This document shows positions 1-64,000 of a stretch of 64,000 nucleotides of DNA, piece after piece; within the stretch, counting starts at the first letter, position 1, and the number at the start of each line of letters is the position of its first letter. Origin of the DNA: Geosiphon pyriformis (Eukaryota > Glomeromycota > Glomeromycetes > Archaeosporales > Geosiphonaceae); NCBI GenBank assembly GCA_016748015.1, contig JAAOMT010000671.1:1-64000 (forward strand), written 5' to 3'. The translations under genes were made by a program, and so were the position numbers. The notes beneath the pieces are model-generated. The model was not told the origin of the DNA. It did not search any database and saw only the letters and a program-made list of their open reading frames with translations.

Positions 1-345
1 TTAAAATATTTATCATTTATTCCATAATAATTCCTTTGGTAAATAAAATAATAAAATTTTAATAATAAAAATTCAATTTAATCTATATTTTTTAACTTTT
101 CAATTTTCGATTTCCCCGTTTCCCTTTTTTTGTTCATGTTTATCCCGCATCCCGGTTTGTTATTGTATTACCAGATATTAGCCTATCATTTAAGACATGT
201 TTCACGATGCTGAAGCTTCACCACTGTTTGCAAAAGGTCCTGATCAACGTCCCGTCATCACGTCGTTATATCACCTAAATCAAAGGTCACGTTTGTCGAT
301 CATAACTCGTTCTCCTATAAATCGAGGACAATGTAATATCTGATT
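1..345. other. Short flank of near-normal base composition, no gene seen
   Basis: After about base 80 this stretch has a mixed base composition with several CG dinucleotides, unlike the next 40 kb, which has almost none. I found no convincing reading frame or RNA gene. It may be the edge of a non-repetitive host region or a gene flank cut by the window start. Confidence 0.4.
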
Positions 346-1609
346 GATTTGATTTAAAATTTAAAATATTTAAATTGGAAGGAAAAAACCAATTTTTTTT
401 TCTATTGTTTTTAATCATTTTTAATATTTAAAAAGCTTTTTTGATAATTAAAACAACTAAACAACATTTTTTAACCTAATTTTCTTAAATAATAAAGATA
501 CAAAATAGTTTTAATTATTAATAAACCATTTTTTTTAGCTTTAAATAAAAATTTTATTTTATTCAAGATTTTTTTAAGCAATTAATTAAAATTAATCTTA
601 ATATAATTATTATTATTGTAAAAGAAATCTCAAAATCTTTAATTTTTTATTAATCATTTTTTTTTTGTTTATATAGTCAAAAAAATCAAAAACTAATTTT
701 TTGTTTTTTGTTTTAATCTTTTAAATATTTTATAAAACATTAATTTTTTTTTATTAAATATAACTATTATTGTTAATAGTATTATAATTAACAAAAAAGA
801 TTACTTATAATCTTTTTAATAATATTTTAATTTTAAAAAAGTTTATAATTAGTGTTTTAATTAAATAATTTAAAAATATAAAACAGATTCTAATATAAAA
901 ACAGATTCTAATATAAAACAGATTCTAATATAAAAATAAATAAAATACAATAATTAATATTAAATACAAAACAAATAATAAAAGTAAAGCTTCTTAAATT
1001 TTTAAACAAATACTCTAAAAACAAACAAAATAAATATAAATAAATTAGTGGTTCTTTTATTTGGTATTATTAATTTTAAAATAAAAAATAATAAGATTAA
1101 TCTTTTATTTTTGTGTTTTATTATACTAAAATCTAAATAGTTGACTTTTGTAATTAAAAAAAAAATTTGCTTTAAATGTTAATTTGTTTATTATTAGAAA
1201 AAAATATAAAAAAGATATAAATAATTATAAAATTTATATTTATATTAAAAATTAGTTTAATTAGCATTATAGTATTAATTACTAAAAAAACATTTTAATA
1301 AATAATAATTTCAAAAAACAAAAATGTATTCAAATTAAATAATAATTATTAAAAAATATTTTAAAAACATATTATTATAATTTTGTTTAAGTTAATTAAT
1401 TAATTTATAATAAAAAATTATAATAAATTTGTTAAATTAAATTAAATTAAATTAATCTATTGGCTTTCAATTAATTTTTTTTATTTAATAAGAATTTAGT
1501 ATATATAATTAAAACTGTTTTATTTATTTTGTTTATAAGCATTATTATTTATAAACTTAAAAATATTCTAAATAAAACCAATAAAAAATTTGTATATTAA
1601 TTATATATA
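346..1609. other. AT-rich desert, no gene
   Basis: Almost pure A/T with frequent homopolymers and no CG dinucleotides that I can see. No frame is open or resembles a known family. It probably represents transposon sequence mutated beyond recognition, but nothing in the sequence proves that. Confidence 0.6.
883..935. repeat. Three direct repeats of a 17-18 bp unit
   Basis: Three consecutive near-identical copies of a unit beginning ACAGATTCTAATATAAA at 883, 901 and 918. Replication slippage in AT-rich DNA is the simplest origin. No function is evident. Confidence 0.8.
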
Positions 1610-1743
1610 TATTTTTTTTTAGCAAATTATTAAGTAATATCCAACTACTATTTAGTACATAAAATCAAACTAAGTAGTTTAAATTAAATATGACTCATAT
1701 ATTTACTATATATGACTAATCATTTAGACCAGACAAGACAACA

Positions 1744-4700
1744 CTATATATTTATATAAATATACATATTACTACCTAAATCAGAAAAAAAAGCACAAAG
1801 TTTGTGACAGCCAAAACTAACTGCAAAAGATTCAATAACACTAAGCATTTTAACTATATTATCAAAAAGCCTAAACATTATACTATAAGACAATTTTGAA
1901 ATCAAATCACTATTACCAATCAGACCAGCCTTTTTTATATTTATCCTATATCCAGATTTTACCAATTACATCTTAGCATGATATGATTTTATTAAATGCT
2001 TTACATATTTAATGATTTTTAAAGTAGTTTTTTTTTTATCAAAAATTCTAACAGTTTTTACATACCAATCTCTTAATACAAACCCCTTATAAACTATTAT
2101 ATACAGATTTATATTTGAAGAACACTTAAAAAAAGTTTGCAAAATGGCAAAAAAAGACTGCTCATAAGCACTTATAGACATAACTTATCATGTAAAAGCC
2201 TTAGCTAAAATCTCTTTTCAAACTCCAATATCTTAAATACAAGTGAACATATAGTCAAACAACTTTATTTTATTATATAGCAAATACAGCACACCAGAAT
2301 ATCTCTTATCATATAATTTTTTTTTAACTGCCACAAATAGTCATTTATGTAAAGTTTTTATCAAATATGTATATAGATTGGCAGACTTTCTATTGGTAAA
2401 TCCAGAAAGCATATGCAAATTAAGATGCCAAATCTTTGCAGTAACCACCTAATTAACATCCTTAATTAGCATACTTAAAATCATACTGTGGTCAGGACCA
2501 GCTTTTTAATAAATATAACAAACAAACCTATATAAATTTCAGACAAAATTATAGACATTACCAAACACAGCTATGTTTTTAGCCACCAGAAAACATTTTT
2601 ATACTCTTATTGGCAAAAAAAAAGAGTGTAAACAATCTTGTTTGTCATTATATCAGCCTTCATATTGTCATAAATACCCAAATGTTCTTTGATTTTTATC
2701 TAATTCACTGCAAAATTTTTATTCCTAATCAGATTAGCAATATGTTTTTTTTCTATTCAGCATTGATTATAAAAGTCTGATACAACAAATAATATCTTAA
2801 ACACATATGTATTAATAGCAGCTTGGCTGTCAAAACAAAAGCCCATATACTCCAACACTAACACTCATATTTACAACTGAAAAATATGCAGCTGTCTTAT
2901 TAGTAACATCAGCAGAACTAGCATTTTTTAATGAACTATCTATATAAATCTCAAACAAATCAGACTAAATCTCATATAAACTACTCCAAATATCAGAAAA
3001 TCTTTTAGATTTTAAAATATTCAAGCTTAACAACTAATTAGTCTTAACAGATTTACTCAACACAAAACTTTTATTATGCAAAAATTTTGATGTAAGCTCA
3101 AACTAATAAGGCACAAAATCTTTAAAATTCAGCTTCTTCTATTAACAAAAAGTCTTTCAATTTATTATGTTGTTCTTTTTATTAAAAAATTTATCACTAA
3201 AAGCAATCTTAAATTGCTTTAAAAAGCAAACAAAACTAAGATACATGGTTTTTTCCAAAATTATTGACATCAAAAAATTACTGAAACTATAAAAAACATT
3301 AGACAAATTTTTTATCAAAAACAGCTTATTGTCTAAAAAGATTTTTACTATTCCAGCCAGAAAATTATTCACTGGACTAACATGTAACTTGATAAAAAAT
3401 AGCAAGAGATTCAAAAAAGTCCAATCCAAAACCTGTAAATCTAAGAATCTATGATTAAATAAGTGTTCGAAAATATCCAAAACATTAGAAAAAAAGATTA
3501 AGACAACTAATTTTTTTTCAGATTGCACTTGCTTAAATAATTTCAGATCTATAAAAAAAAATAATACAAAGCCTCAATAAGAAAATCACAGAGCAAATAG
3601 ATTTTAGACTTAAGATCTTTTCTAATTATAACATCTTACTTATAATACATACTTGACAAGACAAAACTAAACTAAGTCTTATAACTGACTATGAACTATA
3701 AAACAGCTAACACTAAATAGCTTTTCTGAACACCACATTGACAAAAATTCAAACATTAGAATAAGTCTTGGCCATACTTGGCTTGAATAATTCTTCAATT
3801 AACACTAAATATCTATGTATCTTATTCTTTTTGGCAATCAAAATTAGATAACTACTAATATTCAAAAAAGCAACTCTAACTCTCTGATTGATAGAAATAA
3901 CCACTGTTTTTTCATTGTTAATTGAGATATTATTGATTATAAAAAACTTACTGGCAATATTTAAAGCATACTAAGTAAAAGTTTGACAACTTTTAATTCA
4001 AATTGTGTTATTAACAAATATATCATCTGCAAAAAAAGAGAACATCCTATTGTTATTTTCAATTTTGCCAGTCTTTGCCACAAACTTAGTATTGATTTAA
4101 TATCTGCACAAATGTTCATACTTTTTAATTTTGTATAAGAGTAGATTATAAAAAATTTTTCAAAGAAGAAGTAAGAAGACTTTGTTCTAATTCAAATTAT
4201 TATATATCTTATAGTTATCCAAAAAACCAAAATTAGTCATTATTTTATTAACTTTATTTTTATGTATGTTGTCAAAAAATTTAATAAACCTATTACACAT
4301 TTTGATTCATTACAAATTAGGTCTTAAGTAGTACCAACCAACCAAATCATATGCTTTGTGTATATTTTATAAGACCAATTAGAGTTTTTTATTCTTCTTA
4401 AAAACATTTTCAATTATTAACCCAACAGCAAACACAGAAAACTGAGTAGATATACTTTTTAAAACCAAAAAATTATCATTTTAAAGAATACCAAACTTGC
4501 TATATATAGACAAAATTTGATTAAATAGGATCTTAAAAAAAACTTTTCTGGCAGTTTTGATTAAAACAATAAGTTAAGTGTTTGTTAAAACCCTATTTTA
4601 CTCATAAGGTTTAGAAATTATTAAGACTCAAGCTTTCTTTTATAAAGTAAAAACATTACTGATAAACAAACATACATTTAACAAATTTAAAAAATATTTC

Positions 4701-6325
4701 ACTATCTTATTACTATTATGCTTTTAAAGTTTGTTAGGAATGCTAAACAAATTAGCAACTTTGCTATCAGACAAACCATTAATTACCAAAAGCAATTTTC
4801 TTATACTGATCTTTTTTATTATATTAGAAAAAACATTATCTCTTATGTAATTCAATAGTATATATTAGTAAGCCCAAAGATTAGGCATTGTTATAGGTAC
4901 AGCTCACTTTTTTGTCCAATTTTTTATTATCTTATTAACACTGAGCTTCACCTTCTCTGGTTCCAGAACCAACTTACTATTTATTATCAAATGATCTAAA
5001 ACCACTTTGCAAAAAGACTGATTCAAAATGCTCTTAATCATACTATCTTTATTAGAACTAAAATTTTCCATGTGCTTTTGAATTGCCTTCCTAATAGATG
5101 TTTTTTCAGCCAATTTTGACTTGTATATCTTGAATTTTCTGTACTCTTTTCAAACCAATGACAAATGTCTGAAAATATTCATTAGTTTTTTATTATTCTG
5201 AACTATGTTTATGACTATAAAAGTCTTACTATTATCCAAAGTTGACTATTTTTTAATAAAACAATTGAATCCAAACATGTTATTTAAGTTCAACTTCTTA
5301 ATAATTTTGGCAATTAACAATTTTAATTCAAAAAACTTAAAAAACTACTTGTTTTTTAAACATTAAAATTTACTAAACCAATATTTCAAAAATATTTCAT
5401 TAGCCAATTCCACTATTATCTTTTTTAGCAGCATCTACATAACATCTAAATTAACACAAGTCTTAGCTTTTGAAAACTTATCTTTTACTACCAAAAGCTT
5501 GACAGAAAAACATTTCTCAAATTGTATCTACTTAGTATTATCTGTATTTTTAATTTTGAACTTCTAATAATTTTTATTAGCTTGTTTGTATAAGCCATTT
5601 AAATAAATATTTAAAAGTCCACCCAAACCAATCAAAACCAAGACAGTTTTGTGATTAGTGTTAAAAAATATAGATACAGAATCAATTTCATGATTAACAA
5701 CTATTGATAATAAATTTTCATTAACAAAAATATAATTTATAACTTTTTTTACACTTCTTGAGTTGTTTTAAGTTGAGACTTTGATTAATAAATGCTTACT
5801 AAATAAGTTGACTAAACCCAAATTCAGACAAAACTTGAAACTTACACTCTTTTCAGACTCATTTTTATTAAAATTCTTATCTAAGACCACAAAAATGCTG
5901 GAGTTAACAGCTTTGGCAATAAAAGAGTTGATCTCTAAAGCCTGACCAAACTTAGCTTCAGTAAAAACACTAATATACAGACCCAAAACCATGACTGAAA
6001 ACTTGCTCTTAAAGAGAAATTATATTAAAACAACACAACCAAAAATTTTTTCTATCTTGAAAACATGTTGAGCCAAAGAATTATTCATAATATTAATTAT
6101 TTTAGCACTAAAAAAACATTTTTCCAAATCAGATGTAAAGATTCATATCCTCACAAACTTATTTGCAATCCAAAATTTGATATTAGATCTTAACTTTGTT
6201 TTTATTATAAAAGAAACTATAATATCCAAATTTATATGTTAACATCTTTCTGTTTAGCAAGAATATTAATATCTTTAATATTACAAGTAACAAACTTTTA
6301 TACTAAATCTGTTATTGAAAAAAAA
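1744..6325 (-). pseudogene. LINE1 ORF2 remnant (endonuclease, RT, RNase H)
   Basis: Fragments of the ORF2 polyprotein survive in several minus-strand frames. Residues from 5,992 to 5,768 match the APE-type endonuclease, with the GDFN box degraded to KNFN. The RT catalytic box lies near 4,010-4,035 and reads FVNN instead of FVDD. The segment 3,528-3,157 matches the linker between RT and RNase H. The fragment 1,965-1,744 is the C-terminus, preserving AGLIGNSDL and SFAVSFG. Intact ORF2 would perform target-primed reverse transcription. This copy cannot be active. Boundaries come from colinearity with the copy at 56.8-61.5 kb. Confidence 0.8.
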
Positions 6326-6329
6326 GATA

Positions 6330-8245
6330 TTTTGCACCTAAATTAAAATTGTCTACCTTAATTATTAAGTCTATAACTATAGTTAACAAATTGTCTATGT
6401 TTTTTTCTAACTTTGAAGCAAATAATTAATCAAAAACTACTGTTTTTACAACAGTCTTATTATTAATGGCTGCACCCAAACTCTCACTTATTATTATATT
6501 CACCTCTTGATTTTGTAATAAAGAGGTCACTAATAGCTAACATTTAGGATTAGACTGGAAAACCATTGGTTTAAATGCATCTAATCTTTTAGTCAGCTTG
6601 TCAATCTGTTTTATAAAACTGATAAGACTGTATTTAAGAATGGCAAACTTAATACTAACTTCTAAAAAAACCAGTGAGATAAGTTTAATATCCAAAAATA
6701 AATCAGTATTGAAAAAAACCAAAAACACTACATAAAAAACAGAACTATTAGCAATCTAAGCCCAAGTTTTTTCATCAAAAAACACCAGATAAACAATTAG
6801 AGCCTGTTTTTTTTTATATATATTGGCTAAACAAATCTGATCTTGAGAAATAACTACTTATTTATTACAAACTCCAAGATTTTTATCTGTCAAACACATA
6901 TTAAAAATATGACTAAATTGTTTATGCAGAACACAACAGGCCAAAAAAAAACCAGTCCAACATAAATTCACATTTTTAAAAACCAGAGTAGAATCAATAA
7001 CAGCTGTTTTAGATGTCTCATTAATAATACAAATTATAGCATACCTATTATGTACATATAAACTTAAATTATAATCAATATAAAAAGTTTTTTTATCATA
7101 TAATTTCAACAAATCAGAAAGATTATGGGCAGTAGTACTAACTGGCAAAGTATACAATAATGCCTAATAAAGATTTTTGAATATTCATAATTGTTTATTA
7201 TTAATTACCAAAGTCATATATACAGAATCTTTTTTTATGAAAACTGATTATTTAGAAGTAACCAGACAGGCAATATCTGCTAACTTTAACTTAACTAAGA
7301 TCTTTTGCCAAAAACCAATTAATTGTATTTTAATTGAAGTAATCTTGCCAAATTTGGAAAAAACTGTTTTTACTGTTAATTTAAAAGGATTTACTGAGAT
7401 CTTCTTAACAATTACTTCTTGATCCATACAGCTATTTGTTTTTCTTATATTATTATTAACCAGAATTTTCTTATTGATAGCCAAATTTTTTGCCTTTTTC
7501 AAACTTAACTCAAATATAAAAAAGATCTGATTATTTCAAAAAATTTTAAGAAAGTAAAAGCTCTTTTAAAACCATTAATATGATAAAAATTTTTTTTTAC
7601 AGCAATCAACTTAATATAATTGGTTTTGCCAGATACAGCAGACAGTTTAATATCTAAAACAAAAGATTTAATTGGTTTAAAACTATGTTTTTCTGAGACA
7701 TATAATCCAGTTAATAGTATTAAGCCAACAAACTTAGAAAAAAGCATCAAAATATTATTATCATTACTCATATTATTGAACATTAGAACTTTTAGTGGAT
7801 TTCCCAATATATATATTCAAATACAAATTTTTTTAGATATTGTTTTATCCTTATTTTTATTACTTTCAAAAGTATTTAAGTCTACATAACTGGTTTTTTT
7901 GACAAATATGTTTTTTATATTTTTTATGTTAAAAAAACTATTAACACTATTAGTCATGCTACCAATCTTGCTACTTTAAGATACTGCAGATTTCGTATTA
8001 GAGACATCAATATTCATTAAATTCAAAGATTTAGTAGATAAGTTAATTATATTACTATTAGCTTTAAATTTTTTTGGCTTTTTATACAACATATCATAAG
8101 AGTAAACACTCTCTACATGCTTTTTTTTGGTGTTAAAACAGATCTTCAACCCAGCCAAATCAGAGTCAGAACTATTAGCAAATGAACTTACTAATTTTAT
8201 TACTATAAATAGAAGTATATTTGAAAAAATAACTAAGGAAAACAA
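6330..8245 (-). pseudogene. LINE1 ORF1 remnant (nucleic-acid-binding protein)
   Basis: Minus-strand pieces align in order with LINE ORF1. An N-terminal lysine-rich region lies at 8,245-7,976. The stretch containing KSFVLDIKLSAVSGKTN is at 7,807-7,505, an RRM-like segment at 7,502-7,248, and a segment starting YTLPVSTTAHNLSDLL at 7,157-6,858. The last ends in a degenerate knuckle, CVLHKQFSHIFNMC, in which one cysteine has been replaced. ORF1 proteins of this type coat the element RNA. Breaks between the pieces are stops and frameshifts. Confidence 0.75.
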
Positions 8246-8340
8246 AAAAAAAGGAAAAAAGAAAAGTTATATTTTTGATCAATTTTTTGTTTTTGTCATG
8301 GTCAAGAAATTGACAAGAAAAAGATTTTTTTTATATTTTT

Positions 8341-10420
8341 ATTATTAATAATAAAATAAAATATATTATTATTTGTTTTAAATTTAAGAAATTTTTGAAT
8401 AAAATTTATTATATAATTTTTGTTTTAATAAAGTTAATTTATTATAAGTTAAATTAAATTTAATTTGTTATAAAAAATGTAAAAATTTTAAAAATTCTGA
8501 ATTAAAATATAATTTTCTTAAAAATTTATTTTTAAAAATTAATTATTTTTATTTTTTTAATTTTTATGTTAAAAAAAATATTTTTATTTTATATTTGTTT
8601 ATTTTTAATAGAAAATTATAAACTTAAGTAATTTTTTTTGGTTGTATTTTTAATTATAATAATAATTTAAATCTAATTTTGATATTTTTTTTAAAATTGC
8701 TTTTTTAACAGTAAAATTAAAATTAAATATGTTAAATTATAATTTAAAACTTTATTTTAATAATATTTTCAAGTTAAATACTTTGTTTATACTTGTTTTT
8801 TCTGTTTAATAATTGTTTTTTTTAGTATTAATATTTAATTTTATTATTTTAAGTTAAATAGTCTTAAAACTAAATTTGCTAAGCTTTTAATATTATATTT
8901 TTAAAATTAAATAATTTGTTTTTTTTAATAAATAGTTTTATTTAAAAAATTATTATATGTAATATAAAAAGAATAAATAATTTTATAAAGTAAAAAAACA
9001 TTATAAAATAATATAAAAATATAAATAGTTTAATATTTATTATTATTAAAACTAAATTAAAAAATTATATTTAAATTATAAATAAATTTAATGATATAAA
9101 AGTTTTTATTTTTAGTCTAAATTTTAATTATTTAAATTTTAATATTGTAATTATTATAAATAATAATTTAATAAATATATATATATATATAATTTTTGAT
9201 AAACTTTTTGTTTTAATTTTAGAATTTTATGTTAACTTATTAATAATATAAATTTTTAATTAATATCAAAAAAAAGTTTTTAATTGATAAAAAAAAAAGT
9301 ATTTAAATTTGATGTTAAAAAAAATTCTTAATTAATATTTTTATAAAAACATAATTAACTTAAGTTAATATATGAATTTTTTAATAATTAAAAATATAAA
9401 TAAAAACTTTTTTGTGGTTTTAAATAATAATTTGAATAAAAATAATTTAAAAAATATCTTAATTTTAAGAAATATTTGAATTTTATTTTGATTTTAATAA
9501 ACAGTTTAATAATTAAGATTATAACTTAAAAAAATTTAAAAAATATAAATTTTATTAATATTATAACTGATTATAAAGTTTTAAATATAAATAAATATTT
9601 TAATATTAATTATTAAGCTGTTTTTATTTAGTGAACTTAAATAGTTTATTAAATATATAATTAATTTTTTATAAAAATAAACAAATAAAAATAAATAAAA
9701 ATACAATTTCAAAAATACAAATAATACTAAGTAAATTTATTTTAAAAATATTTTTTTATTAAAAGCAATTGATTTAATTAAAAAGTTTAATAATTAAACA
9801 AAATAAAAATTCAAATATAATGGCAAATTTTTATTATAATATTGTGTATTATTTAATTAATAAAATTTTTGCTAAAATATAATTTTATAATTAAAAAATT
9901 ATTTAAGTATTTCAAGTTGAAATTTTTAATTTTTAAAATTGTTAAAATTAAATCTTATAATATTTTTTTTGTATTAATAAATCTGTAATTATATTTTAAC
10001 AATACTAAAACTTTAATTGTTTAAAGTTTAATAAATACAAATTCTAATATTAATAATATTTATTTTATTTTAAACAAAATAAAAAATGTATTTAAGTTTT
10101 ATAAATTTTAAATTAAAAAGTTTAAAATTAAATTTGCTGTTTTTAAATATATAAAAAGTTTTGTTATTAATAAAATTATATAATTTAAAATATTTTAAAA
10201 AATTTATTTTAAATTATCTTATTGTAAATAATATTAAAAAAAATAAAAAAATAAAAAGCAAATTATGTTAAATATTTTTTTAATTTATGTTAATAATAAT
10301 ATATTTTCTGATATAATAATAATAATTAATAAATTATTCAATATAATTAAAAAACTGTTAATTTATTTAATATTGTTAATAAACTTTGAAAATATTACAA
10401 TAAATTTGATTTAAAGCTAT
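8341..10420. other. AT-rich desert, no gene
   Basis: About 2 kb of A/T-dominated sequence without open frames, CG dinucleotides or recognisable repeats apart from simple AT runs. It separates the 5' end of LINE1 from the 3' end of LINE2. I see nothing else in it. Confidence 0.6.
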
Positions 10421-11568
10421 TTTTTTTTTATTAAATTTAATAAATACAGCCCAATTATTACCTAAAAACATATAATCATATAAGATCTTATATTAAATAT
10501 AACTTATGCTTTTTTTATATATGACCAACCATTCAAATCAATTAAAACAGCATTATACATCTAAATTATTTACTATAAAGAAGTTACATAAGAAACTGAA
10601 TTATATACTACTTAAATGAAAATATAGACCAAAGTAAATATAAATACTTAATTTAATACCAAAATTGTGAATTATTTTATAAGACCACATAAAACTAATT
10701 ACAACTAGAATTACAGATCTGTTATATGATAATAACTTATGTTTCTTATAATACACTTTTAATTTAGTTGTTAGTAATTATATAACAGATTTATAATTTT
10801 TAGCAAAATATTAGACCAAATTAATAACTAATAATTCATTATTTGATTTATCTTTTAATAAACTTATTGTATCAATTATTCAATTTTTTATTACAAAATT
10901 TTTAGCTAATAATATATATAAACAATTAAAAAATCCAGTTTTATAAAAGTAATAAATTATTATACAGTTAGCAATATAAATATCTAGCAAATTAGTCTAT
11001 TTTTTATGACATTTGAAATCAAATTTTTTCTGATATAATCATCATATATATATAAAAACATATAATCTAAATTCTTTATTAGTTTATACTAAATATACAA
11101 CACATTAGGATAACTTAGATTATATAATTTTTTTTTCTTGGCTACAAGTAATTAGTAGTATAAAATCTTTATAAAATAAGACTGAAATATTATAAAAGCA
11201 AAACTTGTAAAGTTAAACTGAATTCAATTATTAAAATATCATATATTAAAAGTTTAATACATATCAAAAAGATTACAAAAAGATTTATTTACAATACTAT
11301 TTGCATACTTAAATTCTCAACCAATAAAATTAATAGTTTTAAACAGACTTCTAACAAAATAATAGATATTTTTAAAAACAAATTTGTCTTTTATAACAAA
11401 AAAGCACTATAATATCTTAATAGGCAGTATAAAATTAGACATAGTAGTAGTATTGGCAAAAAAATTTACATATTCATTGCCAATAATCTCAAAATAACTT
11501 TTAATCTTGTTCTAGTTAATTGACAAATTTTTTAACACAATAATTTGACAAATATATTCTTTTTCTAT

Positions 11569-11976
11569 TTAACATTTATTATAAAAGTCTGGTTTGACAT
11601 TTTTTATAATTAAAATACACATATCCAATAACACTTTACTATTTATAAACAATACTATTAAACTGAATATGAGAATACAGTTTAAAATAAAAACAATAAT
11701 CTGCAGTTCTATAAAAGTTAAGAAAAGTAAATTATAAATTTTAACTCTTATACTTATGTTAACATTCAAAAAATAAGTAGCAGCATTACTATAAATATTT
11801 ATAAATCTCAAATTTTTGACTGATCTATCTATATAAATAACTACTTTATTAGTCTTTTTTTTCATAAAACATTTTTTAACAAAGCCAATATTATATAAGC
11901 AGCTACTAAAAGTAAGACAATATGTCAAAGCACAATTGTTATTCAAACTATTATTTTTAATAAATTCAGTTAACAA
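11569..11976 (-). pseudogene. LINE2 RNase H region remnant
   Basis: An open minus-strand stretch of 135 codons aligns with the RNase H part of the LINE at 60.1-60.45 kb. Shared islands include YIDRSVKNL (YTDSSVKDL in the other copy), AATYFLNVNISIRVK and the closing PDFYNKC. Tandem loss of glycines and aspartates fits directional G-to-A mutation. It is a fragment of a larger ORF2 and not a gene by itself. Confidence 0.75.
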
Positions 11977-12581
11977 ACTAAACCACTTAAGAATTGGATT
12001 CTTAAAATTCAGTTTTTTTTATTTGTGAAATGTATTTTATGTAAAATATGTGTTATAAGAGTTTAAAAACTAGTTTACAAAAACAATACCAAACTTTTTA
12101 AGTAAACTTACTACTTTTATATATTATTCTAACTTTAAGACATCTGTAATTACTGGCCTAAAAAACATTAGATATGTTATTGCTTAAAAACAAATCACAA
12201 AATACCAGAGTGTTTATTATATCTGTTAAAAAATAATTTATGAAAGTAATTAATAATATAGTCAAAAAACTAAGAGGTTGTCAGAATATCTAATTGATAA
12301 TTTGTAAATTTATAGCTCTATATTTAAACAAATTGCCAAGAATATCTTCTGAATTGGCATAAATTATTAATTAACCAGTAAATTTTTGGTTTATATCCAT
12401 TTGAATGTTTTAAAATTATACAACTTGGGATGAAAAATAGCTTTATTGAAAAAATTCTTAAGTAAATTGGTTTTGAGTTTTAATTTTTTTGTTAGTATTT
12501 TGTTCTATTTTTTATACATACTTACCAATATGTAACTAAATTGCCATTTATAACCAATTAGGAATTACAAAACAACAGACA

Positions 12582-12764
12582 TTAGATATAAGAATTGTTA
12601 TCAAAAACAGTCTTTTTTAGAATTAAATTTGTAAAAAATTTTATGTCTAAATATGTTTTAATAAGATTTGAATAGAAAAAATCTTTTGTAAACAAAAAAA
12701 TACCCAAATATTTATAAGTTTTACTTTTTTTTGCTATTAAAATATTCAATCTATTTATTATCAA
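12582..12764 (-). pseudogene. LINE2 ORF2 fragment downstream of RT
   Basis: The 60-codon minus-strand frame contains YKYLGIFLFT and DIKFFTNLILKKTVF. It aligns with YRYLDIFLST-like and LKFFTNLVLRKMVF sequence at 59.29-59.41 kb of the plus-strand LINE. It marks the end of the RT/thumb region in this copy. Flanking sequence continues the alignment through stops and frameshifts. Confidence 0.75.
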
Positions 12765-13640
12765 ATAAAAATTTTTTACTCTTTAATTAATAGAAATAGC
12801 AATTGTTTTTTTTATATTAATTGAAATATTATTGATATAAAAAAATTTATTAGCTATATCCAAAATATACTGAATAGCAAACATGTTATTTTTAATTTAA
12901 ATCATATTATTTACAAAAGCTTTAACTACCAAAAAAGATGTTTTGCTATTTCTAAGATTTTGTTTGCCAGTTTGTATAAAAAACTTAGAATCTATTCTGT
13001 AATTATATGTATAGTCATGCTTTTTAACTTCACAAAGTAAAAAATTATAGAAGATTCTTTACAGTAGTAGCAAAAAAACTTTATTTTGATTTAGTCTATT
13101 ATAAATAATATGTTCTGTTATAAGTCCTAAAATCTGTTTTTACTTATTTGATCTGATTATTGTATATTTTTAAAAAATTTAATAAAATAAAAACATATTT
13201 TAATTCTATCTAAACTGTTTTTTAAGTAATGCTACCCAATAGAATCATATATTTTATATATATCTTAAAAAACCAATTACAGTTTTCTGTTTTTTTTCAA
13301 TGCATTCTAAATTATAGAACCAACAATAAAAATTGGAGTTTAAGTAAATGTGTCTTTTAAAACTAAAAAATTATTACTATATAAAACATTAAACTTACTA
13401 TATACTAAAGAAATTTTATTTAAAAAAAACTTTAACAAGATTTTTTGAACTATTTTAATCAAGGCTATTGGCTTGATATTAATAAGAGTTTTTTTTTAGT
13501 TATATAGTTTTAGTATTATAAAAATTTAGGCTCTTTTTTACTATATAAAAACTGTTCTAACCCTAAACACTCATTAAAAATATTCAATAAATTATCTAAT
13601 ACTTACATATTATTATGTTTTCATAGCTTATTAAGAATGC

Positions 13641-14575
13641 TATTACTTATAAAAAAAGTACAAGAAAGAAAAATAGAAAAAACAGAAAGAAAAATAAACC
13701 AATAGAAAAATAGTATTTAATAAGTAAACACAATATCAAAAAATTATAACATATTGCTTAACAATGTACATATTGTTAATAAATTATGGTATACTGCTCA
13801 ACAATGAACACATTGTCAGAAAATCATAACATATTGTTTAGTAATAAACATATTGTCAAAGAAAATAAAATATATTGCTTAAAAAAATATAAAATCTCAT
13901 ATAACAAAAATTATATATATATAATAAGAATATTAGAAGCAAAAAAGATAGAATTGATTAAAAAGAATCAATTACAATCTATTAATTATTTAATACCTCT
14001 TTCTTTAAAAGATAATTTTTTTACAACTTAAAGTGAAATTAAATTACATATTAATAAAATATTAATTAGTACTTGAATTTATGTTATTATTACTTGATTA
14101 AAAAATATTAATTAATTTTCTACTATCAACATTCTATGTTGATAAAATTCAATATTTAATTATACTAAAACAATAACTCTTGATTACAGTTATTGATAAG
14201 ATATTAACTTTTTATTTTTTTTTATTTTTTTTATTTTTTTTTGTTTTGTTTCTTGGTTGTTTACTAATTAATTAAAAAAGATTAAGTGCTAAGTATTTAA
14301 TGTCAAGAATAGTCTGATAAAAAACTCGAAAATAAGAATAGAAATTTAAAAATAGCTTACCAAAAAAGCATGACTGTCAAAATAAACTGGTCATCATATT
14401 GAAAAAAAAAATTCACAAAAAAAACTATCAATTGAATCTCTGTCTATTATACAAAGAACTCAATCAAAACCTTTAAACTCTAAAAACTTTCAGAAATTAC
14501 CAATATTATCAACTATTGAACACCAAGTTACAGATTTATTATTTGTTTCAGCATTCTAAATAATTATTTGTAACA
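13641..14575 (+). mobile_element. Solo LTR of the gypsy A family inside LINE2
   Basis: The 935-bp segment is colinear with the two LTRs of gypsy A (15,591-16,512 and 27,032-27,911). It shares TTAAGTGCTAAGTATT, ATTATACAAAGAACTC and CAAGTTACAGATTT. It ends in TAACA and starts TATTACTT, the mutated form of TGTTACTT. Flanking bases are ATGC (13,637-13,640) and ATAA (14,576-14,579), at the position where the intact LINE reads ATAC, so a mutated 4-bp target duplication is likely. No internal region remains, so LTR-LTR recombination probably removed it. Confidence 0.85.
13746..13865. repeat. Three tandem 40-bp units within the solo LTR
   Basis: Units begin at 13,746, 13,786 and 13,826. Each carries an ATATTG/ACATTG-type motif repeated at the same spacing. 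The array occupies the place where the other gypsy A LTRs carry a roughly 20-bp tandem array, so the LTR family has variable internal repeats near its 5' end. Confidence 0.75.
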
Positions 14576-15399
14576 ATAACAGAAAGACTAACAGTTTTTC
14601 TATCAGACTGTTTTTTAACTATCTGTAAAAACTTATTAAAATTGATATTATATATTATCTTTAAAAATGCATTGTTATTAACATAGTTTAGAAAAGCATA
14701 TTGGTTAGATTACTAATCTGGAAAAATACTGAACATTACATGTTTTTTTGTTTATCCTTTTATAATTATGTCAATATTATACTTAAGTTTACAAGACTTT
14801 AAAATCAGATTGTTATTTACTACTAGATAATTGAGCATCATTTTCTGAACTGAATGTTTTAAAACATTTTTAACATATATCTTTTATTAAAACAAAAGTT
14901 TTTCATACATTTTTTTATTGTTTTTCTGATAAAATTATTTTTAACAACTCTAAATTTATAATACTTAAATTTGCAGTATTTTTTTTTAATGCTTAATAAG
15001 TAACATAGAATTTTTATCTGTTTTTTTATTACTGTCAATTATGATTTCTACTTTGAAAGTTTCTTTTTTATTAATACTAGTTCAGATATTAAAAAGACAA
15101 TCAGTTTTTCAAAAACAGTTTAAACTCAAACTTTTCATAATTTTAGTTACCAATAGTTTTAGCTTAAAAAACTTAAATGATTATTTATTCTTTAAACACT
15201 TGTATTCACTAAACCAATGTTTAAAAAAAATTTTATTAGTAAAACTTACTATTATTTTTTTCAAAATTTTCCATATTATATTTAGATTACTATGGCTTTT
15301 TATATAATTAAAACCTACTATATTCAACAAAATTTTTTTCAAAGAATGTTTTTTAAACTATAACTACTTAGTAATATTAGCATTTTTAATTTTTAATTT

Positions 15400-15586
15400 T
15401 CATTTATTTTTGTTGATTTGTTTGTATATGCTATTCAAATAGATATTTAAAAGACTATTCAAACCAATTAAAACCAAAACTGTCTTGTAATTAGTATTAA
15501 AAAAGTCAGATATGGAGTTGATCTTATAACTAGCAATCACAAATGATAATCTCTTATTAACAAAAATATAATTTATAGTTTTTTTA
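15400..15586 (-). pseudogene. LINE2 endonuclease C-terminal fragment
   Basis: Minus-strand residues here (NYIFVNKRLSFVIASYKINS then DFFNTNYKTV) align with the endonuclease end of the LINE at 57.36-57.47 kb (FIFVNYNLFSAVAGHKINS then FFDTNHKVV). The frame stops matching exactly at 15,587-15,590, the left target duplication of gypsy A, and the alignment resumes beyond 27,911. Confidence 0.8.
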
Positions 15587-15590
15587 ATAT

Positions 15591-16512
15591 TGTTACTTGA
15601 AGAAAAAAAGCCTATCAAAGAAAGAAGAAAAAAATGTGACCTGAAAAAAAATGTGATGAAACATGAAGGAACACAGAATAGTACACAATAACGTTGGATA
15701 ATGTATTATAATGTTAGATAATATGTTATAATATAGGATAATGTATTATAATGTAGGATAACATAGAATAATATGTAATAACATCAGATAATGTGTTATA
15801 ACATAGGATAATTAATTATAACATAAGAAAAACGAAGCAATAGCTAGCAAAAACAGATAATTTAAAGCAATCCTGTAAAACTAAAAAATACATATATATA
15901 GCAGTAGCATTAGAAATAGAAAAAAAGAAGGCAGAAACAAAAATTTTTTAGTTACTGTTCCCTAGTTAAAAACCATAGCATTCCAAAATATCAATAAATA
16001 TACTTATTCAGCATCTCAAATCCAGTTGTTCACTATCAACTCTAAATGATAATAATAATTAATACTTAAAAACACATGGGAACAATAATCTTTGATTATG
16101 GCTATTAACAAGATACTAACTTATATTGCCTTGGCTTATTGTCTTTATTTTTCTTTATCTCTTTTATTTTTGTCTTTATTTTTGTTGTGTATACTAATTG
16201 ATTGAGGATTAAGTGCTAAGTATTGACATCAAAAATTGCCTGGTAAAAGACTCCTGTGAGTAGATAGAATATGTAAGAATTATGGATTGCTTACTAAAAG
16301 ATTGCTGGCCATTATGCTGAGAAAAAAATTGATGGAATTGCAATTCCAGGAAGCTACAGATAAAATAACACAGGAATTTCTGTCCATTATACAAAGAACT
16401 CCAATCAAAACCTTCAGATTAAAACATTTTCAGATATTACTAACATCATCAATTAAGCACTAAGTTACAGATTTGTTATTTGCTTTGAAACCCCAAATAA
16501 TCATCTGTAATA
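15591..16512 (+). repeat. Gypsy A 5' LTR
   Basis: It begins TGTTACTTGAAG and ends CATCTGTAATA. It matches 27,032-27,911 over its whole length, with mainly C/T and G/A differences. An imperfect array of about 20-bp units, containing ATAATGTATTATAATGT, lies at about 15,690-15,830. The end TAATA is the transition form of the TAACA end retained by the solo LTR at 14,575. Confidence 0.9.
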
Positions 16513-16514
16513 TT

Positions 16515-16532
16515 TGGTGCTTTCTATAAGGT
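16515..16532 (+). promoter_or_regulatory. Possible tRNA primer binding site of gypsy A
   Basis: Two bases after the 5' LTR the sequence TGGTGCTTTCTATAAGGT starts with TGG, as expected for pairing with a tRNA CCA end. Element B has a related sequence, TGATGCTCCCTGTGAGGT, just after its LTR, and most differences are transitions. I could not assign the tRNA. Confidence 0.4.
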
Positions 16533-16539
16533 ATAATTC

Positions 16540-19500
16540 TACAGAAAACCAGCACCAACAACAATTATCCAAAAGTGGCAGAATCGGAAATCATAGGAGC
16601 AAACCATTTAGGATTTGCCAAATTTTTGTTTTAACAGTACAGCCAACAGTTAAGATTAAACAACAACTATTTCCCAGCAGAATCAGCTTTCAACTTTTAT
16701 GTTAACAATAAAATTACAGACTGCTTAGGAAAAACAGTTAACATTGAATCGACAAAAGAAAATTTCTATAGTGCAGATTATTTATAGTCATCAAACAATT
16801 TATATAATTTTAAATTATATCTAGTCTTCCAATTTTAATAATATTAAAAAACTAAATTGTAAATATGTTAAATTAAGTTTTTCTCTTTTACATTTATGGT
16901 TTAATTTTTTGAATTATATTATAATTTATAAAGTTATTAAAGTTTAAAATTAGCCACTTTTATTATTAATTTTTAATTTTCAGATGCCAATCAATCAGAT
17001 TTTAGCCAATCAGCAATCACTAAAGTTATGTCACCACATGATAAATCATCGAAGTATTATCATTTTCAGAAAGGCTTTTAATTAATATTAATCTAATCTT
17101 TAGATGGTCACTTTTTTATAAAGATATAATATCTTTTGGCCTGCATGTTTTCTGCTAGTGACACAACATCATTAACTATGAATATTTTATTCATACCACT
17201 ACTATATTCGGTTGTCATTATTGAAACAGAAACCCAAATATCAATATTGTTTACACCAGGCATCAAAAAAATCATAAAAGTACTATAAGTGATTGTCAGA
17301 GAATTTGGGAATGTTATTTGTACTCTATTTGTAACCTTGTGTTATTATAATATAGATACTTACTTTGAATTTACAAATAACCTTTCAATGACTATAATGT
17401 TGTATTTTAAAAAATTGCTTGAATCTAAGAGATATACAAAATTCTCTGTAATAAAGATTTCTGGTTAAATTTAATATTTGAATAATAAATTATACCAAAA
17501 AAAAATATAACGACTAAAATACCTATTGTGTATTCAACTGAATCATGATCTAGTTTTAAAATTAGTTTCTTAGGTTGTAAAAAAAATTTTAATTGTTGAA
17601 TATTTCAACAACTTATTAGAATGTGATATATAATAGCTTATCACAATAATCAAGAAACTTACATCAGTTGGTGTTAATTTAGGGAAATCAGATTGGAATT
17701 GAAAGATCTTTGGCTTTACCTTGATTAAAAAAACTGAAGTTGTCTTAAAGCCTATAACTTTAAATAACTCTTTTTTGTTAGTGTTGTACATTTTCTAACA
17801 AATTCATTTTGATACAAAAAATGTATGAAACATATTAGTTTAAGTAGATAAACCCAGATTTTTTTGTAAAAGCCTAATAAACTTCTTACTTATAAATAAT
17901 ATATTAAAAACACATGTATATTAACCAATAAAATTTAATTATATAAATAAAAACATGTAAAAATTGTCATTTAAAATTTCAGACTGATCTATATTTTTGA
18001 TGATTATAAATGGTTTGCATTATATACAGAATTATTTTAACATATCAGCTTACCAAGAAACCACAGTTTTGTATCAATCATCAAGGAAATCAATCAAACC
18101 ATTAAAAGATACACCCAACAACAATTCCCTATCACTTATGCAAACAAAAACAAAGGAAGATTGCAAACACCAGTAGTAACACCCAAAAAGATACAACCAC
18201 CCACTTAGAAGAAAACCAGAGTTGAATTATCAATCAATCTATCATACTATTATATATCAGAAAGTATTATTAACATCTCTTTAGCAGACATGTCTACATT
18301 AAATGTGACATCAACCTTTAGATGATTCCTATTTCAAAGTAAACAAAAAAGAGCAGAATTATTAGGACCATACAGCAAATATTTTGAAGGATTTAAATCA
18401 CAATCACCAATGCTATCAGGATTTTGATTACTACCACCTCCACCAAACTTTGAAACAACTGATCCATGGGAAGTAATGGAATCAGAAGAAGAGAAAAAAA
18501 AAAGTGAGAATCAGGAATTTACTTACCAAAACTTGATCTTAGAAAATCTGAAAGCTGAAATTCTGAATATTCAAATCCAGCAAACTCGAAACAATTCAAA
18601 CTCTGAAACAATTAATCAGCAAAACTTACCTTCAGTAATTGTCATCAATTAGCCACCAATTGAACTGATTATCAAACTGATTTAACAGCAGCCACTTTAG
18701 CAATCTATTCAATAACTACCACTACCACAACAACTGATCACACAAATGGCATATGTACCCATCACAAAGCTAGAAAAATTTTCTGGTGAAGAGAATGACA
18801 TCCAAATGTGGATTAATGACATCACCAAAGCCATCACTGCCAATAACTGGGATAATGCCAGAGCTCTTCAAGCAATCCTCTATTTTCTTTAGGATGCTGT
18901 CAACTTATGGTATCATAACCTAGCTCAGAAACCCTTAACATTCAATATATTTAAATTAGAATTTTTAAGATACTTTAGTAATAGCAACAGCATCAACTGC
19001 TTAGCCAACATCTTTACTATCATTAAGCAAGGAGAAACTGAAGCAGTTACTACTTACTTGGGACACTTCTACAGAAATCTGTGCCAAATTTAGGCAATAC
19101 AGGTCAATTATTTCACAGCGCCACAAATCTTAAACCAATTTATTAGAGGCCTACACAGTAACATCCTTCAATGCATATGTTCCTTGCATCTAGCAGATCT
19201 TCAAGCCACTATTATAAATGCCAGAGATTTTGAAGCAGCTGAACTCGAAGCCAACTATTCCAAATTAAAACAATTCAGTAATTTAATTAATCAGAAACTA
19301 AAAGGATATTTAGCTGACAATTGAGTAATTTATTAGTCTCTACAATGATACAATAATTCAGAAAACACAAATTGTTTCTGAAATCAGTCACATTTTTCAT
19401 TATTATCATCTAATTAGCTATGGCAGCAAGAAACGCATAGTTGCTACAATTGTGGTAAACAAGGTCACATCAGAGCTAACTGCCAAGTTTATAGCAATAA

Positions 19501-19830
19501 TCTATAATCAGAGAATCAAAATCAAAACTCCAATCACAGATTTCAAACTTCGAACCACTATTTAAATCAAGATCATTATCAATTACACTACACTCAAATA
19601 GCACAACAACCAATTTACCAAACTTCAGCACCAGTTATCTACCAGCCACAGCTGCAAGTGATATATCTGCCATAACAAATTTAAACCCTGCCACACAATT
19701 CAATTTAGATGTTACCCAGAAACCAAAGACCAAGAATCATTCAGCAAAACTGGAGATCAGTGATGGTTGTACATTAACTGATCTCCAGTTTATCCAACCA
19801 CGCCTTAGGATCACATTCCAGGAATTTGGG
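16540..19830 (+). pseudogene. gag: Gypsy A gag (capsid/nucleocapsid), broken
   Basis: An N-terminal part (16,569-16,768) contains ESEIIGANHLGFAK and PAESAFNFYVN. A TIR transposon then interrupts it, and coding resumes at 18,023. The later part contains KLEKFSGEENDIQMWINDIT and the capsid-like stretch around FIRGLHSNIL. The CCHC knuckle CYNCGKQGHIRANC is at about 19,442-19,483. Gag would assemble the virus-like particle and bind element RNA. In-frame TAG, TAA and TGA codons fall mostly where glutamine, arginine or tryptophan is expected. I see no convincing ATG. Confidence 0.8.
16769..18022. mobile_element. 1.25-kb TIR DNA transposon inserted in gag
   Basis: The left end begins TAGTGCAGATT and the inverted right end begins TAATGCAAACC. 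They match over about 28 bp through ATTTATA and TCATCAAA, and the mismatches in that stretch are transitions. The flanking host bases are TA on both sides, and joining them restores the gag reading frame (ENFYTELF). TA target use suggests a Tc1/mariner-like or related superfamily. I could not recognise a transposase in any frame, so it is either non-autonomous or too decayed. Confidence 0.8.
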
Positions 19831-20014
19831 AAATGAGTACAACCAAAATCAGAGTTCTTAGAACTATCTGAGTCTTCTGATTACCCCAAAAAATGTCTCG
19901 ACCAATAACAACCTGGAAACCTCCTAAAGCAAACAATCAATAACAACATACCTCCAACCATCATTACAAATAATGAATCATTAGCAGCCATTTTTCTTTT
20001 TGAAATCAAGGGAC

Positions 20015-20375
20015 CAACCAAAACCCTTCTCTTTAGTGAAACTGCCCTTGATATGAAACTTATTATTGCTATATACCAAGGTCAATGGACAGACTATCAA
20101 GCTGATTCTAAATAGTAGTTCAGCAGGCAGCATTATTACATGACAACTCATGAACCAATTAGGTTGCCGAGTTAATCATGCTGCCAGCGCCAGAATTATC
20201 ACTGCTAATGGAGCCACCAAAACTTCAATTGGCAAAATCGACAATTTTCTCATTAAAGTCAATAGTATCATTGTATCAATCAAGGTTTTAGTCATGGAAA
20301 CCACCCAGTACCAAGCTCTCATTGGTAATAACTGGCTGTTTAAAACCAATGCCATGCTCAACTGGAACACCTAGG
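20015..20375 (+). pseudogene. Gypsy A aspartic protease remnant
   Basis: This stretch is in the same frame as the gag knuckle. It contains LILNSSSAGSIIT, where retropepsins have an Asp-Ser/Thr-Gly catalytic triad. Both the aspartate and the glycine are replaced (Asn and Ser), which G-to-A changes explain. Downstream residues ARIITANGATKTSIGKI and QYQALIGNNWL fit the retropepsin flap and C-terminal region. In an active element it would cleave Gag-Pol. Here it is inactive and bounded by stops. Confidence 0.75.
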
Positions 20376-20639
20376 AGCTACAGCTCAGCCAAAATGGCAG
20401 CATACTAGAGTACCAGCCATCTGTGGACATTTTAAGACCACTACAACCGCACCACTAATTGAATTTAAGGAAGAAGAGAAGAAATCTATCTGAGAAGCCT
20501 ACCAAGTTTCATGGACCAACACCGATCACAATGAATTATCACCAATACTGTCTTGGAACAACAAAGGGAAAGGAAAAAAAGAAAACAAGCCACAAGAAGA
20601 TACCACCAATAAAATTACCAGTGGCTGGGAAAGTTTTTA

Positions 20640-21400
20640 TTCAACCAACACCAGACCAAAACCACCCTATATCTCACTTCAATACAAAAACTGCAAAAAA
20701 AAGTTGTTCTCCATGGGAGCTTGGGTTGTATCTGACAAAGACTACTGGATACAAACCCATTACTATTGCAAACCATATTACCGTAAATGCTACAGCTATC
20801 CAAAATGCCAAGACAAATGGGACAACAAACTATGTCTCACTTGTGGTAAACAACTGCTTGACAAAGAGATATAGAACAACATTCCTGGTTGAGAAGGAAT
20901 CTGTGACACATCATGTCAATACACAATTTTTATTAATGACTGGATAAGTCGAGAAACCCCAATAACTGCAGTCTGGTATCAAGCAATCTCTCGTCTGGAT
21001 GGTTACCCACATGACAAAGGCAAGATTTAGAGAATGGCCAATACCAAGATAGAAGGTGCTTTGCCCAGTAAGATCTTAGAAATAAAGAACAATTTTTCTG
21101 AACCAGTTGAAGTTGTTCTTATTCTCAACACTTTTTTAGATATTGAAACAGGCCCAGAGGAATTCCATGAACATTACCAAAATTTAGCACCCACTTAAAA
21201 GGAACAAGAACAGTGCTTGGAAAAAATAAACACCTAATTATGTGACCACTGTTTAATTCTATGTGACTTTTAGTATTGTAATAAGTGTATTCTTATCTAC
21301 AATCTAATACCACGCAAGATCTACATGATTCCAGAAGAGGAAGAACCAATTAGCAGCTATGCATCAAAATTGGATTCAATTTTTAATTCCGATTCAAATC
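20640..21400 (+). pseudogene. Gypsy A Cys-rich linker between protease and dUTPase
   Basis: The frame that begins at an A-run near 20,693 reads cysteine pairs: YYCKPYYRKC, CLTCGKQLLDK, CDTSCQYTIFINDW and, further on, LCDHCLILCDF with YCNKC. The spacing suggests several zinc-binding knuckles. An acidic stretch follows before the dUTPase. Element B has a comparable Cys/Trp-rich block between protease and RT. The function is unknown. Frames change several times, as elsewhere in this copy. Confidence 0.6.
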
Positions 21401-21554
21401 CAATGATGATGACAACAACAATTCCAGCTCTGTTCAAAATGGCAACAGCAATAACAATGGTGATTTAAACTCAGATTCAGACTTCAAACAGTACATCACA
21501 CTTCCTGATCTCTCCAAGAAGCAAGAACTCAAATGGTTCAGTAACAACAATAAA

Positions 21555-22103
21555 GGTATTATGCCAGAACATGTACATAATACTGATGTAAAATTTGATC
21601 TGAGATATCCAAGAAAAAATACCATCAAATTGGAACTACATTCACACACCTGTATTGATCTCAAAGTTGCACTGGAAATCCCAACAACAAAAATGGTTCA
21701 ATTAGCATCTAGAAGTAGCTTAGCAAGAAAAGAAATCAACATTAGAGGAGGAATAATTAACACTGAATATGTGGGAAATATTATTGCTATGCTACAAAAT
21801 GACTCAGAAAAGGTCTATATTATAGAGCCAAACAAAAAGATAGCACAAGCAATATTTCTGCTTCTGGTTAAAATAACTCAATTAGTATCAGTGGAAAACA
21901 GGAAAAAATTAGAAATTACAGCTAGAGAAATACAAAGATTTGGATCAATGGGTAGAATAGATATACCAGTCAATATAGCAAAAGAAGGGGTTATTGACAA
22001 GAGAGAAATTATATCCAACTGTCAATTAATTTCTATTTCACCATATGACCAATACATGTTAACCATAGAAAAAAAAAATAAAGGATTAGGCACAAATTTT
22101 TGA
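21555..22103 (+). pseudogene. dUTPase domain embedded in gypsy A pol
   Basis: A 180-codon open stretch shows the trimeric dUTPase motif order. Motif 1 is HNTDVKFDLRYP, motif 2 LASRSSLARK, motif 3 GGIINTEYVGNI, motif 4 KKIAQAIFLLL and motif 5 REIQRFGSMGR. A dUTPase hydrolyses dUTP to dUMP and limits uracil in cDNA. Conserved acidic and glycine residues are replaced in motifs 1, 3 and 5. The catalytic aspartate of motif 3 is Asn. All these changes can be G to A on the coding strand. The frame closes in TGA after an A-run at about 22,069-22,078, and coding continues one frame over. It lies between the Cys-rich linker and RT. Confidence 0.88.
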
Positions 22104-22104
22104 A

Positions 22105-23790
22105 GTGGAACCAATCATTTGCAAATTAAGAGAAATTGGACTTATCAATCTCTACATACCAGCCAAAAACAAGAACCATATCAAAATTTCCATCTACAAT
22201 GCAACAGAAAATGTTATAGAAATACCAAAAGGAACCACCATTAAATATTTAAGCACTGAAGTTGAAGAACAGACACCAAATCCCATTTCAGATTTCTCAC
22301 AGCTTTGTGGATATGTGAATATCACATCACAAACAATTTACAGCTGAAACAAATATTATCTGCTTCAATTAAAACAATTGGAACAAATAAACATAGGAAA
22401 CTTAGACCCACTTCAATGTATGCAGCTCAAAATATTACTTAACAACTTTAATGACATCTTTGCTAGTAAAAATAAATTTGGCCATACTGACATCATTCAA
22501 CATCAGATTAAAACTGGAGATGTGATGCCAATAAAACAACAAGCATATAGAGTACCACCAGCCAGTCATGAAATCATTTGTCAAGAAATCAATCAAATGT
22601 TTGACAACGGACTAATTCAATCATCAATGAGCCCATGGTCATTACCAATAGTACTAATCTGTAAGAAAAATGGGAAAATCCACTTTTGTATGGATTACAA
22701 GAAACTGAATAGAGTAACAAAAGCAGATAGCTACCCAACTCCAAAGATCCAAGAACTGTTTGATGCTTTTGGAGAAAAGAAATGGTTCTCAACTTTGGAC
22801 TTAGACAGTAGTTACTGGTAAGTAGCCATGAAACTGGAAGATAAAAAGAAAACGGCTTTTACAACACAAGAAAAGAATTTCGAATTTAAAGTAATGCCAT
22901 TTGGTTTGATGAATACACCAGCCACCTTTCAACAACTAATGGAAATTGTTTACACCAGACTACTATAGAAATTAGTAGTTGTTTACTTAGATAACACAAA
23001 TGTGTTCTCCAAGATATTTAATAATCATTTACATCATCTTCAATAAGTGTTTAAAAGACTAAAAAGAGCTGGATTAAAATTAAATGCAACCAAGTGTTTC
23101 TTTGAAAAAACTAAACTCAAGTTTTTAGGACATGTTGTAAGCAAAAATAGTATCAAAATGGATCCAGACAAGATTGAGATAGTCAAAAACTTTCCAGTAC
23201 CAACCAACTTGACAGAACTAAGAACATTCTTGGAATTTGCTGGATACTATTGCTGCTTTATCAAAGACTTTTCTAAACTGGCCCAGCCATTACACCAGCT
23301 CCAATCAAAAAACATCAAGTATGAATGGACAGAAAACTAGCAAGAAGCTTTTAACATATTAAGAAAAAAGCTTATTCAAGCTCCAGTATTGATGTATCCA
23401 GATCATAGCAAACTATTCATCATTACTACCAATGCATCAGACCAAGCATTGGGAGCAGTATTATCACAAAAAAAACTGGATGAAAGAGAACATCCAGTAG
23501 CATACACCAGTTGAAGTTTGAATCTAGCTAAAAAGAACTATAAAACACCAGTATTAGAACACTTAACAATCTATTGGGCAGTTATAAAATAGAAAGAATA
23601 CTTAAGTCAGAATTTCAACATATACACTGATCATAAAGGATTGACTTTAATCCAGAAGCAAAAATTTGGAGATGATCATTATGCTCGATAGAAAATAGAA
23701 CTTTCACCATTTAAATATATCATACACTACAAAAAAAGAAAAAAAAATAGAAATGCTGATGGTTTATCACAAATAAGACAAATCTAAGAA
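22105..23790 (+). pseudogene. pol: Gypsy A reverse transcriptase and RNase H
   Basis: One frame runs from 22,105 to about 23,786 through several stops. RT landmarks are [42 protein letters not shown] and VVYLDNTNVF. In the last, the YxDD box has lost its second aspartate. LGHVVSKNSIKMDPDKI and FLEFAGYYCCFIKDFSK mark the thumb/connection. RNase H shows ITTNASDQALGAVLSQ, with the first Asp changed to Asn, then YTDHKGL. The domain order and length are normal for Ty3/gypsy. Stops TGA and TAG replace mostly Trp, Gln and Arg codons. Catalysis is certainly lost. Confidence 0.88.
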
Positions 23791-24855
23791 TACTTTAACC
23801 CAAAAAGATAACAAAAAATGAATAAACAAAAATATTAACAACTTCAACATTTTATAAATATCCAATAGTTCAAGAAGAAATTATCTCAAAAGAAACAAAA
23901 CCATATTAAACAACAGTCCAAATATTTTATCACTCACCAAAATATACTTTATCAAAAAAACAGAAAGAATTCAGATCAACCAACCAAAGTAATCACAGAA
24001 ACAGAAAAAGAAACAATATTATTCAACATGCACTCCAATCCAACAGCAGGACATTTTTACAAAGAAGCAACCATAAAAAGAACCAAAAATAAATACTATT
24101 GGCCATTCATGTATCCAGATATCATCTAATATGTGCAAAATTGTGATGCTTGTTAGAAAAGAGAAGAAACAAGACCTAATGAGCCATTAAAACCAATCAA
24201 AGTAGAACAACTATTCAAGCAAATTGGAATTGACTTAGTCAGATTATTAACAATAACTAGCAGAGGGAACAGATACATCACAGTAGTCATGGATTATCTC
24301 ACTAAATGGCCAGAAGCAAAAGCAATTTAAAGAGCGGATGCAGAATCCATTGCCAAATTCATCTATCAAGATCTGATTTGTTGACACAGATGTCCAAAAG
24401 AATTATTATCTGACCAAGGAACTTACTTTGTAAATAGAACATTAACAGAATTGAGTCAAAGATTTGGAATGAAAAGACCATTATCATTACCATATCACCC
24501 ACAAACCAATGGATTAGTTGAAAGATTCAATAGAACATTGTGTGAAACAATAGCTAAAATCAGCCAAAAAAACCAGAACAAATAAGATTTGTTCATACCA
24601 TCAGTATTATTTGCTTATTAGACAATAAAGCAAGATACTACACAAGCAACACTATTTGAATTAGTATATGGTAGAACAGCAACATTACCAGTTGAGATAA
24701 AGGTCAATACATATCTAATAGAATCAATAACAGAAGACAATTTCCAAGAAACATTGCTGAAAAAAACTTATAATATAATAGAAACACTAAAAAACAAATG
24801 GCGAAAAGCAGTTAATAACATTCAAAAATCACAAGAAAAACAAAAAGAAAGACAT

Positions 24856-25834
24856 TGTTACCAGAGGTTTTTGGTCTCTTTTCTGTAATGTTGTTGATAC
24901 TTATTTGCTGTGAATTCACGTTTTCTGGATGTGGTTAAATCTTCAATAACTGAATTTATCTTCAAATTATCTCCTATAATTTGAACTGCTAGGCTTATAA
25001 GTGGAATGGCCAATTCCTTGTCAGTTACTTTATGTAGTTACATTGTAGTAAACATCAACTCTTTCTCAGGAATTGCTCATCTGGAAGCTCACTAAAAATA
25101 TGTAGTTACTTTGCTGTGAAAGTCAACTCTTCTACAGAAATCTCATCTGTAGGCTACCCTAATAATTGTAATAAAAAAAATAAAAGAAAATAAACGAAAT
25201 GTAAAAGAAATAGAATTTTGTCAAGAGAAACGTTTTCTATTCAGGCCTGGAGTCACTAACAGTTTATTGAAATTAGTAGCTAATCAATTTCAAAACATTA
25301 GTTGGGTTTTGGAGATTTTCCAAGTGTAATAATTAAAGAATTTGGTTTTTTTTTGAATTATTTGATATTTATTTCTTTTGTGTGTGTAAAAATGGTTCTA
25401 AGTGATCTAAAGTAAGATACATTTTCTCGAAAAGAGAAGCTCTTCTTTTATACAACTTGTCATAACACTATTCTATGAACTTGTACTTTGCTATTTTCTA
25501 CAATTTCACTGAACTAAAGATACATTTCAGCGAACTACAAGTTATTTCTGCAAACTATTTAGATATTTTGGTGAACTATCAATTATTTCGGTGAATTTCT
25601 ATAAATTTCGGCAAACTTTTGAATGTTACATAGTTTGGGGTATTGCATGATTGATTATTGCAATTAGGTTACATTTGTGTTGTGTACAATTTGAGTTATT
25701 AATTAAATGATAATTTCGGACATTCTTTGCTAATATAATAAGTGATAATTTGAAACGATAATATATGCTAATTAATGATAGGAATTATAAGATAGTTTCA
25801 TGTTAAATGATATCTCTAATTTCATTTGGTAACA
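24856..25834 (+). mobile_element. 979-bp solo LTR-like insertion (family C) in integrase
   Basis: Termini are TGTTACCAG and TTTGGTAACA, giving an 8-bp terminal inversion with TG...CA ends. Flanking tetramers are ACAT (24,852-24,855) and GCAT (25,835-25,838). Removing the insert plus one tetramer restores the integrase frame exactly. No coding potential is seen. The base composition is less AT-rich than its surroundings, so it is younger than its host. A degraded copy of the same sequence, in the opposite orientation, lies at 53,941-54,795. Confidence 0.88.
25500..25622 (+). repeat. Short imperfect repeats around TTTCGGTGAACT in LTR C
   Basis: Six spaced variants of a 12-13 bp motif (for example TTTCACTGAACT, TTTCAGCGAACT, TTTTGGTGAACT, TTTCGGTGAATT) occur about every 20-25 bp. 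They could be protein-binding sites in the LTR U3. This is inferred only from repetition. Confidence 0.6.
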
Positions 25835-26569
25835 GCATGATAACCAATTACCAGATAAATCAGTTAAATTCAGGATTGGAAACAAAGTACTGTTATATTG
25901 TACCAAAGTAAAAAAACAGTGAAATAGAAAGTTTGATCCAAAATGAGACAGATCATTTCACATACATGAAATTTTAGAAAACAGATCTTATAAGTTACAA
26001 TTAGAAAACAGAATTCTGAAAAAGACAGCATATAGAAATTATTTAAAAATTTATCAAACACAAAGATCAACATTAATAGAACCACAACTAAAAGCACAAA
26101 TTCTATTAATCAGACCAGAAGATATACCACGAGATATAGAACCAATAATAATCATCAAGACATAGCTACACACATGCTGAAATCTAGATATTACATGCAT
26201 ATAAGCCTTGAGATTACAAAGAAGAAAATGATAGAAATTTCAAACATAGACTTTTCAGACAAAATTTTAAAATTATTTAAACAATTATTAAACAAAATTT
26301 AAAAATCTACATCTCAAATAGAAATTATAATCGATAAAAAAAAGATAAGATATAGAGATAAGAGGAAGAGAAAAATGGGTAAGAATTCAACTAGAACTAA
26401 CCATTCCCATCCCTACACTCTGCCTGAGAAGGAAATTTCACAAAAAAGAATTAAATATACTTCTTAGGCAGAACATGGAAAAAAAGGAGGGGAGGAAAAA
26501 GAAGGAATGGAAAAATTAGATAGAAGACAAAAACAATTATATACAACATACTTGGTCTTCAAGCTAGAA

Positions 26570-27006
26570 AAAATTAAAAAATCTTTAACTTATAGAACCG
26601 AACTCCCCAAAACAGGAGAGTAAACACCAGACAATGCCCAAAAGTAGAAAGAAAGACCTTCTCCAATATATTGGTTTTACAAAATTGGAGAACAACTAGA
26701 CTTAGAAAACCCATATGGAGACTATAACCAGAAAACTTTCAACAAAGAAACAATGCAACAAGTAGAAAAATTTGTAGAAAGGAGCAACCTGACACTACAC
26801 TACAAAACAACATGTTGATTATACATCACTTTTCAACATTGTCCAAATATATTATTGGATAGATCTTTGAAAAAGATAACAGTCAACAACATAGGATGAA
26901 TAACCAATCAACAATTCAAAGATCTACAAAAAACCATAGTCAACATAACCATCGAACATTACACAAACAAAGTTTTATCAACAGACATAACTGATTTTGC
27001 AGAAGC
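26570..27006 (+). pseudogene. Extra reading frame 3' of integrase in gypsy A
   Basis: One frame reads coherently from about 26,575 to the TAA at 27,004, with YWFYKIGEQLDLENPYGDYN, QQVEKFVERSNLTLHY and NNQQFKDLQKTIVNITIEHY-like content interrupted by stops. Two of the internal TGA codons are at plausible tryptophan positions. I cannot match it to a known family. Its location between integrase and the polypurine tract is where some Ty3/gypsy elements keep an additional gene. It has no clear signal peptide or membrane segment. Confidence 0.5.
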
Positions 27007-27015
27007 TCAATATTA

Positions 27016-27031
27016 AAAAAAGAAGAGATAA
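27016..27031 (+). promoter_or_regulatory. Polypurine tract of gypsy A
   Basis: A purine run AAAAAAAGAAGAGA followed by TAA abuts the 3' LTR. Element B has a similar purine stretch followed by TAA immediately before its 3' LTR. Plus-strand DNA synthesis would be primed here. Confidence 0.7.
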
Positions 27032-27911
27032 TATTACTTGAAGAAAGAAAGCCTATCAAAGAAAGAAAAAAAAAAGTGACCTGAAGAAAAATGTGATGAA
27101 ATATGAAGGAACACAGAATAGTGTGCAATAATGTAGAATAACATATTATAATATAGAATAACATAGAATAATGTGTAATAATGTCAGATAATATGTTATA
27201 ACATAGAATAATTAGTTATAACATAAGAAAAACGAAGTGATAGCTAGCAAAAACAGACAATCCAAAGCAATCCTGTAAAACTAGAAAATACACATATATA
27301 GCAGTAGCATTAGAAGCAGAAAAAAAGAAGGCAGAAACAAAAATTCCTTAGTTATTATTCCCTAGTTAGAAACTATAGCATTCCAAAATATCAATAAATA
27401 TACTTATTTAGCATTTCAAATTTAGTTGTTTGCTATCAACTCTAAATAGTGATAGTAATTAATACTTAAAAACACACAAGAACAATAGCCCTTGATCACG
27501 GCTATTGATGGAATACTAACTTATATTGCCTTGGCTTATTGTCTTTATTTTTTTTATCTCTTTTATTTTTGTCTTTATTTTTGTTGTATATACTAATTGA
27601 TTGAAGATTAAGCACTAAATATTGATGTTAAAAATTGTCTGGTAAAAGATCTCTGCAAGTAGATAGAATGCATAAAAATTATAGATTGCTTACCAGAGGA
27701 TTGCCGGCCACCACACTAAGAAAAAAATTGATGAAATTGTGATTCCAGGAAGCTATAGATAAAATAACATGGGAATCTCTGTTCATTATACAAAGAACTC
27801 CAATCAAAACCTTCAGATTAAAACACTTTTAGACATTACTAACATCATCAATTGAGCACCAAGTTACAGGTTTGTTATTTGCTTTGAGACTCCAAATAAT
27901 CATCTGTAATA
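27032..27911 (+). repeat. Gypsy A 3' LTR
   Basis: It starts TATTACTTGAAG, with the second base mutated from TG to TA, and ends CATCTGTAATA. It is colinear with 15,591-16,512 including the roughly 20-bp tandem array (about 27,121-27,230), but 42 bp shorter. The duplicated target tetramer ACAT and LINE2 sequence follow. Confidence 0.9.
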
Positions 27912-30400
27912 ACATCTTTTGAGTTGTTCTAAGTGAAGACTTTGACCAATAGATATTTACTAAATAAATTGACCAAACTTAAGTCCAAACAAAACTTGAA
28001 ACTCACACTTTTTCTGAACTTATTTTTGTTGAAATTCCTACTTAAGACCACAAAAGTACTAAAATTAACTGCTTTAATAATGAGAAAATTGATTTTTATA
28101 GCTTAATTAAACCTAGTTTTAATAAAAACATTAGTATATAAACCCAAAATTATAACTAAAAACTTGTTTTTAAAGAGAAATCATACTAAAATAACTTGGT
28201 TAAAAACTTTTTCTATCTTAAAAACATGCCAAGCCAGAGAATTATTTATAATAATAGTTATTTTAGGACCAAAAAAATTTTTATCTAAACCAAACATAAA
28301 AATTTGCATTTTATCAAATTTATTTATAATCTATAATTTAGTATTAAATCTTAATTTTGTTTTTGTAATAATAAAAATCATATTATTTATAATTATATAC
28401 CATCAAACAACATCTTTCTGTTTTATAGAAACATTAATACTTTAATCATTACATATAATAAACTTCTATACTAAATTAGTTATTAAGATGAAAAAAACAA
28501 TAGAATACTTAAGCCAATATACAACAAATTTAATCTTGTCAAAACTAAACCAACTAAAACTTTAAGAGCCACTATTTTTAATTTTAGTCTATTCATCTTA
28601 GTGGTCAAAATCTTAGATCTATTTAAACCCAAATCTGAAATTTTATTATTTGTAACTAAAAAAAAAATGAATAATACAAATAAGTTATCTAAAACCATAT
28701 TCAAATCCAAAATTAAATTTAATAATAAAAAAAAAAAAATTAAAAAACAGATACCAAAGACACCAGTTCTATAAAATTTAATTTTTACACAATATCTAAC
28801 ACTTAATTTGCCAAAAGCTCTAATAAGTATTCCAAAGATACCAAGTAAATACTAATAAATAAATTATCTTAAACAACTAGAAAACTTTTTTTAATATATA
28901 ATATACTAAAAAAAAATTCAAAGCCAAAACCAAAGTAAATATTATTAAAAAAAACAATAAATAAAATTACTTAAGCCTAAGATTTATTACTAAATACAAT
29001 AGAACAAAAAATAGAAACATTTTTTTTAACATACAACTTGACCAACTAAAGACAATTTTCTTCTAAAGCAACTCTTTTATAAATTTTTTTAGAAAGCAAA
29101 ACAGATATGTTTAATATATTATATTCTAAAATTAAATGTCTAAATGTTTGCACTTCTTATAATAAACCAAATTTAACTTAATTCAAAAGAGTTTTATATT
29201 ACTAAAAATTGGCTTTATGTAAAAAGCAATCTTAGATTTTTCATTTGTTTTAAAACCAACTACAGCATAGCAAATCCTATTATTAGTATTAAATAATTGG
29301 TTGATAATACAAGTTTTTTTACCAGTTTTTTCCAATAAAACACCTAGATCATAAGCTGTTGTTTTCATAGACAAAGTAAACAAGAGTGCTCTAAAACAGT
29401 CTCTAAATATTTAAATATCTCAATTTTTTATAGTTCTGATTATACATACAAATCAAAAAAAACCACTTTGATACCAAATAATTAGCCTAACTTAATTTGG
29501 TAAATTTTACTATAGTTTTTTGCCACAGCCCAATAAATTACAATTAGATTGATACTATTTAACCATATTTGGCTACTGTAGTAATAATTATTTTTTTATA
29601 TATATTTATAAAAATTTCTTTAATAATCAGTTTAATTTGAATGTATTTTTTGTTTTTTAATATTATTATTAATAATAATCTTCTTCTTTTTAGCCAATAA
29701 TATAGTTTTTTTCATATTTTTTTCTAATATAAACATTAATCTGATAATTTTTTTAAATTTTAAGAAAGTAGTAATCTCCCAAAACTGTTGATTAATAAAA
29801 AATTTTTCTTAATTGCTTAAGTTTTAGCTATTATTGATTTGTCTTCTATTGTTAACAGATTAATATTTAAAGCAAAGAATTTTTAAAAGCAATTTTAACT
29901 AGAGTTTTTACTATCTTAAAGTTAATCTATTTTCTGTCCAAAAAAATGTTGAGAAAAGATAGAAGTAAACCAACTTTTTTATTTATATTAAAATTAAAGA
30001 AATCAAGAGAAAAATTACAAACTATATTAAATATTATTTTTTTAGTTTTAGGGATTATGGTAGTTGAATTAAGAAGAAAATCACTACCAATACTAATTAT
30101 AGAATTACTGTTTTTATTATCACTAGAATTACCATCCATATCCGAAAACATACTATTACCAAAATTAGACTTAACTAAAAAAATGTTCTTTTTATTACTA
30201 AAATACTTGATATTACCAAAAACAACTCTTTTCTTTTAAAAAAAAAGCCACTAATAGGACCATAAAAAGCCTTTTTGGATGTTTTTTTTTTAAATATACT
30301 ACTACTTAAAGCAGTTTCCAAATTTATAATACAAGAATTATTAAGTTAAAAAATATTAACAAAAAAAACAAGAAAAAACAAAAACTTCTTTTTTTAAATT
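27912..30400 (-). mobile_element. LINE2, 5' part
   Basis: On the minus strand this contains the 5' untranslated region, ORF1 and the start of the endonuclease of the LINE continued at 15,590-10,421. The 5' end at about 30,310-30,400 matches the complement of 54,83x-54,93x at the start of the plus-strand LINE. ORF1 fragments lie at 30,151-28,483. The endonuclease segment matching 57.1-57.3 kb lies at about 28,260-27,916. It breaks off exactly at gypsy A. Confidence 0.82.
28483..30239 (-). pseudogene. LINE2 ORF1 remnant
   Basis: Minus-strand fragments match LINE ORF1 in order. An N-terminal piece lies at 30,151-29,927. A segment starting FTLSMKTTAYDLGVLLEKTG lies at 29,383-29,183, aligned with FTLLVGTTAHNLGTLLNGAG at 55.87 kb. 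A C-terminal piece with SKILTTKMNRLKLKIVALK lies near 28,660-28,560, aligned with SSKILTTKVGCLESKLVALE. The knuckle region is unrecognisable. This copy belongs to the same subfamily as the 54.8-kb LINE. Confidence 0.75.
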
Positions 30401-32560
30401 ATAAAAAAAGTTAAAATATTTATAATTTTAAGATTTTATTAAATATTAAATTAATTGTATTAATTAAAACTGTCAAAAAAAAAAATTTAAAATTTTTCTA
30501 ATAAGATTTTTTTTGTTTATAGTAAATTTAATATGATTTATAATAACAATTTTTTTATTTTAAAAAATATTTCTATCTAATTTTCTATTTTTATAAAACT
30601 TATTAAAAAAATAAAAAATTGTAATTGGTTTTTTAAAACATGTATAAAACTTATAATTTATAAATAACTATAAAATACATGATAATCTAAATTAAAATAA
30701 AATTTTTTTATTATTATTTTGAAAATTTTTTTATTCTTTTTTGTATAAAATAAATAACATAAAAATTTATATAATTATAAAATTAATATTAAGTTAATTA
30801 TTAAAACTAATTTAATAACTAATATATTTATTAATAATACTATTTGGATTAAAAATAATTAAGTTATTATTCAATATATTTTGAATATTATAAGCAAATT
30901 TTTTTAAATTAATAATATATTTATTAATAATAATAATAAAATTGGGATTAAAAATATTTTCTTATTTATTAATAATTTGCTAATTTTTGTTGTAAAAAAA
31001 AATTTTATAAATATCTGAATATTTTTTATTTAAAAATAAATTTTTTAAGTTTAGTTTAATTAAGTTATATTTTAATATTAATTTTTTTGTAAATATAATT
31101 TTAAAAAAAAACAATTTTATATAAATAGTTTTTTAACAATTTTATAGTTTATTATTAGTTATAAATTATAGTTTAGTTTTATTTTAAAAAATATTTGTAT
31201 TAAGTAAAACACTTTAATTAAAACTTTTTAATTAAAACTTTGTATTATTTATTTTTGTATAACTTAAAATATTTTAGGCAAATTTAAGTTAAAAAAAAGT
31301 GATTTTAATAATAATTTTGTTAATACTAATAATATTTTTGGCAAATTATTTTAATATTAGTTTTTGAATTTACAAATTTTAAATTAAATATTCAAAAATT
31401 TGTTATATTATTCTGTATAAATTATTTTAAATAACAATATTTTTTTTACTACTAATTTTTTTATTATATTTTAGTTTATTGACAATATTTTAATGTTAAA
31501 TATTTTTAAAAATTTGGTTTATTATAAAATAATTTATTTGTTAAAAAATTTAAAATAGCATATATAAATTAATTATTAAACAAATATAATTAATGTTTTG
31601 ATTAAAAAAGTATTTTTTTATATTATATATTTAAGATAAATATAAATATTAATAAACAATAAAAATAAAATAAAATATTATTAAAGTATTATAAATTATT
31701 AAAAATATATTTTTAATGTATTTTTTTTAAATTAAAATAGTGTTAAAACAAATAGTATTAAACAAACTTTTTTTAGTTTTTTAATAATAAGTAAAAGTAT
31801 AAAATATTTTTTTGTATTATTTATATTATATATATATAAATATCAAAAATTTATGATAAAAAAATCTATAAAACTATGGTTTTAATAATACATAAAAAAA
31901 CAAAAATTGGTTGTAAATAACTACTTTAAAATATTATTAATTTTTGTTTAATTTTATTATTTTTATATATATTAAAAAAAATTATATAAAAAATATTTAC
32001 CAATAAAATTTTTAAGTATGTCAATATTTATTTTTTTTTTTTCAAATTATTTTCACAAATTTTTTTAATTTTAAAAGAATAATATTTTATTTATATAAAT
32101 TTAAAAATTTTTTTTGTATTATTTTTTTTATATTATATTATATTATTTTATTTTATTTTAACTTTTATATTAAATGTATTGTTTTTAATTTTTATTAAAA
32201 AAACATTTGCTTATAATATAAAAAATAAAATTTTTAAAAAAATTTATAAGATTTTTTTTGCAATAAATGCTTATTTAAAAGATTTCTACAATAATAAATA
32301 AATTAATAAAAGACAAAATTGCATTAAAACTTATTTATTTTAATTATTATTATTTTTAAAATTGATATTTATTGTTATATAAATATATTTTTTATAAATA
32401 TATATATAATAATACAAAGTTGTTAATAATTAATATTTAAAAAATAAATTAATAAAAATAAATGTTTAAAGCAAATAAAAAAATAAAAAAAGTGTTTTAT
32501 TGTAAATAAATTAACAAAAAAATTGCATAATATAAAGTGTGCTACAACAAAATCAAACAA
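30401..32560. other. AT-rich desert, no gene
   Basis: Roughly 2.1 kb of nearly pure A/T sequence with long homopolymers and no visible CG dinucleotides or open frames. It lies between the 5' end of LINE2 and element X. Confidence 0.6.
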
Positions 32561-32764
32561 AGTAAATATTTGACATTACTGGTCATCAAGATCAAATATT
32601 TATTTGCTCATACCTATTTTATCTTTTATTTTGGTATATTTGATACTAATAATTCTTTCCAGTATAATTAATTTTATAACAGCTTATTTATTTATAAAAG
32701 TTAATATGATGTGTCAAAAGAGGTGTTAAATTTTTCTTGATTCTAGTAACAGAAAAAGCAAATA

Positions 32765-33322
32765 TGTCTAAGCACATAAATTCAGTTAGGAAGACTTCCT
32801 GATTTGTTAATGAAAATTATTCTTTTTATAATAGTAAAAAAATTAGAGAAGTTTTTGAAAACAATTGTAGAACATTAAACAAAATTTCTGAAATATTACA
32901 ATATTCAATTACTTTTTTTCTTTATAAGCCACTATTGTTATCAAAAGACAATAATAGAATTATTATATCTGACTTGTTGTTTACAGATATTATGAGAGTT
33001 TTAATAATAGTTGACATATGATACAGTACTGCTGCTCTTGGTGCTTTAGAAACTGGTAGTGCTTCAAAGACTGATAGTGCTTCAAAGACTGGTAGTGCTT
33101 TGGAGACTATTGCTGTAAGTATTGATGAAGTTACTCTGGATCAAATTTTGGTTAACAAGATTACTTTTTTTTCATATTAGAAGAAAAAATTAACAGATTT
33201 ACAAGTAAGAATAATGGTCCAATGGGATCCTTCAGGAACAAGTTTGTTAATAGAATATTGCTTAAACAAATTAATTAGGAATGGAATTCAAATTTACCTT
33301 TTTTTAAGAAAAAAAATATGAC
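32765..33322 (+). pseudogene. Unknown plus-strand gene remnant next to element X
   Basis: From ATG at 32,765 one frame reads about 185 codons to TGA at about 33,320, through two TGA codons and one TAG. Content includes FVNENYSFYNSKKIREVFENN, a serine/alanine-rich repeat, IDEVTLDQILVNKI and QVRIMVQWDPSGTS. It looks like a decayed coding sequence because the stops are few and the residues are not AT-biased. I do not recognise a domain. It may be a second gene of the element transcribed in the opposite direction to the minus-strand gene beyond 33.7 kb. Confidence 0.45.
33052..33105 (+). repeat. Three in-frame 18-bp repeats
   Basis: Units ACTGGTAGTGCTTCAAAG, ACTGATAGTGCTTCAAAG and ACTGGTAGTGCTTTGGAG start at 33,052, 33,070 and 33,088. 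They encode a repeated Thr-Gly-Ser-Ala-Ser-Lys type hexapeptide within the surrounding reading frame, consistent with a low-complexity linker. Confidence 0.8.
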
Positions 33323-33399
33323 CAATAATAAAACTTAGAGCATAAAAATTCTGATATATACCCAATAAATACATTTTCACACCAACTTTGGCATCTGTA

Positions 33400-33660
33400 A
33401 TTAAAAAAAGACTCTATACTAGCAATTATATTTATTATTTGACCAATATTTAGTATTAGCAAACAAAAGTTTGACTAATAGTTTTAAAGATATATTAAAA
33501 TTTAACTTTTTTGGAACAAATAAATCCATGTTAAATGTTTTTCATAATTCAAACATAATCATACAAAATGAAGATTCGGACCTAGATTCAACATATCATG
33601 TTTTAAAAATGCCAATTATAAATAGTAATACACCCAATTCAATATAAACAAAACTGTACA
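33400..33660 (+). other. Weak coding-like stretch, unassigned
   Basis: A plus-strand frame reads SFKDILKFNFFGTNKSMLNVF and then an acidic IIIQNEDSDLDST, with stops at both ends. The amino-acid composition is more protein-like than the deserts, but I cannot match it. The minus-strand gene of element X begins to be recognisable only above about 33,700. Confidence 0.25.
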
Positions 33661-33689
33661 CAATACAATGTATTTATAATTTCTTAAAG

Positions 33690-35666
33690 GATATTTATTA
33701 GGCTGTCACACAATTAATTTGATAAGCTTTGAAAACATAATCTCTTAAAAGAGATATTAGAAAGTTAATAATAGATAATAGTTGTGATTTTATTAACAGA
33801 TTTATATTTTTTGATAATCTGTTTTTTCATTTGTTACTGAAATTGGTTTTCAAGTATCTAATAATGTTTTTTTAATTTACTTTGCTTTAAGAAAGTCTAT
33901 TTTTTTTATTTGTGCAATTTTACTAAATTTTTTCATTTCTTTACTTAATATCTATTTATGGCCAATATTATAAAAAACATGATTAGAGACATTTGAATTT
34001 ACAAACTGTGTCTTTTTTATCTGAACTCAAAATTGATTTGATTTAGCAATAAAGCTAAAATGTGTATGAGATCTGTATATTTCACTTTTAGAATATTTGA
34101 TAACATTAAAGAAATTAGTATGCAATCTCTTAAATTTAATACAATTACATACTACAATTTTCCAATGCTATTGTGAAAGTATAGAAGGAATCAATGATTT
34201 AAGCATTTTGTTAATTTCTTCAAAAATTGCATTATGGTTTTGATGTTAATTTAAAAGTTAAATTAAGAAATTACAATTTTTTTTTGAATCAGCTTGCAAA
34301 CTTCAAACTTTAATCATAGTTATTGTTCTTTATTAGCAATTTCAATTAATTAGTAAATAGAATGATGTTGAGCAGACCAAATTGGTGCAAATATTTGTCT
34401 AGTTACAAGTTTTAATAAAGACTTATTGAAATAAACTTCAGTGCAAAAGTTAATAATTGCTTGTAAATAAAAAAAAACTTGTTCATACTTTAACCTAAAC
34501 ATGGAATCTGTTTTATTTTGGGCCCATTCTAAATAATCTTCAACAGATAAATTTTTCTTAAAAACAACATATGGCCATATTATTTCAGAAGCCATTATAT
34601 GCTTATATATATTATATATCAAATCTTACAACTTATAATGATCAAAACATTTTTTAAAAAACTGCAGTTGACTTTTACTCCAATATCTCTGATATTGTAC
34701 AAAGTATTTTATATCAATATTTCAATTCAGTTCAACAAATGCTTTTAGCATATTTATTTCTTAATAAAAAACACTTAAAACCAATATAAGTTAAAAAAAG
34801 TCTTTTTTAATTATTTGTGCATGATGATAAGGTACTTCATCACATGTTATTATAATCTATCTGTAACTATCATCTTTAATGCTGAATAGTTCTTTAATAT
34901 GCCCAAAAATTTTTTAAATATTGACAATTAAGTTTGAATTTATGACTATTGGATTAGAAACATATAATTACAACATATAATCTTAATTTTTGAATACAAT
35001 TGTGTATTTTTAAATGTGTGAAAATAAGAAATAAGTTTTTTGTCAATGTTAGCTAATTTATTTAATTAATTTATCTTAGTAATTATTGGTAATTTGTTAT
35101 AGCATACAGAATAAACTTGCTTCTTATTATTAATATTAGACAATTAACAAATTGGACATTTTTTTAGAAAACCAATTTGGCTTTAATGTTGTGCTAATTT
35201 ATTAATCACATTTGTTTTTTGACTTTTTTTTGCACAAAGCTCTTCTAAAATAATAGTAAAATAATTAGTAAGTTTTTTATGAATTTTATTTATTATACTT
35301 AAAGTTAAAGAAAATAATTTTTTATATTCCTTTTCAGAAAGTTCAAAATACAACCAAAAATATATATTTTGAATATTATTAATTTGATCATAATTAAAAA
35401 CAACAAAACTCATAATGATATTGAATATAACTGTATTATATCTACAATCTAAGTAATTTTTTTGACCTTTTTGTTTATTGTCAAAAGCTAAAAATAAAAA
35501 TCCTTTAAGAAGTTTTGATTGTTCTATAGCCAAACTTTCTAACCAATTAGTAAACTTTTTATAACAACTGGAACTTATAATATGATTATTAATATTAATA
35601 ATTATTTTCAATCTTACTATTAAATATTTGATTGCTGAAGTGGCTAAATCAATAGCAGAAACATAT
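33690..35666 (-). pseudogene. Element X gene, 3' part (repetitive glomeromycotan protein family)
   Basis: On the minus strand, 35,611-35,183 is open and contains FLFLAFDNKQKGQKNYLD and FNIIMSFVVFNYDQ. The frame 34,622-34,350 contains IWPYVVFKKNLSVEDYLEWA, QVFFYLQAIINF and FAPIWSAQHHSIY. Weaker matches continue to about 33,900. I recognise these as a large repetitive hypothetical protein family of glomeromycotan genomes, probably a transposon protein. The acidic motif DNxxKGQKNYLD could be catalytic, but that is a guess. The gene is split at 35,666 by gypsy B and continues at 43,715-44,489. Stops show it is dead. Confidence 0.65.
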
Positions 35667-35753
35667 TGTTACAGTTGAAACCCATAATTTTTATTAGTTA
35701 TCACATGTATTAGTCACTAATATCATATAATTAGCCATTCTATTTTTAGATAG

Positions 35754-35885
35754 TGATCATTAACCTGATCAATGATCTAACTGTTGACCTGATCATTGAT
35801 CTGATCATTGACCTGATCAATGACTTGATCGTTGACCTGATCATTGACCTGATCATTGACCTAATCATTGATTTGATTGTTGACC
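35754..35885. repeat. Eleven tandem 12-bp units (TGATCATTGACC) in 5' LTR
   Basis: Consecutive 12-mers vary around TGATCATTGACC and carry a palindromic TGATCA core in most units. They lie in the U3-like part of the LTR, so they could be enhancer or insulator-type binding sites. The 3' LTR has seven units. Confidence 0.9.
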
Positions 35886-36152
35886 ACTTTCATTAGCTAT
35901 ATAAGCAATAAGTCTCTTAGCTGTAGAAAATCATCTCTCAGACAAGAATCAAATAAATAAAAATAACAACTTTTATCTCAATCATTCTCTTATCGCTAAT
36001 TTCCCTTTCCCTACCTTCAAGTATCCAAACATCTTAGGATAAAAGATTACTTGTTGGCCTTTTCCTGACATATATAATTGTAGCATTTGAAGATTATTTG
36101 AATAAACGTGACTGAAAAGCACAAGTTGATACCTGATATTGAATTCTAAGAG

Positions 36153-36172
36153 NNNNNNNNNNNNNNNNNNNN
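36153..36172. other. Assembly gap of 20 N
   Basis: A fixed-size gap of 20 N. The 275 bp before it (35,878-36,152) are repeated exactly after it (36,173-36,447), so it most likely joins two overlapping contig ends that were not merged. The apparent loss of coding on the minus strand here is an artefact. Confidence 0.95.
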
Positions 36173-36706
36173 TGTTGACCACTTTCATTAGCTATATAAG
36201 CAATAAGTCTCTTAGCTGTAGAAAATCATCTCTCAGACAAGAATCAAATAAATAAAAATAACAACTTTTATCTCAATCATTCTCTTATCGCTAATTTCCC
36301 TTTCCCTACCTTCAAGTATCCAAACATCTTAGGATAAAAGATTACTTGTTGGCCTTTTCCTGACATATATAATTGTAGCATTTGAAGATTATTTGAATAA
36401 ACGTGACTGAAAAGCACAAGTTGATACCTGATATTGAATTCTAAGAGCACCGACATGAGCCATAGAATTATACCAGTGGTGATCAATTATTGACAGTATG
36501 GACTATTTCTCTACCTTCAGATTTCTTTGTTACTTTTTGAAAAAAATAGCGACTGAAATATTTTATGAGACTGATCTTGCACATTAAATCCATACTCATT
36601 CAATTCGCTTATTGAAGTTGAATTCCTTTTGATTATTTCCATCACTCTACAATCCTGTTCTTTCTTGCTATCCGTTAGCTTGTTACTCCAACTCATAACA
36701 TAAAAG

Positions 36707-36724
36707 TGATGCTCCCTGTGAGGT
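36707..36724 (+). promoter_or_regulatory. Possible tRNA primer binding site of gypsy B
   Basis: TGATGCTCCCTGTGAGGT lies six bases after the 5' LTR and resembles TGGTGCTTTCTATAAGGT at the same place in gypsy A. If the first three bases were once TGG, they would pair with a tRNA CCA end. The specific tRNA is not assigned. Confidence 0.4.
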
Positions 36725-36734
36725 TGTCAAAATT

Positions 36735-38306
36735 CACTTATTCCCTTATTGTATAGGTGATTATTCATATCTGCCACAGCAATTAGAAGAACACTTTGCA
36801 GTACACAACAGAAACAACCTAGATTTCATTGAACTTAATCCTCTGCCCTTCTGCTTGATCTGCTTTCCCCTTGAAGAACAATCCAGTAGACAATTTCAAG
36901 ACTTTTGGAACTGGTTCCTGAATGAGCTTTCAGCTGAAACCTACACAGCTTATACAACCTATTACTTTGACCAAGCTTATTTTGAAAATAACTTTGAAGA
37001 AAGAAACAACAGTATCAATCAGCTCTTATATTCTGCGACCTTTGAACAACAGCCCCCTGATTTCGAATATCTGAATTATCAAATCCACATTTGGATTGCT
37101 GCCCATCAAGCAACTGAAACTCCCTTTGAAACAGAAGAAGAAAGCTACCAAACTGCCCCTGTTTTTGACCTTTTATCAAGCGAATCAGACTTGTCTACAC
37201 AAACAGTTACACCTGAACCAATGGCTAATGACCCCATGCAAGCAAACATTCTGGCTACCCTTCAAGATATACAAACTGTTCTAAAAAAAAGAAACAATAC
37301 TCCACTACCACTATTTAGAGGTGATGCACAAGATCCAATTGAATGGTTGGATGATTTTGAGAGAGCTGCCACAGCCAACTAGTATGATGAAGAATACAAG
37401 TTCCAAATCATTGGTGGCTACCTCCAAGGCTCTCCTGCTACTTGGTTCTCACAAGAAACAGATGCCAATGCTCAACACAGAATAATTAGATGGACACCAA
37501 TCAATGCTGAAAAAAAAAATACCTCTTTCACTACCCAATTTGAGACCAAGTTCAGAACCCCAATTTTAATATCCAAATGGCGTATGGAATTGGAAAGAAG
37601 AACCCAAGACCCTGGAAAAGTAGTGACTGAATATACCAAAGCTATTAGAAAGCTAATCAAACATGTAGACTCTGGGAGAAATTGAACAGAAGAGCAGAAA
37701 ATTCACTCCTTCACAAAAGGATTGAGAACTGATCTATCGTATGCTCTTTGGTCCCTTTTGGCCCTGAAAGATAATCCCACCATGGATATGGCCATTGAAT
37801 TAGCACAAAAAATTAAAGATAACCAAAGGATGCACTTGGAATTCACACTACCAGTTTTTGTTCCTGCTCTTGTTATGGCTCCTGCCCCTCAAATGGCTGC
37901 TACTTCTTTTGCCATTCACATTCAAGATTCAAATGAACAGTTAATAGACAGACTCACAGCAAATCTTGCCTGGTTATTAGAACCTTTAGCCCAAGCAGTC
38001 AGAGAAAATCAACAACCACAAAGACCCAGATTTGAACCATGCTTCAATCAGTCCCAGCAACCACCTTATCAAAGACAACAAAATCATAGCCCACCTGTAT
38101 GCTATCGCTGTGGATTAACTGGACACTTTTCAAGAGATTGCAACAATTCTCCACTGCCTCCACCAGTTCCCAGAAACAATGATGCTCAGAACAACAGACC
38201 CAACAACAACAATGTTCCCAACCAAAGACCCAATCATGCCAACATCAATTTCTTTGGAGAGGATCCCCTAGTTGAAGCCACTGTTTATCAGCCTTTAAAC
38301 TGGTAG
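36735..38306 (+). pseudogene. gag: Gypsy B gag
   Basis: One frame is open from about 36,735 to TAG at 38,304, broken only by TAG at 37,380 and TGA at about 37,683. Both are at positions suiting glutamine or tryptophan. Capsid-like features are PLFRGDAQDPIEWLDDFERA and the long helical region after it. The nucleocapsid knuckle CYRCGLTGHFSRDC is followed by an Asn/Pro-rich tail. No ATG precedes the first conserved residues, so the start is unclear. The frame ends one codon after a T TTA AAC heptamer, and pol lies in the -1 frame. Confidence 0.85.
38294..38300 (+). promoter_or_regulatory. Candidate -1 ribosomal frameshift heptamer T TTA AAC
   Basis: In the gag frame the codons read CCT TTA AAC TGG TAG. 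The X-XXY-YYZ heptamer is in the correct register, and a -1 slip continues as CTG GTA GGT GCA in the pol frame. A one-base deletion in the decayed copy would give the same picture, so this is only a candidate. Confidence 0.4.
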
Positions 38307-39775
38307 GTGCACCTTCAAAGGATAAGAGTACAAGCCAACCAGAAAAAAATCCCTTTTATGCTTTTAACTTAACTGATGATAACCATAACATGAATGAATT
38401 AGCAATCAACCCTTCTGAATCCACAAAAAAGAAGAAGAAAGCCAAAGTTGATTTTGTTCTGGACCCCAATAAAGCTTCTACATCAACTGCTGACAACAAT
38501 GAACCCCCAAAAGCCAAAGTTTTCAAGAACTCTCCAAAGTTGAAACCTCTAGAAATAGTACAAAAATCCGGCCCCTATTCTGTTGTCAAAGACTTCATGG
38601 AAACCCCAGCACATATAACCTTTGGCCAATTGATGACCCATCCACAATTCAGAAAAAATCTTCACAAATCTCTAATTCCAAAGAAAAAGACACCCAAAAC
38701 CAACAAATGCTCTCGCCAAACTGGACTTGTTGACAATAGCAATGTCACTCCTCTAATTTGCAAAGCCCAAGTGGCTGGCTACTTCATCAATTTGATCCTA
38801 GACAATGGATCATCTGTTAGTGTTATTGCTAAACACTTTCTTGAAGCAATTGGCAGAAAAATTGATGAACCATCCACACAACCAATGACCAATGTGCATG
38901 GTGATAAAAAGAAAGGACTTGGCATAGCCAAAGCTATTCCTGTCCACATCAATGGCATCAGCATTAAAACTGATATGAAAGTATCTGAAGTGAAAGAATA
39001 CACCATCATTGTTGGCAATGAATGGCTCAAGAAAGCAAAAGCTTTGCTTGATTATGAACTCTGTGAACTAACCATCAGATGTGGTAAGAAACCCATTGTG
39101 GTTAAGTATTATCATTGGACAACTCCCCCAGTACCCAAGCAGAGCCCAAAAGAAAATGAATCAGACAAATCAGATGATGAAAAAAGTGAGGAAGAAGAAG
39201 AACAAGAAGAAACTGCTGAACTCGCCTATACCATCTTCACCAGCAATGGCAAACCACTGGATAATATCAAGGCAAATAAAGAAAGAATCATTGTCAATGG
39301 CAAGCTGATCTGCTGGCCTTATTATAACATGCTCAAAAGAATCTTTAACAGAAAGCCAGGCAAGAAAACCAAATACAGTTATTGGTGGCATGGTCCTTGT
39401 GCCTGGTACTGGTGCGACAAACCATTGTATTCTCCTAGTAATGAATGCATGTCCTGCCTGATCTATTACAAAGATTGGGAACCAATCAGCTTGATACCCC
39501 ATGAGGAAATAAAAGAAGTCCAAAAGTCCTTTGAAAACGAACCACCTGAAATCCAATCACTGGTTGTAGAACAAAGAGAACCCTCTTCAGAAGAAAGAAA
39601 GATAGACATTGAAAACCTGCTGGCTAGAAACAGCCCAGTTATCTCAAAAGAAGGTGAACCTTTTGAATGTACACATGTGATACAACACACCATCATTACC
39701 AAAGAAACTCACTCCATCTATTTGAAGCCCTATCAATCCAACCAGCACAATAATGAATTTATAAAAAGGAAATAA
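38300..39775 (+). pseudogene. Gypsy B protease and Cys/Trp-rich linker
   Basis: Open for 490 codons in the -1 frame relative to gag, without stops. A lysine-rich linker precedes the retropepsin motif LILDNGSSVSVIAKHF, whose catalytic triad DSG has become DNG. HVNGDKK-like and YTIIVGNEWLKKAKALLDYE sequences fit the rest of the protease. An acidic repeat (SDDEKSEEEEEQEE) follows, then CWPYYNMLKR and a block with WWHGPCAWYWC and CMSC that suggests metal binding. The frame ends at TAA 39,773, just before RT, where a one-base shift is needed. Confidence 0.85.
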
Positions 39776-40975
39776 CCTGAATGAAAAACCTTGGATTCAT
39801 ACAAAAAACCAAAAGTGAATGGGCATTCCCAGTTGTAGTGGTATCTAAGAAAGGAGAAACCTTATGCTTTTGTGTTGACTATCGCCAATTAAATGCCATT
39901 ACTGAAAGAGACATGTATCCACTTCTCAAGATTGATGCAATGCTAGACCAATTCCATGGTGCTGCTTTTTTCTCAATCATTGACTTAATTGCTGGATTCT
40001 GGCAAGTAGAGATGGATCCAGAAAGCAGAAAAAAAACTGCCTTTATCACCAAGTATGGCACCTATGAATTCACAGTTATGCCTTTTGGTCTCACAAATGC
40101 TCCTCTCACCTTTCAACACTTAATGGACAAAGTATTTGAATCAGTAAAAGAAAACTTTGTTCTAGTCTACTTGGACGACATAATGGTATACTCAAAAACC
40201 TGAGATGAATACCTTGAACATTTGCAAAAGGTTTTTGATCTCCTTAGAAATGTTGGCCTCAAGATCAATTCAATCAAATCATTCTTTGGATGTCAATCCA
40301 CTCAGTTCCTTGGCCATCTTATTACAAAAGATGGAATCTTCCTTGATCCAGCCAAAATTGAAAAAGGTTAAAACATTAGACAACCAATAAATGTTTATGA
40401 ACTATGCTCTTTTCTTGGTTTGGCCTCTTATTATCGCAAGTTTGTCAAAGATTTCTCCAAAATTGCCACTCCTTTCAATCAGCTACTTAGGAAAAACATC
40501 AATTATTACTGGGGCACTCATCAACAAAAAGCATTTGAAATTCTGAAGGAAAAACTGGTTACAGAACCCATCCTCATGCAACTTAATCTGGATTGACCTT
40601 TTATCCTCCATACTAATGCATCTGGCTATAGACTTGGTGCTGTTCTTTCTCAGAAAGACAAAGATGACAGGGAACATACCATAGCATATGCCAGTAGAAC
40701 TCTCACACCAGCAGAAAGGAACTATTTAGTCACTAAGTAAGAATGCTTAGCAGTAGTTTGGGCTACCAGCTACTGGGACAAATATCTTAAGGGTGTGAAA
40801 TTTTTGGTGGTAACAGATCACTAAGCTTTGGTTTGACTACACAACAAAAGAAACTTGGAACATAAACAGATAACTCACTGAATACTCCACTTGGATGAAT
40901 TTGACTATAACATTCAACACCGCAAAGGAGCTAATCATCAAAACACTGATGCTTTCTCCAGACTTACTATCTAGT
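39776..40975 (+). pseudogene. pol: Gypsy B reverse transcriptase and RNase H
   Basis: The frame at 39,781 reads the RT palm: SEWAFPVVVVSKKGETL, CVDYRQLNAITERDMYPL, FFSIIDLIAGFWQVEMDP and VMPFGLTNAPLTFQHLMD. The catalytic box VLVYLDDIMVYSK is intact. It continues past TGA at 40,201 (tryptophan position) through FLGHLITKDGI and FLGLASYYRKFVKDFSK. The RNase H segment ILHTNASGYRLGAVLSQ has Asp replaced by Asn. Further stops at 40,370, 40,597, 40,738, 40,822 and nearby disable it. It converts element RNA into cDNA in active relatives. Confidence 0.88.
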
Positions 40976-41036
40976 GATAGTAAAACCCTCCCAAACCAAA
41001 CCAACTTAATTATTTGTAACTCCTCTATAAACAAAC

Positions 41037-42296
41037 ATGATAATGAACTTGGACAACTACTCTGCCTTAATGGAATTTTTGTATAAAGGACAATACCTGC
41101 CGGATTATACTCGACAGCAAAGAGAACATTTGTGCAAACAATCAAATTTTTATTTGATTTGCCAAAACCAGTTATATAAAAGAAATAAAAAAAATCTTGA
41201 CTGCCCTCAGAGAGTCATTAGATTTGAAGAAAGAGAAATTGTGATCTACAATATGCACACTGATCCATTAGCTGGACACTTTGGAAAAACAAAAATGATT
41301 CAGAAAACTTTAGCTCACTATTATTGGCCTACCTTGGGAAAAGACATTGCTGAATACATCAAAACCTATGATATCTGCCAAAGAAGAGGAAAACCCAATC
41401 ACAAAAAAGATATCCATCCAATCTCTATTGGTCAACCCTTTAACAGAATTGGTATAGATGTTATTAGACCTTTAACAATAATTCCTGATGGCAACAGATA
41501 CATTATCACAGCTACCGACTATTTTACAAAGTGGGTAGAAGCAAGAGCCACTTCAGATCAAACAGCAGTCTCAATAGCCAATTTCATTTATGAAGATATC
41601 ATTTGTCATCATGGCTGCCCTAAAGAACTTTTATCTGACAGAGAAAAAGCTTTTTTCAGTACACTTGTTGAAGAACTTTGCAGAAAAATAGGAATATGTT
41701 ACAAACTTTTCTCTTCTTATCACTCCCAAACAAATGGCCTAGTGGAATGTTTTAATAAAACATTATATGAAACCTTAGCCAAAACCAGCAAAGAAACAAA
41801 CTTATAGGACAAAGTACTATCTTCAGCTTTGTTTGCTTATAGAACTGTGAATCATGACATAACAAGTTATGAATCCTTTTATCTACTCTATGGACGAATA
41901 GCAACCCTACCAATAGAAACTGACATTGAGACAATACCCTTTGAAAAAATAACAATAGGGAATTACAAAGACATTTTGCAAAAAAGATTTGGTATTATTC
42001 TTGACTCATTAGTAGAAGCATGGATAATTGCTTTTAAAAAGATAAAACAATTCCAAGAGAAGCTTAAGAAAAAGAAAACATATAAAACACTTTTCTTAAG
42101 TATTGGTGACTTAGTTTTAGAATACTGTTCAGACAGAGACAATGTCTATGGTGATAAATTCTCTAGCTGGTGGAAAGAACCCTTTATAGTCAACAAAGTT
42201 TTGAACAATGGTTCTTATATCTTACAAGATCAATATGGAACAATCTTCAATAATTGCCCTGTTCATGGTACACAACTCAAAAAATATCACAAATGA
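41037..42296 (+). pseudogene. Gypsy B integrase
   Basis: One frame, 420 codons, interrupted only by TAG at 41,805 (probably tryptophan). The HHCC region is present: NMHTDPLAGHFGKTK then YDICQRRG, where one cysteine is lost. The catalytic core shows IGIDVIRPL, LLSDREKAFF and NGLVECFNKTL, so the DDE residues remain. The C-terminus SWWKEPFIVNKVLNNGSYIL is the GPY/F-type domain. Integrase is nearly intact compared with that of gypsy A. Confidence 0.88.
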
Positions 42297-42397
42297 CCTG
42301 ATTGGTTACCTGTTGTAATAATACTGACCCAAATGATCAACAAAAATCAGATATAAATAAATGCACTATTCTCAAAACAGAGATATCTTCAATTAAT

Positions 42398-43054
42398 ATG
42401 AACAATTATTTTCTAGATCAAAACATTCAAAACACTTTCTACACTTTCCATAAGTACTGGATCAAAAATTATCCAAATGCTACTCTGATCATTGGAAAAC
42501 AAACCACCATAACTGATAACAGTGGAACACATACTGTTATTAGACCAAAAAAAACCACTACCAGAAGAGAAAAAATTGGTAGTAAAATAGATAAGTATTT
42601 GCTAGAAAGCATAACAGCAGCAATACTTATACCTTTCATAACAATTGGAAAAACGATTAAGGAAATCTTGCCCATAGACAAAAACTTGTCATATGGAAGG
42701 CAACTAGAACTCTATGGTCATCTTGGTGAAATCATAGAAGAAATGAAGTTCATGAAGAAAACAACTTCAGAGATACAAGTGGAAATTTTGGACATTATAC
42801 ATTTAAATGTCCTAAGAGTTTTGACCATTGCAAGAAGACCCAAAACTCTTATACAAAGATTTGGTCTCTTGGATACAAAGCTTATTTCGCCTCAAGTACT
42901 ATATACTCTATCCACAAAAAACTTCAACAAACTAGTTAGTTTTGAATTAGACAAAACCCTTCAATTAAAATACCCTATAAATAGCTTGATTTTACCAGAG
43001 CTTAATCTCTTTGGAGAGAATAATGTTATGGTTGAAACCCATAATTTTTATTAG
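42398..43054 (+). CDS. Gypsy B ORF3: intact extra ORF of unknown function
   Basis: An uninterrupted ORF of 218 codons from the first ATG. The open frame extends upstream to 42,302. It lies after integrase and ends ten codons inside the 3' LTR. The protein is lysine/isoleucine-rich, with a basic stretch RPKKTTTRREKIGSK (residues 49-63), a short hydrophobic patch ITAAILIPFITI (72-83) and predicted helices after it. There is no clear signal peptide and the patch is short for a membrane span, so an envelope role is not supported. I do not recognise a family. It has no stops, while gag and pol of the same copy have many. Confidence 0.6.
   Translation: MNNYFLDQNIQNTFYTFHKYWIKNYPNATLIIGKQTTITDNSGTHTVIRPKKTTTRREKIGSKIDKYLLESITAAILIPFITIGKTIKEILPIDKNLSYGRQLELYGHLGEIIEEMKFMKKTTSEIQVEILDIIHLNVLRVLTIARRPKTLIQRFGLLDTKLISPQVLYTLSTKNFNKLVSFELDKTLQLKYPINSLILPELNLFGENNVMVETHNFY
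43012..43023 (+). promoter_or_regulatory. Polypurine tract of gypsy B
   Basis: GGAGAGAATAA lies directly before the 3' LTR start TGTTATGG at 43,024. It parallels the purine run plus TAA before the 3' LTR of gypsy A. It overlaps the end of ORF3. Confidence 0.6.
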
Positions 43055-43714
43055 TTATCACATGTATTAGTCACTGATGTCATATAATTAGCCACTCTAT
43101 TTTTAGATAGTGATCATTGATCTGATCAATGATCTGACCATTGACCTGATCATTGACTTGATCATTGACCTAGTCATTGACCTAGTCATTGACCATTTTC
43201 ATTAGCTATATAAGCAATGAGTCTCTTAGCTGTAGAAAATCATCTCTTAGACAAGAATCAAATAAATAAAAATAACAACTTTCATCTCAATCACTCTCTT
43301 ATCGCTAATTTCCCTTTCCCTACCTTCAAGTATTTGAACATTTTAGGATAAAAGATTACTTGTTGGCCTTTTCCTAATGTATATAATTGTAGCATTTGAA
43401 GATTATTTGAATAAATGTGACTGAAAAGCACAAGTTGATATCTGATATTGAATTCTAAGAGTGCCGATATGAGGCATAGAATTATACTAATGGTGATCAA
43501 TTGTTGACAGTACGGACTATCTCTCTACCTTCAGATTCCCTTATTACCTTTTGAAAAGAATAGCGACTGAGATATTTTATGAGACTGATCTCACATATTG
43601 AATCCATATTCATTCAATTCACTCATTGAAGTTGAATTTCTTTTGATTATTTCCATTACCCTACAATCTTGTTCTCTCTTGCTATTTGTTAGCTTGTTAT
43701 TCCAACTCGTAATA
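43024..43714 (+). repeat. Gypsy B 3' LTR
   Basis: It begins TGTTATGGTTG and ends CTCGTAATA. It is colinear with the 5' LTR after removal of the N-gap duplicate. It is 691 bp long, 48 bp shorter than the corrected 5' LTR, which equals four 12-bp units. Differences between the LTRs are mainly transitions. Confidence 0.92.
43111..43194. repeat. Seven tandem 12-bp units in 3' LTR
   Basis: This is the same array as at 35,754-35,885, with seven units around TGATCATTGACC. The last two have TAGTCA instead of the palindromic core. Confidence 0.9.
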
Positions 43715-44489
43715 ATATTTTAAATGCCTTGATCTATATATAGCATTAACTGTTATAGCACACTTAAAAAGTTTTTTCCTTTCATTTTAATATTTATCTT
43801 TATTATAAGTAAAAGTTTCAATAAATCTTACAATAACTGGATTTTATTTTGCAAGCCATGTTAAAAGACAATACTCTAAAAGACTATTTAGACTAAAATA
43901 TTCATGATTTTTTTTCAAACTTATTATATTATTATACAAATTATCTCATTCCCTTTTGTTAATTTCTTTTATGAATTTAATATGATCTTGTTGATTATTA
44001 AATGCTTCATCTAATTGCTTCTTTAATATTGTATTCTCAGATAATAATTGCTGATTAATATTTTCTAACTCCTGTATCTGTTTTATATAAACTTTATATA
44101 TTGGATCTGGCAAAAATACTTGAATTCTAAAATCAGAAAAAGTTTTTTCTAATTCTAATAACTTGTTATCATTAGAAAGTCTTGGTTTTTTTTTTTCTGT
44201 TTTTTTTTAAATCTAAAAAAGTTGAATTATTTGATTTAGTAATTCATTTAATAAAAGACTTTTTAACAACAATCTGATTATAATATCTTTTACATAAAAA
44301 GTAATTATTTAGAGAGTTAAATAATATAGTTAATTTAGAAAAATACTTAATTATTTTCATTATTCTAACACTAGCTGATATATGTTACTATTTTTGACTT
44401 TCTTTGGTCTTACCTTTTACTAATTGACTTTTGTTATATTTATTGATAAGAGATTCAAACAAACAGAGTAAGTTTTTGGCATTCATTAT
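43715..44489 (-). pseudogene. Element X gene, 5' part
   Basis: Continuation on the minus strand of the gene at 35,666-33,690. A possible start at 44,474-44,489 reads MNAKNLLCLFESLINKY. A coiled-coil segment follows near 44,110-43,960 (IQELENINQQLLSENTILKK and on). The part next to the insertion contains KKLFKCAITVNAIYRSRHLKY and is directly continued by VSAIDLATSAIKYL from the other side of gypsy B. There are several stops. Its decay is stronger than that of gypsy B, so it was probably already dead at insertion. Confidence 0.65.
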
Positions 44490-44572
44490 AAAACAAGATG
44501 TAATTTTAAATCTAATTTAATAAAAAACTACTATGTAAAGTTGTGTGGATTATTCCAGAATTGATCTACGAA

Positions 44573-44708
44573 ATTTAAAATCTCCCTGACTGAAATTATA
44601 CGAAGGAAAATGTTTGACGTCACTCGAGGAAGTCGCTGCACTCACGTGATAGATTAATACATTTTTACGTCATCAACACCGAATAACAAACCGCGTCTTC
44701 TCGTCAAA
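44573..44708 (+). promoter_or_regulatory. Promoter region with CRE and E-box sites
   Basis: Base composition changes abruptly here to near 40% G+C. A perfect palindromic CRE, TGACGTCA, lies at 44,615-44,622. A CACGTG E-box is at 44,643-44,648 and a second CRE-like TTACGTCA at 44,665-44,672. All lie within 100 bp of the ATG at 44,709. bZIP and bHLH factors bind such sites in fungi. No TATA box stands out. Confidence 0.55.
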
Positions 44709-47682
44709 ATGCACTTGACAGCCGAATGCCTTCAGTCTCTCAAATGTCGCGGTAATAATAAATATTGCACTGGTTTTCTTACAGCATACTGTATTGACGT
44801 TTTCTAACATTGATTTTTGTGCAGCTTTTTGGGAGAGTACGGACACACCTTCACTTAAGAAATTCCTAGAATTTCGGTTCCTTGCTGGTGACTTGAAAGA
44901 CGAAGAAATAGAGCACTCTTACTAAACATGACCTGAACACTATCGGTAGGCACTACTCTGAAGCGTCTGAAGTCGGACAGAATGTACTAAAGTGGAAACA
45001 GCATTTCAAGGGGAGTGTAACTATTAATTTGGCAATATTAGCTACTTTGGAGCTGTCATGCAACCTGAGTACACTGACTACCCTGCTGGTACTGCTGGCA
45101 GTGGGAAAGGCCCGGTGCTTGTCGGTGAGAACCTGCTCAACGGATCCAAAGACCCAAGTGCTTGTCCGTGGTTGGCCTATATTCTAAGATACTCGCAGAG
45201 CGAGTCATCGTAGATTCTGTTGTAAATCAGATAAACTTATTATTCTTTTTCTTTTATAAGGACTCTAAGAACTCGAAGATCATAGAGTCTTTCTGGGAAA
45301 TACACGCAAAGAGAGAGAATGCTCTTATGAAAAGCAAGTTACGTGAAGAGAAGGTCAAGACGCGAATGCTGGTGGCAGAAACGGAGGCTATTGCTAAGGT
45401 TCGGGAACTGCAGGTAAATTAACTGCACATTCAATGCATCAAACAAATGCATTTATTTTTTATCTAATGTTTTATTGACTTTTTCATAGGCCGAGCAACG
45501 TTTAACAGTCAGAAGCGAAATGACTGAGCAAATGAAACTATATGCTGCGTCTGCCACAAAAATCACGAAGCTACTTTTAGATCAGAGCATTGGCACAGAG
45601 GGCACAGAGGTTGAAAATACTCCAGATTTTTTTCTCTTCTTTTTGTCTTCTGCGCGGCGAAGGAGCTTGTAGTTGGAATTGATGGCCATTTTTGAAAGTG
45701 TTCGTTTCTTTCATATCATCCGTAGGTGAAAACTCCCCCAAGTTCCCCAACCATCGCGATGCCCAGGGTCGGGAGGACCAGGTACATAAATACGAACGAG
45801 AACCTACCATCCGCGACGACTATACGAAGGCGAGTGAACGCAGATGGTAGCCATTATAATCTTGAATTTATATTCTCTAATACAGGCATTCGAAGTCAGG
45901 CGAGACTGATATCTGCAGTGAAGAAAGCGACAGTATCTCGGAACCAGATTATGAAAGCTTTACTCGAGCCTACAATGGCATGAAAAACGACAAGAAATGG
46001 GTGTTATCAACTGGGACTATTGTAGAAGATGCCCTTTATAATTTCGGTATAAAGTGCATGCACGAACAGTGGGTTATTTTCGTTCATAGTTTATTATGTT
46101 AGTATATTGGAATTTAATATATTGAAATCTCAAACTTATTGAAAGCCTTAGTCACTCTTTCGTTATCGACCCGGACGATGAAAATTATTTGAACGAGGGT
46201 ATTTTTACCCAACACGAACTCGAGGAAATTCGAGGTTTTCAGAAAAAGGTGCTTCCGCCAGTGCCCCAAGACCTATTACTGTATTTAGACAGTTTCCGCA
46301 CGGTATATATATATTTTTTATATAGTGCCATTATTTTTGTATGACTTTAAGTTTCTAGTTATCCTCTTTTGAATAGAGAACTACAGCCGACCTCAGACGA
46401 TTGGTTTTTCGGCAAGAAGCAATGGATCAAAACTTTGACCGACACGAAGACTTTGACCGCGACTGGATTCGGAATACAGTATACAATTTGTATGTAATAT
46501 TACTTTACAGCTATAATTTGTAACTGGAATTCTAACTTGTACCTAAATTTACAGATTAAGGGAATATGAAGCCGACAGCCTTACCAAGGAACACCTGGAG
46601 CTATGGCTATTGATACATGTCTGGAGCTTCATTGATAAGGCATTCGAAAATATTTCAGGAATAGAAGCCGTTAGGTAAAGAGATTATTTTTAAAAAAAAT
46701 TGCGCGATTAATTCCTCTCTAATTAAATTATACACATATCGCAGAGGAGAGTCGTGTTGTCTGGCGTCGTCTGCAAGAAAGAATGAAAAACGGACTGTGG
46801 CTGCATTAATCACCCTGAAAAGAAAGATGTTAGGTCGAAGAGGCGATCTAATTATTCGCAAAATATCTACGGAATACGGCTGTGCTGAGGCGGGAAAGCT
46901 CTTTCAAGGAGAGAAAGGCACAAAATTGCTGTGTGAGAAAGGATTAAAAACTCCAAAAATGTTGAAGGATATATTCAACAGTCTTTGCGCAGCCGTCGAC
47001 AGAGATGAACAGAAAGTTCGTAAATTGGAATCAATCGGATTCTTGCATGCAGGTGTGTTCTCTATGACGTTTTCCATTTAATCACAATCTGGGCTTTGTT
47101 TCTCAACATATTACTGTTTATTTTAGGACTCAAGATGTCGCTATTGAGACTTGATTCTCCTGCCGGATACACATGTCGTATTTCACGCTCAAAGTTACTT
47201 GAAATTCCTTCACAAGTTGCCGAATTCAGTTCGAAAGTGCTTCCTGTCATCTTGCTAGCTTGGAGAGCAAAGGTAGGCCGTAACATATTTAATATGACAG
47301 TAATCGTTAGCAACCTTCCTAACTGTATCGAAAATACTTGCAGACTATTGTCGCCGAAATGATCCGGTTGGTTGAGGAAGAAAACGAGCTTGACGAGAAG
47401 GATCGGTTGCAGCATTTGCTAGACTCATGTGAAACTTCATCGGCGTCGTCAAAGCGGGTGAAAGTGGATTTGCCATCAGCTCTAAATACACTTCAGAAGA
47501 GACGAAAGAAAATTTTATTAACAGGTATGCTTTTTCTTTTGGTTTTAAATTGTGGAACCAAATTAATTTGTGTTTCGGTTGCTAAATTAGGTCAATTGGG
47601 GCGACCTGTTCCGTTAAAACTGAAGGCAAGGGAAGTTAGTGGGTCGAATGAAGACGAGTCGGATGGCGATGACAGTGTCTGA
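44709..47682 (+). CDS. 13-exon gene of an unknown glomeromycotan protein family, frame breaks in exon 2
   Basis: Proposed exons: 44709-44751, 44825-45221, 45261-45413, 45490-45609, 45726-45846, 45900-46068, 46146-46302, 46377-46489, 46555-46674, 46745-47052, 47127-47272, 47344-47524, 47591-47682. All twelve introns are GT-AG and 39-116 bp long, and phases agree from exon 3 onward. The protein of about 700 residues has a coiled coil (exon 3), a Ser/acidic stretch, the conserved block KKWVLSTGTIVEDALYNFG then HSFVIDPDDENYLNEGIFT, and an acidic tail. I recognise the block from an expanded, functionally unknown family of these fungi. Exon 2 needs three frame changes between about 44,920 and 45,165, so this copy is a new pseudogene or has sequence errors. 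Confidence 0.72.
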
Positions 47683-48306
47683 ATTTCATTCTGCTCTTGA
47701 ATCAAGTAATACATTATAATGATGTACGGATATAGGGTCATCCCTATATAAAAATATAAATATTCACTTATGGAACCGAAGCATTTTGAAAAAAAAGAAC
47801 GGGGTGAAAAATAGCGCCATATGTTTTCATTCCTTTAGGAATATTTCTGTGTGTTAATGGTGAACGGCAAAAGATTTTGAGTGGTGTGGTGAAGACAACA
47901 ATGCTAGATACCCCTTTTCGATTAGCCAAACCGTGCGTTGGCCCAATGGAGCGCAGAGTGAACGACGACTATTGATTGGGTCAACCAAATTTGATAGGAT
48001 AGCAGCAGGTCTATAGGTAAAATGAATTGACGGTCAACATAAATGGAGCAATGGTGAAGTTGACAATATTGATGGTATCTTTGTAAACATATTGCTTGCT
48101 TTGAAATTCGATTATAATAAAAACACAGAATGCTTTGATGACTATTTCCTTTAATTTTTAGCATTTTTTTCCTGTGCGGTCAGGTCACTTTCTTTACTCT
48201 AGCTTCAGTCAGTTCATTTTGTGAAGGAAGGGACGGTTTTTTCGAATTCTTGAACTCATCCGAAACTCGTGAACTACACAGGATTATCCCTGTATAAAAT
48301 ATCAAC
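47683..48306. other. Intergenic region with a truncated duplicate of the next gene
   Basis: Near-normal base composition with several CGs. 47,731-47,850 resembles 48,281-48,450. It shares ATCCCTATATAAAA-type sequence, ATGGAACC, AGAAGCATTTTGAAA-type sequence, GCCATATGTTTTCA-type sequence and AGGAATATTT, with deletions. It is therefore a decayed partial copy of the start of the next ORF. I see no other gene; a minus-strand open frame at 47,922-48,164 has no supporting evidence. Confidence 0.5.
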
Positions 48307-48624
48307 ATGAAACTAATTTACATCAAATCCACTATGGAACCAAGAAATTATAGCACTATCAGAAGCATTTTGAAACAAGAGCAAGGCGAGAAAATTGCCC
48401 CATATGTTTTCAAAGTATCCGACACCAAAGCCATTCAGGAATATTTGGATAAAGAGAGAATTACCTATGAAATTTACCTACAATTATACGTCAATTCTAA
48501 TAGAAGCATAAATATCACTCATCAAGAAGATATTTCTGGACGAAGTCAGCAGGAATTAAATTCTAAGAAGCGAGAATTACATGAAACTTCCGAAGAATCG
48601 AGGAAAAAACGAAAATATAATTAG
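48307..48624 (+). CDS. Small hypothetical protein, 105 codons
   Basis: ATG at 48,307, or at 48,334 (the latter is the ATG kept in the upstream duplicate, MEPRNYSTIR or MEPKHF), to TAG 48,622. The N-terminal half contains KQEQGEKIAPYVFKVSDTKAIQEYLDKERIT. The C-terminal half is highly charged and ends RKKRKYN, which resembles a nuclear localisation signal. A TATA-like GTATAAAA lies about 15 bp before the first ATG. I do not recognise a family. The ORF is intact and may be an exon or 5' gene of the transposase-like remnant that follows. Confidence 0.45.
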   Translation: MKLIYIKSTMEPRNYSTIRSILKQEQGEKIAPYVFKVSDTKAIQEYLDKERITYEIYLQLYVNSNRSINITHQEDISGRSQQELNSKKRELHETSEESRKKRKYN

Positions 48625-48667
48625 TAAAGGTACGCATATATAGGGATAGTCTTATGTATTTTTTAAT

Positions 48668-49303
48668 ATGCTGTGTGGAAGAAATTTAACAAATTCAGAC
48701 AAACTGTGCATAAAAAATATATATATATATATGATGAATGACAAAAATTTAACTGAATACGAGAAAGCTCTCCATTTTTTGGAACTAGGCTGTGGTTGCG
48801 GTTGCTCGTCCAAGGTTCCCAAGGAAGAGTTTGCTGAATTGCGGGAAGCTTTTCAAGCACTTTCCAAGCCCGAACAAGACATCTTTTTAATGGCCCAGCT
48901 CAAGACCATGGATGGTGGATCCATAAACGTTAGTCGCCGTCTTAAGAAGAAAGCTCGCATTAATAAAAGGACTTTATACTGCTGAGGCCACAATACATCT
49001 CTTTGCCAGAAGACTTATTTGAATATGCTAGGAATTGGTCGTGCCCACTTCGAGAATGTACGAGATCTAGGTACTGTGAAAGCCCAAGAAGCTGCGAACG
49101 GTCCTTTCCAGGAATTCAAGTTATTGAAGACTAGCAAATCCCCAACTCCTCAAGCTATAAAATCTTTGTCATTTCCAGTGCTTAAGCCTCTTCCTATGGA
49201 ATTGAAACGCCAAGAGTACCTCTACCACAATATTCGCCCCTTTGTCCTGGATGAATTCAAAGATATTACTTGCCCAAGACCAACCTATAATGACAATGAA
49301 TAA
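48668..49303 (+). pseudogene. Internally deleted transposase-like gene
   Basis: One continuous frame of 212 codons, with plausible starts at 48,668, 48,731 or 48,734, and one internal TGA at 48,983 followed by GHNTSLCQKTYLNMLGIG. The N-terminal part has a Cys-rich CGCGCSSKVPKEEF and QDIFLMAQLKTMDGGSINVS. I recognise this from a large repetitive family in these fungi whose full members continue into a DDE-like domain. Here the sequence passes from HFENVRD directly to GTVKAQEAANGPFQEFK and PRPTYNDNE, which look like the C-terminus, so the core is missing. The TGA sits at a position that suits tryptophan. Confidence 0.55.
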
Positions 49304-49407
49304 AACATTTAAAAAGAAATTAATTGTCCTCGTTAATATTGCTAAAATAATATATATCTTCATAAAAAGGGTATAAGTATATTAAAAGAATAAAAATAGA
49401 AAAAATC

Positions 49408-50222
49408 ATGTTAAACATTTTAGAAGCACAACAACACGCAAACAAAGATTTACTAAATGAGATCGAAACACTGAAAAAGCAATTAGTCAATAAAGAAGTA
49501 AATCTTAAATGGGAAATTTGAAAGGTTGGTCGAGAAGAGTGAGGATATGGAGCAGAAGGATACAAATATTCTACTTTTAAAAATTTGGATGATAAATGAT
49601 TAGAGGAAGGTAAAGTCAGAATGGCAATCAACCCTAACGAAACCAGAGAATGAGCCAAAGGTTGTAAAAGAGTTTATTTCGATAGCATTACTGTTGAAGA
49701 GATGTTAGAAAGTTATTCTGATTTATCCAAAGAATTACACACAACACGGGCTGAATACATTTCAAGATGAAGTGAACGAGGTTATCAACTTACTAGACAA
49801 AAGAAAGAGTATGAAGAGAAAATAGCTAAGTTAGAAGAGTTTAATAAAAGTTTAGACAGAGACCGCCGAGATGCTTGGAAAGCCGAAGATACTCATGTTG
49901 AACTTGCCAATGATATTGTTAAAATGGCGAAAGAACAAAATGAAGCACAAATAAAAGGTTTGAAAACCAAGAAAATGAAATTCAGCAATTAAAGGAGGAA
50001 AAAGATGATGCTTTAAGATTATTAGCAAAAGCAAAGCAGATAATTCAAGAACAAGAAGCATTGCTTAATTTACATGAAAAACCTTTACCATCTTTACCTA
50101 AAAAGCAGAACAAGTTTAAATTACTAGGAACAAAAATAAAAAACAAGTTTTCACAATTAGCAGAAAAGGTTAAATCTCAAACTCGAGAAATGGTTGCCAG
50201 AATAGAAGTTAGAACTAAGTAG
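49408..50222 (+). pseudogene. Mollicutes-type coiled-coil gene read with TGA = Trp, one frameshift
   Basis: From ATG 49,408 the frame reads about 190 codons with five TGA codons (49,519, 49,540, 49,597, 49,651, 49,768) and no TAA or TAG. Reading TGA as Trp gives coherent sequence such as KVGREEWGYGAEGYKYSTF and NETREWAKGCKRVYFDSITV. TGG occurs twice. Near 49,957 a single-base loss shifts the frame. The +1 frame then continues FENQENEIQQLKEEKDDALR to TAG 50,220. The protein would be a long, charged coiled coil of about 270 residues with no recognised domain. Mycoplasma-like bacteria use this code, and the next gene follows after nine bases. Confidence 0.75.
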
Positions 50223-50231
50223 TTAGACAAT

Positions 50232-50867
50232 ATGAGAGAATTGCTTTATACGATTCTTGACTTAGATGAGTGAAGCAAAGATACGACTTGTGACTTTTGC
50301 CCCAACTTCAACAAAAGGAACAAAGCAGTTTGCCAAATTAGAACTCGTAATAAGGCAAGTCATAAAATAGTCGATAGTGCTTGTGCTTGTGGAGAATGTA
50401 AGGAGAAATTTGAGAATGATGAGATACTTAAATGTGAAAAATGTGGAGAATTAAAAACTAGAATGAGTTTTCATGATAACTGCCTTGAAAATGATGAAAA
50501 AGAATTGCCAATTTTACCTCATGAGGAAAGAGCTTCCACTAGATATGAACGACAAATAAACTCCTTGCAAGAGCAATTGAACGGAGCCGAATGAACCATC
50601 CAAGAAGAGCGAGAAGCCCACGAGGATTTTATGGAAAAATCTGAAGGGTGAAGCAAAAGACAGAAAGAGGAATTACTAGACAAAATTAAGTGACAAGAAT
50701 CAGAGATTGAACGTTTAAAAAAACTAACTCCTCAAGAACTGGTTAATGAAATAGAATCTTATAAGGAAGAAGTTACTCAATTAAAAACTCAGTTAGAAAA
50801 ATTGAATTCTCAACAGAATACTCAAATTGAGGTTAGAAAGTGACCCTGATTGAAAGTCAGGAAGTAA
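50232..50867 (+). CDS. Mollicutes-type zinc-ribbon/coiled-coil gene with six TGA = Trp codons
   Basis: A 211-residue frame from ATG 50,232 to TAA 50,865 is uninterrupted if TGA is read as Trp (50,271, 50,592, 50,649, 50,691, 50,841, 50,847). It has no TGG. The N-terminal third carries cysteine pairs CDFC, CACGEC and CEKCGE, a probable zinc ribbon. A coiled coil of E/K/Q-rich heptads reaches the C-terminus. CGA arginine and CAA/CAG glutamine codons are intact, so the TGAs are not the result of the C-to-T decay seen in nearby transposons. The nine-base gap to the preceding gene resembles a bacterial operon. No specific function can be assigned. Confidence 0.8.
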
Positions 50868-50969
50868 TTTGAGCAAAAACAAAAATCATCAAGCCTGATG
50901 CCTAAATGACGTCAAATGTTCACTTTGTCTGGTTTTGTTGCAGCACGCCCTATATGTATTTTAAAACTA

Positions 50970-52380
50970 AAAAAAATAGTATTAAGCAAGCAAAAATATT
51001 TATTAAGAATTTAAAAAATTTTTTGTATTTACTTAATATAGTGTGTACAACTTAGTTCTAATTATTAAATTTAATAAAATTCAAATTATTATTTTTTGTT
51101 TAAAAAAAATATATCAAATTTAATCATAAAATAATAAAACTATTCAAATTAAATAATATTATATTTTTAAATTTTCTGTAAAATAATTTGGTTATTTATA
51201 TATAATTAACATATATAATTATGTTTATTGTTAATTGGCTAATTTAAAAATAATATATTAATTAAATTTTTTTTAATTATAATACTAGTTTTTTAATATA
51301 ATACCAAATTAACTAATTTATTAAATATTAACTAATTATAAAACTGAATCAGAAATTTGGCAATATTAATAGTATTTTTTAATTGCAAATTCTGCTACTT
51401 AACTTGTTAAGTTTTTTTAATATATATCTATATAATAAAATGCTTTTTTTGTATATTAATTATATTTATTAATATGTAATTATTCTTTTTTTATATATAA
51501 ATAATAGCTTTTATTTATTTTATAATATTTAATATTTGATTGCTTTTTTGTTAATTTTATTGTTATTATTTTTATATATATATTATACACATAGTTAAAA
51601 AAAAATAATATTTTTAAATATTCCTTAATTAGTTAATTTTTTTTAATCCTAATATTAATTATTATTATATTATAATAAAATATATAGATTATAATTGTAA
51701 AATTACATGAACTTATGATTCAAAAACTCGAATTTATATTAATAAAATATAATATTGCTGTGTTTTATAATAGCAAATTAATATCTTAAATTTTGTTACT
51801 TAAAAATTTTTTAATTAAAACTAAATTATATATACTATATAACTTAATAAAATTTTTTACTTTATTTGATTAAATTTATATTTAATTTTAATTAATAGTA
51901 TTGTTATATTTTATAATAAAATCATATAAAATATATTCTGTTTTAACCAATTTTTATTTTTAATTACAATAATTATTATTATAAATTTCTATTAAATATT
52001 TGTTTATTAATAAGAAATTAATTAATATTATCTAACAAAATAACAATTCCAAATACTTAAAAAGTATACTATATTTATATATTATTAAGTTAAAATGTTA
52101 CAAGATAATAAAATTAGAAAAAATTTTTGAAAATTTTATAAAATTTATTCATATAAATTATAAATAAGAAGATATATTTTTAAAAAACACATTACATGTT
52201 TTTAGAAAATAAATTATAAGTTTTTAAAAAACAAATAATATATCTGTTATTGTAATTAATCATACATATATTTTTAAATTAAATTAGATTTAACAAGATA
52301 TTTTTATTATTTTATTTAAAATATAAAATTAAAAATTTTGCTACTATTTATATAGTTTTAATTTTTTTTGAATTTAAAAC
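50970..52380. other. AT-rich desert, no gene
   Basis: Composition drops abruptly to nearly pure A/T at about 50,970, immediately after the gene island. There are no open frames or visible CG dinucleotides, and only simple AT runs. Confidence 0.6.
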
Positions 52381-52384
52381 ACAT

Positions 52385-53880
52385 AAATATTTTCTATATA
52401 TGATTAATTACTTGGCTAATTCAGACTATATTAAACAGTTTTATTAACACTAATTATATTGCTTGTATTAGTATAAAACAGATTATAAACTCTAAAACCA
52501 AAACAAATTATTTGATTTTTATTTATACTCAATAAAATAGTCATTTTTTTAAGATATAATTAGAAAGACCTTAAATAAAAATTGTATTTAGATTTGCAGA
52601 AAGTAAAAAACTATTTTTTTTTATATTTATTTCTAAGTTTTAATTGAATAACCAAATTTTATTCTTAAGATTAATAATTAGATCATATACAAAATTAACC
52701 AGATTAAGCAAAACTAATTTAATATTACCAAAAGCTAATATGACTTTGATTAGTCAAAACCTAAAAACAAAATCTTTGCTTATAATAAGATATAGACTAA
52801 TATTATAAATACTCAAATACAAATTCTAAAAAATATAAAAAATATAAAAAAAATAAACAAATACCAGTTAAAAAAATTTAAAGTTTAAATTAATTAGTTA
52901 ACAATTTATAATCTGTATTATAAATAAAACTATAATTAAAAAATTCAATATTATTATAATATATACAAGAAATACTTAGATATTGTTTATTATAAAATTT
53001 TTTTTGACAGTTATAAAAAGTTTATAATACAAAACTTTTATAATAGAAATTTACAAACTAGTTAAAAACTTACTAATAAAATCAGTAATTATGTAAAAAT
53101 TTAAATGTCAAACTAAAGCAATAAGCTTTTAATTAATATTATTCAAATAAATAAAAAATTATATTAATGTTAAACCTAATTTCTTATTAGATTTTTTTAA
53201 TTAAGTTACTTATTGTTTTAGTAAAATAGCAAATATTGTCAAAAACAGCTCTTTTATTAACAATTATAAAACTTTTATAAATATTAATAAGAAATATTAG
53301 ACCAAAACTAACAGTACAATTCACTAATACATTAATATATTTATTGTTTATTATATTAAAATGCTCTTTAAATTTAACTTAACTTACCAAAATGTTTTAA
53401 TTGTAAATAATATTGACAATATAATAATATTTTATTTAATAACAGTTATAAAAATTAGGTTTTTTTAAAGCCAATTTTGTTTTGCAAGTATTTAAAACTG
53501 CTTGGCTATCTAAATAAATAACAACCTAAAAAAAACCAAAAACATATTTAAAAATTAAAACAATTATTTGCAACTTAATCAAAGTTGATAAGAGCAAATT
53601 ATAAACTTTTATACTTATTTCCAAACTCAAATTAAAAAATAAGCTGTAATACTACTTATAGCAAAAAGTGTACTAAGATTTTTAACTAAATTATTTGTAA
53701 AAACTATAATATTAAACAAAATATTATTTATTAAAGCAGACCAAATATTGTAAAAACAGAATGTTTTCAGCATATTTAATTTAAACAACAAATAAAAAAA
53801 GGCAAAAAAACTATTGAAAAAACAATCAAAAATCACAAAATTAGAAACCAAAAAAAATTATAATAAAATTAAATTTTTAG
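52385..53880 (-). mobile_element. LINE3: 3' fragment of a decayed LINE
   Basis: The minus-strand frame 53,851-53,627 ends in FTNNLVKNLSTLFAISSITAYF, aligned with YTDSSVKDLGSSGACGGAAVYF in the RNase H region of LINE4. The end near 52,390-52,450 resembles the 3' ends of LINE1 (about 1,700) and LINE2 (about 10,520). Only RNase H and the C-terminal part are present, so the copy is 5' truncated or its 5' part is lost. It is very AT-rich. Confidence 0.65.
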
Positions 53881-53940
53881 AATTTTAATACTTTTAATAA
53901 CAAAAATTTCTTTATAAAAAACAATTATTATAATTATTAT

Positions 53941-54795
53941 TATTAACAAAATCTAAGTCATTAATTAGCATAAAATTATCTTTATAATTTTTATTATTAA
54001 TTAGCATATATTATTATTTTAATTTATTATTTATTATTTTATCAAATTATTTAAATTATTATTTAATTAATAATTTAATTTATACAAAACACAAATATAA
54101 CCAAATTGTAATAATTAAATTATGCAATATACTGAATTATATAACAGTTAAAAATTCACCAAAATATTTAAGAATTTAATAAAATATTTAACAATTTATT
54201 AAAATAATTTATAGTTTACAAAAATAGTTTATAGTTTGTTAAAATATATCTTTAATTTGTCAAAATATTAGAAAAAAAAGTGTTGAATTATAGAATAATA
54301 TTACAACAAATTGTATAAAGAAGAGCTTTTTTCTTTGTAAAAATGTATTTTTGTTTAAAATATTTTATTTTAAAATTAATAATTAGTTACTAAAAATTAT
54401 TTTAATAAAATTACTTTAAAAATTTAAAAATTCTTAATTATTACCACTTAAAATTATCTATTTAAAACTAATATTTAAAAATTGATTAATTATTAATTTT
54501 CATAATTTTTAGCAACTGCCAAGTCTAAATTTAAATAATTTCTTTAATATATTTATTTATTTATTTTTGGTTTATTTTTTTTATATTTTTTTATATTATT
54601 AAGTAGTCTACAATTAAAATTTTTTGTAAAAGAGTTGATTTTTATAACAAAGTAACTACATATTAATTAAAAAGCTTATAGATAAAATTTTTTGATAAAA
54701 AAGTTGATTTTTACTACAAAGTAACTATATTAATAATTGACATAAAATTGGTAATTTTATTATAACTCAATTATATATATAGTCTAAAGTATAAA
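53941..54795 (-). mobile_element. Old degraded copy of LTR family C
   Basis: The complement is colinear with the 979-bp LTR at 24,856-25,834. Matching landmarks are the terminal TGTTACCAAAT (TATTAACAAAAT here), TTAATTAGCATATATTAT, the ATTAATTAAAT region, the TTTTGGTGAA repeats and the duplicated GTAGTTACTTTG...ATCAACT units at 54,6xx-54,74x. Nearly all C and G in the younger copy are T and A here. The first roughly 120 bp of the LTR are missing where LINE4 begins. Confidence 0.75.
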
Positions 54796-54801
54796 AAAAC
54801 T
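54786..54801. repeat. Possible target-site duplication of LINE4 (5' copy)
   Basis: AAAGTATAAAAAAACT here resembles AAAGTATAGAAAAATACT after the poly(A) tail at 61,599-61,616. The AT-rich context makes coincidence possible. Confidence 0.4.
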
Positions 54802-54913
54802 TCTTTCTCTCTTATCTCCAAAAATTCTCAAAAAGTGCATTCTCTGTGAAAAGAAGTTTTTTTGTTTTTTAGTTTATATCAATATTTTTTTACCTAATAA
54901 TAACCCATTTTTC

Positions 54914-56788
54914 GTGAATATAGAGACTACTGCAAGTAGCTTCACATCTAAAAAGAAGACACCTAAGAGTGCTTTTTATGATTCTGCTGGTGGTTTATTT
55001 TTTCAGAAGAAGAAAGTTGTCATTGGTAATATCAAACACTCTGGTGATGAAAAGGATATATCTTTAAGTAAATTTGGACCTGATGACAATATATATTCTA
55101 ATGTGGATAATTTTTCTGGTAATGATAAGGACATTAACATGTCTGGTGTAAATAATAGGTCTCTTTTGGGCTCGGCTACAACTACACTCAAGGCAAAGTG
55201 GGTCAATACTAGTGCTGGTTTTGGTTCTCCACTCAGTTTTTCCAATTTTTATATGGATGATGATAAAGTTGTACTCCCTTCTCACTTGTCTATCTCTCTT
55301 GAAAAGAAGTGGATTGACTTAAAAGTCATCAAAACTTCTGTAAAAGTGCCAGTCAAAAAGTTATTTGCTTTGGATATCAATCTTTCAGCTGTAGAAAGGA
55401 AATCAGCAATGGCAAAAACTTAGTTAATCAGAAAAATTTTTTCTTTAGTCAATGGTTTTGGGAGGGCCACCACTTCTTCAAAATTTGGGAAGATCATCTG
55501 ATCTATGTTTATTTCTGAAGAGAGCATGATTAAAACTACATCATTGGCCAGTGAAAAAGAGATTAACATAAACTGTGATCTCAAGAAACAAGGAGTTTGT
55601 TCAGATCAGGCTGTAGTAATCAAAAAAATTCCCATGGACATGCCAAAGAAGATAATCATTGCCACAGTATTTGAGTTTGGTAATATTAAGTTGATCAAAA
55701 TTCAGCTGATTAAATTGTGGCAGAAGACAGTAGTGGAATTCGCTGAATTAGAACAGACAAAACAACTGGCATTAAGATGGTCATTTATTATTGGGAAAGA
55801 CTTGGTATGTGTGGCTATGGCTGTGGAAGATCAGGATACTTGGATGTCTAGGGATTGCTTTAGAGCACTTTTGTTTACTTTGCTGGTGGGAACAACTGCA
55901 CACAATCTTGGTACTCTTTTGAATGGGGCTGGTGGGAAAACTTGTATAATCAACCATTCTCTGGAGACTGGCAACTGGACTCACTGTGCTATTGTTGGTT
56001 TTGAATCTGAAAATAAGCTTGAATCTGCATTTTGCATTGAGCCAATTTTTGGTGACATGAGACTTTCTTGGGCCAGATTGGATTTGGTTCAGTGTAAAAA
56101 GTGTAGAAAATTCGGACACTTAGTTTTGAAATGTGATGCCTCTGACACTTTGGTGTCTGTCTCTTCTAAAAAAACAGTTAAAAAAAATGTTTCTGATGTA
56201 AATCGTCTTCAGTTGGCCAAGTTATATGCCAGAAAGAATGTTCCTATTTCTTGTCCTGCTGTTTTTGGTGGCAAGTCATGGGCTCAGGTGGTTTTTTCTG
56301 CAATTTCTTCTGGTGATTTTTGGTTTGAGTCTGGTTCTGGTTCTGGTTCTTTTTCTTCTAGTGCCTCAGGTTTGAGTAGTGGTTCTCTTTTGGTCCTGAG
56401 TAGTGATTTGTTATTGAACACTTGTTTGTCCTCTCTGGAATGTTCCTTAAAGTTCTTGGGTGATCAGGTTTCTGGTATTATACACAAACTCAGTGGTATG
56501 GAATTGGTGTCTTTGGCCCCCCCTTCTCCTTCTGGTCGTTTGGCTGCCTTAGTTAATGTCAATTTGGATTTAAACTCTGATATGGTTTTGAATAGTTCTG
56601 TTGTATTACCTGTGTCTCTTTCTGTTGTCTCAGCTTTGGGAATCAGTAGCTCAAAGATTTTGACAACTAAAGTGGGTTGCTTAGAGTCAAAGTTGGTGGC
56701 TCTTGAAGCCTCAATTAGTTCAGTTTTGGTAAAGTTAGATCAGTTGTGTGCTGGCTCAGGTTTTTGGATGTCTTCTGCTTCCCAATGA
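54914..56788 (+). pseudogene. LINE4 ORF1: RRM/zinc-knuckle protein
   Basis: 625 codons in one frame with only two stops, TAG 55,421 (after AMAKT) and TGA 55,502. These are at positions where glutamine and arginine fit. Domain order: Lys/Ser-rich N-terminus; KLFALDINLSAVE; an RRM-like fold around AVVIKKIPMDMPKK and IKIQLIKLWQKTVVEF; LLVGTTAHNLGTLL; knuckle CKKCRKFGHLVLKC at about 56,093-56,134; a Ser/Gly-rich stretch; and a C-terminal helix with SKILTTKVGCLESKLVALE. The protein should bind element RNA. The first codon seen is GTG, and no ATG is evident. The stop overlaps the ORF2 ATG. Confidence 0.88.
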
Positions 56789-59700
56789 GTAATTTGATTT
56801 GGAAATTCACTATGTGCAATGTTTGTGGCATTAATGTTCCAGCTAAACAAAAAGATGTCATATGGTGGTACATAAGTTCAGATAACATGGTTTCATTTAT
56901 TACTGAGACTAAACTAAGATCTAATATTAGGCCATAAATTATGAAAAAATTTGATAGAGTGCAAATATTTACTTCTGAGCTGGAAAAAAGTTTTTTAGAA
57001 ACTGGAGTGGCAGTTATTATGAATGAGTGTCTAGCTTGGCATGTGTCTAAAGTGGAGAAGGTTCCTGGGCAGATCATTTTAATTAAGCTTCTTTTCAAGA
57101 ACAAGATTTTGATATCTATTTTGGGTCTTTATGCTGATGTCTTCATTGAATCAAGATTCAGTCAAGCTTTGATTGTTAATTTCTTCATTGCCAAAGCTGT
57201 CAATTCCAGCACATTTGTGGTCTTGGGTGGAGACTTTAATAAAAATGGGAAAGAGAAAAGTGCAAGTTTCAAGTTTTGTTTTGATTTGGGTCTGGTGAAT
57301 TCATTTGTTGGACATAAGCTGGTTGAAGTTTCTACTTAGTCCAACTCAAGAGAGATCGAGAGAACTATTGATTTTATTTTTGTTAATTACAATTTGTTTT
57401 CTGCTGTTGCTGGCCATAAAATCAATTCTGTTGTGGAATTTTTTGACACTAATCATAAAGTGGTTTCGGTCTCAATTGGGTTGGGGGGTCTTGTGGATGC
57501 CAATTTAAATAATTTATGCAAGCAAGCCAACTGGGACAGATGAAAATTCAAGATTAAGAATGCCGACACTAGTAAATAGTTGCATTTTAGAGAGCACTTA
57601 TCTGACAGATTTGCTTTGGTTCTGCCTGAATTCACCCAGGCAAAAGATTATAGGAATTTGAATACAATGTGGAACATTCTGAGGGAGATTGTGATGGTGT
57701 TGGCTGATAAAATCTTTTCCAAACATTGGTTCAGTGATTTTGAGTGTACAAGGAACAAACATTCTCCCAAGTTTTTTAGGTTGGAACTTCTGGTGGCAAA
57801 AATTGTGAAAAGTTTAAGTAAGAGTTGCACAGCTGATTTTGCTTGCTTTTTATATACTTGGTCTGGTCTTGATAAGGCAGAAGCTTTTAGGATTGAGACT
57901 CTGATTAATGATAATATTGGGACTGAAATAGCTCTCCATCACCTGGCTGGTGTAAAGAAAAAATACTGCAAATCCAAATATTATGAATTCAGAATAGCTA
58001 GGAATAACTTCATTAGGAAAGCAATTAACAAATGTATGGAATTTTTTTGCTCTGATAAAGGGTGCATGATTCAGAGTGTGTTGGAATGGCCTGTTCAAAA
58101 AGTAATATTTGACTACTTGATAGTAGATGATAATTTGATTTTGGATCTTTGTGACATCAAATCAAACATTGATATGATTATGAAAGGATGGACGAGGAAA
58201 TACATGGTGCCCAATGTTCTGTCAGATTGCTGGTCGAATCAGTATGCCCTTTTGGCTCATGTTGATACTGGTGTATTTTTAGGTGTTATGTGTAGTTTCA
58301 GTCTAAATAAGTTGTTATTGGTGGTCAAGAATCTACTGGATGGCAAAGCAGCTGGGCTTTCTGGTATTACTAATGAATTATAGAAGCATTGTGATAGGAA
58401 AATTTTGGGTGGTCTGTTGAATATTTGTAATTTGTGCCTATATTTGATAATGGTTCTAGCACTATGGAAGGAAGTCTGGATCTCTATGATACCGAAGCCA
58501 TATGACTAAGAAGGAACCCTAACCAACACAAGACTTATTGCTTTAATTGAGACTGCTTGCAAGGTACTATCTAAGCTGCTTTCAGACAGGATCTTTTTGG
58601 CATGTAGTAAGTTTGATGTTTTTCGGGGTAATAACTTCTCAGTTTTGAGAGACATGTCTACTCTTTCTCTGATTTTTGCTGTCAGTTCAATAATTAAAGA
58701 TGTTCTGGAAAAGAGCAGAGAGGTGTGGTTGGTGCTACAGAACATGTGCAAAGCATATAACTCTGTTGAATGGCATCACTTGAAGAATTGTCTAACCAGA
58801 ATCAAAATGTGTTCTTATTTTGTTAGGTTTTTTGAGAATATTTACAATGGTCGAATAAATCATGTTATGACAGATTTTGGGTTCACATCTGAGTACATGG
58901 TACATGATGGACTTGACCAGAGTGAAGTTTTCTCTCCATTGCTGTAGAGAATTTTTTATGATTTTTTGCTTTGTAAGATTAAAAAGCTTGGTTATGTGTA
59001 TAGTTATAGAATGGAATCCAGGTTTTTTATGTACACTGGCAAACTAGATCTTAGAACTAGCAAGATGTTCTTTATGGCTGCTGAGGCTTTTGTGGATAAC
59101 ACAATCTGGATTGAGAACAGCATGGCTGCAACTCAGAGTATTTTGGATATTGTTAGTGAGTTTTTTTATATTAATAATATTTCCATAAACACAGACAAAA
59201 CAGCTGTTATACCAATCAACAGAAGGGTTGCCAATCTTCGGCTAGTAATTAGTAGATCAAATATCATAATAGTGAAAAAATATGGGGCTCATAGATACTT
59301 GGACATTTTTCTGTCAACTGAGGGTCTTTCTTGTCTTAGTATTGCTAAAGCACATTTGAACTTGAAGTTTTTTACGAACTTAGTTCTGAGAAAAATGGTT
59401 TTTAATAAACAATTCCTATATTTAGTTTTTGCTGTTTTGCAGTCTATTATTAGTTATAGGCTCCAATTTAGTCATGTTCCTACTAATGTGTGTAAAAGAT
59501 GAGACAAGTTGTTAAGAAAAAGTCTGAAACTTAAGGCTAATCTTCTCAAAGATTTAGGCCTTATATCACCCAGATTTATATAACTTGGTTCTCTTCAAGC
59601 AGCTCCTGGCCAAAAATTCACTGGCCAATTTTGTGTCTTTTGCTAATTCTGTGGGCATACTTGGCAACTTGTTTAAACACCATGTAATAGATCTACAGGT

Positions 59701-61466
59701 CATCAGTTAGATGCCCTGAAATCCTCTCAATTTTCCAATGACACTCTCAATCAGTCCTGTGGACTGTTTTTTTAGCTGGTGTGATGAACACACTTTTGTC
59801 ATATGGCCTGTCTTTGGGAAGTAGTGTGACAAACATGTTTTGTGCAGGCAGTAGTATTGTTGCTACAGATGTCCTTGGGCTAAATGCTTACATCAAGATC
59901 GTGAGTTTACTGAAAAAGTTTGAAATAATTTATGTAAACTAGCTTTTGGATCATCATGGCAGATGTTTCATGTGGAATTTATTTCGTAGATGGAAAAGGC
60001 TGGACCTTAGGAGACCAACTTTTGGTTGGTTTGTCTCTCTTGTGAACTTCATTGAATCTGGTAGTCTGGTTGGTAGTAGCATTTTGTTGCAGCTTTCTTC
60101 TTCAAAATTTTGCTCATATGATGATGGTTATGTCAAAGATTGTCTGGGACATGTGGGTTCTGATATTATACATGTTTACACCGATAGTTCAGTTAAAGAT
60201 CTTGGTTCTTCTGGTGCTTGTGGTGGTGCTGCTGTTTATTTCTCTAGTGTTAACATTGGTGTTGGTGTTAGGGTTCCCAATTTACTGTTTTTCACACTTG
60301 CAAAGATGTAACCCATTACTCTTGCCTTGAACTGTGTCTCCAATTATAGCTCAGTAGTATTGTTTACTAATAGTCAGACTTCACTGGACCTATGTGCAAT
60401 AGCCTTACAAAGCCACAGACCAGATTTCAGAAAAAAATGCTAGATAGAGTGTGAGTTTGTTCATGAAACTATTTTTTCAAAAAATCTGTCAGTTATCTGG
60501 AACAAAGTGAGAGACCACACTGGTGTTGTCGGCAACGAGTGCACTAATTTCTTTACCGAAGCTGCTACTGGTTCTAATTTCATTCTTCCTGTCAAGATGT
60601 CACTTCACTTCCTTAGCATAAAAGACAGACCCATTTTTGACAATGCTTATTATGTAGTCAGTAAACTTTATGATGCTGTTAATCTTGTTAGTTGAGAATC
60701 CAAGTACATGAGTGGTATAGTTGATAGAGCACTTAGCGGCCTGATAGACAAGTATTGCATTTTTGATGTATGGCATCCAAACGGTTATGTTAAATCTGGT
60801 TACACAGGTTCTGCTACTACAATACTCCATTTGTATTTTATGAAGGCCTTGCACTACTGGCTGCCTGTGGCCAAGAGGAAGAGGTTATATTATTCAGGTT
60901 ATCCTAGTGTGTTGTGCATTCTATGTGAACTTTTAAAAGATTTAGATCACTCGTTTGTCTGTGTTTCTAATGCTAACACCCATAATGACTTAATTTCAGA
61001 TGCCATCAAGGATTGAACAATTTTGTTGGACATGCATGCCACTTGTAACATGGTAGTTTGCTCACTTTATGAGGCTATGGGTTTGAATCGATTGTACATA
61101 ACTTTGTTCAAAGATTTTGTGTTGAAAGAATGGGTGAATAAGGCGAGGGGTTTGTTAGAAGGTAATTTGAATAGTGGATCTTTGGTCATTGATTTGGTTC
61201 ACCGTTTTTCTGAAAGTCATAGATCTGGTATATAGATGCCAAAGGCCAAACTAAAAGCCTATTATAAGAAGCATAATCTTTTGCTGTACAATAGATCTAT
61301 TATCCCACTAGTGTCTGGTTTGTCTTTGGTCTGGTCTTGTGACATGATTAATAGTTTTGGAATTAAGCTGAGTATACATACATGTTTTGGTCTTAATCCT
61401 CAATTACATAGTTTGCAGTTTGGTTTTCTATGTAATTTTTCTACATTGGGTGTTCTAGGTGTGTAG
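56785..61466 (+). pseudogene. LINE4 ORF2: endonuclease, RT, RNase H polyprotein
   Basis: It starts at ATG 56,785, overlapping the ORF1 TGA. The frame is kept to about 59,570, then shifts by one base to the end. Endonuclease: TETKLRSN, FVVLGGDFNKNG, TIDFIFVN. RT: GKAAGLSGITNEL, WISMIPKPYD, NTRLIALIETACKVLSKLLSDR. The catalytic box is AFVDNTIWI, in which the second aspartate is Asn. RNase H at 60,175-60,560: HVYTDSSVKDLGSS and RDHTGVVGNECTNFFTEAA. C-terminal Cys residues LCILCELLKDLDHSFVC may bind zinc. At least ten stops, largely TAG/TGA/TAA at Gln, Arg or Trp positions, make it inactive. Confidence 0.88.
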
Positions 61467-61601
61467 TGTTGCCTTGACTGGCTCAAGTGGCTGGTTACGT
61501 GTAGAAAATGCATGAGCCATACTTAATATAGAGCTTTTTTGGTTTTATATAATTAGGTAATGGTTGGGCTGCACTCATTAAATTTAAATAAAAAAAAAAA
61601 A

Positions 61602-61850
61602 GTATAGAAAAATACTTTAAAAAAAAATTAACTTATTAAAAATTTATTAACTTTTATTAACAAAAAAATTAACAACAAAAATAGCATTAATAATATTAAA
61701 AAAAGTTAAAAAAATTTCTAATAATACTGTTTAAAAATTAGTTGACAAAAATTTTATCAAAATACTTTAAAAACTTAATAACTCTAAAGTATTTTGTATA
61801 ACTTAAAATGTTTAAAATAAGAATTTTATATTTAAGTTTAAAGATATTAA
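61602..61850. other. AT-rich spacer after LINE4
   Basis: Nearly pure A/T sequence directly after the LINE4 poly(A) tail. No coding or repeat structure is seen apart from the possible target duplication at its start. Confidence 0.4.
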
Positions 61851-64000
61851 AAATATGAGTAATCAATAATGTTTTACTAAACAAAAATATCTTGATAATA
61901 TTTGTTAAAAAATTGTTTAAAAAACTAATTTTTAATTTAATTAAAAACCAAAAAAAATTCTGTAAAATTCAGTCCATAATTTGTAAATTAATAGTTTTAT
62001 ATTTAAAAAACCAGTTCAAAATTCTATTTATATTAATAAAATTAACTACTAATATTATTTTATATTTAATTTGAACTTGATTAAAAAACTTTAAATTCTA
62101 CCAAAAAAAATAATATAATGTTTTATTCAAAAAATTTTTAGATAAGCAAATTTTTAATCTCAAATTCTTTTTAATCAAATAATTTTAATATTTTATAAAT
62201 GCTTTTATTAATGTAATTAAATTAAGTTCTATAATTTATAATAGATTATAAAACAGCAGTAATTAAATATAAAAACTGTTTATTAATAATAGTTTTTTGC
62301 AGAATTATTAACACAAAAAATTTTATATCTAAATTTGTTTTTTTAAGACTAAAAACAAAAAAACTTTTAATAATCAAAAAGATCTTTAAATATTTATATA
62401 GAATATTTAATTTAGCAACTAAAATAAAAGATTTATTTTATAATTAAATTAATATTTGTAATCTTTGCATTAATTGATATAAACACAGTTTTGTTTAAAT
62501 TAATTACTATATTATTAATATTAAAAAATTTACCAGCAATATTTTAAATATTTTAAATTACTAAAAATTATATACTATTTAAATAATATTATTAACAAAA
62601 ACACAGACTTTCAAAAAAGATGTTAAATTAATATTTAATTTAACTTTATCTGTTTTGGCCACTAATTTAGAATCAATTTTATAATTAAAAAAAAACTTAT
62701 ATCTTTTAATTTTACAAAAAAAAAGTTTTACAAAAAAAAAAATTTTTTTCTTAATTTAAATTATTATGAACTTTATATTTAACAAACAGATCAAAATTAA
62801 TTATAATTTTATTGATATAGCTATTATAAATATGTCCAAAAAACCTAATAAATTTAATATATATTTTAATTTTTGTTAAATTATTAAGCAAATATAACCA
62901 GTTTACTAAATTATAAGTTTTGTATATGTTTAAAACATCAACCAAATTTCTTTGCTCTTTTTTAAAACATTTTTAACTGCTAAGTCAACAGCAAAAACAA
63001 AAAAATAAATTAAGATATTCTTTAAAATTAAAAAGTTATTTTTTCTTAAAATATTAAATTTATTGCAAACATCAAAAATACAATTAGATAAAATTTTTAA
63101 GAAAATTTTCTTAACAGTTTTAATAAAAGCAATAGATTTGGTATTTATTGGAATTCTTTTCTATTTATAAAACTTAAGAATTATTGAAACTTATGTTTTT
63201 TTTTATATATTAAAAATAATTTTTTTTATTAAATATTTATTAATTAAAATAAAAAGCATATCTTACACAAAAAAATTGCAGTGCTTCTATAATTTATTAA
63301 ATATTTTAAACAATCTTATAGTTTTATTATTAGAAAAATTATCAATAATTTAAGAAAATTTTTTCAAATTTATCTATTTTATAATATTAGCAAAAGTATT
63401 ATTATAAACATAAAATAATAATTTATATTAATAATATTAAACAAAAAAAACAGTATTCTTAACCAAGTATTTTTTTAATCTAATCTTTTATAATTGTATT
63501 TATTCTATTTTTAACCAAACCAAAATTTAAAAATAATTTTTTATTATCTATTAAGTAGTTTAAAGTAATTTTTTTGAATAACTGTTCTAAATTACTATTA
63601 ATTAATTATTTTTTATTATAAGCAAAAGCTTTTATATATTTAGTAATAGTATTATATATGTAAATATTTTTAATTAACTTAATCTCAGTTATTTTTAAGA
63701 ATTTGTAAGCTTTTTTGAAATATGTTAATAAATATTTATTATTAATAATACTAATACCAATAACAAAAAAAACATGAAACTTAAAAGCTTTTTTAAAGTT
63801 TAAATCAGTTTACTTTTTCAAAACAATTTTAAACTTATTTAGATTACCAAATTTAAATATCTTTGATACCTTAAAAACAAGTATTTTTAATCAGTAAAAT
63901 TAAAAAAAAAATCGTATTTCTGGCAAAATTATCATCTTAAAATCATAATTTTACAAAAGTAATATTAACTACTAAATACATTATTTAAGTAAACAAAAAC
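61850..64000 (-). mobile_element. LINE5: decayed LINE fragment running off the window
   Basis: On the minus strand the frame 62,945-62,751 reads YKTYNLVNWLYLLNNLTKIKIYIKFIRFFGHIYN-type sequence, aligned with YNSVEWHHLKNCLTRIKMCSYFVRFFENIYN in the RT of LINE4. 62,420-62,270 matches YRYLDIFLST and LKFFTNLVLRKMVFNKQFLYL. Upstream sequence to 64,000 covers earlier ORF2, and the 5' part lies beyond the window. RNase H and the 3' end are not recognisable near 61.9 kb, so it is truncated or too decayed. Confidence 0.7.

Follow-up and report, generated by a model that had tools for sequence, protein, structure and literature searches.

Wolbachia DNA is present in host nuclear genomes, where this endosymbiont DNA decays and survives mostly as fragments, and the T-DNA of Agrobacterium is DNA of a bacterial cell that enters a eukaryotic nucleus. 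Work by Naito in 2015 and by Torres-Cortes in 2015 is said to have reported that Mollicutes-related endobacteria and their host fungi exchange genes. According to the available part of PMC5982333, the bacterial genes of Rhizophagus irregularis have donors that are not known endobacteria. A transfer from the endobacterium into the fungal nucleus is not described in the available text of PMC11423566, PMC10507103, PMC5982333, PMC13315312, PMC10386755 and PMC12306442. Here, a TGA-coded transposase and its cargo in the DNA of Geosiphon pyriformis suggest that a mobile element crossed repeatedly from endobacteria to their host.

The stretch of DNA analysed (the window, 64,000 nucleotides) is from contig C406 of the 124.7-Mb, 406-contig G. 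pyriformis assembly; throughout, C-numbers are contigs and P-numbers are protein records. Between 49408 and 50867 the window carries two genes that are coherent only if TGA is read as Trp (table-4 translation), with 11 TGA and 2 TGG codons in total. Gene 1 starts with the ATG at 49408; its first frame, up to 49992, holds 5 TGA and 2 TGG, and its TAG stop (50220-50222) is close to the end point of the homologues. The second frame of gene 1 has a twelfth TGA at 49941, which precedes the point where the two frames probably join. Gene 2, from the ATG at 50232 to the TAA at 50865-50867, contains 6 TGA, no TGG and no internal TAA or TAG under table 4. In support of this reading, four of the six gene 2 TGAs fall on columns with a Trp majority (p=1.9e-7, 119 homologues), as do four of the five in gene 1 (p=8e-6, from only 4 homologues). 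The remaining two gene 2 columns hold Glu 51 and Trp 23 in one case and Glu 41 and Gln 21 in the other (position 154), while the fifth column of gene 1 has Trp in 1/3. This coincidence with Trp columns is the strong part of the case, ahead of frame length, which is only suggestive: the longest run free of TAA and TAG (214 codons) was reached in 0/1000 dinucleotide shuffles, but 1000 shuffles with another seed gave a maximum of 241 codons. The earlier note was right in assigning TGA=Trp to two adjacent genes and in placing one frameshift in the pair, which we located in gene 1 at about 49944-49970.

Both genes were taken as the cargo of a transposon. At E<=0.01, 143 relatives of gene 2 were found; 120 of them were listed, and those with an organism name belong to Geosiphon (P0007, P0120) and Scutellospora calospora (P0025). 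Gene 1 has 5 relatives, P0007 included. Neither gene had a match above the curated cut-off in Pfam or NCBIfam. Matches of the cargo genes in the PDB were weak and mostly to coiled coils, with no clear solved relative for gene 2. The Cys residues of gene 2 are invariant in an alignment of 25 sequences, and in its predicted structure (mean pLDDT 78, pTM 0.39) a small beta region that holds the conserved Cys is combined with two long helices. Note that GenBank already holds a gene model at this locus, G9A89_023978 (P0007), all 287 residues of which come from positions 49408-50591 of the window in seven pieces that avoid the TGAs. Since two of the seven pieces use a different frame from the bacterial reading, this model looks like a prediction artefact, and domestication of the genes by splicing around the TGAs was rejected on the same grounds.

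Table 1. Features of the window, with coordinates, strand and the evidence for each.
Feature	Position	Strand	Evidence
Decayed terminal-repeat-like site, 8/33 mismatches, all C>T or G>A by eye	32535..32567	-	scan
Standard-code frames upstream, possible left cargo (candidate membership)	46665..47682	+	ORFs
Small element ORF, ~106 aa, 5' of transposase	48304..48624	+	similar ORFs in C309 and, inverted, C355
5' remnant of DUF7869 transposase, TGA 48983-48985 on Trp column 85	48749..49066	+	tblastn
3' transposase remnant	49070..49303	+	tblastn: 74% to P0129 residues 510-589, at 49070-49300
Gene 1, coiled-coil-like protein, TGA=Trp, 1 frameshift at ~49944-49970	49408..50222	+	table-4 translation; homologues P0004, P0005, P0006, P0008
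Gene 2, Cys-rich N-terminus + long coiled coil, TGA=Trp	50232..50867	+	table-4 translation, 143 homologues, alignment, model
Right terminal inverted repeat GTTCACTTTGTCTGGTTTTGTTGCAGCACGCCC (50918-50950) + terminal dinucleotide	50918..50952	+	genome scan, ends compared

Genes 1 and 2 are the 3' cargo of a multi-copy DNA transposon with terminal inverted repeats and a DUF7869 transposase. A DNA search of the assembly returned nine further partial copies of the window genes. The C294 copy adjoins a transposase frame with a DUF7869 match (PF25273, E 2e-16), a domain which, in view of the terminal repeats, we take to be that of a transposase; our literature search returned no mention of DUF7869. 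The order transposase, gene 1, gene 2, whole or partial, is found on C294, C309, C355, C366 and C220. On C341 and at one of the C358 sites, a piece of gene 1 accompanies a decayed transposase; C333 showed gene 2 only, and the other C358 site had no protein match. On C150, genes 1 and 2 are replaced by another TGA-containing gene (3 TGA, 6 TGG), and C280 has an apparently broken relative of this other gene. This alternative cargo gene, located at 355-1332 of locus L019 (C150) and downstream of the transposase in L020 (C280), has an IICDWDECL-type motif; a HAD-like identity, seen by eye only, was dropped, as Pfam gave no match above the cut-off. On C404, part of which reads N, the terminal repeat is about 340 bases from the transposase.

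The 33-bp terminal repeat occurs with up to 3 mismatches at 64 genomic sites, 32 on each strand, against 0 in the control. Among these, eight opposed pairs share a contig with less than 10 kb between the two repeats (0.4-8.6 kb), three of the eight being only 0.4-0.54 kb apart; seven pairs were read and the C370 pair was left out. A 2-bp A/T duplication stands outside TG...CA in 6/7 of the pairs read, the seventh (C298) having a changed terminal base; the element ends were set after inspection, and 2 bp match easily. Nine of 30 repeat loci match the transposase, gene 1 or gene 2 (L019, L020, L022, L023, L027, L028, L038, L042 and, weakly, L036), L039 has a match at E 2e-5 with stops, two more match the small ORF only, and the rest had no match within 1.5 kb. 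The C330 element carries repeats and had no transposase match. Since gene order and terminal repeat recur at other loci, we rejected the single, lone bacterial fragment of the earlier note: the window holds one copy of a transposon family with a TGA-coded transposase, whose copies sit on separate branches.

The window copy keeps just the two ends of its transposase gene, with about 400 codons missing between the remnants; the 5' remnant is 77% identical to P0128 residues 1-106 and 86% to P0129 residues 8-112 (tblastn). The stretch of the small ORF has nucleotide matches on C309, C355, C366 and C280, and no Pfam match at E 0.1. The terminal dinucleotide is TA here and CA in seven paired elements, and a scan of the window did not find a left repeat. 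Two of the upstream standard-code frames were tested and had no Pfam match above the cut-off. The decayed repeat-like site on the minus strand is probably another, older copy of the transposon family. Elsewhere in the window, retroelement frames occupy 36699-43054, with aspartyl protease and reverse transcriptase matches at 38276-40200, and a second group of long frames lies at 54788-61016, two of which were tested and gave no Pfam match.

The transposase, like the cargo, is TGA-coded and shaped by purifying selection. The five Trp columns of P0129 read TGA,TGA,TGG,TGA,TGG in C294, C309 and C355; TGA,TGG,TGA,gap,TGA in C280; TGA,-,-,TGA,TGA in C404; and TGG,TGA,TGA,TAA,TGG in C341. TGA and TGG are thus exchanged at Trp columns between copies. 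The five copies free of TAA and TAG (C280, C294, C309, C355 and C404) contain 16 TGAs in 2678 aligned codons, 15 of them on Trp columns, for which a pooled p-value overstates independence because the copies share ancestry; the sixteenth is in C294, beyond its frameshift. Short aligned parts on C150 (116 codons, 0 TGA) and in the window (182 codons, 1 TGA) also contain no TAA or TAG, which does not mean that a copy is intact, since those of C294, C280 and the window have frameshifts or deletions. The decayed copies carry TAA or TAG in numbers of 22 (C220), 18 (C358a), 6 (C341) and 2 (C366).

Under table 4, dN/dS of the transposase was 0.07-0.11 in all six pairs of C280, C294, C309 and C355, with dS of 0.58-2.12 and three pairs near saturation; therefore, these copies diverged under selection where TGA means Trp. 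The other 30 pairs, which involve decayed or partial copies, gave 0.07-0.74, one being undefined. For gene 2, dN/dS was 0.09-0.47 in the 10 pairs among C294, C309, C355, C366 and the window, and 0.23-0.95 in the other 11, with C220 or C333; for the C-terminus of gene 1 it was 0.16-0.74 (8 defined of 10 pairs). The GC content of genes 1 and 2 is 31-36%. The five transposase copies free of TAA and TAG have 36-42% (GC3 0.30-0.41), which resembles fungal-type frames more than endobacteria, and the four decayed ones have at most 33%; endobacterial assemblies have 29-33% in the available part of PMC11423566.

Relatives of the transposase were found well beyond Geosiphon. Those with names include proteins of Rhizophagus irregularis (P0162), a sponge (P0164) and a moth (P0170), and related gene models exist in Ambispora, Gigaspora, Diversispora and others. 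One record from a 'Candidatus Moeniiplasma' MAG, P0153, seen as protein only, is 57% identical over 51% of the transposase query. At Trp column 312, 15 of 25 glomeromycotan-labelled proteins have a gap, 2 have Trp, 1 has Leu and 7 do not extend that far; in 8/15 of the gapped proteins at least 5 of the 12 flanking positions are present. Of nine further close relatives, eight have Trp and one Ser, the Moeniiplasma protein has Trp, and the other 7 of the 42, which are distant, have Phe, His or Tyr or are unaligned. The gaps are consistent with gene models of Ambispora, Gigaspora, Diversispora and Geosiphon that bypass a TGA, a reading taken from protein records, with the DNA seen for Geosiphon only. 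In the Ambispora record P0138 the transposase model continues into a gene 1-like stretch (57 aa, 40%, E 2e-5 against 7 sequences).

The donor proposed by the earlier note was a Mollicutes-related endobacterium, and this claim stood in part. TGA=Trp and the relationship of P0153 to the transposase speak for it; against it, no Mollicute was among the named relatives of gene 1 (5) or of gene 2 (120/143 listed), nor was one found in GTDB. Scans of GTDB and IMG/VR with gene 2 and with the transposase returned no relatives, and no relative was found in plasmids; these blanks are weak because the search patterns may write Trp only as TGG.

In the transposase tree (40 rows with 200 or more columns each; root, five sequences taken as eukaryotic), the Rhizophagus protein branches first and the Geosiphon transposases form two supported groups (0.92, 0.96), intermixed with other fungal and further sequences. 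P0153, labelled Candidatus Moeniiplasma glomeromycotorum, groups with Racocetra and Ambispora proteins (0.94) beside the TGA group, with a joint node at 0.99. The gene 2 tree (125 rows, C333 left out) pairs C309 with P0121 (0.98), C294 with P0033 (0.97) and the window with P0009 and P0011 (0.78). C309, C294, the window and the C366/C220 pair sit in separate supported clades and C355 was not placed; the row nearest to the gene 2 of the window is nevertheless C294. With C280 or C404 as the reference, C>T plus G>A changes far outnumber the reverse ones in the decayed copies (C280 to C358a, 299 against 26), whose GC content falls to 0.11. In comparisons of C294, C309 and C280 with C355, substitutions were balanced or leaned the opposite way. 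Thus, divergence under selection came first and nuclear decay later. The loci L015 (C358), L010 (C220) and L017 (C341) hold old copies with strong AT-directed decay in this genome.

Standard-code frames lie between the left repeat and the transposase in all four complete transposase-bearing elements examined (C280, C294, C309 and C355), and are the main feature that a plain bacterial transposon does not explain. The left side of C280 is a standard-code kinase gene with several exons (P0148, a GenBank model, with Pfam support for the kinase), with TGG at 11/11 Trp on the kinase side, a count that is partly circular because a GenBank model cannot hold TGA. The model, G9A89_008622 (C280:7857-10815, L052), fuses this left-cargo gene to the transposase, and it ends at the TGA of transposase Trp column 212. 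The exon structure is known for the C280 element alone, from that model; the left sides of C294, C309 and C355 are 3.8-5.1 kb with open standard-code frames. Two of these three show weak similarity to each other (E 0.006-0.03), and the left cargos may bear a likeness to Crinkler-type effector genes. A doubtful but far-reaching reading of this arrangement is a bilingual shuttle transposon, whose left half (introns, TGG) could be expressed only by the fungus and whose transposase and cargo (TGA) only by the endobacterium. Such an element would move between the endobacterial chromosome and the fungal nucleus, carrying genes either way, and transposase made by the bacterium may mobilise the nuclear copies. 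If this is true, fungus and endobacterium would have in it a permanent means of exchanging genes.

The loci show TGA coding, purifying selection, a recurring element structure with repeats, separate branches and graded decay. The probable explanation, in our judgement, is that a transposon resident in Mollicutes-related endobacteria has inserted into the fungal nuclear genome on several occasions; we infer from the pattern the endobacterium as the TGA-reading host, the direction from bacterium to nucleus, and integration by the transposase. Transposase and cargo would have evolved in a TGA=Trp lineage, most likely 'Candidatus Moeniiplasma'-type endobacteria of arbuscular mycorrhizal fungi, before element DNA entered the nucleus and integrated there several times. 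Nuclear copies would lose selection because their TGA-coded genes are not fully translatable in the nucleus, and would then collect frameshifts and deletions while C>T/G>A changes raise their AT content.

Another possibility could be that the TGA=Trp donor was not a Mollicute but some other symbiont or a eukaryote with this code, or else the mitochondrion of the fungus. Among the matches listed, only one relative of the transposase has a bacterial label and no relative of the cargo does, and the transposase GC is above that of known endobacteria. However, that one relative, P0153, groups with the transposase family under a Candidatus Moeniiplasma label, and the mitochondrial genomes of these fungi are not known to hold DDE transposases; we regard such a donor as unlikely. 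The element could also be native to the fungal nucleus, with its TGAs read there as Trp through readthrough or an unusual tRNA, and with TGA as a brake on the transposase. The standard-code frames of the four complete elements, the 0.4-0.54 kb repeat-flanked elements in the nucleus and the gene models of Ambispora, Gigaspora, Diversispora and others would agree with this. Up to six TGAs in one cargo gene, the TGG of the C280 kinase side (the partly circular count above) and the free decay of old copies argue against it, as does a search of the window and of 14 element loci, which found no tRNA gene and also led us to reject an element-borne suppressor tRNA. We hold a nuclear origin to be quite improbable.

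Passive nuclear capture of endobacterial DNA, in the manner of nuclear mitochondrial copies and with the transposase as one captured gene, would account for TGA-coded genes and for decayed and truncated copies, but hardly for several loci with an identical gene order ending at an identical terminal repeat, or for the repeat at both ends of the seven elements read; it is already disfavoured and very improbable. An assembly chimera or contaminating bacterial contigs have still less to recommend them and are likewise already disfavoured. Endobacterial contigs are known to contaminate assemblies of these fungi, according to the available parts of PMC11423566 and PMC10507103. Against this, separate contigs carry related copies (among others C294, 696 kb; C355, 2.09 Mb; and C366, 2.06 Mb), one element has an HMG-box frame about 2.9 kb beyond it, the window has a retroelement with reverse transcriptase, and the copies show graded AT decay; we find this origin barely credible. 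The HMG-box frame (PF00505, E 1e-19) is at 8630-9901 of L009 (C294), on the minus strand, past the right end of the C294 element. The chimera offered in the earlier note as an alternative was therefore not borne out, and its fungal nuclear setting with integration was: the related copies have flanks, repeats and a stage of decay of their own, and the separate contigs that carry them reach 2.09 Mb.

A transposon written in another code than the genome that holds it would be a natural tracer, in which TGA marks the partner that selected the gene. The element provides a testable vehicle for the known gene exchange between the partners, and the decay of its copies is a way to order the landings. 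It is also a warning for annotation: the GenBank model of the window locus steps round the TGAs, and models in other mycorrhizal fungi have a gap where further relatives have Trp.

As in Wolbachia inserts, the copies described here would be endosymbiont DNA decaying in a host nucleus; unlike those inserts, which are mostly fragments, they are discrete elements with terminal repeats and in a different code. As with Agrobacterium T-DNA, a bacterial cell is proposed as the source of the DNA, but here no transfer genes were recognised in the sequence examined and integration would be the work of the transposase. The DUF7869 (PF25273) proteins of eukaryotes have this domain in common with the transposase of the element (E 2e-16), which differs, with its cargo, in using TGA=Trp, the relatives being compared as proteins only. 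The gene exchange between endobacterium and fungus in PMC10507103 involves the same two partners; the transfers reported in its available text run from fungus to bacterium, whereas here transposon DNA in a bacterial code lies in the fungal nucleus.
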